DNA from: Ilex aquifolium
Taxonomy: Eukaryota; Streptophyta; Magnoliopsida; Aquifoliales; Aquifoliaceae
NCBI GenBank assembly: GCA_951799425.1
Contig: OX637393.1
Location: 22,795,744-22,859,743, forward strand
Length of the DNA: 64,000 bases
Reading direction: 5' to 3'
Made by a program: the position numbers and the translations under genes. Shown piece by piece: positions 1 to 64,000 of this stretch; position 1 is the first letter of the stretch; each line of letters opens with the position of its first letter. Under the pieces are notes generated by a model that saw only the letters and a list, made by a program, of their open reading frames with translations, searched no databases and was not told the DNA's origin.

Positions 1-473
1 GTGTGGGCCTGATGAACAGTGTTGTGGGCGTGTCAGAGGAGTGTGGGGGCATCTATGGTGGGACCCTCGAAGTAGTTGAGCAGATCTGCAGACTCTGGGC
101 TTATCAGGCAAATCGTACCGGTACTGAGTACCGGTACTTCGACTCCAGAATGTTTAGCGTACCGGTACTGTGTACCGGTACTTCGACTCCAGAATGTTTG
201 GCGTACCGGTACTGAGTACCGGTACTGTTCTGCCTCCTTGTCTGAAACTTCTGATTCCTTTGCTCCTGAGCTGTCCCCAAGTTCTCTTTTCATCTCCTTT
301 CATCCCAAGTGGTATGGGTGGGCCTTAACAAACCATAATTAGCTCCTTTCAACTGCAAACACAAATTTTTGACGTTAAGACTTCAATCATCATAACTCCT
401 ATCATTTAATCTTCAAAAACAAGTTAAATGAGCTGATTAGCACCTTAAAATATACAAAGTTTTGTGCTAATCA
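1..473 (-). mobile_element. Athila-type LTR fragment (M family) inside element A
   Basis: Read on the minus strand this begins at 473 with TGATTAGCACAAAAC, the start shared with the LTRs at 61553 and 8491. The first 40 bases contain a perfect 10-bp inverted repeat (TGATTAGCAC at 434-443, GTGCTAATCA at 464-473), as in the LTR at 61553. About 250 bases in comes a palindrome cassette. The flanking text at 474 onward is mid-gag of element A, so this LTR lies within A. The far end is outside the window, so solo LTR versus complete element cannot be decided. Confidence 0.75.
115..225. repeat. GTACCGGTAC palindrome cassette, three pairs
   Basis: Six copies of the perfect 10-bp palindrome GTACCGGTAC start at 115, 128, 159, 172, 203 and 216. 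They form three pairs. Within each pair the starts are 13 bp apart, and the pairs repeat every 44 bp. Each spacer between pairs carries CTCCAG (CTGGAG on the other strand). Confidence 0.95.
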
Positions 474-1500
474 GCCAACATGTGATTGAGTCATCCGAAC
501 CTGCAAGGGAGAGTTGTGAGCAACTCAAGGCGGTCACCACCCTTCGAAGTGGCAAACAAATTGATAAGACCATTGTGCCAAAGGTCTCACCCAAGACCAC
601 ATTGCCAATAGAAAAGGAAATCGAGGGTGACACCGAGGTGGGTGAGGTGAGTGATGAGGTGGGTGAGAAAGAAAAATTGATTGAAGAAAATGTGCATGTT
701 TCCCCAATTCCTGCCCCTTTTCCTAATCGTTTGAAGCCACCCGCCAAGGTGGCTAATTATTCTGATATAATTGAGATGTTCAAGCAAGAAAAAATCAAAA
801 TTTCACTCCTCGATGCGATAAAGAAAATTCCATCTTGTGCAAAGATCTTGAAGGACTTGTGAACAGTAAATAGGAAACTCAATGTCCACACGAAGGCATT
901 CCTCATCGAGCAAGTGAGCTCAATCCTTAGGACGAACACCCCACCAAAGTTTAAAGACCCCGGCTGCCCTACCATTGCTATCACAATAGGGAATTGTCGG
1001 GTGGAGCAAGCATTGCTTGATTTGGGGGCTAGTGTCAACCTCCTACCTTGGTGTACAAGCAACTCCAACTTGAAGAGTTGAAGCCAACTTCGATCACTCT
1101 TTAGTTAGCGGATCGGAGCATTCGAACACCGAAGGGAGTGGTTGAGGATGTTTTGGTTCAAGTGGATAACTTTTATTTTCCTGTCGATTTTATTGTGCTT
1201 GAGACTCACCCTGTTGCTAATCCTTGTTCCCAAATCCCTGTTATATTAGGTAGACTGTTCCTTGCGACCTCTAATGCTATTATTAATTGCAAGAATGGTC
1301 TCATGAAGCTTACTTTCGGGAGTATGACTATGGACTTCAATGTGTTCAATTTGAAAAAAACAACTGGGGGATGATGAGGAAGTGCAAGAGGTTAATAGGA
1401 TTGACACCATGGTAGAGGAGCATTTGGAGTTGTTGAGCATGTTAAAATTAGGGAAGGAAGAGGTTGATGAGCAAGAGGAGCCGGAGAGCTTGAAGGGGGT
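474..1500 (+). pseudogene. A: gag end and aspartic protease remnant
   Basis: The text after 474 encodes the gag tail and linker seen also in E (VTTLRSGKQIDK is shared by both). Around 1000-1370 comes the retropepsin region with the stretches QVDNFYFPVDFIVL and NPCSQIPVILG. In an intact relative these cleave the gag-pol polyprotein in the virus-like particle. The region is decayed and is described only as a fossil. Confidence 0.8.
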
Positions 1501-1691
1501 AGAAAAGTGGACCCCCTACATCTAAGAAGCTTCTACGCCAAGACAAGAAGATTTTTCCATCAAATGAGCAAAAACCCGTATTGGAATTGAAACCATTACC
1601 ATCCCATCTTAGGTATGCATATCTAGAGGATGGCAAAACCTTTCCGGTGGTGATTAGCTCAACTCTGGAGGAGAAGTAAGAAGAGGATCTC

Positions 1692-3086
1692 TTGGAAGTA
1701 TTGAGGAGGCATAAGGGAGCGATTGGTTGGATAATTCCCGATATCAAAGGGATAAGCCCCCTCATTTGCACACACCACATTTATCTTGAGGATGACTCCA
1801 AGCCCTCCCGACAACCACAAAGAAGATTGAATCGAATTATGAAGGATGTGATGAGGGATGAGGTACTTAAATTACTTGATGTGGGCATCATCTTCCCGAT
1901 TGCCGATAGTAAATGGGTGAGTCCCACTCAAGTGGTACCGAAGAAATCAGGGGTCACTGTGGTAGCAAATGTGGAGAATGAGTTGATTTCGACTAGGGTG
2001 ATAACCGGATGGAGAGTATGTATTGACTATCGGAAGCTCAACTTGTGCACAAGAAATGATCACTTCCCTTTGCCATTCCTCGACCAAGTGTTAGAAAGGG
2101 TAGCCAGACACTTATTCTATTGTTTCTTGGATGGGTACTCCGACTACAATCAAATTGAATTTTTTTTGGAAGATCAAGAGAATTCCACCTTACAGTACAT
2201 TTGCCTACCGTCGCATGCCTTTTGGGTTATGCAATGCCCCTGGAACTTTTCAACGTTGCATGATGGGAATTTTCAGTGATATGGTGGAAAAGATTATAGA
2301 GGTTTTAATGTATGACTTCTCGGTGTTTGGGGATTCCTTCAGTGGATGTTTGGAGAATTTGGAGAGAGTTTTGGAGAGATGCGAGGAGAAGAACTTAGTC
2401 TTGAATTGGGAGAAGTGTCACTTCATGGTGACACAAGGAATTGTTCTTGGTCATATCGTCTCAGCGAAGGGAATAGAAGTGGACAAATCAAAGGTTGAGG
2501 CCATTTCCAACCTCCCTACACCGAAGGTCATAAAGGATATCAGGTCGTTTCTGGGTCATGCCGGCTTTTATCATCATTTTATTTTAGTGCATTGGCCTGA
2601 CCTTTGACCAATTTACTGTCTAAGGATGTCCCATTCGGGTGGTCGAATAATTGTGAGGCATCTTTTACAAAACTCAAAATCATGCTTACTACACCTCCAA
2701 TTATGCGACCACCCAAGTGGGATTTACCTTTTGAGCTTATGTGTGACGCGAGTGATTACGCGGTCGGCGCTGTGCTCGGTCAAAGGGAGGATAAGAGACC
2801 CTATGTAATATACTATGCTAGCAAAACCCTTAACGAGGCACAAATGAATTATACCACCACTGAAAAGGAATTGCTAGTAGTAGTATTTGCATTGGATAAA
2901 TTCCGGTCCTACATTATTGGTTCACCTATAGTAGTCTATACTGATCACTCTGCGTTGAAGTATCTGTTGTCTAAGCAGGATGCCAAACCGAGACTCATTA
3001 GGTGGATAATCCTCCTACAAGAATTCAATTTGACGATTAAAGACAAGAAAGGAGTTGAGAACGTGGTGGCGGACCATTTATCCTGA
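1692..3086 (+). pseudogene. A: reverse transcriptase and RNase H remnant
   Basis: Family landmarks are visible in order: WRVCIDYRKLN (fingers), YRRMPFGLCNAPGTFQRCM (palm), SFLGHAGFYHHF (thumb/connection), then an RNase H region with [17 protein letters not shown] and [11 protein letters not shown]. These match the Athila group of Ty3/gypsy. In a working element the protein copies genomic RNA into DNA inside the particle. The region is broken at several points. Confidence 0.9.
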
Positions 3087-3251
3087 CTGGTGGTGCAAGA
3101 AGTCAATGAGCACATTCCTATCCCTAATTTTTTCCCTGATGAGCAATTACTTTCGATTTATTCTGTTTGTCCCTAGTATGCTGACATATGTAATTATCTT
3201 GCAACATGACAAATACCACCGCACTAGAGCCCGGAGGATCAAAGAAGATTT

Positions 3252-4441
3252 ATGGCGGATGTGAAGTACTTCTACTTCGACAACTCATACATGTTCAAGT
3301 ACTGCCCTGACCAAGTCATGCGGAGATGCGTACCGGAGAATGAGCAGCGGGATGTCCTTGCATTTTGCCACTCGAAAGCATGCGGTGGTCACTTCTCTTC
3401 CAAGAAGACTTCGGTGAAAATTCTACAATCAGGTTTTTACTGGCCCTCACTTAACACAGACTGTGTTTCATTTTGTAAAGAATGTGATAGATGCTAAAGA
3501 CTGGGTAGTGTGACCCGAAGGAATATGATGCTCCTCTCCCCTGTACTTGTCATTGAAATATTTGATTATTGGGGCATTGACTTTATGGGTCCCTTCCCCG
3601 TGTCGTTTTGTTTCCTATACATTCTACTGGCAGTGGACTACGTGTCCAAATGGGTGGAGGCTATCCCAACCAAGACCAATGACCACCAGGTCGTGGTCAA
3701 ATTCTTGAAAGAAAATATTTTTTTGAGGTTCGGGATGCCTCGTGCTATGATAAGCGACGGTGGATCGCATTTCTGTAATAGGCCATTTGCGTCTTTGATG
3801 TATAAATATGGCATCACACATAAGGTATCCACCGCATGTCACCCACAGACCAATGGCCAAGTTGAGCTAGCCAATAGGGAGATCAAAAATATCATAGGTA
3901 AAACGGGGAACCCAAATAGGAAAGATTGGTCATTAGACTGATTGATGCCCTATGGGCCTACCGCACTGCCTACAAGACTGTCTTAGGCATGTCTCCCTAC
4001 CGGCTTGTCTATGGAAAGGCTTGCCATTTGCCAGTCAAAATGGAACACAAGGCCTATTGGGCCATAAAGACTCTAAACTTTAATTTGAGAATGGCCGGAG
4101 AGCATAGGAAGCTAGAGTTGAATGAATTGGAAGAGATTAGAAGAGATGCCTATGAGAGCTTTAAAATTTCAAAAGAGAGGGCTAAGATCTTTCATGACAA
4201 ATCCATTGTGAGGAAGTCATTCGAGGCCGGCCAAAAAGTGCTCTTAAACAACTCTCGCCTCTCGATCTTTCAAGGGAAACTCCGATCCCGTTGGGATTGC
4301 CCCTATCTTGTCAAGGTGGCCTACCCTAATGAAGCTATGGAAGTCACAAACCCCGAAGATGGTAGGACGTTCAAGGTCAATGGCAAAGACTTAAGCCACT
4401 TTTCGAGGGTTTTGAAGGACAAGGAGTGGAGGAGGATTTGA
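3252..4441 (+). pseudogene. A: integrase remnant
   Basis: The zinc-binding region ends near CVSFCKECDRC. It is followed by core landmarks [21 protein letters not shown] and [17 protein letters not shown] (the D, D and E regions of the DDE fold), and then the Athila-type C-terminal part to about 4440. Integrase joins the cDNA to host DNA. The same order is found on the minus strand in E at 29210-30185. Broken copy. Confidence 0.88.
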
Positions 4442-6847
4442 TGGATCGGGTTTATCCGGACTTGTTGGAGGATTGACTTTTCGTATTATTTTTTAGTGTA
4501 CAGTTGTTTTTACTTACTTTAACTTTTTATGTTTACTTACTTTAAATTCGTGTATAGTGTTGTTTTCTTAGTTGCAGATATTGGTGTTTTTGTCAAAAGC
4601 TCAATTGCAATGTGTTCTCTAACCCTACTCATCTTTTTACAGTCCTTATTGCATACCATATCTTTTTTGTTGCATTGAGGACAATGCATGAATCAAGTTG
4701 GGGGGTGAGGTGCACCATTTGTATGATACACCAATGTTTGTTGAAATTTTTGTTGATAATACAAATTTTTGTGGTGAAAAATTCACCTTTCACATATCAT
4801 ACAGATTTATGTTCACAATAGCTGCAAATTATGTGAAAATTTTGAATTTTTTTTAGAAAATATCTTAATGTTGATCTGTATTCCCTTAGTAAGAGTGTTA
4901 TGGGTTGTTGACATGTTGATCTTTCTGTTGAATTGTGAATATATGAGCACATTATGGAAGTTCATCCTATGCTGGAGTATAACTTATGTGTTTGTTTTTG
5001 AACTCACCAATATGTACACCTTGAATTTGTAATTGTCAATTTACGGATTGAGTTCACATTTTAGTGCTTGACATGAATAGTAAAGATGAGTAAGGACCCA
5101 TGAGAGCTTTAGTGTCAATCTTTGTTGGAGGGAACTTACATTTACTCCAAGAACAATTTTTCAAATTCCAAATATGTTCAATAATCTCATTATGCTTGTT
5201 TTAGTTAGGTGCATTTGTGTAGTTGATTGACTTGTCTTGAAATGCATAATGCTCCCCCATGCTTATCTAGAGGTGATCTTAGGCCATCGTTGATTTATGT
5301 TGAGCCTTAGCCCTTTTTCTTGTGAAAGTTTATCCCTAGTGCCGTGATTGAGCCTTAAGTGAAATTTGTTTCTATGCCATGCAATTGACCAAGCCAGTGT
5401 AAAATGAATCTACCTCACCTTGGTTGTTCCTAGAGCTGAATATGAGTGATCATAAAAGAGAAATAAGTGTGGTGTGGAAACTCAAACAAAAAAGGGATAA
5501 ATGAGGTTGAGACTCAAAGAGTTGAAGGGAAAATAATGAAAATCCAAGAAAATGAGAAAAAAAGGGTGAGAAGAAGAATGAATGATCAAAAGAAAAGAAA
5601 AATGTTAAGGAAAAGATAGAAAAGAAACAAAGAGTGTGGTGATGGTGTTGGACTGAAAATCCCATGAAAAGGGAGATGTCTTTGAAATAAAAGTCACTCA
5701 CTTGGAACAACCCTCTTTGTTATCCTTTATCCTTCATTTCATTTGCCTCAATATCACCCCAAGGCCCCATTATAACCCATGAAAGTCCTAAAGGATCTAG
5801 AGAAGCCTGGGAGATGCATACCTTTGAAGAAAAAGAGTAGTTGATTTGCTAGATAGTGCCCTAGCATTCCTTTCATGAGATTATGCCAAGTTTGTTTCAT
5901 TTTTCATGCATGAACTTCATTTTTGGATTATATGTGAGCATAATTCATTTTGTGCACAAGATTTTATCTCACATATACACATGGAGTGCATGCCAGGATA
6001 ACTAGAGTGCGATTCATTGTTGAGAGACATTTGGTGAGGTTGCATCGAAGCTTAATTTGGATAGCCAAAGTGAATATGAATTCCATTGTGTAAATGCTTA
6101 AATTACATGTCCATTGCACACACACACGAGTTTGAAAATGAATGTGTAGGTGTATACTCTAGACTAGCATTTAAAGTCATGGTGTTGCTCATGTGTGCTT
6201 GGTTCGGGCAGTTGAACGACGTTTTAGGTAGCCCTATGCTTAAAGGATGGGGGAATATTGCTCAACTAACTATATTTGATAACATTTAGGAATACCCTTG
6301 TTGCTTGAATTCATGTTTTACATTTTGGGTATTCATTTTGGTAGTTTAAATTAGAAATCCGTGTCTTGTACTTTGAAAACATCAAAATCTTAAATCATGT
6401 TGCAATTTCGGAAATGACTTTGGGAATGATCATTCAAATGTGGTTCATATGTCTGGTTCAATTTTTTTGGTAGGTTAGATGTCATAGATAGGGTGTTAGG
6501 ATGTTTTGGAGTTGAGGAAAGTGGGAGTGGATGTGAATTTTTGAACAAAGGAATGGTTTTGCCCATAAACCTAAAAACGAGGGTTTTAAGTTCGAAATTT
6601 TTGAAAAACCCTTCACATTTCCAATCCATCTCAAGCTCCTAAGCTCTCTCCTCTCCCTTAAACCTCTTCAAATCTTCAAAACCCTCCACCAAAGCTAAAA
6701 TTTCCCATTTCTTTCCTTGATTCAAGTTAATTTTGAAGCCTTTTAGCCGAAAATTTCAAGTTTCTCCACAAAACCCTAAAGTTCCATTTTCCCCCAATTT
6801 TCACTCACCGTTTTTGATATTTCCCAAACCTACTTGATTTCATTATA
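4442..6847 (+). other. A: long non-coding stretch between integrase and third ORF
   Basis: No coding region was recognised in these 2.4 kb. The stretch holds a copy of the 3' polypurine tract at 4695-4707 and an A/G-rich tract at about 5455-5650. Part of it is homologous, in reverse, to 28500-29190 in E, including the text around ACAATGCATGAATC just before the purine tract. Confidence 0.7.
4695..4707 (+). other. A: internal polypurine-tract copy
   Basis: AAGTTGGGGGGTG is identical, base for base, to the polypurine tract at 8478-8490 that abuts the 3' LTR. It lies about 250 bp past the integrase end. The same 13-mer is found at the equivalent place in E (28980-28992, minus strand), so it is a retained feature and not a chance match. 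Confidence 0.8.
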
Positions 6848-8178
6848 ATGGCAAGGATGAATGGTATGTCCATGGGTATGTTTGAGCCGGTGGAGACTCT
6901 ACGGTGGGTTGTTTTGACTCTTCTAGGTCTTGGGGCACTGTTGTCCCTCATGGCCCGTACGAAGAGGACGGGCCCGGACTCTCCTCCACCTACGGGCTCT
7001 AGCTCTCGAAAGACAGTCGGGGAGGGCCCAAGTGGCCAAGACAGTAAAGAGAGAAGGACCAAGGCCAAGCATGATGTCCAGAGGCAATGAATTGAAGAGA
7101 AGGGTGTCACGTGCGAGAGGTACGTCGACAAGGCTTACCTTGGTCCCAATGATGAAGTTGTGAGAATACTCAAGGCTCGGAGGTTACATATTTGGTTTAA
7201 AGAAGTGAAGGGGTATAATTTGGGAATGTGCCATGAGTTTTACACTAAGTTATCGGTGTTTGGTGATGACGGGGCAAGACTAAGAACTAATGTGAGGGGA
7301 AAAACATTTGAGGTGACCTCCGCCATGATCGCCACAGTTATGGAGTATGAGAGACCACCCCCGCCTACCCCCGTTTACCCCCGCCTACCCCCGTCTACCC
7401 ACACAACGTGGATGGGGGTAGGACTCTCTCAGACTATGTGGCCCTCACCTATGAGGACCCGACCACGTTCAAGGGAACAACGTTGGTCGGGGGCCTCAAG
7501 CATTCATACGGGGTAATGAATAAAGTCCTTCATTACAACTTGATGCCCCGGGGTTCGAAGAAGAACCTCAACATTGAGAAGCTAGCCTTGCTCCATGCTT
7601 TTATGACGGGGATGGCTATTGATGTGGCACTTTTGATTTTTGAGGAGATGCGAAAGTTTGTCCTGGCTACAAAGCCAAAGGCAAATCTCCCTTTTGGTAG
7701 CCTCGTCACCCGTCTCTGCAACCTGGCTAAGGTGAAGCACTATGCCCATGACACACTACTCCCCCCAGAGACTGGAGCCATAGGGAAGTCCAGCAGTCAA
7801 AAGAGGGCTGCCAGGACTGGGGGTGAGAGACTTGGGGTTAGGGGGACAGAGCCTTCAGCAGCCGGGCCATCTTCGTCAGCACCTCCACCAGCTACTTCTG
7901 CTCCCGCACCTACACCTGCCCCGGCTCACACCATACCCCAGCATCTAGATGCTCTGGAGTCCACGATGCATTGGCTCTCATTGATGGTGACGAGACTTTT
8001 CCAGCATACATTCCTAGGTGAGCCAATCCCCGGTGGACCTCCACAGCCTCCAGCTGGACCGTCGACCTCTGCTCCAGTGCCCTTCATGACTGTCGAGGTG
8101 GATGACGACGAGGAGTCAGAGTCTGAGTCTGAGTCCGAGACCGAGGAGGAGGATGTGTTCAATGAGGAGGATGATTGA
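6848..8178 (+). pseudogene. A: Athila third ORF (plant transposon protein-like domain, acidic tail)
   Basis: This is the ORF that Athila elements carry 3' of pol, sometimes called env-like by position. Landmarks are HEFYTKLSVFGDDGARLRTN, VRGKTFEVTSAMIA and LHAFMTGMAIDVALLIFEEM, which match the uncharacterised 'putative plant transposon protein' domain. Downstream comes a Pro/Ala/Ser-rich linker and an acidic tail rich in repeated Ser-Glu. No signal peptide or membrane segment is evident, so an envelope role is not supported here. The function is unknown. H has a homologous-looking ORF at 52339-53835. Broken in this copy. Confidence 0.75.
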
Positions 8179-8477
8179 GGATTTTTGTAGTTTCTTTTGT
8201 TTTTGGTTGTACATAGTAATTTACTTTTGTCGGCCAGTAGAAGTATCTTTAGGTTTTGGCCGTTTTGTTTTGGAACTTGAACCCATTGTAAAGAACTTTT
8301 TGGAAATGATCAATGAAATACCACAGTTGTTTTGTTTTATCATGTGCCAAAGCTATTTATTTAATGGCAATATGATTTTTGGATTCTGAGTGTTTGGATA
8401 TTTATGTGTATGAATGGATTTTATTTTAGTTATAGCTTGTTGCTAAAATGAATGGTTGCTAGGGACTAGCAAAGCCC

Positions 8478-8490
8478 AAGTTGGGGGGTG
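8478..8490 (+). other. A: 3' polypurine tract
   Basis: AAGTTGGGGGGTG abuts the LTR start TGATTAGCAC at 8491, the expected site for plus-strand primer formation during reverse transcription. Confidence 0.9.
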
Positions 8491-10128
8491 TGATTAGCAC
8501 AAAACAATGCATATATTGTATGCTTTTATGCCCTTTTATACTTGCTTTTGTTGTAATTTTGGGGAGAAATACGTTTAATCTTCGTTTTAATGGAGTTTTG
8601 TGTAAATGCAGGTAAAAAGATGTAAATTGTTTGAGTTAAGGCCCCATTGAAGTGTTTGAAGTCAATGATGATGAGGGGATAGCTTAAAGGAAGGCTTGGA
8701 GGGTGAAGAAACCAAGAAAAATGAAAGTTGGATGAAAACCTTCCGGAAGGTTTTGCCTTGGTCTGCCTTTTTTACTACCAAAACCTTCCATAAGGTTTTT
8801 TCTACTGGAATGAACCTTCCGGAAGGTTTTGCCTAGATTGTCCAGACAGCCTGCAACTCAAGCTCTGCCATTTTGGGGTCTCACCTACACTTCTCCAACA
8901 AGTCCCCTGAAATCCCTTACAGAAGTACATGCCTCCCATCACCATAGCTTTGACTATGAAGGCTTTAGCATTAATGTGGAGGAGAGAGAAGAGGCAATGC
9001 AGGGGAGATGCAGGGTAGGCCTGTACTAGCCTGCCAAATGCATCCAATCAGCCCCTTTTTGGTGTAAGGCCTGCCACACACCTATGAGACCTCTCTATGG
9101 AAGAAATTCAGCATTCATTATGTATTATTCAGTTTGTATTACATTGTAGAGAGAGAAGCTCTAGGTAGAAGACATAGTTAGAGAGAGAAATCTTGGATTT
9201 TTACATGTTCTTCCATCCATTTCACTTGTATTCCTCTGTAAGACTTGTGTAATCTTCATTTAATGCTTTTAATGTCATTTATTATAGGCACATTGCAAGT
9301 TTAGTCTTACATTTTGGATTTCACCATTAATGCATTCAAGTTCTTCCTTTTCTAAGTTTAAAATGGGTTTTGAATATTTTCTTCATAGTTTAAGATTTAT
9401 TGCATCAAGTTAAGTTCTAATCTTCATTTCTTTACAATGTCTCTGCATTACTTTTATATTCTTGCTTTAAATATGAATAACTAGACTTTAAGTTGGCTAA
9501 TCCAAGGGAGAACTCCTCCTGGGTATGCCATTTCAACTCATTTTCATTCCTCCTCGTAGTGTACGATGACTCGGTTTGACTAGGTTGAGTGTGGACATGG
9601 CTATGAGTTCTTGATACACCGTAGGCATTGTCACGGGGTATGCTTGAATCCTCACCTCTATTTTGGTCCCGCGCTTCCTACGAATCAATCGAACATCTAC
9701 GCACCATTGGAGGAAGATCTCGAGTTGAGTTGGCATTCCCATTGAAATGACCCCTTCGGATTAGCCAACACTTGTTCCCATTTCAATTTCATCAAGATAC
9801 AACCTCAACCCAAACTCAAACAACAAAAGATTTTTACACTTTTCTGTTTGTTCACCAAAATCACCTTCAACACGATTCACCTCCTTCCCTAAGGAGACAA
9901 CCATGGAATGTGATTTCCAAGTAAAACATGACATTCAAAAGTCTCCCTGCGCTTGGGTAGCACTTTTGTTCACACACACACACACATTTTCATTCACCCA
10001 CCATTATTCTGTTTCCCCATATCTTGCATCATTCTGACGGAGAGTGACACTTCCCTATCCCTATAAGCCATACACACATTTAGGGATGATGTCCGGAGAT
10101 TAGGGAATACAACGGAAACAATCAAGCA
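8491..10128 (+). mobile_element. A: 3' LTR
   Basis: It starts TGATTAGCAC directly after the polypurine tract and ends ATCAAGCA. The same ends occur in reverse in the 5' LTR of E (GTGCTAATCA at 60424, TGCTTGAC at 34765). The length is about 1.64 kb, against about 1.75 kb in E. It carries a CCTTCCGGAAGG cassette about 250 bp in and a CA-rich microsatellite near 9971-9986. Confidence 0.88.
8739..8826. repeat. CCTTCCGGAAGG palindrome cassette
   Basis: Copies start at 8739 and 8815, with a degenerate one at 8784. The spacer contains CTACTGGAATGAA, the same word that separates palindromes in L2 (about 44428-44620). Confidence 0.9.
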
Positions 10129-10325
10129 GGAAGCTCAAACAATGGAAGCAAATGAAACTAATAATGAAAGTAGAAGAAAGCTAGTCACTTTTGGAGGGTT
10201 TTCACCTCAACCAAAAGATGATCTATCTTCCTCTATGCAAGTAAATGTAAATCTAAGACTAATTCTACAACTAGCTCTAGCTCTAAGTGTATCCAGTGTA
10301 AGTCCTGAAGCTCCCATAATGAGAG

Positions 10326-10333
10326 TATTTATA
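10326..10333 (-). promoter_or_regulatory. TATA box of K-type LTR
   Basis: TATAAATA on the minus strand, about 115 bp downstream of the nearest palindrome of the cassette in the sense of transcription. The equivalent box in the other K copy is at 63575-63582. Confidence 0.6.
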
Positions 10334-10449
10334 GGCAATGAGGAGGGGGCAAGGGAATGTGAAGGAATAGTACAAGGTCTTCAAAGTCCAAGTGAGTGCC
10401 CCAAGGTCTGAATAGAAATTCAACAAATATGTAGCCTATCTGGGGACAA

Positions 10450-10778
10450 CGTTCGAACTTTGTATAGCGTTCAAACGTTGTCTCGTGTTTTTACTTGATG
10501 GGCGTTCGAATGCTAGATGGAGTTTGAACTTCCTACTCAAGTGCCAATGGTCTTCTGTGAGAGTAACTGCAACACGCCATGTATTGTTGCCCTTGCACTC
10601 AGCAGTTTGGTCCTCAAATAATTCAAGTCAACGTTCGAACGTGGATTGGCGTTCGAACGTGCTACTCAATACCTCTTTATTTTTCTTCTTTGCTGCAACA
10701 TGCCATGTATCATTACTTCAACAGTCTGGTCCTTAAATAATTCAAGAGGACGTTCGAACGTGTAGTGGCGTTCGAATG
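10450..10778. repeat. CGTTCGAACG palindrome cassette, four pairs
   Basis: Perfect or near-perfect copies start at 10450 and 10468, 10632 and 10650, and 10751 and 10769, each pair exactly 18 bp apart. A weaker pair lies near 10503 and 10530. Confidence 0.92.
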
Positions 10779-10985
10779 TTCATGCCTACTTTCAAACTTC
10801 TCCAATTTTCTTCCAGAACATGTGAGTGTTGCATAAAATTTTGGTATACATTGACTTTAGGCCCTTGCACAATCTTTCTCCTGAAATTTCATCATTGAAT
10901 CTCTATCAAAGCATAATTAGTCTTTAAAAAGGCACAATAAGTTGCTAATTTTAACTACTAATCATTTACCTTCATACTTAGGAGG

Positions 10986-11754
10986 CTTATTAGTGTTAAC
11001 TATTAATGATCTTAAGTGACTCTAAGTGTTGGTGATAGATGAACACATGACTAAAGGTTAGTTAAACCCCAATCCCTTAAAAGTTGTCGAAGGCCAAATG
11101 TGATAAAAGTGCCCAATGTGGCCAATCATTAAAAAGGTATGGCATAAATAAATGGCTAAAACATGTTTAGAGTACTTATGCTTAAAAGACATTACTCATT
11201 TATAAACCTCAAAGAGCCCGTGCTAATCATGTTTAGAGCATACTTTAAAAATATGGAATTCACAATCGTGTTAATTGAAGCCATACAAAAGAAGGGATAA
11301 AAGAAAAGGGGAATTGTCTAAAAAAAAAGATCATTAGGACACTCACTAACTAGTCATGTATTTAGAAAGATCATTAGGATACTCACTAACCAGTTATATA
11401 TTCACTACGACAATGCATTAGGATTTTATGATAAGCTTATTAATGATTTGAACTCAGCGAAATCCTAATTTTGTTGAATTTAGTTTCATACATGTTGCAC
11501 TTGAGTTTGTCAAAGTTGAACAAAATTTTACACACATGTGAGTGAAATTGAAAGAATTGAGGAAACATTGTTATAGGATGCATGAAATTGATTTCTACAT
11601 TCCTTGAATATGTCTTAGAGTAATGTAATGAGATGATGAAATTTGAATGGAGCTATTATAATATCAACGTGTGTAATTTTCATGATTATTAACATTGAGC
11701 ATTCATTGTTTAATTAAAAATTGCATTACATTTAGATTCAATTTCTTCCATGCA
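10986..11754. other. unassigned AT-rich stretch
   Basis: No gene or known element was recognised. A local tandem duplication of about 50 bp lies at about 11328-11400, around GATCATTAGGA(C/T)ACTCACTAAC. Confidence 0.4.
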
Positions 11755-12085
11755 CACTACAAGAAAAAAGAGTTTTTATGGCGGTAAAGTGTTGTCATAA
11801 AAGGTCTATTTGCCGTCACAAATACTTTTTGTTGGCGGCATTGCCTTGCCATAAGAAGTGTGTTCTCAAAAGGTTTTTACGACAGCAATACCCAGTCGTA
11901 AATAAGTTGTCACAAAAAATCCGACACTTTTGTTTTTATCACGGCGGCAAAAGTGCTGCCACAAATACCACTTTTGGCTGTCGTAAAAAATAGAAGAATT
12001 TATTGTGGCGATTAATGTACTATCACAAAAAGTATGAAAATTTTCTCTACGTTAAATGAAATATATTTACGATAGCAACGATGTT
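11755..12085. repeat. CACTA terminal and subterminal repeats
   Basis: The TIR CACTACAAGAAAAA is followed by alternating motifs such as TATGGCGGTAAAG, TTGCCGTCACAAATA, GGCGGCATTGCC, CACGGCGGCAAAAG and GGCTGTCGTAAAA. They form short inverted repeats of the kind bound by CACTA-encoded proteins. Confidence 0.8.
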
Positions 12086-12829
12086 TCCACAAAAAAAAAT
12101 AATTTTTTTTAAAATTATTATGGACCGTTGGTAACCAATGTTATATACCCTATGCATATGTACACTTCCATCACATGAATTTAAAAGTACACATCCGTAC
12201 AACTACACAACTCAATATATAGATAAACACAAGTAAATATGACCAACATTTCCAAAAACATAGCAATATTTTCATATCCAAAAAAAATCCCATGAGTTAA
12301 ACAAAAGAACATGGATTTATCATAACAAATGTTTTATCTGCGGTGACTTATCTATTTGTGGAATAAATTTTGTTTTATTGAAGGTTACTTTCAAGGATGA
12401 TTTGTATATGGACTATTTAGTTTAAGGTCAAACCAATACGGTCAGTATTTTATCAGAGTTGTGCAACAGTAGCATAGTGAAACAATCTAGTGGAAACCAA
12501 GTGAATGTAATAAAAGGATGTTTATTTACAATGACAACTAATGAGGATACATAAGAGTGGTGAGGTAAGTATAGATTTTGAATAGGTATTTTTATTTTGG
12601 TATAAACACTTATGCATGACTATGGTGCAAGAATGTAAAATATGCACTTTTGCAAAGCATAACAACGATCCATGAGTATAAGAAATTAATGCAAAAAGTT
12701 GAACATCATTCCCCAACCGTCTACTCTCTCAATGACACCTAAAAAAAACATAAAACTATTGTTACAATACTGAAATGATATTTATATACATATATACAAT
12801 AAAGAACTAAAAGAAATTGGAATATACAT

Positions 12830-14985
12830 CAATAGAGGGTCACGTAATATTTCTCTGAACGGCTTGTCCAATTGTAAGAATACCTCGATGAGACCTTATC
12901 AAACACACCTTCGGATCTCTTGCATTTTCAACAAATACTTGCCAAAAATTTGATCCCAATGGAATGCCATCTATTTTTGTCAATTGGTCCATACTAATAA
13001 TAAGGTCATCTGCCACTATGCGTTTTGGAACTTTCGAACTAAGTAAGTCTACTTTGTCTACAACCTACAACTTAACAATTGCACAACAAGAAAAATATAT
13101 AATAACGGTTAATATTACTTATTTTGATGACTAATCATTATTATAAATGCATAATAAAAATAATCTATGCATTCACGGGAAAATGTGATTCACAACATGT
13201 GACGCATATCATCAATACACCACAAATACAATAATATACATGTAATCAACCTTATATTTGTAAAAATTATGATGAACTAAGAAATTGCAATAATTTATGT
13301 GTCAATGAGCTCAACATTTATGCGGACTAGATCACAAAGTATCACAATAATCAGAGATCCATTAATGCATATCAACATTCAACAACATGGAAGGAAATAC
13401 AATCCAACCATTTCTAACAGGCATAACAATTTTCATTCAAGTATGAACTATAAAATATAAGTCGTGATACATGCGCAATTTCTAATAAAATTAATTGATG
13501 AAAGTTTCCTGCAAGTGACAGCCATTTTACGGAGAAAAAGTGAAACCTCAGTGGTGGAACAATCTCATGTAAAATACACATACCTTGAAACAATCTATGT
13601 CAAATAATACCCTCTTTTCTTTATTCCCAACTGCGGTATGAATTTGTACCTATATTTAACATCAAAATTGTCATTGGACACAAATAAGAAAATTAGAAGT
13701 TTTGTGCTGGTACAAGTTCATAAATTCTTAGTTTTGGAACTTAAATATAAATTCTAATACAAAACCTTATTAGCTGGCCATATAGGCAGAGATGTCGCAT
13801 GAGACTCCTCTTGAGATTGTGGAAGTCCATCTCCCCCAGATTCAATTTGTGTCCTTATTAAATCCGAAGCCTAAGACATGATAACATATCAAAATCGAAA
13901 TCTACATAATTTAAAATTTTCAAATTGCAAAATGGAATTTGTTGTACTCATCCACATGTCGGGCCACCATAGGGTCACATCCACTTTTCAATTAAGATTC
14001 CAAAAAAGTAATTTTTTCTTTCATAAGATCGACTTCAACTTTAACTTGTTGATCTACCTCTACTCGCATTCTTTTAATATATTGTTGAGCTACATCAGCT
14101 CGCATTGTTTCTTTTAATTGCTGCTCTACCTCTGTTCACATCGTTTCTTTAAATTGTTGTTCTACCTTTGCTTGTACTGTACAACAGATTTGATCAATGA
14201 ACACAGGATTTAATACAGTTGATGAGCTTGTGTTTTGTTTATACACTGCACTCTGAGGCACTCCAGTACCGTAGGTCTTTTAATATCCATGTCCATCTTC
14301 TCCCAAAACCTCATGAAAAATCCGATCTCGAAGGGTTGGTGTCTGATCTAACTCAGGAACATGAGACTGTCGCTCCTGAAATTCTTCCTATAATTTAGAA
14401 CAATGAATTAATATTTCTTAGATATCTTGTAACAAGTCTGATAGAAAATTATTTAAAATTGTGTAAATATAAGTAACACATACAATGATTTTTGCCACAT
14501 CTGGGTCATAAATGCTTATTTTATCGGTGTTCTCTCTATTTTCTTCCATCTAAAAATATCAACAACCATAAACTAGATTTTTATACTTGTCAAGTATAAA
14601 CATGATGTTACACATCTAAACACATTCATTTTAAAAGTCACTTGAATGTCTCCTTAATTGGGCAAAGTGAGTTCGCCCACTTCGGTGAATTGGGCCTTGG
14701 CATTCACTATTCCTTGAAATTTGGTCTGATATTTTCTATATCATTAATTACTAATTATTCAAAGTTAGTATTTTGTTGTTATAATGATATACATAAAATT
14801 ATACTCATACTATGTCACTTCCCTAATATTGCACAAGCTCTTGCCACTGTTGTGGCACTATTTCAGGAGGAATATCTGAAGAAAGATTCACATTTGTCTT
14901 GCAGGGTTCATAATACTTTTTTTATTCGGTATTTGTGCTCTCTTCATTTTTTTTACATGCTTTCAAACAGACCTCTCTAAATTCT
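12830..14985 (-). pseudogene. CACTA PTTA/Transposase_24-like ORF, split and decayed
   Basis: Reading leftwards on the minus strand, several exon-like blocks fit this family. About 14985-14810 encodes IPPEIVPQQWQELVQY. About 14700-14640 encodes text like FAQLRRHSSD. About 14535-14465 encodes ENTDKISIYDPDVAKII, ending before GTATGT. About 14390-14190 encodes TLRDRIFHEVLGEDGHGY, then one in-frame stop, then KTYGTGVPQSAVYK. About 13860-13765 encodes ESGGDGLPQSQEESHATSLP. About 13650-13590 encodes VGNKEKRVLFDIDCFK before GTATGTG. About 13075-12840 encodes VADDLIISMDQLTKIDGIPLG through LTIGQAVQRNIT. Intron-like AG/GT borders flank most blocks. At least two in-frame stops make it a pseudogene. The class is usually found beside TNPD in CACTA elements; its role is not settled. 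Confidence 0.65.
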
Positions 14986-15419
14986 GGGGGTGCAAATATC
15001 AAGTTATCCTATAACCATAATTCAAGCAATTAGCTTATAATTAAGATTTTTTTTGTCAATACAACACTATATTATAAAAAAATTCTCAACATTGAAAGAA
15101 ACATAAAATCATCTAAAATCGAAATATTTACAAGTTCCCAAAAGACACCAAAAATGACACGACAGACTCTAGGGTAAGATCCCACTTGGCACCCTAGACA
15201 AAGTAGTGGACACCTCTTGTTGCATAGGGTTCCTGAAAACATAAACTACAAAGAGAGAAGCTCAGTGAATATACATGCATAGTTAAAGTGAAGAAATTCT
15301 CATTCCTTTTTCTAAATTAGTATAACATAGTAAAAGTGGAACTACCATATAAACCACCACACTTGTGCGTACATCATATATATGTATATATATTGTTACC
15401 GCCACTAGGGCCATCACTT

Positions 15420-15655
15420 GCCACATAGGCATAATCTCTCATACAGACAATATTCGCCTCCCAGGCGTTACTAGCCATACAGGCACATTTTGTCATAAAG
15501 ACAATATTCGCCTCTTAGGCATTACTCGCCACGCAAGCATTATTCTATCACACAGATAATGTTCGTTTCTCAAGCATTACTCGCCACATAGGCACATTCT
15601 GTCATACAGACAATGTTGCCTCTCAGGCATTACTCGCCATACATGCAACATCCGC
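15420..15655. repeat. 54-bp tandem repeat, four copies
   Basis: The block CATACAGACAATATTCGCCT recurs, with changes, from 15440, 15494, 15549 and 15603, a period of 54-55 bp. Each unit ends in a variant of TTACTCGCCACATAGGCA. Degenerate GCCACAAAGGC-type pieces continue to about 15750. Confidence 0.85.
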
Positions 15656-17065
15656 TACATAGGCCACAACATATTCACCACAAAGGCTATATCATCTCTG
15701 CCACTAAGGTCATCTCACATTTGCCACAAAGGCTTTATTTGCCTCTAAGACTGTAAACATAACCACCATACCATCATAAACCAGCACGTCCATATTCATA
15801 TTTCATAAGTAAGAAGCATTCACAAAAAAAACCAAGTTATGAGAGTTAGTACACTCAAATGGACTTGATGCTATTCCAAAGTTAATTCCCCGACTGCTCT
15901 TTTGGTGGAGCCGTTGTGGATGTCATTGCCCCCATACCTGACACACGTTGTTACACATTACATATGAATATCCCCCTACATGCGTTATGTTATGAATGAG
16001 TAAATATAAATGATAAATCATGTATGAACTCACATATCCTCCATTTCCTTCCCAATTAATACTATATAAACTATCTAAGCCACACTTAAACTTTTTCCCT
16101 TCCATCTAAGCTAGGTTATGGTTCAAGACAAAGATTAGGTGATAACATGTAAATAAACCCTTAGAGGGTTGTTTTTAAGTTCATTGAAGGTCCTAGAGGT
16201 TTAAAGAGTGGCCAGGCAAAGAACTGAAAACATCACAGCAAAATGGCAAAATTCAACATAGTTAAACCGATACAACTCCTACCGGTTATTTGTTGTACTG
16301 GTTTACATTTGTTGAACCAATTCATACCAAGGCAAAATGTTTGGTACTGGTTCAACTCAAGTTTTGAACTAGTTCACCTCTACTCCAAAACACTCCAGTT
16401 CCTCAACCCTTCTACACCTATTTTCTTCATCCCAAACTCCTTATAACCTTCTACCCATTAATTTCTTGACACACAAAGCATAGTAGTATATTATATTCAA
16501 TGATATAAGTTCACCCAAAAAGTGTTCCTTTTGTTGAATCCCATCGAAACCACCCTACGAAAAGCATCCTAAGCTCTTGCTTCTCCAAATCAACACACAC
16601 AACCCATAATCAAGTTTTTGGTGAGGGAGGTGATAGAGAGGGATAAGTTAATTCCATTTGAGAGAGCATAAAGAAATACTTATCGTAGATGTCGACTCGA
16701 ACTCAAAAGCTATGATCCATCCATACCCATCAAGCACTCCTCCAAGCTTCAACCTCATGCAAAGCAACCAAGGGCTTTAGCTTAGCTATGGGTGTGTAGA
16801 TTGTGAAGATCATGGAGCGAAAAAATTTACCTTATCCAAGTAGGTAAGAATTCCTCCACCCTTGCCAAATCTTCAACCCAAAACTCAAGAGCTTTTCCAA
16901 AAACCTTCCAATCTTCTCTCCTCACCAAGAATTTGGTGCATGCAAGAGTGGAGTCTCCACTAACTCCACTCCATTGGTTCTCCCTTGCTAGGAAGCCTCT
17001 TGGGTTGGACAAGTGTGTTTACATGCATAAAGCCCACTACCTAATATATATACACATGCATAAAT

Positions 17066-17072
<7 letters not shown>

Positions 17073-17111
<39 letters not shown>
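17073..17111. repeat. (TA)n microsatellite
   Basis: About 19 uninterrupted TA units. Confidence 0.95.
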
Positions 17112-17112
<1 letters not shown>

Positions 17113-17357
17113 TCCACTACTATAAGTTATTACACCAAAATCCCTCTAATTTCGCCCCTAAACACATTTCTACATTTTTTATTTTTCATGACCACCTCTA
17201 TTAATTGCACGACCACCTCTATTTGATAGTTCTAACTATGCTTATTAAAAAGCTCGAATGAGAGCGTTTCTATAATCAATAGATTCAAGGGTATGTGTTT
17301 GTGTGCAAGAGGGTTGAACCCCTCCTATCACCACCACTTTGGCTGACAAGAAGGGGC

Positions 17358-17362
17358 AAGGA
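17358..17362. repeat. G: target site duplication, left
   Basis: AAGGA here and at 26691-26695, directly outside the TG and CA ends of G. Confidence 0.95.
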
Positions 17363-17880
17363 TGTAATACCCCGAATTTTTCTTTTATATATTTATAGAG
17401 ATATATATATATATAGTAAATAATAATTGTAAAGATGTAGATATATGAAGTGACATAAGAATAAACCGTAGGAATAAATGCTATGGAGACAATTTGATTG
17501 GGAAGTTACGTGTCAAAGATGTTTAAACTTGGAAAGGGTGAATAGACAAGTTTCTAAAGGTTTTTAGGTCAAAATAAGGTTTCCATTGAGTCCGGAAGGT
17601 CAAAAAACCTTGGGAGAGGTAATATGAGGTGCATTAGAAGTTAGGAAGTATTTTGGAGTTAAAACACATTTTAGAGAAAATTTGGGAATTTAAGATTTTG
17701 GACACTGCTTAGTATTTTGGCCATAACGCTTTATCCTTAAGTCCAATTGATCTGAAATTTTTACAGTAGATAGTAGACATCTAGGGCTACAAACGTGTGT
17801 CTCATGAAACTTTTCCAATTCGACCTCTAAATGGGTCAAAACCGCACTGGAAGGTGAGACAAAAATCTGGCAGTCAAACC

Positions 17881-17946
17881 GTACCGGTACGCGTACCGGT
17901 ACGCCGAACTCCAGTAGCTAAACCGTACCGGTACGCGTACCGGTAC
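17881..17946. repeat. GTACCGGTAC cassette in G 5' LTR, two pairs
   Basis: Copies start at 17881, 17893, 17925 and 17937, 12 bp apart in each pair and 44 bp from pair to pair. The spacer carries ACTCCAGTAG (CTACTGGAGT on the other strand). Confidence 0.95.
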
Positions 17947-17999
17947 GCCCGATAAAGCCCAGCCCGATCCGACTGCATGTCTTTCTCCATTTCTTCCAC

Positions 18000-18007
18000 T
18001 ATAAATA
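18000..18007 (+). promoter_or_regulatory. TATA box of G 5' LTR
   Basis: TATAAATA, 54 bp after the last palindrome and upstream of a CT/GA-rich leader. The 3' LTR has the same box at 25018-25025. Confidence 0.7.
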
Positions 18008-18291
18008 CTTAATGCCGCCTCCTTAAACCCCATTTCACCACTCCAAACCCTAGGTAGCCTTAGAAAGAGAGAGAGAAAGAGAAAAACACCAAAAATCAAG
18101 AGAGATTTACACCTTGAATAAAATCAAACCCTAGTTTTTCAAGAACCCACTTCTCCACCCATTCTCTCTTCTATACTTTCACTTCACCCTCACTCAAACC
18201 TCTTAGAACTAAAAGAGAAAGTAGCAAGGGAGCAAGAAAAAGGGGAAAAGGGAGTCTTTAAAGCTTGGGTTGCTAGAGATACTTGGTTGAG

Positions 18292-19321
18292 GTAGGGGAT
18301 TTCTTCCTATGTTCTTACATTGAGGCTAGGGCTACATTATATGTATTCTTTTGGTTTAAAATCATATGTACTTGCTATTAAATACATGATTCTTGTTCCT
18401 CTTGAAATAAATGCCATGTTTTGAACATTGTGATGGTTGGATAACTATTAAATTTCTCCTTTTCATCTTCAAACCTTGGTTTTAACGAGAAATGGACTTT
18501 TCCCTCTATTTTCCCTTGGTATTGCTTTCAAAACTTTAGTGTTTGATATTGTACACCAAAATGTTACTTATGATGATCTCTTGCTCATTTTCTTCCATCA
18601 TATTATGAAACATTATATTAGAAATTGTGGAATTTGGTAATTCCTTGAAATGTTGATGAATTGAGAATATGTTGGTTTCCTCAATTGTATGGTTGTTGTG
18701 AGGGACTTGGATTGCCTTCGAGAGATGTCGTAGAGTGTTAGAGGTTAGTCTACCCCAGTGGGGGTGAGATGGTTTCCTAGCACTTGTAGTGGGTTGTCAT
18801 TTGGTAATGAAACCACTATCGTTCACTGGAGTTCGAACAAGGGATAGTATACTTTTCCTAGGAAGGGACTCGTCACTGCCATTGGGATGGTAGACGCCCT
18901 TTTCTATAGTGCTTGTGATTATGATGTAAATAGGTGGACTAGGTATAATCGTTGGGTAGATTCATGAGAAGCAATCAACATACATGGTACGGGGATGAAT
19001 CAATATACATAAGAACATGAGATTATTATTATTGTTACGAAATGGTTTCCAACAAGTGTTTGTGGAGGTATGGGACTCCACAAGGACCTGTGGGAAATGG
19101 TTATGGTGATAATTGTGACTGAGCTTTACGGTTCATTTAAATTCTTGCGAACATTTAAACTTGAGATCTATTTAAAATATCCTGCTTTTCCTTCAAAATG
19201 GTATATATGTTATTTGTGAAAATGAGACCAACCTTTTATATGTTTTTCTAAACCTTGTTGGAGTGTGGGAAGATTTTGCTATAGAGCTTCGTGCTCATCC
19301 CCTACAAATTACATTTTTCAG
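18292..19321 (+). other. putative intron in the G LTR leader
   Basis: A donor-like GAG/GTAGGGG at 18292 and an acceptor TTACATTTTTCAG ending at 19321 enclose 1,030 bp, with GTGCTCATCCCC as a possible branch site 26 bp before the acceptor. L2, F and L1 have homologous donor and acceptor text. This is inferred from conservation only; no transcript was seen. Confidence 0.35.
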
Positions 19322-19676
19322 ATTTGGTGCTAGAGGAGGATCTCGGCATCAACGAGTCAGGGCATTGGGAGGCTCCACTCGAGGGGAACCTAGATCCCGA
19401 GGTGGATATGTAGAGATGTAGCTTCTTTTGTACTAGACTAGGTTATTCTTTTGGACACTGTAAGGTCTAGTTTCTTTTGCTATTCCGCTGTGCTACTTTA
19501 ATTAATTTTTGAGATGTAAATGCCATGGTTGGGCATATTCTTTTGGATAATGATGTAAATATTTTATGGATGATGAATGAAGTTTAATTTATTTATGGAT
19601 GATATTAGTGCTCTCATGATGTAAATGGTTTTAGTATGTAATGCCGTCCAGGGTGTGTTTTGGGGCGTTACAGATT

Positions 19677-19689
19677 TGGTATCAGAGCC
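19677..19689 (+). other. G: primer binding site (initiator Met tRNA)
   Basis: TGGTATCAGAGCC, 4 bp after the LTR end. It is complementary to the 3' end of plant initiator Met tRNA, the usual primer of Tekay elements. Confidence 0.9.
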
Positions 19690-19828
19690 TAGGCTTTAGG
19701 TCTTACATGGGAGCTGTAGGTTATGGATTACCACTAGAGACTTCGGTTTAGGGTGAAGGAAATTGTTATGTTAAATATTGTGTATGCCTTGTGCTTAAAT
19801 CAAGACATCCGACATATCACTTTAGTTT

Positions 19829-22800
19829 ATGTCTTGTACATCAATGAAACTAAATTGTGAATTGATGTGCAGGATGGACGGTGAACGTGTACGTGGACGT
19901 GGACGTGGGCGTGGTCGTGGAGGCCAAGCAAACCCACCACCGCCACCACCTCCCGATGCAATGAATGGCATTTATCAATGCCTAAGGGAGCTCACCACTC
20001 TGATGCAAAACCAGAATGGAAACAACAACAACCACAACCACAACGGTGGGGCTCATCCCCTAGCCCAAGTACCGGGCAACGGAGAGGAGAATAGGAGAAT
20101 GATAGTTCTCCGAGAGTTTCTGAGACAACGCCCGCCTACTTTCCAAGGGAGCTCTAACCCTTTGGATGCGGATAGATGGATCCGCCGAGTGAAGAAGATT
20201 TGTGACGGCATGGGAGTTGCCGAGGACTTACGAGTGGGCTTAGCTATCTACTTGTTCGAGGGAGAGGCCGACCATTGGTGGGACTCCGTGAAAAGAAGGA
20301 GGAACACCGAGGCACTTACTTGGGAAGAGTTCGACCAAATCTTCCAAGACAAGTACTTCCCTGAATCAATCAGGGACAGGATGAAGGCCGATTTCCTTGC
20401 TCTACGACAGGGTAGCCTGACAGTGGCCGAGTACGAGAGGAGGTTTGATGAGCTATCCCGTTACGCTACGGAGTTTATAGCTACTGAGGCCAACAGGGCC
20501 AAGCGCTTTGAGCAGGGCTTGAGGCCGACTATCAGGGAGAAGCTGGTGGCTCTCAAGATCCGAGAGTATGGGGATATTGTTGATAGAGCTACACTAGTGG
20601 AGAGAGATATAGATGACAGCCAGAGACGACTGAGCTTAGCGAGAGGAGGTCCGATCAGGACGGGCCCTAGCACTAGTGGAGCACAGAGGGCGGCACCCTA
20701 CCGTCGTCCTGACCAGGCAGGAGGACAGAGACCTCAGGTAGCTAGAGGAGCGGGAGGTGTACCGGGGAGGACGGCCACAGACCCTCGTCAGTGTTTCGCA
20801 TGTGGAGGAGTGGGGCACTTCAGACACAATTGCCCATCGCTTCCACCGAGGGACAACCAAGCGACAAGACAAGTGGCTGCAAACAAGCCACTACAGCAGC
20901 AGAAGCCGTTGGGAGCTCTAGCCCCAGGCGGCGCCACTCAGGGGAGGGTATTTGCTTTGACACAGCCGGAGGAGGACATTGCCAATGCCATTGTGGAAGG
21001 TATCGTCCTTATTTATAATTCTTGGGCCCGAATATTATTTGACCCCGGTGTAACTCACTCATTTGTACGCAAAACATATGCACTTGATTTGGGATTGAAT
21101 TTCGCGAAGCTAGAGCATGTTATGAACATTAGCTTGCCCACGGGAGAACGGTTAGATTCTAGCCGAGTCTGCAAGGATTGCGTGCTTCGCATTGGGGAGC
21201 ACGAATTGATTGTGGATTTGATCGCTTTAGAGATAAAGGGGTATGATGTGATTTTCGGGATGAATTTTTTGTCCGCTTTCCGGGCGGTAATGGATTGTTT
21301 CCGCAAGCGGATTACATTTCAGTTACCGGGAGGAGTCGTTTTTAATTTTGTGAATAACCGGGATTCTTTCCATCCATTTCCTACTACGGGTAGTAGATTC
21401 TTAAAAGCGAAAGCGGGAAGTCAATTGAGTTTCTTAGCTAGCTTGATGGGAGATGACAGGGATAAACTCCACACGGATGTGGTGTTAATTGTATCGGAGT
21501 TTTCGGATGTTTTTCCCGAGGAATTACCCGGATTACCACCACATAGGGAAATTGAATTCAAGATCGATCTCTATCCGGGAACCGAACCCATATCCATTGC
21601 TCCCTATCGGATGGCACCTTTGGAGTTGAAGGAGCTAAGGAAGCAGTTGGATCATTTGTTGGTAATTGGGTTTATCCGTCTAAGCACTTCACCCTGGGGA
21701 GCCCCGGTCCTCTTTGCGAAGAAAACGGATGAGACTCTACGGTTGTGCACGGATTACCGGAGGTTGAATCGGGTTACCGTGAAGAATAAGTATCCGTTGC
21801 CGAGAATTGATGACTTATTTGATCAGTTGAAGGGTTCGAAGTATTACTCCAAGATTGATCTTCGCACGGGGTATCATCAGCTGCGGATTAAGGAGGAGGA
21901 TATTCCTAAGACTGCTTTTCGTACCCGGTATGGTCATTTCGAGTATACGGTGATGCCGTTCGGATTGACTAATGCCCCCGCAACCTTCATGGATTTGATG
22001 CACAGAGTCTTCCGGCCTTACCTCGATCAATTTGTCATTGTGTTTATTGATGACATATTGATTTACTCACAGACTCAGGAGGAACATGCTCGTCATCTCT
22101 CTATTGTGCTACGAACATTGAGAGAACATAACTTATATGCGAAGATGAGCAAATGTGAGTTTTGGATGAAAGAAGTGAAATTCCTTGGCCATGTGGTGTC
22201 CAAGCAAGGAGTAGCGGTTGATCCCGCAAAGATCGAGGCCGTGATGAAATGGGAACCACCGAAGAACGTAACGGAGGTACGAAGTTTCTTGGGGTTAGCC
22301 GGCTATTATCGTAGGTTTGTGGAAGGGTTTTCCAAACTTGTGATGCCGATGACTCGCCTCACAAAGAAGGGAGAAAAATTCGTGTGGACTCAAGCGTGTG
22401 AACTAGCCTTTCGCACCTTGAAGGAGAAGTTGACAACGGCGCCTATCCTCATTGTACCAAGTAGTGGGGAAGGATATGATGTCTACACCGATGCTTCACT
22501 ACGAGGCTTGGGATATGTGCTAATGCAAGGAGGAAAGGTGGTTGCCTATGGCTCGAGGCAACTTAAGGTTCATGACCAGAATTATCCCACCCATGACTTA
22601 GAGCTCGCCGCTGTGGTTTTTGCTCTTAAGTTGTGGAGGTGTTACTTGTACGGAGAGAAATTCCAAGTGTTCTCGGACCATAAAAGCCTCAAGTATATCT
22701 TCACACAGAAAGACTTGAATCTCCGGCAGAGAAGGTGGATTGAGTACTTGGAAGATTATGAGTTCACGCTCAACTACCATCCGGGGAAGGCCAATGTAGT

Positions 22801-24382
22801 TGCCGATGCTCTTAGCAGGAAGTCTCGGGGTGAAATCAATTCTCTTGCGGTAAATAGGTGGAAAATGATTGATGCATTGGAGGAGTACGATCTATGGGTG
22901 GATGGACCGGAGTATCAACCCTCTATATTCAACCTTATAGCTCAACCGACGCTTCTGCAACGAGTGGTGGAGTTGCAATGCCTTGATTTAGAACTCGATT
23001 TGATAAGAGCCCGATTAGAGAATGGAGAAGTGATGGAAGGATGGTCTTGGAAGAATGGAGAGTTGAGATATGGGGAGAAGTTATGTGTTCCCAATGATTC
23101 GTCCCTAAAGGAGGAAATACTTGGAGAGTGTCATCGCTCCAAGTTTGTTATCCACCCCGGTAGCACGAAGATGTATAGGGACATGAAGCGTCAATACTGG
23201 TGGAGGGGAATGAAGCGAGATTTGGCCAAGTATGTGGCAAAATGTGCGGTGTGCCAGCAAGTGAAGATTGAGCATCAAAGGCCAGGAGGAGTCCTACAGT
23301 CTTTGCCTATTCCAGAGTGGAAGTGGGATCACATCACCATGGACTTCGTGTCGGGTTTATCACGGACATCGCGTGGGCATAATGCAGTGTGGGTCATTGT
23401 GGATAGACTCACCAAGTCCGCTCACTTTTTGGGTATGAAGACCACGGATACATTCGAGACCTTGAGCCAGCTGTATATCCGTGAGATAGTGAGATTACAT
23501 GGCGTTCCGCTCTCGATCGTGTCGGATCGTGACTCTAGGTTTGTGGCGAGATTCTGGCAGAGTCTACAACAAGCGATGGGGACGGAGTTACATTTCAGTA
23601 CGGCTTTTCATCCCCAAACGGATGGCCAATCCGAGAGGGTGATCCAGATTGTGGAGGATATGTTACGCACTTGCGTGTTGGACTTCAAGGGGAGTTGGAG
23701 CGATCACTTACAGTTGGTGGAATTTGCGTACAACAACAGCTACCAAGCGAGTATCGGGATGGCACCGTATGAAGCTTTGTATGGAAGACCATGTAGATCC
23801 CCGACGTGTTGGTTGGAAGCCGGAGAGAGTAGTATGTTTGGGCCCGAGATTGTTCGGGAGACTACAGAGAAGATTCAACTCATCCGGGAGAGGCTACGCA
23901 CGGCACAAAGTAGACAGAAAAGCTATGCGGATCGAAGACGGAGACCATTGGAATTCATAGTGGGAGACTACGTGTTCCTCAAAGTGTCGCCCAAGAAAGG
24001 AGTATTCAGATTCGGCAAGAAGGGAAAGTTAGCGCCAAGATATACCGGACCATTTGAAGTTATCAAAGTTGTGGGCAAAGCGGCTTATCAGTTGCGGTTA
24101 CCCTCTCAGCTGTCCGGGGTACATGATGTGTTCCACGTGTCGATGCTGAGAAAGTGTCAAACGGATGCAATGCCAGTTGTAGACTTGGAAGATATTGAAA
24201 TTCAAGACGGAGCAACCTATGAAGAACAACCGGTGAGGATTCTCGACGCCAAGGAGAAGGTGCTTCGCAATAAAGTCATCAAATTAGTAAAAGTATTGTG
24301 GCAACACCATGGAGTGGAAGAAGCTACCTGGGAACCGGAGCTAGAAATGCAAGAGAAGTACCCTCACTTATTCGATACCTGA
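19829..24382 (+). CDS. G: gag-pol polyprotein (Tekay chromovirus)
   Basis: One open frame of 1,517 codons. The likely start is the Met at 19874 ([12 protein letters not shown]), because the upstream part has no family match. Order: an Arg/Gly-rich start; gag capsid region ([21 protein letters not shown]) about residues 90-260; zinc knuckle CX2CX4HX4C near 322-335; retropepsin near 395-480; reverse transcriptase near 560-760 with LCTDYRRLN and [12 protein letters not shown]; RNase H from about 880 ([13 protein letters not shown]); integrase with its HHCC finger near 1100-1145 and DDE core near 1165-1270 ([29 protein letters not shown]); and a chromodomain-like end ([18 protein letters not shown]) near 1465-1515. 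The chromodomain of such elements is thought to steer insertion to heterochromatin. The best-preserved gene in the window. Confidence 0.93.
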
Positions 24383-24407
24383 GGTAAGTTTCGAGGACGA
24401 AACTTTC

Positions 24408-24420
24408 TTTAAGGGGGGTG
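24408..24420 (+). other. G: polypurine tract
   Basis: TTTAAGGGGGGTG lies 3 bp before the 3' LTR start at 24424. Confidence 0.85.
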
Positions 24421-24423
24421 GAT

Positions 24424-26690
24424 TGTAATACCCCAAAATTTTCTTTTATATATTTATAGAGATATATATATATATATAGTAAATAATAATTGTAAAGATG
24501 TAGATATATGAAGTGACATAAGAATAAACCGTAGGAATAAATGCTATGGAGACAATTTGATTGGGAAGTTACGTGTCAAAGATGTTTAAACTTGGAAAGG
24601 GTAAATAGACAAGTTTCTAAAGGTTTTTAGGTCAAAATAAGGTTTCCATTGAGTCCGGAAGGTCGAAAAACCTTGGGAGAGGTAATATGAGGTGTATTAG
24701 AAGTTAGGAAGTATTTTGGAGTTAAAACACATTTTAGAGAAAATTTGGGAATTTAGGATTTTGGACACTGCTTAGTATTTTGGCCATAACTTCTTATCCT
24801 TAATTCCAATTGATCTGAAATTTTTACAATAGATATTATACATCTAGGGCTACAAAAGTTTATCTCATGAAAATTTTCCAATTCGACCTCTAAATGGGTC
24901 AAAACCGCACTGGAAGGTGAGACAAAAATCTGGCAGTCAAACCGTACCGGTACGCGTACCGGTACCCCGATAAAGCCCAGCCCGATCCGACTGCATGTCT
25001 TTCTCCATTTCTTCCACTATAAATACTTAATGCCGCCTCCTTAAGCCCCATTTCACCACTCCAAACCCTAGGTAGCCTTAGAAAGAGAGAGAGGAAGAGA
25101 AAAACACCAAAAATCAAGAGAGATTTACACCTTGAATAAAATCAAACCCTAGTTTTTCAAGAACCCACTTCTCCACCCATTCTCTCTTCTATACTTTCAC
25201 TTCACCCTCACTCAAACCTCTTAGAACTAAAAGAGAAAGTAGCAAGGGAGCAAGAAAAAGGGGGAAAATGAGTCTTTAAAGCTTGGGTTGCTAGAGATAC
25301 TTGGTTGAGGTAGGGGATTTCTTCCTATGTTCTTACATTGAGGCTAGGGCTACATTATATGTATTCTTTTGGTTTAAAATCATATGTACTTGCTATTAAA
25401 TACATGATTCTTGTTCCTCTTGAAATAAATGCCATGTTTTGAACATTGTGATGGTTGGATAACTATTAAATTTCTCATTTTCATCTTCAAACCTTGGTTT
25501 TAACGAGAAATGGACTTTTCCCTCTATTTTCCCTTGGTATTGCTTTCAAAACTTTAGTGTTTGATATTGTACACCAAAATGTTACTTATGATGATCTCTT
25601 GCTCATTTTCTTCCATCATATTATGAAACATTATATTAGAAATTGTGGAATTTGGTAATTCCTTGAAATGTTGATGAATTGAGAATATGTTGGTTTCCTC
25701 AATTGTATGGTTGTTGTGAGGGACTTGGATTGCCTTCGAGAGATGTCGTAGAGTGTTAGAGGTTAGTCTACCCCAGTGGGGGTGAGATGGTTTCCTAGCA
25801 CTTGTAGTGGGTTGTCATTTGGTAATGAAACCACTATCGTTCACTGGAGTTCGAACAAGGGATAGTATACTTTTCCTAGGAAGGGACTCGTCACTGCCAT
25901 TGGGATGGTAGACGCCCTTTTCTATAGTGCTTGTGATTATGATGTAAATAGGTGGACTAGGTATAATCGTTGGGTAGATTCATGAGAAGCAATCAACATA
26001 CATGGTACGGGGATGAATCAATATACATAAGAACATGAGATTATTATTATTGTTACGAAATGGTTTCCAACAAGTGTTTTTGGAGGTATGGGACTCCACA
26101 AGGACCTGTGGGAAATGGTTATGGTGATAATTGTGACTGAACTTTACGGTTCATTTAAATTCTTGCGAACATTTAAACTTGAGATCTATTTAAAATATCC
26201 TGCTTTTCCTTCAAAATGGTATATATGCTATTTGTGAAAATGAGACCAACCTTTTATATGTTTTTCTAAACCTTGTTGGAGTGTGGGAAGATTTTGCTAT
26301 AGAGCTTCGTGCTCATCCCCTACAAATTACATTTTTCAGATTTGGTGCTAGAGGAGGATCTCAGCATCGACGAGTCAGGGCATTGGGAGGCTCCACTCGA
26401 GGGGAACCTAGATCCCGAGGTGGATATGTAGAGATGTAGCTTCTTTTGTACTAGACTAGGTTATTCTTTTGGACACTGTAAGGTCTAGTTTCTTTTGCTA
26501 TTCCGCTGTGCTACTTTAATTAATTTTTGAGATGTAAATGCCATGGTTGGGCATATTCTTTTGGATAATGATGTAAATATTTTATGGATGATGAATGAAG
26601 TTTAATTTATTTATGGATGATATTAGTGCTCTCATGATATAAATGATTTTAGTATGTAATGCCGTCCAGGGTGTGTTTTGGGGCGTTACA
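24424..26690 (+). mobile_element. G: 3' LTR
   Basis: 2,267 bp. Nearly collinear with the 5' LTR, but its cassette holds one palindrome pair (24943-24964) where the 5' LTR has two, which accounts for the 43-bp length difference. Confidence 0.93.
24943..24964. repeat. GTACCGGTAC cassette in G 3' LTR, one pair
   Basis: Two copies 12 bp apart, followed at once by the CCCGATAAAGCC that follows the second pair in the 5' LTR. Confidence 0.93.
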
Positions 26691-26695
26691 AAGGA
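26691..26695. repeat. G: target site duplication, right
   Basis: AAGGA, matching 17358-17362. Confidence 0.95.
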
Positions 26696-26828
26696 CTCAA
26701 ATGTTGACCCTATGCTTGGTTAAGTAAGGTTTTGATGATAACAAACACTCTTATGTAACTTATCATCATCGCATGAGTTTGGGTGTAAAGTGTTACATAA
26801 GGTTGATGATAAAGCTTGGATAAGCAAT
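26696..26828. other. short unassigned piece, right flank of G
   Basis: Continues the interrupted target of G (AAGGACTCAAATG). No feature recognised. Confidence 0.4.
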
Positions 26829-27165
26829 GTAACGCTCCAAAATCTACCCTGAAAGGCATTACGATCTATAATCATTCATATCATGAGAACAACTAATAAA
26901 ATCGATAAATCAAAGAAATTTCATTCATCATCCATAATAACTAAAGTATCATCTAAAACAAATACGCCAAACCATGACAATTACATCCAAAAACCAAAGA
27001 ATATCTTGTAGTGGAATAAATAAATCATTATATTTAACATTGTCTCATAATTAATCACCCAATCTAGAACATAAAGGAAACATCTCTAAACATCCACCTC
27101 TGGATACACATTCCCATCAATTTAAGCTTCCCAATTTACCTGCTCATCCAATCCCGGTTCTTCTA
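26829..27165 (-). mobile_element. G-like LTR end fragment, reversed
   Basis: On the minus strand this ends as the G LTR does. From 26829 the + strand reads TGTAACGCTCCAAAATCTAC, which aligns with the reverse complement of G's LTR end (TGTAACGCCCCAAAACACAC). It stays alignable, with many changes, for about 330 bp, through CCAACCATGGCA-like and CATCCACCTC-like blocks. Old, truncated piece. Confidence 0.7.
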
Positions 27166-27175
27166 TTGTCCGAAT

Positions 27176-27771
27176 TTGATATTGACAATTTACGTGCAAG
27201 TATACACGATCAACAAGTAATAAAGTGATAAGTAGAGTATCGTTCCCACAGAGAATTATTACTAAAAATTTCCAAATACTAACTTATATCAATTCGATTT
27301 TATTTAAACAATTGAAATTAAACTATGAAATTACTAACTTAAAACTAAATCTAAAATTACTGAACAATGATTGATTTCATCGGATAAAAGAACTTAAGAT
27401 TACAACTTCCCCTAATGCTTCGTATAAATCTTTCCACTCTCTTTCCAGTTAATTGATTAAAATAAGGTGTTAACTGAGAATTCAAAATTAATTATTAAAC
27501 CTCTTCTGATGGTTAGATAAAAATATCTCTTCCAATTAAATTACTATATTCCTATGCAAAATATGTTGAAATAGATTCATTAAGCTCAAATTCTCATAAA
27601 AGTTACACACGGCATATAGGTATATTCCTATCCTATACACAAACCCAGCTATTCAATCCTAAGAATAAATAACTAGACGCATGTCATCATATTCAGATCC
27701 AAACCCTAGAATTCATCTTCCAATTTCATCTAGGAAATTAAATTAATTGTTGGCCAAACAATCATATATTA
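27176..27771. mobile_element. LTR-like fragment Q, the target of E
   Basis: It starts TGATATTGACAATTTACG and contains GCAAGTATACACG and AGTATCGTTCCCACAGAGA. H's LTR has the similar AGTATCGATCCCACAGAGAG. No coding sequence. It continues after E at 60430-60500. Old LTR remnant of unknown lineage. Confidence 0.5.
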
Positions 27772-27776
27772 AGCAC
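27772..27776. repeat. E: target site duplication, left
   Basis: AGCAC here and at 60425-60429, directly outside the two ends of E. Confidence 0.9.
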
Positions 27777-28465
27777 TGCTTGACTTATTCCGTCGACCCT
27801 AATCTCCGAACATCATCCCGTAATATGTGTATGGATTATAAGGATAGGTGAGTGTCATTCTCCCTTGAAATGATACAAGAAATGGGGTAAACGGGTGTGT
27901 GAATGAAACGTGTATGTGTACAAAAGTGCTCCCCAAGCACAGAGAGACTTTCGAGTGTCGTGTTTTACTTGGAATTGGTATTCCAAGGTCGTCTCCTCAG
28001 GGAAGGAAGGTGAATTATGTTGAAGGTGATTTTGGTAAAAAAGGAAAAGTGTAAAAATCTTTGAGTTAGAGTTTTGGTGAGTTGTGTTCTTGATGAAAAT
28101 GAAATGGAAACAAGTGTTAACTAATCCAAATAGGTCATTCCAATGGGAATGTCAAATCAACTCAAGACATTCTTCCAATGGTACATAGACGTTTGATTGA
28201 TTCGTAGGAAGCGCGGGACTTAAACGGAGGTAAGGATTCAAGCATACCCCGTGACAAGTCTACAGTGTATCAAGAACTCACAACCACGTCCACACTCTAC
28301 CTAGTCAAACCAAACCGTCTTACACTACGAGGAGGAATGAAAAAGAGTGGATTTAGCATACCCAAGAGGAATTCTCCCTTGGATTAGCCAACTTAAAGCT
28401 TAGCTACTCATATTTAATGCAAGAACATACTTGAAGTAAAGAGATTAGCACTAAAACTACCTAAA
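27777..28465 (-). mobile_element. E: partial 3' LTR
   Basis: Matches the 5' LTR pieces at 34765-35382 and 48409-48480 (TGCTTGACTTATTCCGTCGA start, CACACGTTT-type microsatellite, GATTAGCCAACTT block). Only the end-proximal part of the LTR is present. Confidence 0.85.
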
Positions 28466-28492
28466 TTTCAAATTTCAAGACGAAGTCAATCA

Positions 28493-29190
28493 ATAATTAG
28501 ATTATTGAACAAATTTGGAATTTGAAAAATTGTTCCTTGAGTAAATGTAAGTTTCCTCCAACAAAGATTGGCACTAAAACTCTCATGGGTGCTTACTCAT
28601 CTCCACTATTCATGTCAAGCACTAAAATGTGAACTCAATCCGCAAATTGTCAAAATTACACATTCAAGGTGCACTTAAGGTTGAGTTCAAAAGTAAACCC
28701 ATATGTGATACTCGAGCATAGGATGAACTTCTATAATGCTCTCATGTATTCAAGGTTCAATGCAAAGATCAACATATCAACAACCCCAAACACTCCAAAT
28801 AAGGGAATACAGATCAACATTCAGATATTTTCACAAAAAAATTTCAAAATTTTCACATAATTTGTAACTTTGTAAACAAAAATTTGTATGATATGTGAAA
28901 GGTGAATTTTCACCTCAAAAATTGGTATTATCAACAAAAATTTCCATAAACATTGGTGTATCATACAAATGGTGCACCTCACCCCCCAACTTGATTCATG
29001 CATTGTCCTCAATGCAACAAAAAAGATATGATATGCAATGAAGGACTGTAAAAAGATGAGTAGAGTTAGAGAACACCTCGCACTTAAGCTTTGACAAAAA
29101 CACCAATATCTGCAACTAAGAAAACAACACTATACGCAATGATAAAGTAAGTAAACATAACCAGTTAAAGTAAGTAAAAACGATTGTACA
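28493..29190 (-). other. E: non-coding stretch after integrase
   Basis: Homologous in reverse to A at about 4540-5215. No gene recognised. Contains the internal polypurine-tract copy at 28980-28992. Confidence 0.7.
28980..28992 (-). other. E: internal polypurine-tract copy
   Basis: AAGTTGGGGGGTG on the minus strand, identical to A 4695-4707 and to A's terminal tract. Confidence 0.8.
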
Positions 29191-29209
29191 CTAAAAACTA
29201 TATGAACAG

Positions 29210-30185
29210 TTAATCCTCCAACAAGTCCGGGTAGACCAGACCCACCAATTCTTTCTCCACCCCTTGACCTTCAAATCTCTTAAAGAATGGCTTAAGTCTT
29301 TGGCCATTGACCTTGAATGTCTTGCCATCTTCGGGGTTTGTGACTTCCACAGCTCCATTGGGGTAGGCCACCTTGACAAGATAGGGGTCATCCCAACAGG
29401 ATCGGAGTTTCCCTTGAAAGATCGAGAGACGAGAATTGTATAAGAGCACTTTTTATCCGGGCTCAAATGATTTCCTTACAATGGATTTGTCGTGAAAGAT
29501 CTTAGCCCTCTCTTTTGAAATTTTAGAGCTCTCATACGCATCTCTTCGAATCTCTTCCAATTCATTCATTTTAAGCTTCCTATTCTCTCCAGACATTCTC
29601 ATGTTAAAGTTCAAGGTCTTGATGGCCCAATAGGCTTTGTGCTCCATCTCAAACGGCAAATGGCAAGCCTTGCCATAGACTAGCCTGTAGGGTGACATGC
29701 CTAGAATTGTCTTATAAGCAGTGCAGTAAGCCCAAAGAGCATCGGTCAACCTAAATGACCAATCTTTCCTATTGGGATTCACCATTTTCTCTAGGATGTT
29801 CTTGATTTCCCTATTGGCCAACTCGGCTTGACCATTGGTTTGTGGGTAATAAACGGTGGAAATCTTGTGTGTGACGCCATACTTATGCATCAAAGATGCA
29901 AATGACCTATTACAGAAATGCGACCCATCGTCGCTTATCATAGCACGAGCCATCACAAACCTCGAAAAATGTTCTCCTTGAGAAACTTGACCACGACCCG
30001 GGGGTCATTATCTTGGTCGGAATAACCTCCACCCATTTGGACACATAGTCCACTGCCAGCAGAGTGTACAGGTAGCCAAACGACACGAGGAAGGGACCCA
30101 TGAAGTCAATGCCCCAACAGTTGAATATCTCAATTACCAACACAAGGGATAAGGGCATCATGTTCCTACGGGTCACACTACCCAA
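29210..30185 (-). pseudogene. E: integrase remnant
   Basis: Landmarks on the minus strand: [62 protein letters not shown], and a C-terminal part like that of A. Zinc-finger remains lie just upstream. Broken copy. Confidence 0.88.
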
Positions 30186-30418
30186 TCTCTGGCACCTATC
30201 ACATTCTTTTCAGAAAGAGTCACAATCTTTTATCAAAGAAGGCCAATAAAAACCTAACTAAAATCTTTGCCAAAGTCTTCTTAGAAGAGAAGTGGCCACC
30301 GCACGCTTCCAAATGGAAAAATGCAAGGACTTCCCGTTGTTCATTTTCTGGTACGCATCTCCTCATGACTTGGTCAGGGCAGTACTTGAGCAGGTACGAG
30401 TTATTGAAGTAAAGTACT

Positions 30419-31948
30419 TCACATCCACCATAAACCTCCGTCTATCCTCCGGGCTCCAATGCGGCAGTATTTGTCCTGTACAAGATTATTGCATATGTTA
30501 GCATACCAAGGACAAACAGAATGAATAGACAATAAATGCTCATCAGGGATAGGAATGTTCTCATCGGCATCTTGCACCACAAGTCGGGATAAATGATCCG
30601 CTACCACGTTCTCAACTCCCTTTTTGTCTTTGATCGTCAAGTCAAATTCTTGAAGGAGGAGTATCCACCTAATGAGTCTCGGTTTTGCATCCTGCTTAGA
30701 AAACAGATACTTCAAAGCAGAGTGATCAGTGTAGACTATAATAGGTGAACCAATGATGCAAAACCAAAATTTATCCAATGCAAATACTACGGCTAGCAAC
30801 TCTTTTTCAGGGGTGGTGTAATTCATTTGTGCTTCATTAAGATTTTTACTAGTATAGTATATTACTTAAGGTCTCTTGTGCACAGCGCCGACCGCGTAAT
30901 CACTCGTGTCGCACATAAGCTCAAAAGGTAAGTCCCACTTGGGTGGTCGTATAATCAGAGGTGTAGTGAGCATGCTTTTGAGTTTTTTAAATGATGCCTC
31001 ACAATTATCCGACCACACGAATGGGACATCTTTGGAAAGCAAGTTGGTCAAGGGTCGAGTCAATGCATTGAAGTCATTTATAAAGCGACGATAAAAACCA
31101 GCATGGCCAAGAAACGACCTGATATCATTGATGAACTTTGGAGTGCAGAGGTTAGAAATTGCATCCACCTTTGATTTTTCAACTTCGATCCCCTTTGCCG
31201 AGACGATGTGCCCGAGCACAATTCCTTGTGTCACCATGAAGTGGCACTTCTCCCAGTTGAGGACCAAGTTCTTCTCCTTGCACCTCTCAAGTAATACTCT
31301 CTCTAAGTTTTCCAAACATCCTCCAAATGAATCCCCGAACACTGAGAAGTCATCCATAAAAACTTCCACAATTTTCTCCACCATATCGCTGAAAATCCCC
31401 ATAACGCATCTTTGAAAAGTCTCTGGGGCATTACACAACCCAAATGGCATACGTCGGTAGGCAAAGGTACTGTAGGGGAAAGTGAAAGTGGTCTTCTCCT
31501 GATCCTCCATTATGATCTCAATTTGATTATAGCCGGAGTATCCATCCAGGAAGCAATAGAACTAGTGTCCGGCTACTCTCTCCAATACTTGGTATAGTAA
31601 TGGCAAAGGGAAGTGGTCCTTTCTTGTGCAAGAGTTGATCTTCCGATAGTCAATACACACTCTTCATCCGATGACTGCTCTTGTCGGAATCAACTCATTG
31701 TCCTCATTTGCAACCACTGTGACTTCCAATTTCTTTGGCACTACTTGAGTGGGACTCACCCATTTACTGTCGACAATCGGGAAGATGATGCCCACATCAA
31801 GTAGCTTGAGTACCTCATCCCTCACCATATCCTTCATAATCGGATTCAACCTTTTTTGTGGTTGTCGGGACGGCTTGGAGTCTTCTTCAAGGTAGATGTA
31901 GTGTGTGCAAATAAGGGGCTTATCCCCTCGATGTCGACAATTTTCCAC
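30419..31948 (-). pseudogene. E: reverse transcriptase and RNase H remnant
   Basis: Contains [46 protein letters not shown], and an RNase H part with [14 protein letters not shown]. Collinear with A 1692-3086. Broken copy. Confidence 0.88.
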
Positions 31949-33423
31949 CCAATTGCTCCCTTGTGCCTCATCAACACTTTCAAGAGATCCTCTTCTTGCT
32001 TCGCCTCCAAAGTTGAGCTAATCACCACCGGAAATGTCTCATGTTCCCCCAAGAATACATATATAAGGTTGGATGGTAATGGCTTCAACTCCAAGATGTG
32101 TATTTGCACATTCGATGGAAAGATATTCTTGTCTTGGTGTGGAAGCTTCTCAAATGTGGGGGCCCATTTTTCTACCCCTTTCATGCTCTCCGGCTCCTCT
32201 TGATGTTCAATCTCCTCTCCCCCAAACTCCAGGGTGCTCCATAACTCCAATTGATCCTTGACCAATGTGTCAATTCTATTTACTTCATGCACTTTTTCAT
32301 CATCCCCCGGTTGTTTGCTCAAATTGAAAACATTGAGATCCATTATCATGTTCCTGAATGCAAGCTTCATAAGACCGTTCCTGCAATTAATCACAACATT
32401 AAATGTAGCAAGAAAAGGTCTATCTAATATGATGGGAATTTGTGAACAAGGGTTAGCAACCGGGTGGGTGTCAAGTACAATAAAATCAACATGGAAATAG
32501 AAATTGTCCACTTGGACTAAGACATCCTCGACTACTCCCCAGGGTGTTTTGACGCTTCGGTCTGCCAATTGAAGAGTGATTGGAGTTGGTTTTAACTCTT
32601 CAAGTTGGAGTTGTTGGTACACCGAATAGGGGAGGAGGTTGACACTCGCCCCCAAATCAAGAAGTGCTTGCTCCACCAGGCAATTCCCTATTATGATGGC
32701 AATGGTAGGGCATCCGGGGTCTTTGAACTTTGGCGATGTGTTTGTCCTCAAGATTGAGCTCACTTGCTCGGTGAGGAATGCCTTCTTGTGAACATTCAAT
32801 TTTCTCTTCACTGTGCACAAGTCTTTCAAGATCTTGGCACATGACAGGATTTGCTTTATGGCATCGAGGAGTGGGATGTTGATCTTAACCTGCTTGAACA
32901 TCTCAATGATATAAGAATAGTTAGCCACCTTCATGGGTGGCTTCAAACAATTTGGGAAAGGGGCCGGAATGAAGGATGCATAAACACTTTCATCAACATT
33001 TTTTTCTTTTTCACTCACCTCACCCCCCTTGGAGTCACCCTTAGTCTCTTTCTCTTTTGGTAATGTGGCTTTGGGTGAGAATTTTTGCACAATGATTTTA
33101 TCTATTTGTTTGCCACTCCGAAGGGTGGTGACCGCCTTGAGTTGCTCACAACTCTCTTTAGTGGATTCGGACGACTCAATGACATGTTGGCCTCTAGGGT
33201 TTTCTTGGGGTTGACCGGGGAATTTCCCCTTCTCTTGTTGTGATGTCCCTATGGAATTGGTCAAATTCGTGAGTTGAGTCCGAATGTCATTAAAAGTTGC
33301 AGCATTGCCGATTAGACGGGGAGTATTGAGAGCTAGACGATTAACCTTGACCTTGGTATTGATTTTGCTTAGGAGGCATGGGAGGTGAATATGCATTAGA
33401 ACCGTGAGGAGTGGGGTTCTCAT
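31846..33423 (-). pseudogene. E: gag tail and protease
   Basis: A long open stretch (525 codons) covering the gag tail, the linker with VTTLRSGKQIDK, and the retropepsin region (ALLDLGASVNLLPYSVYQQL, FYFHVDFIVLDTHPVANP). It is the best-preserved coding part of E and aligns with A 474-1500 and with the second half of the H gag-protease ORF. Confidence 0.85.
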
Positions 33424-34615
33424 TCTTCCAACTAAAGTTCGGGTGATTACTCCAACCCGGATTGTAAGTGTTTGAGTGCGAGGAGAATGATTGCCTCATT
33501 TGGTTAAAGGCATTGACTTGCTCATGGTACACTTCTTTAAGTGCCGGAATGTTAGGGCACTCCGATATGGAATGCTCAACACTCTCACAGATAGAGCAAA
33601 ACTCCTCGGTCTTTGAGACATTAGACACCTCATGTCTCATATTGACCTCTAAACTCTCCACCTTCTGAGACAATTTAGTGATTTTAGAAAGCAAGTATTC
33701 CCCGTCCCTTAAATAATACATCCCTCCCCCGCTTGGTTAACTACTACCAGGAGAAGACCTCGGTACATCGGTGGGATCCGTAATATCCCAAGATTGTGGA
33801 TTTTGTGCCAATGTACTAAAGTAGTCTAGGGCCTCATCGGGATCCTTGTTTAAGAACTTCTCGTTGCACATCATGTCAATGAATTGTCGATGGCCTGGTG
33901 TAATCCCTTCATAGAAGAAACTCACCAATTGTCATGATTCAAAACCATGATGTGGAATGGATTGTAACAATTCTTTGTAGCGATCTCAATAGTGATAAAA
34001 TTGCTCATTGGGCTTTTTCAAAAAAATTTGGATTTGCTTTTTAAGAGCGGTGGTTTTAGGCACGGGAAAAAATTTGTTCAAAAACTCGGAAAGCATTTGT
34101 GCCCAAGAGGTTATGGATCGAGGCCTCAAGGAATTCAACCAATTTTTGGCTTTGTCCTTAAGGAAAAAGGGAAACAATTTCAAGCGAGCTATGTCTTCCA
34201 TAGCATGATTAGTGAGGAAGGTTGCAACTATGTCCTCGAATTCCTTAATATGCAAGTAAGGATTCTCTCTTTCAATTATGTGGAATGTAGGAAGTAGTTG
34301 CAACATTCCTGGCTTAACTAGGAAGGCATGAGCTTGGACCGGTAAGAGAATGCATGAGGGAGTGGTGCTCCGAGTGGGATGGAGATAATCCCGCATTGAC
34401 CTCGCCGGAGGATCAATGTGGATATTGTTCCCTTCATTCCGAGGAGGGAAATGCATTCTAGGGTTTTGCATTCCCCCACCCCTTGGGACATTAGCCTCCT
34501 CATTCTCAAAATTATCACCGGCATCCTTGGGTGGGTCTTGGTCAATATTCATGTTGGGGTCTAAGGGTTGCCTAACCAATCTATTTTGGTCGTCCCATCC
34601 CCACATGCAAAACAA
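33341..34615 (-). pseudogene. E: gag remnant
   Basis: Athila gag landmarks: RDYLHPTRSTTPSCILLP, LPTFHIIERENPYLHIKEFE, RLKLFPFFLKDKAKNWLNSL, and a knuckle-like CSICESVEHSISECP. The homologous H ORF has REYLHPTRTNVPSC at the same place. Broken copy. Confidence 0.88.
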
Positions 34616-34742
34616 TATCTACAATTGAAAAACAAGTAAAAAAAAGTATATACAAGGAGCAACGTACCTCAGCCCATAATGAGAATTCACGAGACTTACC
34701 TCTGTTGTCCGAAAATCACCTTCTTGATTCAACGCTTTGCCT

Positions 34743-34760
34743 TCCCCAGCAACGGTGCCA
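34743..34760 (-). other. E: primer binding site (tRNA-Asp type)
   Basis: On the minus strand TGGCACCGTTGCTGGGGA, 4 bp from the 5' LTR. It is close to the 3' end complement of plant tRNA-Asp, usual for Athila. Confidence 0.85.
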
Positions 34761-34764
34761 AAAA

Positions 34765-35382
34765 TGCTTGACTTATTCCGTCGACCCTAATCTCCGAACA
34801 TCATCCCGTAATATGTGTATGGCTTATACGGATAGGTGAGTGTCATTCCCCCTCAGAATGATGCAAGAAATGGGGTAAACGGGTGTGTGAATGAAACGTG
34901 TGTGTGTGTGTGTGTACAAAAGTGCTCCCCAAGCGCAGAGAGACTTTCGAGTATCATGTTTTACTTGGAATTGGTATTCCAAGGTCGTCTCCTCAGGGAA
35001 GGAAGGTGAATTATGTTGAAGGTGATTTTGGTAAAAAAAGAAAAGTGTAAAAATATTTGAGTTTGAGTTTTGGTGAGTTGTGTTCTTGATGAAAATGAAA
35101 TGGAAACAAGTGTTGGCTAATCCAAAGAGGTCATTCCAATGGGAATGCCAAATCAACTCAAGACATTCTTCCAATGGTGCATAGAGGTTTGATGGATTCT
35201 TAGGAAGCGCGAGACTTAAACGAAGGTGAGGATTCAAGCATACCCCGTGACAAGTCTACGGTGTATCAAAAACTTACAACCACGTCCACACTCAACCTAG
35301 TTAAACCAAATTGTCTTACACTACGAGGAGGAATGAAAAAGAGTGGATTTAGCATACCCAAGAGGAATTCTCCCTTGGATTA
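34765..35382 (-). mobile_element. E: 5' LTR, inner piece
   Basis: TGCTTGACTTATTCCGTCGA onward to the F insertion. The last five bases, GATTA (35378-35382), are F's left target duplication. Contains a GT microsatellite at about 34898-34915. Confidence 0.9.
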
Positions 35383-37776
35383 TGTGACGCCCCATTTTCA
35401 GGGAGTCCTAGATTAACTGTTGATCATCCCTCAACCCGCGGAAGTACCCGTGAATGTTGCTCAACCCAACACCACGTCGCTAGCATCCCCGTAACCGGGA
35501 TCATAGCCCACAATTGTAAAGTGGATTCAATTATTCATTGGCTCAACCGATATCCAACATACCATGATTTATGTTCCATTATATTCCATTTACATCATTG
35601 GAGGGAAGGAAAACATAGACCGGAAATAAGGCAAGCAGTTTAAAATTTTGAGTTTTCTTGAGAGTGTATCGGTACGCGGTACCGGTACGGTTAAGTACCG
35701 GTACGGGTTGCCCACTGGAAGACGCGTACCGGTACGCAGTACCGGTACGGCAGTGTACCGGTACCCTCTACCCAGTTTTCCCTTTTTCATCCGTTCTTCA
35801 TTTTCAATCCTTTCCAAACCTTCCCCAAATCATCCAATACATGTGTAATAAGATTTCTCATATAAAACATGATTTATACAAGTTCCATTACAATTGATTC
35901 CATATATTTACACGTCAAAATGGAATTTTCTCAAAAACTTTACAAAAATAACCATAAAAGCCACAAGTCGGCTTTCTTCAACCTTGGGGCTCGAAACGGG
36001 AACCGTCCGCCGGAGTAAACCCCGCACCTGAAATGTTTTTCCCACAAAGGGTGAGCCACGCTCAATAGGGTATCTCCTAAAGAGGCTACTCCCCAACCTA
36101 TATGCATATGAAATGTTCACATGCCACAAATCAACAATTCATTACATTCCAATTTAGAATATGCATTCCATGTTGGACTCTACCATGCCATGCCATGAAA
36201 TGAGATGAGACTCACTCACGCACATCATCCCGAGCCCTTCCCGGCTCCTCAACACATGCAAGCGCCAATGTGTATGAATCCGTCATTTATGTTACACATT
36301 AAATGACAATTTATAAAATAAAATCATGTGTCTTTGTTGGGTAACGGATTTTGGAGTCGCACCACTGGTTTCGTACAGCATTACACTTTTTCAGAATTTC
36401 ACCACAGGGGAGTGTATGAACCAAGTAGCCGGGTCTTGCACCCGAGGGAGAATCTAGCCCTACTTGCTATACCCGACACAAGTTTTTCCATGCAACCATG
36501 CGACTCAAGGGGGATCTTCGATCCCACCTTCCCGAGTCCACTATCAACCACCAAGAATGGTGTTTGATCACCTATGCACACACACCCACACCCATGTCTT
36601 ATACCCATGAATGTGACGACTCGGTGCAAGTGCAATATAATGACAATTGCAACAATTGCAACAATGTTCAATATGCTATGGATGACATATGAACATTTTC
36701 AAGCATTCCACATATCCCATGACAAAATTATATCATAAGCATTTAATTCTCATAATTCAATACAATGTCAATATGTCACAAGCATGTATATATATCAACA
36801 TTTTATCTTGAACAACACCCAAGCATGTCATCACATAATCAAATGATAACACACTTCAATTCTAAAGGCATAATGTAAACATATAGCATGCCCACATTGG
36901 ATCAATTTCACATACCCAATTATAGAAATCACATTTAGAAACTTCTAATTACCAATCCATTTAGAATTGATCTTTACACATTTCAATACCCATTTCACCC
37001 AACTTAACAACAATAGGCAAGAGATACATAACCTATCATCCTACCCATTTCACAAAAACATTCTAGGTTTGGAATAAACCTTAGTAGGAGGGAACCCTAC
37101 CTCTTGAAGCGTAGAGAACAACGTTGAGAAGCTCCGAGAACTCCAAACGAAGTGGAACCCTCCCTCTCCCAAAATCCCATTCTTCGAATCACTCCAAAAC
37201 TCGACCTCCTTGGTATGGTTTTGTAGCCCTCGGCGAGGAGAACAACTTTTGTTCTTGGCCCAAGTGGATTTGAGCTCTCAATCTCCGTAGATCGTAGAGA
37301 GAAGGTGGAGAACTCAAGCTCTTTCCCTCTTTTCCTCTCTCGTTGGAATCGGTTGAGCAAATGGGGAGAAAATCTGATTTTCTCCCCTTTAAATACTTGG
37401 CCCACAATGCGCCACACGACCCTTATTTCCCGGGTCCGTTTTAGCCCCGAAACGATTAAATTTCGCTCCGGTTCAAGTTCAAAATATTTTTATTTTAACT
37501 TGCCGTCATTTATTTCCCAAAATTTAAAATTTTATTCAGAATTTCGTTTTTTTTTTATCTCCTGAGGCTCGACCGCCTCGTAAAACGTGAAAAATCCGAC
37601 TAACTCGGAATTCAATGAAATTTGACAGGGTAACTAGATTTCGCGAGACGAATCCAACGGTGATGTCCATTTCGTCATCCGAGCTCTAGAAAAATTCAGG
37701 TTTACAACCTATATCATAATGGTAAATTACCGTTTTGCCCTTTTTCACAAAAGTTCAAATTTACCCGGGTTTTACA
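35383..37776 (-). mobile_element. F: 3' LTR
   Basis: 2,394 bp. The + strand reads TGTGACGCCCC to GGGTTTTACA. The GTACCGGTAC cassette is at 35666-35764. Confidence 0.93.
35666..35764. repeat. GTACCGGTAC cassette in F 3' LTR
   Basis: Copies start at 35666 (one change), 35679, 35695, 35726, 35739 and 35755, with steps of 13 and 16 bp in each triplet. The spacer has CCCACTGGAAGA. Confidence 0.93.
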
Positions 37777-37789
37777 TTTTTCCCCCCTT
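37777..37789 (-). other. F: polypurine tract
   Basis: AAGGGGGGAAAAA on the minus strand, abutting the 3' LTR. Confidence 0.85.
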
Positions 37790-37871
37790 AAAAAGAATTT
37801 CGTCCCCGGAATTCACACCCTCATGCACATACAACCACATGCATATGCAACAGTCATATCATACTAAATGA

Positions 37872-39142
37872 CTATAAGAATGTACCTCCATCCTCAAATA
37901 AGAAAGGATAATTGGCACGTATAGTGTCCTCACGCTCCCATGTTGCCTCCTCTACTCCTCGGTGCTGCCACAACACTTTCACAAGCCTCACGGTCTTGCC
38001 TCGCAAAACCTGATCCCGGCTATCCGTGACACGCACTGGTCCCTCCTCAAAGGTCCCAACCGTATCAACAACAAGCTCGCCCCAATCCACAACATGCGTC
38101 GGATCTGGAGTATACTTCCGGAGCATGGAGACATGGAATACCGTGTGAACGCCCGATAAAGTTGGCGGTAACGCCAATCTATAGGCCACAGTGCCAACTC
38201 TCTCAAGTACCTCGAAGGGCCCAATATACCTTGGCGACAGCTTTCCCCGCTTGCCGAATCTGACCACTCATCTCTTAGGCATCACCGTGAACTCGAAATA
38301 CCCGTACCGCGTTCTGAACGTCGTCTTAGGGATATCTGCCTCCCTAATCCTCAACTGATAGTAACCCGTGCGGAGATCTATCTTGGAGTAGACCCGCGCT
38401 CCCCTCAGCTGATCAAACAGGTCATCAATCCTCGGCAAAGGGTACCTATTCTTGATGGTGACCCGGTTCAACTGCCGATAGTCTATACACAACCGAAGAG
38501 TCTTATCCTTCTTTTTAGCAAACAATACAGGAGCACCCCAAGGTGAAGTGCTTGGTCTAATGAAACCTTTGTCCAATAATTCTTGTAATTGGACCTTGAG
38601 TTCTTGCAACTTTACCAGTGTCATTCTATGCGGAGTCATAGAAATAGGTGATATATCGAGGTGCAACTCAACAGTGAAGTCCACATCCCGATGTGGAGGT
38701 AATCCCGGTAATTCGTTCGAGAAAACATCCTCATATTCGCAGACAACCCGAGGTAGACCCAACTCCTATCTCGCCTCATCTTCCAAGGTAAGGCTCGTAA
38801 GCCAGCCCATCAAATGCCCATGCCATCGAGAGTCATACACGGCTTGGGGCAAAGCATCATGTTTTTCCCCTGAAACTTGAAACAAACATCGTCCGGTGTA
38901 TAGGCAGTGACCCTCTTCCTATCACAATCAATGACGACCCGATGTGCCGCCAACCAGTCCATCCCAATGATGACATTGAACTCCGACATGTCCATGACCC
39001 TAAGGTCCACGGCAAGTAGGATCCCTGAGATCTCTAACTCACAAACCCGACATATCAGATCGAAACATACCCTAGCCCCTAGGGTAGAATTTTCCCTTAA
39101 GGACTCTTCTAGGTTTGCAATATCTAAAATTTTATCATGCAC
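37872..39142 (-). pseudogene. F: protease, partial reverse transcriptase and integrase tail remnants
   Basis: From high to low coordinate: protease-like text at 38810-39142 (MSEFNVIIGMDWLAAHRVV); reverse transcriptase start at 38268-38762 ([33 protein letters not shown]); and the integrase end with chromodomain-like tail at 37872-38267 ([38 protein letters not shown]). The tail is typical of Tekay and resembles G. Other pol parts are absent, so F could not have supplied its own pol in this state. Confidence 0.88.
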
Positions 39143-39289
39143 CTAAATGCGAAAATCACAGTATGTGACACGTTCAAATCAAATAACACGTGTGCCCATG
39201 AATAAGGAATAAGTGATGTACCGTGGGTGACCGACTAATCCATCAGCTCACTCTATGGTACAACGTCAAAGACCGTCTCCTGTGTCCCT

Positions 39290-39294
39290 GGTGT
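39290..39294. repeat. L2: target site duplication, left
   Basis: GGTGT here and at 44976-44980. Confidence 0.9.
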
Positions 39295-39370
39295 TGTAAA
39301 ACCCGAGAAAATTTCAACCTTTGTGAAAAAGGGCAAAACGGTAAATTGCCACTACAGTACAGGTTGTAAA

Positions 39371-42300
39371 TGTGACACCCCAATTTCCGGGGGTCCTTTA
39401 TTAACCGTTGACCATCCGTCAACCCGCGGAAATACTCGTGATAGTCGTATAACCCGACACCACGTCGTTCACATGCTTTTAACTGGATTTACCATCCACA
39501 AGATCAATTATACCTCAAATTATGTCCATTTATGTCATAGGAACCAAAGAAAACCAAGCCCAAAAGCATGGCTAAGCATTTTGAAAATTTCAAATTTTTG
39601 GAAAACCTTCCGGAAGGTTTTGACTAAACCTTCCGGAAGGTTTGCTCACTGGAAAAGTTCTTCCGGAAGGTTTTTCTTAACCTTCCGGAAGGTTTTGCCT
39701 TCTGGAAATAGATTGAAAAAAATGAAACGTGTCGGCCTTCCGGAAGGTGTACTCAAACCTTCCGGAAGGTTTTGCTCACTGGAAAGGTTCTTCCGGAAGG
39801 TTTTTCTTCACCTTCCGGAAGGTTTTGCCTTCTGGAAAATAGATTGAAAATGAGACGTGTCGACCTTCCGGAAGGTGTACTCCGCCTTCCGGAAGGTTTT
39901 ACCTTCTGGACCACAATTCTGCCTTAACCTTCCGGAAGGTGTTAGTGACATTCCGAAAGGTTTTGCCCAGAATTTCTTCCTTCCTTAATTTTTCAATTCG
40001 AATCCGTTTCAATTTGCTTCAAAATCATCCAAAACTTATACAATGAAGTTTCTAACATAAAACATTGTTTGTACAAGTTCTATTACAACCCAATACATAT
40101 ATTTACATGTCAATATCAAATTTCCTTAAAATTTTTACAAACATTCAAAACAAAGCCACATCCGGCTTTCTTCGTCCTTGAAGCCCGTATGAGGGTCTTC
40201 CACCCATGCATATCCCACACCTGAAAATGTTGTCCCACGAAGGGTGAGCCACGCTCAATAGGATATCCTCCTACAGAGGCTACTCCCCAACCTAAATGCA
40301 TATGAAATGCGCACATGCAACGATCAACAAGCATCAACCAATCCAACAAGAATATACACCTCAATGTTAGAAAGCTACCATGCTATACTATGTCATGCCA
40401 TGATATGAGATGGAACTCACTCATGCACCTTGTCCCGAGTCTTCCCCGACTCACACCACACAATGCAAAAGCCAATGTGTATGAACCCGTCTATTGACGG
40501 AAAAACCCTCCCAATGATCGTTTGAGATAAAAGTTATGTCTTTATAAAAAATCAAATCATTGTTTGAGGCTACCCATTGGATGGGTGTTTTTATATAACA
40601 AAATCTTGTGTCTTCTTGGGCAACGGATTTTGGAGTCGCACCACTGGCTCCGTGGGCCATGCCACTTTTCTGGAATTTCACCGCCGGTCAAATGACTAAA
40701 CCAAGTGGTTCCGGGTTTTTCACCCGAGGGAGTGTCTAGCCCTACTTGCTTTACCCGACACAAGTTTTCCTTATGCAATGCAACCGTGCAACTCAGTCGG
40801 ATCTTCGATCCCGACTTTCCCGAGTTCACATACCAACCCCCAAGATTTGGTGGTTGATCCACAACACATGCACACACCCACACTCATGCCTATGACCCAT
40901 GAATGCGATGTCAACTCACCCACACACACTCATGTCTTATAACCATGAATGTGATGTACCCATGAGAATGCAATGTAATGTACCCTTGCATCTTCTCCAC
41001 ATGTTCAATGTGTATGAATGCCATATGAACAACACAACAATAAATCCACATATCCATGGTACTTCATATCATAAGCATATGAACACCATAATTTAACACA
41101 TTGTCAATATATAGCAAGCATGCATATATCAACATTTCATCCAATAACCATTTTCAAACATGTTATCACATAAGCATGCAATTAACATAGCAAACTCATC
41201 AATACAACATTTTCACCAAGGCATTTAATCAACACCTTCGAACCACCCAAGCATGTAATCATATAATATACTCAAATTCATCATAAAGCTCAAGAAATCA
41301 TATTAATTGATTTCTACACAATTATACCAAGATAGAATTCATTCTACCCATAACATAACCTCATATGTCATAATTTCTCAGGAAATTATCAACAACCATT
41401 CCTAATTGTCCATTTCATTTAGGAATTCACTTTACCCAATTTCCCATATCAATTTTCTACACTTCAAGTTTCTTTATGAAATTTACCCCTCAAGTAAATT
41501 TATTTACCCATTTCATACCAACCTTGCTTAGCATATTTGATACTCATTTCCCACACATGAAATGCATTAGTGGTACATTAAACTAGAGAATGTGATTTAA
41601 ATCTTGCTACCCATTCTCAATACCCATTTCACCCAAATAACCACAATAGGCAAGTGATACATATATATATACACCTACCCATTCCATATAACCTTCCTAG
41701 GTTGGAAATAAACCTAAGTAGGAAGAAAACCCTACCTCTTGTAGCGTGTAGAATCGCCGTGGGAAGCTCCTAGAACTCAAAGCAAGCTTGAATCCTTCAC
41801 TTCCAAATTTTCGGCCCTCCAACGTTCGGTGAAAACCGTCGTTTTTGGTACCCACGCGTAGCCCTCGACGCGTAGAGCAACTCTTGTTCTTGGCCCGAAT
41901 CGATTTGAGCGCTAGAACGGAGTAGATCGTAGAGAGAAGGTGGAATTTTCTCTCATTTTCCCTCTCTTCTCTTCTCTCGGCTGAAACCGGCTGAATGGTG
42001 AAGGAGAAGTCTGATTTTTCAGACTTTAGGCCCCTATTTATATTTTTAGGATACTTGGCCCACAATTGGCCACATGTCCTATTTAATTTCGGGTCCGTTT
42101 TAATCCCGAAACGACTAAATTTCGCTCCGGTTCAAGTTCGAATTATTTTTACTTCAACTTGCCTCTAATATTTCCCCAAACTTTAAAATTTTATAAAAAT
42201 TTCGTGCACGGGGTCACCCGAGGCCCGTTTGTCTCGTAAAACGTGAAAAATCCGACTATCTCGGAATTCAACGAAATTTGACGTGGTAACTAGATTTCGC

Positions 42301-42431
42301 GAGACGAATCCAACGGTGGAATCCGTTTCGTCATCCGAGATTTAGAAAAATTCAGTTTTTCAACTAGTACCGAAGTGGCAATTCACTTATTGCCCTTGTT
42401 CGTCAAAGTTTAAATTTTCCGGGGTTTCACA
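39371..42431 (-). mobile_element. solo Tekay-type LTR L1 inside L2
   Basis: 3,061 bp. The + strand reads TGTGACACCCC to GGGTTTCACA, flanked by GTAAA at 39366-39370 and 42432-42436. Orientation is opposite to L2 and the same as F. A minus-strand TATA box is at about 42035-42043. No internal region. Confidence 0.92.
39606..39960. repeat. CCTTCCGGAAGG cassette in L1, six pairs
   Basis: Copies start at 39606 and 39629, 39659 and 39681, 39736 and 39758, 39789 and 39811, 39864 and 39885, and 39928 and 39949 (the last degenerate). The step within pairs is 21-23 bp. Spacers between pairs repeat CACTGGAAA and TTCTGGAAA. Confidence 0.95.
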
Positions 42432-42736
42432 GTAAACCTGAAATTTTCTAGAACTCGGATGATGAAACGAACCTCACCGTTGGATTCGTCTCGCGAAATC
42501 TAGTTACCACGTCAAATTTCGTTGAATTCTGAGATAGTCGAATTTTTCGCGTTTTACGAGACGAACGGGCCCCGTGTGACCCTGTACACGAAATTTTTTA
42601 TAAAATTTCCAAGTTTGGGGAAATATTAGAGACAAGTGAAATAAAAATATTTTAAACTTAAATCGGGACGAAATTTAATCGTTTCGGGGTTAAAACGGAC
42701 ACGGAAAAGAGAGGCCGTGTGGCGCGTTGTGGGCCA

Positions 42737-42757
42737 AGTGTTCCAAGGGTATATAAA
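42737..42757 (+). promoter_or_regulatory. L2 promoter core
   Basis: TATATAAA at 42750-42757, preceded by GTGGGCCAAGTG at about 42729-42740. The block GTGGGCCAAGT just before a TATA-like box is also present in the F and L1 LTRs, so it is conserved between diverged LTRs. TGGGCC resembles the plant site II element. Confidence 0.6.
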
Positions 42758-43043
42758 GGGGGGAAAATCAGATTTTTCCCCCATTCTTCTTGCCGTTCAG
42801 CCGATAGAAAAGAGGAGAGGGAGAGAGCTTGAAATCTTCACTTCTCTCTACGATCTAGAAGGCTACGAAGCTCGGATCCATTCAATCCAAGAATTAAAGT
42901 CGCTCTACTCATCGAGGGCTACGCGGCTATACCAAAAAGCACAAGTTTTACCGAAGGTCAAGGTACGGGATTTTCGGGAAGTGAGGGTTTTTGCTTGAAT
43001 CGGGTCTTGGAACTTCCCTTGGTCGTTCCTCACGCTTCAAGAG

Positions 43044-44073
43044 GTAGGGTTTCTTCCTACTAAGGTTTATTCCAAGCCTATAATGTTTTTATGGAATGGG
43101 TAGGATGATAGCCTATGTGTCTCTTGCCTATTGTTGTGAAATTGGGTGAATTGGGTATTGAAATGGGTAAAGGAAATCCTAGCTTGGATGGATATTTAGA
43201 AGTTACTAAATGTGATTTCTATGAATTGGATATGTGAAATGAACCCAATGTAAATTCATGTGTTATATGAAATTGTGGGCGTGTTATGTGTTTATATATA
43301 TGCCTTGAAATTTTAGTATGTTGATAACATGCTTGGAATTTGTATTATGGGAATTATATGCTTTTGATATGATTTTGCCATGGAATATGAGAAATGTGTT
43401 GAGAATGTTCATATGTCACTCATATCATATCGAACATTGTATTGGTGTTGCAATGGAGCACCACATTTCATATGCACGGGAACATCGCATTTTAGGAGGT
43501 GTGTGTGCATGGTTGTTTGTCTTCACCACACATGGTGGATGACGAGTGAGCTCGGGTAATATGGGTCGATGACCTAGACGAGTCGAATGGTTTATATGTT
43601 GATAGGGTTGGGGTAGCAAGAAGGGCTAGAAAATCCCTCGGGTGAGAAACCCGGTGATTGGATACGCACTCCGTTGGTATAAGAGTCCGTAAAGTGTGTC
43701 GGTGTACGCGGAACCGTTGGTGGAAGTCCATGAATTCCGTGTAGGTTGGGTGACCTTTGGTGTGAGTCCATGAACATCCACCCCTACAAAGACCCTAGAA
43801 TGAAATGTCATTTGATGTGGAACATAAATGACGGATAGATACACACTGGCACTTGCATGTGTAGAGGAGCCGGGAAGGGCTCGGTTGATGTGCATGAGTG
43901 AGTCTCACCTCATTTCATAGCATGGCATTACATGTTTCAACATGGAATATATTCTTGTTGTGGATTGTTGATTGATAGCATGTGACATTTCATATGCATT
44001 TAGGTTGGGGAGTAGCCTCTCTAGGAGATACCCTATTGAGCGTGGCTCACCCTTTATGGGAAAAACATTTCAG
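43044..44073 (+). other. putative intron in the L2 leader
   Basis: Donor-like GAG/GTAGGG at 43044 and acceptor AAAACATTTCAG ending at 44073, 1,030 bp, with GTGGCTCACCC as a possible branch region. Homologous borders occur in F (46645-47721, minus) and L1 (40221-41735, minus). Inference from conservation. Confidence 0.35.
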
Positions 44074-44347
44074 GTGTGGGTTTTGCTCCGGCGGATGGCT
44101 CATTTGGAGAGCATCAAGCATGAAGGGGGCCGGCTTGTGGCCTTAGTTTAAGTTTTGTAAAACCTTTAACAAAATTCCATTTTGATGTATATATATTATG
44201 GAATGAATTGTAATAGAGATTGTATGAGTTGGGTATTATATGGAAAATCTCATTAAACATGTATTGAATGAGTTTGGAGTGTATGGGGTAGCTTTAAGGA
44301 TGGTTTGGAGGGGAAAGAAATCCATTTTATGCTCACAGTTTGAAAAC

Positions 44348-44745
44348 CTACCGGAAGGTGTGTGTCGGCCTTCCGGAAGGTTTTGCTAAAAACCCCAGCT
44401 TGCCTTGTTCACAGCTAATACCTTCCGGAAGGTTTTGCCCACTGGAATGAACCTTCCGGAAGATTTTAGCTACTGGAGTAAAACCTACCGGAAGGACTTG
44501 TCTACTGGAATGGACCTTCCGGAAGGTTTTGCCTTGGGTTTCTTTTTGACTGCCGAATTCTTCCGGAAGGTTTTGTTTTCTGGAATGAACCTTCCGGAAG
44601 GTTTTGGCTACTGGAATGGACCTTCCGGAAGGTTTTTGCTATTGATGTAGACCTTCCGGAAGTTCTTGAAATTGATCCTTTTCATTTAACTGTTCTTTCA
44701 GCGACCTTCCGGTAGGTGTATGTCGACCTTCCGGAAGGTTTTTCC
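44348..44745. repeat. CCTTCCGGAAGG cassette in L2
   Basis: More than ten perfect or one-off copies of CCTTCCGGAAGG. Spacers carry CCACTGGAATGAA, CTACTGGAGTAAA and CTACTGGAATGGA. Confidence 0.93.
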
Positions 44746-44975
44746 AAAAATTTGAAATTTTCAAAATGCTTAGCCATGCTTTTGGGCTTTGTTTTCTTTG
44801 GTTCCTATGACATAAATGGACATAAATGGAGGTATAATTGACCTTGTGGATGGTAAATCCGATTAAAAGCATGTGAATGACGTGGTGTCGGGTTATACGA
44901 CTATCATGAGTATTTCCGCGGGTTGACGGATGGTCAACGGTTAATAAAGGACCCCCGGAAATTTGGGGTGTCACA

Positions 44976-44980
44976 GGTGT
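44976..44980. repeat. L2: target site duplication, right
   Basis: GGTGT, matching 39290-39294. Confidence 0.9.
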
Positions 44981-45567
44981 TGCTGCTTGAGAGTCTTGTT
45001 CCTGGCATTGGCCCACATCCTGGCTCATCCTGCCTGATTGCGGAGTCTCCGCACATGAAGTACTAGTAGCTTGAACAACACCCCATAGTTGGAATTGATT
45101 TCCCTGATCCATAGTGGGACAGAGAGGGACAACGGTTGCTTGTGTGATCCTACCAAAGATTGGGATTGAGGCGTCTCGGAACTCTATGAGCTTTGCCTCA
45201 GGGGACAATTCTTCCTCACATGGCTCAGTTGTCGACAATAGAAACATGTCTTTTGACCCCCTCGATAAGTCCCCTTAAAGCCCTTCCCTCTTTGGGAAGA
45301 CTGACCATGGGCTTGGCCTTGATAGCTTTGGCCTTGCCCTTGTGATACTTGTAGGCTAAATGTCTTCTGCTTTTTCCATGAACGTTGGTGGTCCATGGAA
45401 CTCAAACTCCTTTGGATGGCTTGAGCCCCTTGGCTCATATTGGTGCTTGCCTGCGCTAGGGTAGCAGCCATCGTACCTATAGCCTCTATAAAGGTTTGTT
45501 GGTCAACGGCCGGCGGTGGTTGGTTGTGGTTTCGTCCACCCCGACGTCCCTTTCCTCCAGTTGCCAT
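44981..45567 (-). pseudogene. F: gag remnant
   Basis: Starts MATGGKGRRGGRNHNQPPP and ends with a zinc knuckle CFYCRQLSHVRKNC (CX2CX4HX4C), followed by linker text up to L2. Gag forms the particle and binds RNA. Shorter than a Tekay gag, so only part is left. Confidence 0.8.
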
Positions 45568-45987
45568 CTACACACACGTAAGATAGCAATAGGCTAATAA
45601 CTTAGTATCCCGAGATAGGGACCAAAGTTAAAACGTTCAAATTTTTCTCAGTGTCTCACTAGTAGAGCGTATGCCTCCAATAGTAGACATCTACACCTTG
45701 AACTATCCCGTTTATTCACTTTCTCACTCCCAAGGTTAAGTTCTTTAACCCTAGTGTGTCCATTTTCCATACATATTGTACCATGCATATAATTTACACA
45801 ACACATACCACATAACATGTAGCAATTTAATCACATAATGTGTAATGCACAATAAATGCAATGGTCTAGACCCATGCCCCATCAAGCTTAGGTTTTCGTA
45901 TTACCTAGGGCTCTAAACCTCTTTCTCCCTTGCAATGGAAGACGATAGACTCATTTCCCACAAGACCACATAAGATCTTTAACCCAT

Positions 45988-45999
45988 GCTCTGATACCA
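45988..45999 (-). other. F: primer binding site (initiator Met tRNA)
   Basis: TGGTATCAGAGC on the minus strand, 3 bp from the 5' LTR. Confidence 0.9.
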
Positions 46000-46002
46000 A
46001 GC

Positions 46003-48408
46003 TGTGACACCCCATTTTCTGGGAGTCCTAGATTAACTGTTGATCATCCCTCAACCCGCGGAAGTACCCGTGAATGTTGCTCAACCCAACACCACGTCGC
46101 TAACATCCCCGTAACCGGGATCATAGCCCACAATTGTAAAATGGATTCAATTATTCATTGGCTCAACTGAGATCCAACATACCATGATTTATGATCCATT
46201 ATAGTCCATTTACATCATTGGAGGGAAGGAAAACATAGATCGGAAATAGGGCAAGCAGTTTAAAATTTTGAGTTTTCTTGAGAGTGTACCGGTACGCGGT
46301 ACCGGTACGGGTTGCCCACTGGAAGACGCGTACCGGTACGCAGTACCGGTACGGCAGTGTACCGGTACCCAGTACCGGTACCCTCTGCCCAGTTTTCCCT
46401 TTTTCATCCGTTCTTCATTTTCAATCCTTTCCAAACCTTCCCCAAATCATCCAATACATGTGTAATAAGATTTCCCATATAAAACATGATTTATACAAGT
46501 TTCATTACAATTGATTCCATATATTTACACGTCAAAATGAAATTTTCTCAAAAACTTTACAAAAATAACCATAAAAGCCACAAGTCGGCTTTCTTCAACC
46601 ATGGGGCTCGAAACGGGAACCGTCCGCCGGAGTAAACCCCGCACCTGAAATGTTTTTCCCACAAAAGGTGAGCCACGCTCAATAGGGTATCTCCTAAAGA
46701 GGCTACTCCCCAACCTATATGCATATGAAATGTTCAAATGCCACAAATCAACAATTCATTACATTCCAATTTAGAATATGCATTCCATGTTGGACTCTAC
46801 CATGCCATGCCATGAAATGAGATGAGACTCACTCACGCACGCACATCATCCCGAGCCCTTCCCGGCTCCTTAACACATGCAAGTGCCAATGTGTATGAAT
46901 CCGTCATTTATGTTACACATTAAATGACAATTTATAAAATAAAATCATGTGTCTTTGTTGGGTAACGGATTTTGGAGTCGCACCACTGGTTTCGTACAGC
47001 ATTACACTTTTTCAGAATTTCACCACAGGGGAGTGTATGAACCAAGTAGCCGGGTCTTGCACCCGAGGGAGAATCTAACCCTACTTGCTATACCCGACAC
47101 AAGTTTTTCCATGCAACCATGCGACTCAAGGGGGATCTTCGATCCCACCTTCCCGAGTCCACTATCAACCACCAAGAATGGTGTTTGATCACCTATGCAC
47201 ACACACCCACACCCATGTCTTATACCCATGAATGTGACGACTCGGTGCAAGTGCAATATAATGACAATTGCAACAATTGCAAAAATGTTCAATATGCTAT
47301 GGATGACATATGAACATTTTCAAGCATTCCACATATCCCATGGCAAAATTATATCATAAGCATTTAATTCCCATAATTCTTTACAATGTCAATATGTCAC
47401 AAGCATGTATATATATCAACATTTTATCATGAACAACACCCAAGCATGTCATCACATAATCAAATGATAACACATTTCAATTCTAAAGGCATAACGTAAA
47501 CATATAGCATGCCCACATTGGATCAATTTCACATACCCAATTATAGAAATCACATTTAGAAACTTCTAATTACCAATCCAATTAGAATTGATCTTTACCC
47601 ATTTCAATACCCATTTCACCCAACTTAACAACAATAGGCAAGAGATACATAACCTATCATCCTACCCATTTCACAAAAACATTCTAGGTTTGGAATAAAC
47701 CTTAGTAGGAGGGAACCCTACCTCTTGAAGCGTAGAGAACAACGTTGAGAAGCTCCGAGAACTCCAAACTAAGTGGAACCCTCCCTCTCCCAAAATCCCG
47801 TTCTTCGAATCACTCCAAAAATCGACCTCCTTGATATGGTTTTGTAGCCCTCGGCGAGGAGAACAACTTTTGTTCTTGGCCCGAGTGGATTTGAGCTCTC
47901 AATCTCCGTAGATCGTAGAGAGAAGGTGGAGAACTCAAGCCCTTTCCCTCTCTTCCTCTCTCGTTGGAATCGGCTGAGCAAATGGGGAGCAAATATGATT
48001 TTCTCCCCTTTAAATACCCTTTAAATACTTGGCCCACAATACGCCACACGGCCCTTATTTTCCGGGTCCGTTTTAGCCCCGAAACGATTAAATTTCGCTC
48101 CGGTTCAAGTTCAAAATATTTTTATTTTAACTTGCCGTCATTTATTTCCCAAAATTTAAAATTTTATTCAGAATTTCATTTTTTTGGGTCTCCCGAGGCT
48201 CGACCGCCTCGTAAAACGCAAAAAATCCGACTAACTCGGAATTCAATGAAATTTGACAGGGTAACTAGATTTCGCGAGATGAATCCAACGGTGATGTCCG
48301 TTTCGTCATCCGAGCTCTAGAAAAATTCAGGTTTACAACCTATATCATAATGGTAAATTACCGTTTTGCCCTTTTTTAACAAAAGTTCAAATTTACCCGG
48401 GTTTTACA
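46003..48408 (-). mobile_element. F: 5' LTR
   Basis: 2,406 bp, collinear with the 3' LTR. A TATA-like box near 48010-48020 is preceded by GTGGGCCAAGT-type text. The cassette at 46286-46381 differs in number and order of palindromes from the 3' LTR. Confidence 0.93.
46286..46381. repeat. GTACCGGTAC cassette in F 5' LTR
   Basis: Copies start at 46286, 46299, 46330, 46343, 46359 and 46372. The first group is a pair, not a triplet as in the 3' LTR, and the last group has four sites. Confidence 0.93.
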
Positions 48409-48545
48409 GATTAGCCAACTTAAAACTTAGCTACTCATATTTAATGCAAGAACATACTTGAATTAGAGAGACATTGTGAAGAAATGAAGATTGGAACTTA
48501 AATTAATGCAAGAAAAGTTAAACTAGGAAGTAGTGCATTGAATAC
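48409..48545 (-). mobile_element. E: 5' LTR, middle piece
   Basis: Begins with F's right duplication GATTA (48409-48413), continues TTAGCCAACTT as in 28395, and ends with AATAC (48541-48545), the left duplication of H. Confidence 0.88.
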
Positions 48546-48987
48546 TGATTCGCACTTTTTAGTGTGTCAGAATTATATTATTATATTACACCCAAGTATA
48601 AGTGGTCGAATTGTAGTTTTCTTGGTTTTTGAGTCCAAGTATCGATCCCACAGAGAGTTTTAGTAATTAAAATAAAATAAAATAAATAAAATAAAAATAA
48701 AGCAATAAAAAGGTTGTTTGGAGTAGTTTGATGTTTGATTGCTTGTGGTGTGAGCTTAGTCTAATGACGGTGTTAAAAAATTGATTCTAAAACAACAGGT
48801 GGAATAAAGGTGCAGAAATAAAATGCGTAAGTAAAACAGATTAATGACAGAAATATAAAAGATATCCTTCAGTTCAAGGATCCCACATGGTTTACATCGG
48901 TCTTGTTACGGAATTGCTACCTCACATCAGTTAACTTCCATTTTACTGGCAAGCTAACCGGCAGGTCTGATGTATATATATATTATA

Positions 48988-49324
48988 ACACAGCTGCTTC
49001 TTAGGCTACACTGGGTATATTTATGTCAAATGATTAACCCAAGCAAACCAGAAGGACAAGCCATTCATGAGGAATACTTGAGTTATTCACTTGATCTCAT
49101 GATTGCAAATACGTATATATATATAATAAACCATAACACAGCTGCTTCTTAGGCTACACCGGTGGTAATATATAGCACAGTTGCTTCTTAGGCTACACTG
49201 GGCTTAGATGTTCCAATTGATTAATTCAAGTAAAATCCGCAGGTGGTACAGACTATCTTTCGGCGACTTGTCAGGTCAACCGGTGGTAGTTAATCATAAT
49301 ACAGCTGCTTCTTAGGCTACACTG
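48988..49324. repeat. H LTR: interspersed repeat around CAGCTGCTTCTTAGGCTACA
   Basis: Copies near 48988, 49136, 49175 and 49299 with nearly identical cores of about 26 bp. The set recurs in the other LTR near 57997-58333. Confidence 0.9.
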
Positions 49325-49424
49325 TATTTAGATATATCACCCAGAAAGTGAAGTTACTTGAGCGGCATACTTGAATTATTCAATAGGTTATCTTGTAATA
49401 TTTATATATATATATATATATAGA

Positions 49425-49698
49425 CAGTAGAACTTCCTCAGCGTTCCAGTGTAGGACTAGCCATACTGAGAGGATCACCGGGGTTATTCCAGCAGGCAAT
49501 ATTATTATATATATAGTAATACCAGGCGTCAGTGGAACTTCCTCAGCATTTCGGTGGAAACGCCGGGGTCATTCTAGCTGGCCCGTCTTGTATATACATA
49601 ATACTACCAGGCGTCAGTGGAACTTCCTCAGCATTCCAGTGGAGGATTAACCATACCGGTAGGAACGCCGGGGTCATTCTAGCTGGCCCGTCTTGTAT
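49425..49698. repeat. H LTR: tandem AGTGGAACTTCCTCAGC units
   Basis: Three units here, two in the 5' LTR (about 58433-58600). Each ends in a variant of GCCGGGGTCATTCTAGC. The extra unit explains the roughly 107-bp length difference between the LTRs. Confidence 0.88.
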
Positions 49699-50154
49699 AT
49701 ATAATAAACGTATACATAAAATATCAGCAATTCCAAAAACAGATCAATATTATACATGTGTTCCCCTCGAACCGGAGGATATACGGAACTACTCACGCTC
49801 CATTGCTATAGACAAGCAAGGAGAGCTAGCAGTTGTCATTACAGCAAAAAGGAAAGTGCGGAATTTAAATGTCTTTCGCAGGGAACGATTGAAACACAGC
49901 CACTCTTATAATCGGTTAAGATGAAAAAGTGGCGGCAGTTCAACTATTCGAATTGAAAGCTATACAAAAACTATAAAAGTACAGGACTTAGGACTGAAAG
50001 ATAACACGGACCGGAGTGTATTTTCTCTTCTCTTTTCTTTCTCTCTTTTTCTCTCTTCAGAATTCAGAACTTCAGAATCTCTCTCTCAGAACTCTCTGTT
50101 TCTTTCTTTGTTTCTGCCTCAGTCCGGCCGTAGGAAATGCAGAAGAAGCTGCAG

Positions 50155-50162
50155 TATTTATA
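50155..50162 (-). promoter_or_regulatory. TATA box in H 3' LTR
   Basis: TATAAATA on the minus strand. The matching box in the functional 5' LTR is at 59057-59064. It is followed, in the sense of transcription, by a CT-rich leader. Confidence 0.7.
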
Positions 50163-50213
50163 GGCAAATGAAGGCAAGTGGGGGAAGAGATCAGGGTAAG
50201 TCTGACAGGGGTG

Positions 50214-50247
50214 ACCGTCCGGACGGCAGTCCCACCGTCCGGACGGT
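50214..50247. repeat. CCGTCCGGACGG palindrome pair in H 3' LTR
   Basis: ACCGTCCGGACGG at 50214 and ACCGTCCGGACGGT at 50234, 20 bp apart. TTTGCTGGAAACGG follows. The pair lies about 50 bp upstream of the TATA box on the minus strand. Confidence 0.95.
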
Positions 50248-50517
50248 GGTGCTTTGCTGGAAACGGCCACTTGCATGCATGCTGAGTCTTCACGTTGGGT
50301 AATTACACTTTGGCCTTTATTCTTTGCATTTCCTTGACATTGCTCCCTTGGTCTTGCGTTATTTCGGCATTTGTCCTGCAACTTTCAGATAAAATGTTAT
50401 AACTAGTATTATTCCCGCACAAACCCTAATTCACTCTAACTACTAATTTTTAGTGCGTTTATTATACTAATTCAAGTTTTTTGATTTTTTAATTTATACA
50501 CAATTTAGGGTTAATCA

Positions 50518-52338
50518 CACCCCCTAACTTAAACTTTACTAGTCCCTAGTAAAATTAAAAAGAAAATATAATACAAGTAGGGGTAAAATCATTTTCGTAG
50601 ATTTTTGTACGATTGCATTTAGCATATGCAATAAGCCTTTAAACCCCTAGGTGATTCCTAGTGGACGAGTTGTGTCTCGTGAAGGTTTCCAGTGAAGCTA
50701 CCTACAAACTTCAGTAATTAGGAATGCATATTTCATATTTTTCACATGCATGGTTAAGATGATATTTCTTCTGTCTTGCTAGAATGCTTCCTTTTCTGAT
50801 CACCTTGAGAGAATCATATGTTGGGTGTAGTATTATCTATATATTTTTATGAAAACTTGTGTGTGTGTGTAGTGATGTTTTTATTTTCAAAAATCACTTG
50901 GAAAAAATATTACCCTCTTTCATGGTAGTCTTGATGTCAATCCTTCCCTGGAATACACTCAGTAAGAATAGCACACATGTTATAGTGACTGTTCTCATAA
51001 TTTTACATGTGATTAGAATATTGATAACAAAACAAATTATTGCACATGTAATAGAAAGGAGCGGTTATTTTAAATGGACTGGAAATTGACATAATCTCAT
51101 GAAAGAATATTAACACTGTATTAAATATATTATTAACATTTTCCTTTTTAGATTGCTAGAATGGATGCAAATATATGATTTCTGGAATCAAAAAGGACTT
51201 TTATTAGGTTGTATTGTGGCCATTGGGTTTAGAGTTTAAGAAACGACGTTTATGGGGTTCAAAAGCTACCTTTTGGCATTCCTCTTAAAACTTTATGTAT
51301 TCTTTCCATTTTTTTTTTTTTTTCACTTTCTTGACTTTCTCTTTTTTCATTTTTCACTTTCTTGGCGAGTGCATTTTATGCTCCATCTCGCTTTTTGTTG
51401 AACGGGTGCGTTTTACGGTCCATCCCGTTCTCAACTCATGCCTTTTTTTTTTTTTGGTGAGTGCATTTTATGCTCCATCTCACTTTTTTGGTATCCTGTT
51501 GAAAAAGAGGGTGCAAGAAAATTATGTAGCACAGGTGGGTTTAATATATTTTTATCTGGCTCGGGTCTTTTTCAGGTTTCATGAAAAGAATTTATACTAT
51601 TTTAGGCTCAAACATGGTTGACTAATGATATAATTTTGTAAAAGAAATGGTTAAGGCTCAAAATTAATCAAACATGGCCTAAGATCATTTTCCAGAAATC
51701 CTATATTTGTATTTTTTCTAGATAAATAATTAAGGGCAATGTATATAATATATTTCAAGACGTGCTAATCAAAGCAAAAATATAATGAGATTATTCAAAG
51801 AAAAGTTACCGCTGAATCGAAGATTCGTAGTTGAGTAGATGTAGCATTTCTCTCCAAGGAAGAATGGCTCTAATTCTGCATTTGGTTTTTTACATCTCCA
51901 CTATATATAGAAAGAGTGTAGTATTTTGCATGGTTTTCAAAAATAAAGACATCTGTTTGTGCTTCTAAGGTTAAGTTCGAATAAAAATATTGAGATAACG
52001 TACAGCTAAAATATGACAGTCTCATGAGATCAGATTGAGAGTATTTTCGCAAGGCATTAGAATATAATCCTAATCTAACTGTGAATTATATGAAATATAC
52101 TTCCTACTTTAGCAATGTATGCTCTCATTTTAACAAAGACAATTAAAACACACTGAAAATTAAAACATATTAGTTCAAACATATATAAACATATAAGCAA
52201 AATTTAACTAAGTTCAAATCACACAAACATAAAAAAAACATAAAACATAACTTTAAGTTTTAAGTGCAGAAATTTAAAGTGCATAAAATAAAACGGTGAG
52301 TGAAAGAAAGCAAAGTTTTAAGTAGAATCCCCTGATCT
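50518..52338 (-). other. H: 3' non-coding region
   Basis: A polypurine tract (AAGTTAGGGGGTG on the minus strand, about 50518-50531) abuts the LTR. No credible ORF lies in the remaining 1.8 kb. A group of three hairpins is at 51365-51483. Confidence 0.75.
51365..51483 (-). other. H: three hairpins with a conserved 17-nt loop and covarying stems
   Basis: Hairpin 1 (51365-51391) has stem GCGAG/CTCGC. Hairpin 2 (51397-51435) has stem GTTGAACGGG/CCCGTTC-TC-AAC with one bulge. Hairpin 3 (51457-51483) has stem GTGAG/CTCAC. All three loops are 17 nt: two are identical (TGCATTTTATGCTCCAT) and the third is TGCGTTTTACGGTCCAT. Stems change on both sides together while the loop is kept, and the loop itself has an inner GCAT/ATGC-type pairing with one compensatory change. 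The hairpins are separated by T-rich runs. Function unknown. Confidence 0.6.
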
Positions 52339-53835
52339 TCAAGAAGTTGAAGGACCTCCTCCAAAATGCTGTCTCAGTAGCTCCCACATTTTTGTTTGGT
52401 TTTTCTCATAGTCTTCCATTTTTCGGCTCATTTGAGTGATAGTGTCTTCCAATCCTAGCAGAATCTGTCTGTCTTTCCTGTCATCCACTGGGATGTATGG
52501 TTGCTCTTCTGGTATCTGCTGTTCGGGTGGAATGAATGCTTCAGGAGGCTGGATTGGTTGTTCTTGTGGTTCAGGTGGTACTCCCTGTTGAGCTGCTGGT
52601 TGTGCATCTGGTTGTATTTCTGGCTGAGCTCCATGGCTTTTTTTTAATGAAGTTTTATCTAATGGCCCATAATGATCCACAGTCTTCCATAGCGGATCAA
52701 TGATCACATCATTATTCCTGCACAGTTGAGATACTAGCATAGCATATGGAAGTGAAGGCTTCTTATCTCCTATAGTCAGGAGCATCTGGTCCATGATCAG
52801 ATTCGGCAAGTCTATGGTATGTCCCACCCCGAAGGCATATAAAAAATAAGCTTGCTCAGTATATATTTGATTTTTCTGGGCTCGAGGTAGCAAGCTATTT
52901 ACTGTGATTAAATTCAAGATGTGGTATGTGTCAGTCAAATCACCCTGCTTAATATACTTATTTGGTCTACCCCAACCAAATTCGGGATTACCGGTAACTT
53001 CTCTTCCTACAATATCCAAATCAGGTAATGTAAGTTCAGTGTATGGATACTGTGGGTTTTCTTCTCTTCGCAGGGGTTGAAAAAAATTGGCTATAACAGC
53101 CGGAGTAACATGAAAAATTTTACCTCGTATGAATGCTCGTATACGTCTTTCTTCCATTATTTGAGCATTACTATAAAATTCACGGACCAAGCAATCATAT
53201 GCAGGGACAGAAAATCTAACATAATCTAACCATCCTCTAACAGCAAGAATTTCCCTTATTCTTATAGCATCGAAATCTTCAAACACAACCGGTCGTTCAA
53301 CAATAACAGTTTTCATAGAAAATTTTGTATCATACCAAACTTGTTGTTCAACATTTTCAAATATCACCTGGTTGAAGATATTCTCGGGTTCTGGTTGCTG
53401 TGGAGGTGCTTGAGGTTGATCTCTTTGTGCCCTCTTGAAGATCTTCTTCCTCTTTGTCTTGAATCCATGTTTTCTTAATTTCTCCTCAGATTTTCTGTTT
53501 CGAGTGATTTCAATCGGTAAATGTGTTCTAAATGTGATGGGTAAGAAAATAACCGGAAGAAATTTGACTGAAATTGGTTGGGTATAGGAGATTTGAGGGT
53601 TTGGAGTTGTAGAAATTCGGCTGGCCGAATGTTTTTCTGGTACAGAATGGGTTGGACTGATCGGCTGCATGGAGAACAGTTTAAATATTAGGAGCCACCG
53701 TCCAGACGGTGGGAGTGCCGTCCGGACGGTGCCAATTCTCGGGTTCCAGTTTTTTCCTTTGTGTTTTGCTTGAATTTTCCCTGCAATGTGATTCTTTGAT
53801 TTCCTGCAATACACAAAATTTTCATATATATTCAT
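52339..53835 (-). CDS. H: Athila third ORF (plant transposon protein-like)
   Basis: 498 codons, open. The first 55 codons run through the palindrome pair at 53697-53730, so the Met at codon 56 (MQPISPTHSVPE) is a likelier start. Residues about 113-136 are strongly basic (RKSEEKLRKHGFKTKRKKIF) and could act as a nuclear signal. Residues about 165-390 match the 'putative plant transposon protein' pattern seen in A 7160-7720 (FYSNAQIMEERRIRAFIRG, FLYAFGVGHTIDLPNLIMDQM). Then comes a Pro/Gln-rich linker and a short coiled-coil-like end. No membrane segment or signal peptide. Role unknown; in Athila this ORF sits where env would be. Confidence 0.75.
   Translation of the reverse strand: MNIYENFVYCRKSKNHIAGKIQAKHKGKNWNPRIGTVRTALPPSGRWLLIFKLFSMQPISPTHSVPEKHSASRISTTPNPQISYTQPISVKFLPVIFLPITFRTHLPIEITRNRKSEEKLRKHGFKTKRKKIFKRAQRDQPQAPPQQPEPENIFNQVIFENVEQQVWYDTKFSMKTVIVERPVVFEDFDAIRIREILAVRGWLDYVRFSVPAYDCLVREFYSNAQIMEERRIRAFIRGKIFHVTPAVIANFFQPLRREENPQYPYTELTLPDLDIVGREVTGNPEFGWGRPNKYIKQGDLTDTYHILNLITVNSLLPRAQKNQIYTEQAYFLYAFGVGHTIDLPNLIMDQMLLTIGDKKPSLPYAMLVSQLCRNNDVIIDPLWKTVDHYGPLDKTSLKKSHGAQPEIQPDAQPAAQQGVPPEPQEQPIQPPEAFIPPEQQIPEEQPYIPVDDRKDRQILLGLEDTITQMSRKMEDYEKNQTKMWELLRQHFGGGPSTS
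53697..53730. repeat. H: internal CCGTCCGGACGG pair
   Basis: CCGTCCAGACGG at 53698 and CCGTCCGGACGG at 53718, 20 bp apart as in the LTR. The intervening text is also nearly the same, but inverted relative to the LTR pair. GGTTCCAG follows. Confidence 0.92.
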
Positions 53836-54141
53836 TCTACTAAAAATTATTGCTCACCACTCTTTTTTTTTTTTTGTGATAAACAAACTGGGTTTTTAAT
53901 TTTTTTATTTGTTATTGCTTATTTACGGAATTGCCTACTTAAATTATAGTTATTTACATTTATGTACATTTTTAACTATTTACTTTCATACTTATATATA
54001 TATATATAACAACTATACGTAATCTACGTATATACAAACAAGGGTATTTATATTTATACAAATTTATACATGGTTTATTTTTATAACTAGATATATTATA
54101 GTTATGTATATACATAGATACTTCTTCCAAAAGTGTGTTGA

Positions 54142-54552
54142 TTATATTGTGTCAGAGTCAGAACTGTCTGGGTCATTATTACCAGTGACTCGACCAACTT
54201 CATTTCGAACGTACTTGGTTAACATCGGGGTGGAATAGGATGGCGCCTCAGGATAGTCCTTACTCTGCCCATACCTAATCCACCGTAGTCGATCGGACGC
54301 TCGTCCTGAAATTGGTTCCGCACATGGATTATACTGTCTTAAATGTTCTGTTCGACCGCATCTGACACAAGCACCAAGACGATTTGCTCGTCTGTGTTTG
54401 GCATACGGACTTTTTCCGCATAGTGGTCTTGGTTGACTTTCAAATATTTCAAGATTTCTGACTCTTCTGGCTTTTTGCATGATCAGTGCATGAACGTCTT
54501 TTGGAAGATGACGCAGTATAATTACACTTAACCAAAATAGTTTTTCGTCCAT
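54142..54552 (-). CDS. H: carlavirus-like cysteine-rich nucleic-acid-binding protein
   Basis: 136 codons, intact, ATG at 54552. Residues 46-65 show a basic stretch joined to a Cys finger: G-K-S-x-Y-A-K-x-R-R-A, then L-G-x-C-x-R-C, followed by H70 and C77. Carlavirus 11-14 kDa proteins and relatives in other Betaflexiviridae and in allexiviruses share the pattern G-R-S-x-Y-A-R-R-R-R-A, then a CxRC finger. Their N-terminus is likewise a hydrophobic segment (here residues 6-18). In those viruses the gene is the last before the poly(A) tail, and the protein binds nucleic acid; several act as silencing suppressors or enter the nucleus. Here it lies between gag-protease and the third ORF. It is named from memory of the family, without a database search. 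The last 30 residues (acidic, Ser/Asp) are not virus-like. Confidence 0.65.
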   Translation of the reverse strand: MDEKLFWLSVIILRHLPKDVHALIMQKARRVRNLEIFESQPRPLCGKSPYAKHRRANRLGACVRCGRTEHLRQYNPCAEPISGRASDRLRWIRYGQSKDYPEAPSYSTPMLTKYVRNEVGRVTGNNDPDSSDSDTI

Positions 54553-54881
54553 TTTTTTTTTTTTTAATATAATATAAAAGACTCTCTATCCGGTTCTTTA
54601 ACGTCTGCCAGTCACAAAGACAAACAAAATTTTTTAAATCATGATTACTATTTTAAACTCATAAAGTAAACTCACACGCCTATCTCCCCAACTTAATTTA
54701 AATATTATCCTCACTCTATAAGATGAAAGTAGAAAATTGCTAATTAGGTCTTGCAGCGAGAGATATTTATAGTATAAGATTTTAATATAAAAGACAAATA
54801 AAGAAACTATACAAAAGACATAAAAACATAAAACAAAGAAAATTTTAACTACTATATACAAGAAGTGCATTAGAGGATAGA
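54553..54881 (-). other. H: spacer between gag-protease and the virus-like ORF
   Basis: About 330 bp, AT-rich, no credible gene. On the minus strand a run of about 14-15 A lies directly before the ATG at 54552. Confidence 0.6.
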
Positions 54882-57383
54882 TCAATCGGGCTTAAGTTCC
54901 CAAGTAGAGTTTCTTACATTCCCTGATACTTTCGGCGAAGAATTTAACAAATCAGCATAAAATTGTATCTCAGGATTTCCATTATCAACAACAGAATTAA
55001 TTAAACAGACTTGTAGAAGGTCAGAATAAGAAGAGGTGTTAATTTTCTCCTCTACAATCTTATCAATTTCATCTACCTCACAAATTTCTTCCTCCTCACC
55101 TGGGTGCTTTATCACATTAAAGATGTTCAATTCACTGGTCATATTTCCAAATGAAAGCTTCATGACTCCATTCCTACAATTTATCAATGCATTTGATGTA
55201 GCTAGGAATGGTCTACCTAGAATAAGAGGTATGTATTGAGATGCATACATCTGACAACTTGGTTCCGTGTCTATAACAATAAAATCTGCTGGAAAATAGA
55301 ATTGATCCACTTGGACAATAACATCTTCCACAATTCCTCTTGGAATTTTTATTGATCGGTCTGCTAATTGTAGTTTAATATTGGAAGGTTTTAACTCACT
55401 TAGTCCTAGTTGTGTATAGACTGAATATGACATTAAATTACAACTGGATCCAAGATCTAACAGAGCTTGTTCAATTTGAAAATTTCCAATAAGACATGAA
55501 ACTGTAGGGCTACCCGGATCTTTGTACTTAAGAAGTGTATCATGTTGTATTATATTTACTTGTTCAGTTGCAAATGCTTTCTTTGGTACATTAGTTCTTC
55601 TTTTTATTGTGCAAAGATCTTTTAGGAATTTAGCATAAACTGGAACTCTTTTTATTGCATCTAATAATGGAATATTAATCTTTACCTGTTTAAATAGCTC
55701 GAGAATATCAGATTGATCTTTTTCAGTTTGAAGTTGCTTGACTCTTTGAGGGAAAGGTAAAGGGATAGGATATGGCGGATCTTTTTCACTTTGTACTCCT
55801 GGTTGCTTTTTGATTAAAGGTTCAGATTCAAGTGGTTCGTTTACAGGAATTGACTCACGTATTTTCTTTGAAATCTTAGGTTTGATGGTTTTATTTATGA
55901 TTTTCCCACTTCTCAGCGTTGTAATAGATTGTACTTGGCTTGGGGAAGGATCAGAAGTCACAGAATTAATTTGATTTTGATTCTGTGGAGGTTTTGGTTG
56001 GGAGGGAAATTTTCCTTTTTCTGGTATACTCAAGGACTGGGTCAACTTTGCAAGATGACTCTTAATATCTTCAATACTCTGGGAAGTTTGAGCTTTAAAA
56101 TCATTAAATGCTTGAGTTGTTTGAGTATTAAAACTCATTTGACTTTGAATAAATTGATTCATAGTATCTTCCAGAGCTCTTCTTTGAGGAGGTTGATAAG
56201 GTTGGTACTGTTGTTGATTTTGTGGCTGTGGTGGACCTTGTGTTTGATTTGTAGGTTGTGTATTTCTCCAACTAAAATTCGGATGATTTCTCCATCCTGG
56301 ATTGTAAGTTTCAGAATATGGATTTGAATATGGTTTATTATAAGTTGGAACAGCATTTGATTGTTCAATTAAAACTTCTTTAAAGGCAGGTATAGTTGGA
56401 CATTCCCCAGCAGGATGTCCTGACAACGCACAAATTTCACACACTTGATCAGTAGAGGTTACAACAGATACTTGTTTAAGTTTTTTCATTTCTAAGGCTT
56501 CTAGTTTTCGAGATAAACTAGCCATTTTAGCTCTTAGATCATCATCTTCTTTTAATACATATTTTCCTCTTTCAGATGTAGATGGCTTATTTTCTATTAT
56601 GTTAGACGAAGTCGAGTCCCACATTTGGGAACTTTCCGAAATAGTATCGAAGAATTGGAATGCTTCTTCGGGTCTTTTATTCATGAACTCCCCCTGTGCC
56701 ATCATTTCAACAAACTGTCGCATTGCAGATGGGAGTGCATCATAAAAGAATCCGACTAAGGTCCAATCTTCGAATGCATGATGTGGACAGGCTTGGAGAA
56801 GATCTTTGAATCTTTCCCAGCATTGATAAAAAGTTTCATTTTCTTTTACAGAAAAGTTCATGATTTGACGTCTTAACGTGTTAGTACGATGTATAGGAAA
56901 GAACTTTTTAAAGAACTCAGTCTGTAAAGTTTGCCAATTTGTGATGGAGTTGGCTCTTAAGGAGTTAAACCATAGTTTAGCTTTATCTTTTAATGAAAAA
57001 GGAAAAAGTTTTAATTTAATCATTTCAGAACTATCTTGCAAAGTTCCACAGACTTCTTCAAATTCTTTCATATGAACATAAGGATTTTCATCTTCCAAAC
57101 CATGGAACTGTGGTAGTAGTTGTATTGTTCCTGGCTTGATATTAATATTTGGAGCGTCTGTTGGAAAAGCAAAACATGATGGAACATTAGTTCTAGTAGG
57201 ATGTAAATATTCTCTTAACGGTCTAGTATTTTGAACTATTTCCTGTTCTCTAGCCTCTTCCTCCCTAGGTTCGTTTTGAGCCATACTTAATTCAAACGAT
57301 TCTTGTGTAGGTGCAGATGAAGAAGATGAGGAAGATGAAGGAGTTGACTGATTTACATAACCTACTGATGAATGAACAGACAT
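54882..57383 (-). CDS. H: gag-protease
   Basis: 833 codons, open. A Ser-rich start (residues 15-25) is followed by Athila gag landmarks at about residues 55-270: REYLHPTRTNVPSC, LPQFHGLEDENPYVHMKEFE, KLKLFPFSLKDKAKLWFNSL, FFYDALPSAMRQFVEMM. A knuckle-like CEICALSGHPAGEC lies near 315-330. A Gln/Pro-rich linker follows, and then a retropepsin from about residue 600 (LLDLGSSCNLMSYSVY near 640; FYFPADFIVIDTEPSCQMYA; PLILGRPFLATSNALINC). The ORF ends after the protease with no reverse transcriptase in any frame downstream. The product should form particles and process itself, while polymerase and integrase would have to come from a relative. Confidence 0.9.
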   Translation of the reverse strand: MSVHSSVGYVNQSTPSSSSSSSSAPTQESFELSMAQNEPREEEAREQEIVQNTRPLREYLHPTRTNVPSCFAFPTDAPNINIKPGTIQLLPQFHGLEDENPYVHMKEFEEVCGTLQDSSEMIKLKLFPFSLKDKAKLWFNSLRANSITNWQTLQTEFFKKFFPIHRTNTLRRQIMNFSVKENETFYQCWERFKDLLQACPHHAFEDWTLVGFFYDALPSAMRQFVEMMAQGEFMNKRPEEAFQFFDTISESSQMWDSTSSNIIENKPSTSERGKYVLKEDDDLRAKMASLSRKLEALEMKKLKQVSVVTSTDQVCEICALSGHPAGECPTIPAFKEVLIEQSNAVPTYNKPYSNPYSETYNPGWRNHPNFSWRNTQPTNQTQGPPQPQNQQQYQPYQPPQRRALEDTMNQFIQSQMSFNTQTTQAFNDFKAQTSQSIEDIKSHLAKLTQSLSIPEKGKFPSQPKPPQNQNQINSVTSDPSPSQVQSITTLRSGKIINKTIKPKISKKIRESIPVNEPLESEPLIKKQPGVQSEKDPPYPIPLPFPQRVKQLQTEKDQSDILELFKQVKINIPLLDAIKRVPVYAKFLKDLCTIKRRTNVPKKAFATEQVNIIQHDTLLKYKDPGSPTVSCLIGNFQIEQALLDLGSSCNLMSYSVYTQLGLSELKPSNIKLQLADRSIKIPRGIVEDVIVQVDQFYFPADFIVIDTEPSCQMYASQYIPLILGRPFLATSNALINCRNGVMKLSFGNMTSELNIFNVIKHPGEEEEICEVDEIDKIVEEKINTSSYSDLLQVCLINSVVDNGNPEIQFYADLLNSSPKVSGNVRNSTWELKPD

Positions 57384-57424
57384 AGACTATTAAAAACAAA
57401 CTATAAACATTTATAACAAACAAA

Positions 57425-57516
57425 CAAATAAAATTTTTTTTTTTTTATTTTTTTATTTTTTTTATTTTTTTATTTTTTTATTTTTTTATTTTTTTATTTT
57501 TTTATTTTTTTTTTTT
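57425..57516 (-). repeat. H: A-rich leader with 7-8 nt period
   Basis: On the minus strand, repeated runs of six to eight A broken by single T, between the primer site and the gag start. Confidence 0.9.
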
Positions 57517-57530
57517 CCAATTACCTTAAC

Positions 57531-57548
57531 TCCCCGGCAACGGCGCCA
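57531..57548 (-). other. H: primer binding site (tRNA-Asp)
   Basis: TGGCGCCGTTGCCGGGGA on the minus strand, a perfect match to the complement of the plant tRNA-Asp 3' end, 6 bp from the 5' LTR. Confidence 0.92.
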
Positions 57549-57554
57549 AAAACT

Positions 57555-59419
57555 TGATTCGCACTTTTTAGTGTGTCAGAATTATATTATTATATTACAC
57601 CCAAGTATAAGTGGTCGAATTGTAGTTTTCTTGGTTTCTGAGTCCAAGTATCGATCCCACAGAGAGTTTTAGTAATTAAAATAAAATAAAATAAATAAAA
57701 TAAAAATAAAGCAATAAAAAGGTTGTTTGGAGTAGTTTGATGTTTGATTGCTTGTGGTGTGAGCTTAGTCTAATGACGGTGTTAAAAACTTGATTCTAAA
57801 ACAACAGGTGGAATAAAGGTGCAGAAATAAAATGCGTAAGTAAAACAGATTAATGACAGAAATATAAAAGATATCCTTCAGTTCAAGGATCCCACATGGT
57901 TTACATCGGTCTTGTTACGGAATTGCTACCTCACATCAGTTAACTTCCATTTTACTGGCAAGCTAACCGGCAGGTCTGATGTATATATATATTATAACAC
58001 AGCTGCTTCTTAGGCTACACTGGGTATATTTATGTCAAATGATTAACCCAAGCAAACCAGAAGGACAAGCCATTCATGAGGAATACTTGAGTTATTCACT
58101 TGATCTCATGATTGCAAATACGTATATATATATAATAAACCATAACACAGCTGCTTCTTAGGCTACACCGGTGGTAATATATAGCACAGTTGCTTCTTAG
58201 GCTACACTGGGCTTAGATGTTCCAATTGATTAATTCAAGTAAAATCCGCAGGTGGTACAGACTATCTTTCGGCGACTTGTCAGGTCAACCGGTGGTAGTT
58301 AATCATAATACAGCTGCTTCTTAGGCTACACTGTATTTAGATATATCACCCAGAAAGTGAAGTTACTTGAGCGGCATACTTGAATTATTCAATAGGTTAT
58401 CTTGTAATATTTATATATATATATATATAGACAGTAGAACTTCCTCAGCGTTCCAGTGTAGGACTAGCCATACTGAGAGGATCACCGGGGTTATTCCAGC
58501 AGGCAATATTATTATATATATAGTAATACCAGGCGTCAGTGGAACTTCCTCAGCATTTCGGTGGAAACGCCGGGGTCATTCTAGCTGGCCCGTCTTGTAT
58601 ATATAATAAACGTATACATAAAACATCAGCAATTCCAAAAACAGATCAATATTATACATGTGTTCCCCTCGAACCGGAGGATATACGGAACTACTCACGC
58701 TCCATTGCTATAGACAAGCAAGGAGAGCTAGCAGTTGTCATTACAGCAAAAAGGAAAGTGCGGAATTTAAATGTCTTTCGCAGGGAACGATTGAAACACA
58801 GCCACTCTTATAATCGGTTAAGATGAAAAAGTGGCGGCAGTTCAACTATTCGAATTGAAAGCTATACAAAAACTATAAAAGTACAGGACTTAGGACTGAA
58901 AGATAACACGGACCGGAGTGTATTTTCTCTTCTCTTTTCTTTCTCTCTTTTTCTCTCTTCAGAATTCAGAACTTCAGAATCTCTCTCTCAGAACTCTCTG
59001 TTTCTTTCTTTGTTTCTGCCTCAGTCCGGCCGTAGGAAATGCAGAAGAAGCTGCAGTATTTATAGGCAAATGAAGGCAAGTGGGGGAAGAGATCAGGGTA
59101 AGTCTGACAGGGGTGACCGTCCGGACGGCAGTCCCACCGTCCGGACGGTGGTGCTTTGCTGGAAACGGCCACTTGCATGCATGCTGAGTCTTCACGTTGG
59201 GTAATTACACTTTGGCCTTTATTCTTTGCATTTCCTTGACATTGCTCCCTTGGTCTTGCGTTATTTCGGCATTTGTCCTGCAACTTTCAGATAAAATGTT
59301 ATAACTAGTATTATTCCCGCACAAACCCTAATTCACTCTAACTACTAATTTTTAGTGCGTTTATTATACTAATTCAAGTTTTTTGATTTTTTAATTTATA
59401 CACAATTTAGGGTTAATCA
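57555..59419 (-). mobile_element. H: 5' LTR
   Basis: 1,865 bp, almost identical to 48546-50517 apart from one tandem unit, a small TA-length change and about three substitutions. TATA box (minus) at 59057-59064. CCGTCCGGACGG pair at 59116-59149. Confidence 0.92.
59116..59149. repeat. CCGTCCGGACGG palindrome pair in H 5' LTR
   Basis: Same pair as at 50214-50247, 20 bp apart, about 52 bp upstream of the minus-strand TATA box. Confidence 0.95.
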
Positions 59420-59424
59420 AATAC
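59420..59424. repeat. H: target site duplication, right
   Basis: AATAC, matching 48541-48545. Confidence 0.93.
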
Positions 59425-60424
59425 CCATTTTAAAAGCTTGAAAATGAAAAACTCAATACAACAATGGTAGAATCTAAAATGTGTAACTAATCTTGCAATG
59501 CACTTGAAATAAATGACATTAAAGGTAATAAATGAAGCTTACAAACGTCTTACAGAAGATTACAAGTGAAATGGGTGGAAGAAATTCAAAAATCTAAGTT
59601 TTCTCTCCCTAAAACTGTCTCTTCTTCCTTGAGCTTCTCTCTCTACAATGCTCTACAACCTGAATAATGTGAAATGTAGCTAGCCTTTTCATCCATGGAG
59701 ATCCCCCTAGGTGTGTGACAGACCTCCCATCCATAGGAGGCTGAGTTGATAGCTTTGGGCAGGCTAGGACAGGCCTACCATGCACTTCCCAGGCTTCCCT
59801 CTTCTCTCTCCTCCTCATTAATGCTTGAGCCTTCAAAGTCCAAGCCTAGGTGTGGGGAAGCATGTAGATGTGTAAGGGATGTCAGGGGACAAGTGGGAGA
59901 ATGATAGGTGGGACCCCCAAGTGGCAAAGCTTGAGTTGTAGGCTGTCAAGCAATTCTGGGCAAAACCTTCCGGAAGGTTGATGGAAACCTTCTGGAAGGT
60001 TTATGCAGGAACAGAGAAGAAAGCTGTCCAGTGGCCCAAACCTTCCGGAAGGTCGATGCGAACCTTCCGGAAGGTTTATTCCAGAAGACAAAACCTTTCG
60101 GAAGGTCTTGGCAGGGCATTAGACAGTTCAAAGTACAGACCTTCCGGAAGGTTTGTGACCCAACCTTCTGGAAGGTTTTCATCCAATTTGCCTTTTTCTT
60201 GGTTTCTTCACCTTCCAATCCTTCCTTTAAGCTATTCCTTCAACTCCATTGTCTTTAAGCACTTCAATGGGGGCTTAACTCAAGCCATTTGTAATTCTTC
60301 ACCTACATTCACACAAGATTTCATTAAAGAAAAGATTAAACGCATTTCTCCCCAAATTCACAACAAAAGCAAGTATAAAAGGGCATAACAAGCATATAAA
60401 CTATGCAATATTTTGTGCTAATCA
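59425..60424 (-). mobile_element. E: 5' LTR, outer piece
   Basis: On the minus strand it starts TGATTAGCACAAAATATTGC at 60424 and follows the A 3' LTR (8491 onward) closely, including TATACTTGCTTTTGTTG and GAAGAAACCAAGAAAAA before the cassette. Confidence 0.9.
59966..60175. repeat. CCTTCCGGAAGG cassette in E 5' LTR
   Basis: Copies start at 59966 and 59988, 60041 and 60063, 60094, and 60140 and 60164. Pairs are 22-24 bp apart. Spacers have GTCCAGTGG and ATTCCAGAAG. Confidence 0.93.
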
Positions 60425-60500
60425 AGCACAAAATATGATAAAAAAACTCATATATGATCAATCACAACTAAAAACGAGAGTAGATTAATTTAACTAAACA
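60425..60500. other. E right target duplication and right piece of Q
   Basis: AGCAC at 60425-60429 is E's right duplication. The remaining 71 bp are AT-rich and continue the LTR-like fragment Q, cut by P at 60501. Confidence 0.55.
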
Positions 60501-61552
60501 TGTGACGCCCCAAAAACCAGAGGTCCTTTGTCAACTCGTTGATTACCCATCAACCCGCGGAATACCCGTGGATACCGTGTAACTCGATATCACGCCATTA
60601 TGCCCCATTTACAAGGATCCATAATTTAACAAAATTCGGGCAGAATCTCCTTTGTGCGGGGAGCTCTACCCAAAACACAACCTGCACAATTATACAATAT
60701 TGACCACACCGGGTCCATTTATCCATACTCATTGACCACACCGGGTCCATTTATAACCATCCAATACATGCATAATGAAGTTTTTCAAACAAAATATAGT
60801 CCACGTAAGTTCGGTTACAGTCCCTTTCATAAAATAACATGCCAAAGCTAGATTTCTCCAAAAGTTTTACAAAATGAGTTATAAAAGCCACAAGTCAGCT
60901 TTCTTCACCCTTGAGGCTCTAAAGGTGAGCCATCCACGGGCGTATATCTCGCACCTGAAATATTTTCTGGTATAGGGTGAGCCACGCTCAATAGGGTATC
61001 TCCTGCAGAGGCTACTCCCCAACCTAAGTGCGTATGAAATGTGCACATGCAACAATCAACAACCATTATCCATTCCAGACAAAAACATGTAATTCAAGAT
61101 GGGAATTCTACCATGTCATATCATGATATGAGATGATACTCACTCATGCACTTTAACCCAAGCCCTCACCGGCTCCCACCTCACAATGCAATGCCAATGT
61201 ATGATAAATCCGTCATTGATGAAATACATCCAATGATCATTTTGAAATAAAAGTCATGTGTTTATAAAACATGATCATTGTTGGATGCTACCCATCGAAT
61301 GACTATTTTATTTATAAAACAAAATCTTGTGTCTTTGTTGGGTAGCGGATCTTCGGAGTTTCACCGCCGGTTCCGCACACCATTACACTTTTTTGGAATT
61401 TCACCACCGGAAAGTGTCTGAACCAAGTAGCCGAGTTTTTCACCCGAGGACGAATCTAGCCCTTCTTGATATACCCGACACAAGTTTTTCATGCAACCAT
61501 GCGACTCAAGGGGATCTTCGATCCAACCTCCCCGAGTCCACTTATTAACCAC
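60501..61552 (-). mobile_element. Tekay-type LTR P (F family), interrupted by M
   Basis: The + strand reads TGTGACGCCCC and then follows the F LTR: CATCAACCCGCGGAAT, GTGAGCCACGCTCAATAGGG, GGCTACTCCCCAACCTA, GGGTAGCGGATCTTCGGAG, ACCCGACACAAGTTTTTC. Stops at M. No coding sequence. Orientation as F. Confidence 0.85.
60699..60754. repeat. P: two direct repeats at the cassette position
   Basis: ATTGACCACACCGGGTCCAT occurs at 60699 and 60731, 32 bp apart, where F, L1 and L2 have their palindromes. The unit is only an imperfect palindrome. Confidence 0.85.
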
Positions 61553-62265
61553 TGATTAGCACAAAACTTTGCATATTCTAAGTGCTAATCATCCAATGTT
61601 TAATTGTGTTTGGGGGTTAATAGATTGGAGTTGTTTTATTATTGTGCTTAATGATGATTTTTGGTGTTTGCAGAAGAAGAGCGCTAAATGAGGCTTATTA
61701 AAGCTTTTCCAAAGGAGTTGAGGCAAATGAGGATGAAAGAATGGCTAAAGAGTAGCTCAGGAGTGAAGAAATCAGAAAAATCAGACAAAGCAGCAGAAGA
61801 GTACCGGTACGCAGTACCGGTACGGTCCAGCCTCTGGAGTTCGGGGTACCGGTACTGCGTACCGGTACGGTTTGCTATTCCTGCCCCAAGTTCTGTAACT
61901 CAAGCCAGCTGTTTTTGAGGGACCCACCAATCATTCTCCCACATATCCCTGACCCCTCCATCACATTGTACAATCTCTCAGCACTTTCCATCTGACTTTG
62001 GAGGCTGGAATGTTAAATGAAGAGAGTGAAGAAGAAGCAGCTGGGTGTGCAGGCTAGCTCTGCACTACCCTGTCCAGCTTGTCCCCCTTTGACCCCTAAG
62101 GATTGAGGCTCACATCAGAGAGCTAGGGAGGAGATTAGGGGACGTTTTTTGAGGGAAAGAGCTCTCCAGGATGGATATTCAGCCATTATGCAGAGATAGA
62201 TAGATATAGAGAGAGAAAGTATGGAGAAGATGATGAATAGTATCTAGAGAGATAAACTTGAGATT
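61553..62265 (+). mobile_element. M-type Athila LTR fragment
   Basis: TGATTAGCACAAAACTTTGC start with the 10-bp inverted repeat GTGCTAATCA at 61582-61591. Backbone like the A and E LTRs: GTGAAGAAATCAGAAAAAT before the cassette, CTGTAACTCAAGCCAGC and CATTCTCCCACAT after it, and a GAGAGAGAAA region at the end. No coding region. The right edge is approximate. Confidence 0.75.
61801..61868. repeat. GTACCGGTAC cassette in M, two pairs
   Basis: Copies start at 61801, 61814, 61846 and 61859, 13 bp apart in pairs and 45 bp between pairs. The spacer has CCTCTGGAGTTC. Confidence 0.95.
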
Positions 62266-63095
62266 TTACCAAAATATCATATATATAACTTTTGAAATAA
62301 AACAGTGACAGTTTATCAGATCTCAAGTTTACGTAGTAGCAATAAATTAAATGAAGAAGTAAAACCAACTTTCAGATAACAAACCATTACCAATATTGTA
62401 TCTCAGGTATATAGTAAGACTTCGAATGAATACACACATTGAGAATATCCTGCCCCCCACACACACACCCAATTCTCGCAAGGATACACAACTTTAGGAA
62501 GGGCATATACCGACGCATTGGCAGTGATGAATCAAACCTAGGAATAGTATATTAGCCCTCAGCCTTAATACCCGTGAGCGAATAGTGGTTTGGTCCTCGC
62601 AATGCCCCAACCCCACTACGAGTGATAAGGAACCTTCAAACTCACTTGGAGTAAGAAACGCATCTACCCACTCTACGATACCCGTTCAACGGTCACCCAT
62701 GTTCATCAAAACATCTACACAAGAGATACAATACCAAACAAGTTCACCAAATCACAGGTAAACCAAGAACCATAATTCCACAAGTATTTTTCCAACATAA
62801 CAACTTAAGAAAATATGCAAGAGATCATTAAGAAATATAATTTTATTGTTCAAACAAAACACTAGAGCTTTTAAATCAAGAACAATGGAATATCAAGGGT
62901 AAAACCTATATTTCTTGAAATCTAGAGTTTTGATAACAAGAACAAGAGTTTTTATGGCTATCAAACGACAACCTTATTCAAGAGCATATATGATTTGCAA
63001 GAAAACTAAGAAACAATGATTTCATAACATACATATATGATTTAGAATCAAAACATAACCCATATCCTCAATGAACAAATTTAGGAAGAAACCTT
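62266..63095 (-). mobile_element. G-like LTR fragment N
   Basis: On the minus strand it aligns, with many changes, to G LTR about 18290-18950: GTTTCTTCCTA and CATTGAGG blocks, ATCGTAGAGTG, CTCGTAGTGGGGTTG, AAACCACTAT, ATACTATTCCTAGG, CATCACTGCCA. Old and truncated at both ends. Confidence 0.7.
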
Positions 63096-63277
63096 TGATG
63101 TATAGTTAAAAGTTACATCTTTCTATGCCTTTATAAGATTAATTATGCTTTGATGGTATTTAAATGATGACATTTTAGGATAAATAAAGTACAAGGGCTT
63201 AAAGGCAACTTCATCACTTTTTCAAGAGTATATAGGTGTTTTTAAGGAGAATTCAAGAAAGAGGAAACAAGCTTTAA

Positions 63278-63470
63278 CGTTCGAACGCCATTCCACGTTC
63301 GAACACAATATTGGACTCATTCAAGATCTTTAGGAAGCTTCTAGGGAGATGACACGAGGCTTGCTACTTGAAAAAGCTGCATTATCAACCACGTTCGAAC
63401 TTCATCAACGTTCGAACGAACTACAAAGAATAAATTTTTTTACGTTCGAACGCCAAGTAACGTTCTAGCG
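63278..63470. repeat. CGTTCGAACG cassette in K, three pairs
   Basis: Starts at 63278 and 63296 (18 bp), 63392 and 63409 (17 bp), and 63443 and 63461 (18 bp, last one degenerate). Confidence 0.93.
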
Positions 63471-63574
63471 TAAACCCCGGACAGGATGCAGGCAAAGAAG
63501 ATTTCCATCCGGATTTTGTGGCATAGGCTTGGACTTTAAGCACATACGTATGTCCTTTACCTCCCTCCCTTGTC

Positions 63575-63582
63575 TATAAATA
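63575..63582 (+). promoter_or_regulatory. TATA box of K-type LTR
   Basis: TATAAATA in the context TGTCTATAAATACCATC, about 105 bp after the last palindrome. Confidence 0.7.
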
Positions 63583-64000
63583 CCATCCCTTGGGACTTGT
63601 TGATATCCACCTTTTAGGAAGTGGAAAACCCTCCAAAAGTAAATAGTTTTCTTCTACTTTCATCATTAGTTTCATTAGCTTCCTTTGTAAATCTTCTTTC
63701 TTCACTTAGAGGATTGAACCTATCTCACCTTTCTAAGCTCTCTTGTAAGCTTTGAAGGGTGAGTAGTGTTTCACTCATTCTTTGTCGGAGATAGGCTAAC
63801 TGTTTTGGTAAACGTTAACTTGTAATTAAAAGTTCCTCTACTTGGAGGGATGAGAATCACTCACTTTTCTAGCTTTCTCAAAGTCATGAAGAGTGAGTAG
63901 TTTCTCATTCACTCTTTAGTGAGAGGTGATGAATATGTATATTATTGTTCGGAAGTTATATTTGTGCATTTCATTTATGCCTAATGATTTATCTTTCTAT

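What the first reader, a model, noticed from the sequence alone, without database searches (positions are those of the whole stretch)
54142..54552. A retrotransposon carrying a plant RNA-virus-type nucleic-acid-binding protein
Inside the young element H is an intact 136-residue ORF whose residues 46-65 fit the basic-plus-Cys signature of carlavirus and related cysteine-rich proteins (G-K-S-x-Y-A-K-x-R-R-A, then C-x-R-C). Several such viral proteins are silencing suppressors or nuclear regulators. A retroelement that took up such a gene could lower host silencing of its own RNA. The ORF and motif are seen directly, family membership is from recalled knowledge, and the role is inference. I know of no described case but could not search.
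Basis: partly seen in the sequence, partly recalled or inferred. Interest (0 to 1): 0.87.

Follow-up and report, generated by a model that had tools for sequence, protein, structure and literature searches.

The report
Retrotransposon family with virus-type RNA-binding gene
A family of plant jumping genes carries, and keeps in working form, a small gene of the kind that plant RNA viruses use to bind nucleic acids and blunt RNA silencing, which suggests that mobile DNA in plants may use a virus-type tool against host silencing.

Summary
The ORF is real, on the minus strand (54552-54142). It scores above Pfam's cut-offs for Viral_NABP (PF05515, 42.6 bits, cut-off 23) and Carla_C4 (26.9, cut-off 20.9). 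With the finger kept and flanks shuffled, PF05515 fell to 17.2-22.3 bits in 9 of 9 controls, so homology reaches beyond the finger. Element H is an Athila-type LTR retrotransposon (TSD AATAC, LTR divergence 0.0016) with gag-protease and the usual Athila 3' ORF but no RT or integrase found. The host genome (800 Mb) gave 4089 first-look candidates; 150 were scored and all match. Integrase lies upstream of the gene in 17 of 30 copies, gag-protease in 11. So it is a standing accessory gene of a pol-bearing lineage; H is a pol-deleted derivative that kept it. A second subfamily has two tandem copies (3 of 3 stretches read). Between groups dN/dS is 0.11-0.32 at dS 0.74-2.08, on samples ranked by similarity to the gene. 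A conserved splice-acceptor-like block precedes the start codon. The finger (C-X2-C-X4-H-X6-C) differs from the carlavirus one. Most likely role: a nucleic-acid-binding protein that counters silencing of element RNA; this is inferred. Direction of transfer is unresolved.

The parts
48541..48545 (.). target-site duplication AATAC, left copy
48546..50517 (-). 3' LTR of element H (element reads on the minus strand), 1972 bp
50518..50529 (-). polypurine tract (minus strand AGTTAGGGGGTG) beside the 3' LTR
   Evidence: sequence shown; function from general knowledge
52339..53835 (-). 498-aa ORF with PF20167 Transposase_32, the usual Athila 3' accessory ORF
   Evidence: E 1.2e-25; link of PF20167 to Athila ORF1 read in PMC11728184 (passages)
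54142..54552 (-). NABP ORF, 136 aa, homologous to PF05515 Viral_NABP
54385..54417 (-). residues 46-56, basic motif GKSxYAKxRRA
   Evidence: conserved
54322..54369 (-). residues 62-77, putative zinc finger C-X2-C-X4-H-X6-C
54592..54629 (-). conserved block with a splice-acceptor-like CAG (last base 54605), 39 nt before the start codon; its strict pattern found in 54 of 69 copies
   Evidence: function inferred
54707..54708 (-). joint left by the loss of RT-RNaseH-integrase: spacer homology with integrase-bearing copies starts at 54707 in 7 of 7 tested
54882..57383 (-). 833-aa gag-protease ORF (Retrotrans_gag, zinc knuckle, Athila-type protease), ending before RT
57531..57548 (-). primer-binding site, 18 of 18 with the 3' end of plant tRNA-Asp (tRNA end recalled)
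57555..59419 (-). 5' LTR of element H, 1865 bp
59420..59424 (.). target-site duplication AATAC, right copy

Best explanation
The ORF is an accessory gene of an Athila-type (Ty3/gypsy) plant retrotransposon family. It encodes a small basic zinc-finger protein homologous to the nucleic-acid-binding proteins (NABP, cysteine-rich proteins) of plant flexiviruses. In pol-bearing members it lies between integrase and the Athila 3' ORF; H is a pol-deleted derivative that kept gag-protease, NABP and the 3' ORF and presumably uses RT and integrase from relatives. Shown here: homology, context, many copies with open frames, and a dN/dS well below 1 between groups. Inferred: it is translated from a spliced subgenomic RNA (conserved acceptor-like block before the ATG), binds element RNA or small RNAs through the basic patch and the CCHC finger, and lowers RNA silencing of the element, as viral cysteine-rich proteins do. 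Most likely the gene passed from a flexivirus-like RNA virus into the retroelement, but the direction is not shown.
For: Homology: PF05515 42.6 bits against 17.2-22.3 in 9 of 9 flank shuffles. The viral profile alone finds 150 of 150 scored places over its cut-off in the host genome (3095 first-look candidates) and rings in 0 of 14 control genomes, whose names were not shown. Selection: dN/dS of 49 copies against H 0.03-0.17; between groups that include copies found with the viral profile 0.19-0.32 at dS 0.74-2.08. Context: in L001-L030, integrase upstream within 1.5 kb in 17, gag-PR in 11, neither in 2; a T32 match downstream in 30; gag-PR, RT, RNase H, IN, NABP and T32 in order on C5. Pol-deletion joint: 7 of 7 integrase-type and 6 of 6 gag-type copies tested agree. 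Acceptor-like block in 54 of 69 copies. Function of viral relatives: silencing suppression by PVH CRP (PMC3689765, passages), CVB p12 (PMC7588395, passages), CYVCV CRP (PMC12172455, passages).
Against: No activity of this protein has been measured. Its finger (C-X2-C-X4-H-X6-C) is not the carlavirus C-X2-C-X9-C-X4-C, and its CCHC look would also suit a nucleocapsid-like or packaging protein. The flanks without the finger match no Pfam NABP family. No viral sequence could be laid beside it here, so nearest viral relative and direction of transfer are untested. The structure model is poor (pLDDT 59). The dN/dS samples were ranked by similarity to the NABP or to its profile, which lowers dN; pooled within L031-50 the ratio is 0.31, and within the shallow double-NABP groups 0.68 and 0.43. 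One earlier study, as cited in PMC3689765, found no local suppression by CVB p12, so activity varies among viral relatives. The splice reading has no RNA support.
Confidence: 0.5

Rival explanations
1. NABP is an RNA chaperone or packaging factor, a second nucleocapsid-like protein that helps gag select, dimerise or reverse-transcribe element RNA; silencing is not its target.
For: CCHC-like spacing C-X2-C-X4-H-X6-C; the pol-less H, which must still be packaged, keeps gag and NABP without pol.
Against: Gag has its own zinc knuckle at residue 315; Athila elements in general are not known to need such a protein (general knowledge); viral homologues act as suppressors and regulators in print.
Confidence: 0.25
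2. NABP is a nuclear regulator that switches on the LTR promoter or host genes, as reported for chrysanthemum virus B p12.
For: Basic NLS-like patch conserved; [quoted passage not shown]
Against: No DNA-binding or localisation data; the LTR was not tested for a target motif.
Confidence: 0.15
3. Reverse origin: the gene arose in plant Athila retroelements (or in a third source) and flexiviruses took it up.
For: The family is diverse in this genome (dS up to about 2 between groups), and two deeper PF05515 clades of unknown hosts exist (P0020/21 and P0024-26).
Against: PF05515 is named and described as a viral family, widespread in flexiviruses (general knowledge); no tree with viral rows could be built here.
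Confidence: 0.25
4. Chance or convergent basic-plus-CxxC motif in an otherwise unrelated ORF.
For: The Carla_C4 score is carried by the finger core alone; with the finger masked, neither NABP family matches in 3 of 3 proteins.
Against: Flank shuffles lose 20-25 bits of PF05515 score; a C-terminal I-x-x-G-x-S-K motif is shared with the distant clades, with S or K lost in single rows.
Confidence: 0.04
5. Passenger fragment without function that happens to be intact in one young copy.
For: H is very young.
Against: dN/dS 0.03-0.17 against H and stops in only 3 of 50 copies, two of them two codons before H's own stop.
Confidence: 0.02

Closest known systems
Viral_NABP (PF05515), nucleic-acid-binding proteins of flexiviruses
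   Same: Profile match over the curated cut-off along residues 9-109; basic patch followed by CxxC; small protein.
   Different: Encoded in an LTR retrotransposon family (4089 first-look candidates, 150 scored); CCHC-type ligand set; own N-terminal MDxKLFW block.
Carlavirus cysteine-rich protein (PF01623 Carla_C4; PVH CRP, CVB p12)
   Same: G-K/R-S-x-Y/F-A-K-x-R-R-A then CxxC, over the Pfam cut-off.
   Different: Only that core matches; the PVH finger is C-X2-C-X9-C-X4-C (PMC3689765, passages), here C-X2-C-X4-H-X6-C.
Additional ORFs of plant Ty3/gypsy elements (Athila ORF1/T32, Retand Transposase_28, Ogre PMD, orchid AlkB)
   Same: Extra sense ORF between pol and 3' LTR kept in many copies; AlkB (PMC9289625) is another domain shared with flexiviruses.
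   Different: The 2020 review finds no similarity of antisense extra ORFs to other TEs or viruses (PMC7264820); the orchid AlkB is closest to cellular demethylases; here the homologue is a viral family.
Viral genes captured by retroelements in animals (env of gypsy, paramyxovirus F in rotifer TelKA, nodavirus RdRp in a nematode Bel/Pao element)
   Same: A gene of another virus inside an LTR retrotransposon (PMC5408684, passages; PMC5177903, abstract and Results).
   Different: Plant host; an RNA-binding accessory protein and not env or polymerase; many copies with selection measured.
VANC anti-silencing proteins of VANDAL DNA transposons (recalled, not looked up)
   Same: A transposon-encoded protein thought to counter host silencing.
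   Different: DNA transposon, unrelated protein, acts on DNA methylation.
TR-GAG / LARD non-autonomous elements (recalled)
   Same: H keeps gag but no RT or integrase was found.
   Different: H also keeps NABP and the Athila 3' ORF.

Membership tests
PF05515 Viral_NABP | profile score over the curated cut-off | tested here: met
   42.6 bits against 23; 150 of 150 scored genome places over cut-off
PF05515 Viral_NABP | match not confined to the finger | tested here: met
   9 of 9 flank shuffles drop to 17.2-22.3 bits; but flanks with the finger masked give no match by themselves, and the finger alone gives 16.7 bits
PF05515 Viral_NABP | encoded in a plus-strand RNA virus genome | tested here: not met
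   lies between LTRs with gag-PR
PF05515 Viral_NABP | place in a tree with viral members | not testable with these tools
   no viral rows found: four viral-contig scans without a relative
PF01623 Carla_C4 (carlavirus CRP) | profile score over cut-off | tested here: met
   26.9 bits against 20.9, but 25.8-27.1 with shuffled flanks too
PF01623 Carla_C4 (carlavirus CRP) | finger C-X2-C-X9-C-X4-C as given for PVH | tested here: not met
   C-X2-C-X4-H-X6-C; H70 in 48 and C77 in 49 of 50 copies
Viral suppressors of RNA silencing | suppresses silencing | not testable with these tools
   only by analogy with PMC3689765, PMC7588395, PMC12172455 (passages)
Athila lineage (Ty3/gypsy) | gag-PR homology to Athila-type elements | tested here: met
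   48% (gag) and 52% (protease) identity by blastp to the element at 28-35 kb of the window, itself called Athila-like by recall and by its PF20167-bearing kin
Athila lineage (Ty3/gypsy) | Athila-type 3' ORF (PF20167, related to PF03078) | tested here: met
   E 1.2e-25
Athila lineage (Ty3/gypsy) | PBS for a non-Met tRNA and 5-bp TSD | tested here: met
   tRNA-Asp 18 of 18 (tRNA end recalled), AATAC; non-chromoviruses do not use tRNA-Met (PMC6317226, passages)
Athila lineage (Ty3/gypsy) | RT phylogeny | tested here: inconclusive
   no RT found in H; relatives carry RT pieces 63-78% (L051, L054) and IN 65-72% identical to those of the Athila-like element in the window; no tree built
Autonomous element | own RT and integrase | tested here: not met
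   RT and integrase queries find nothing better than E 0.017 over 35 aa in H's interior

The most novel reading that the evidence does not exclude
A plant retrotransposon lineage took over an RNA-virus silencing suppressor as a permanent accessory gene, expresses it from its own spliced RNA, doubled it in one subfamily, and even its pol-less parasites keep it. This would be an anti-silencing retrotransposon armed with a virus gene.
Probability: 0.35. Interest if true: 0.93.

Novelty: new variant of a known kind. Interest (0 to 1): 0.82.

Why it matters
Extra ORFs of plant retrotransposons have long been an open question because most match nothing known. Here one has a clear homologue with a studied function in RNA viruses. 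That makes it possible to test directly whether plant retrotransposons carry their own silencing suppressors, and it links the gene pools of plant RNA viruses and retroelements. Surveys built on RT as a marker (PMC9289625) would miss RT-less copies such as H, and surveys of extra ORFs of at least 250 codons (PMC6317226) would miss this 136-codon gene altogether.

Tried and rejected
Chance motif: rejected by the flank-shuffle control. Single young passenger: rejected by dN/dS and copy number. H as the taker of the gene: made unlikely, because integrase-bearing relatives carry it. Viral coat-protein remnants beside the ORF: stop-to-stop segments were listed but not searched. No Rfam match in the element at gathering thresholds and no tRNA gene in the window. 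IMG/VR scans gave no relative, plasmids none, prokaryote genome contigs none. No PDB sequence at E up to 1. Two structure models were too poor to use (pLDDT 50 and 59). A NABP-independent sample for dN/dS was asked for, by spacer DNA and by T32 protein, and never answered.

Full report
OBSERVATION. The finding's coordinates hold an intact 136-aa ORF, but on the minus strand. Pfam gives PF05515 Viral_NABP (E 9.1e-11, 42.6 bits, cut-off 23, residues 9-109) and PF01623 Carla_C4 (E 4.7e-6, 26.9 bits, cut-off 20.9, residues 36-68).

IS IT MORE THAN THE FINGER? With residues 43-79 kept and the rest shuffled, PF05515 fell to 17.2-22.3 bits in 9 of 9 shuffles, below its cut-off each time, while Carla_C4 stayed at 25.8-27.1. 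So the Carla_C4 hit is the basic-plus-CxxC core, and the Viral_NABP match runs further. Against this, with the finger masked neither family matches at E up to 10 in 3 of 3 proteins: the flanks add score only when anchored by the finger.

FAMILY IN THE DATABASES. Protein searches gave 3, then 14, then 26 proteins at limits of E 0.1, 1 and 10, on contigs of 508-3026 bases from unknown hosts. Of the 15 rows of alignment A2, 13 match PF05515 and PF01623; the other two are probably the 64-aa pieces P0014 and P0015, which bear no precomputed domain. In the core family C62, C65, H70 and C77 stand in 14, 14, 15 and 15 of 15 rows, a C-X2-C-X4-H-X6-C pattern. Carlavirus PVH has C-X2-C-X9-C-X4-C (PMC3689765, passages). 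Two deeper clades, P0020/21 and P0024-26, also match PF05515 and separate in a protein tree; their hosts are unknown and they may be viral or not. P0012 and P0019 come from contigs of the same length (2941), an early hint of two NABP genes on one contig.

THE ELEMENT. H spans 48546-59419 with TSD AATAC. LTRs of 1972 and 1865 bp differ by 2 transitions, 1 transversion, a 2-bp and a 105-bp gap; the 105 bp repeat the start of the stretch that follows. At 1.3e-8 substitutions per site and year (recalled, a grass value) that is roughly 60,000 years. The PBS fits tRNA-Asp at 18 of 18 (tRNA end recalled). Gag is 48% and protease 52% identical by blastp to an Athila-like element in the same window; its RT and integrase, and two further pol queries, find nothing better than E 0.017 over 35 aa in H's interior. 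PF20167 marks the 3' ORF; PMC11728184 (passages) reports that domain in a sunflower Athila ORF and relates it to Athila ORF1.

COPIES IN THE HOST GENOME. The window lies in an 800-Mb assembly of 103 contigs whose name is not given. A search with the protein gave 4089 first-look candidates; the 150 best were scored and all match at E up to 5.7e-73, 81-100% identity. Of the 80 best rows 73 have no stop inside (hand count of that table); many of the lower 70 rows carry a stop, often with a 135-aa frame. Of the 50 copies aligned, L018 has a stop at residue 67, and L049 and L050 at residue 135, two codons before H's own stop.

TWO ELEMENT TYPES. Of L001-L030, gag-protease lies upstream of NABP within 1.5 kb in 11, Athila-type integrase in 17, and neither in 2 (L005, L007); a T32 match lies downstream in 30 of 30, partial in some. 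On contig C5 two adjoining stretches, searched apart, show gag-PR, RT, RNase H, integrase, NABP and T32 in order. L052 has gag-PR followed at once by a partial integrase, then NABP. In 7 of 7 integrase-type copies tested (of 17), homology to the H spacer begins at the same base (spacer position 175, window 54707), whereas 6 of 6 gag-type copies tested (of 11) share the spacer from its first base. So these gag-type copies seem to descend from one loss of RT-integrase, and NABP was kept through it.

A SECOND SUBFAMILY WITH TWO NABP GENES. Searching the genome with the viral profile PF05515, and not with H, gave 3095 candidates, 150 scored, 150 over the cut-off (43.1-52.6 bits); 0 of 14 unnamed control genomes rang. 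About 106 of the 150 rows have 150-aa frames (hand count). In 3 of 3 longer stretches read (L072, L073, L074) two NABP genes follow the integrase, with starts 1.7-2.5 kb apart. The database relatives P0005, P0006, P0009 and P0016 look like one of these, and P0007, P0008, P0010, P0011 and P0012 like the other (by eye).

SELECTION. Nei-Gojobori: 49 copies against H give dN/dS 0.03-0.17; pooled within L001-30 0.15, within L031-50 0.31, between the two sets dS 0.77, dN 0.087, ratio 0.11. A second run took 30 sequences: groups A (3) and B (17) of the double-NABP elements, 9 H-like (7 of the 50 earlier copies plus L069 and L071), and L070; none was dropped. Between A or B and H-like the ratios are 0.22 and 0.19 at dS near 1.8; between the tandem genes A and B 0.29 at dS 0.74; with L070 0.19-0.32; within H-like 0.18; within B 0.68 and within A 0.43, shallow groups in which many changes are probably post-insertion. 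Comparators from L001-30 against H, using matches of at least 60% identity: gag-PR 0.20 with 2 stops in 3170 codons, T32 0.41 with 25 stops in 9279 codons. Caveat: the samples were ranked by similarity to NABP or to its profile, which favours a low dN for NABP over the comparators; a NABP-independent sample could not be had. The deep comparisons are hard to explain by ranking alone.

EXPRESSION. A block around CAGACGTTAAAGAACC (searched as CAGANGTNAARGARCC) lies before the start codon in 54 of 69 copies (L018 left out beforehand), 28-97 nt away in the 11 printed examples that have it; the 4 printed examples without the strict form show near-matches. It recurs across groups with dS near 1.8. 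It looks like a splice acceptor (T-rich tract, then CAG); in H the CAG ends at 54605. A stricter acceptor scan of H had listed two other TAG sites and not this one. A possible donor AAG/GTAATT follows the PBS in H (sequence). All of this is inference.

COMPOSITION. NABP is 43% GC between spacers of 25.5% and 20.9%, as expected of a constrained coding stretch.

FUNCTION BY ANALOGY. Viral homologues suppress silencing: PVH CRP (PMC3689765); CVB p12, which also activates transcription in the nucleus and whose expression shifted the small-RNA profile from mainly 24-nt to mainly 21-nt species (PMC7588395); CYVCV CRP, on single-stranded triggers only (PMC12172455). Passages of each were read. PMC3689765 also cites a study in which p12 did not suppress local silencing, so activity varies. 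Since 24-nt RNAs silence retrotransposons (general knowledge), a suppressor would pay. Rivals are packaging or chaperone work and nuclear transcription control.

WHAT IS IN PRINT. Ten searches of the held library listed no paper whose title or abstract start reports a flexivirus-type NABP in a plant retrotransposon; two searches listed 20 of 52 and 15 of 68 papers. Subscription papers and preprints are not held, and Steinbauerova 2011 was not read. PMC9289625 (sections 12 and 17, passages) lists non-canonical domains in RT-containing elements of 121 genomes and does not name this one in the text read; its figure and supplements were not seen. PMC7264820 (parts 1-2 of 3) says that antisense extra ORFs resemble neither other TEs nor viruses. 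PMC11963269 (passages) offers an unknown virus as one possible source of Retand ORFs. Animal precedents: PMC5408684 (passages) and PMC5177903 (abstract, Results). PMC3136472 (passages) describes a flexivirus replicase-like sequence in cucumber.

VERDICT. The identity of the gene, its place in a pol-bearing Athila-type lineage and purifying selection on it are well supported. The anti-silencing role is the best guess, at about even odds. Direction of transfer is open.

Noticed in passing
L072, L073, L074 (host genome C1, C14, C8): Athila-type elements with two tandem NABP genes after the integrase, starts 1.7-2.5 kb apart.
   Followed up: partly
P0020, P0021, P0024-P0026 (database proteins, unknown hosts): Two deeper PF05515 clades; P0024-26 lack the histidine of the finger.
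   Followed up: partly
window 50215, 50235, 59117, 59137 and 53698, 53718: Paired palindromes CCGTCCGGACGG in both LTRs recur inverted (36 nt, 94%; one with a changed base) at the start of the T32 ORF.
   Followed up: no
window 49559-49663: The 3' LTR carries 105 bp that the 5' LTR lacks; they repeat the start of the following stretch.
   Followed up: partly
window 17377-25265: Chromovirus (Tekay-like, by recall) element with a 1518-aa open gag-pol frame at 19826-24382.
   Followed up: no
window 27910-35205 and about 512-8178: Two decayed Athila-like elements, the second with its own PF20167 ORF at 7351-8178.
   Followed up: partly
host genome C3:13896189-13898180: Two NABP copies in opposite orientation with starts 1.6 kb apart.
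   Followed up: no
L001-L071, 28-97 nt before NABP in the printed examples: Conserved noncoding block that could be a splice acceptor or another RNA signal.
   Followed up: partly
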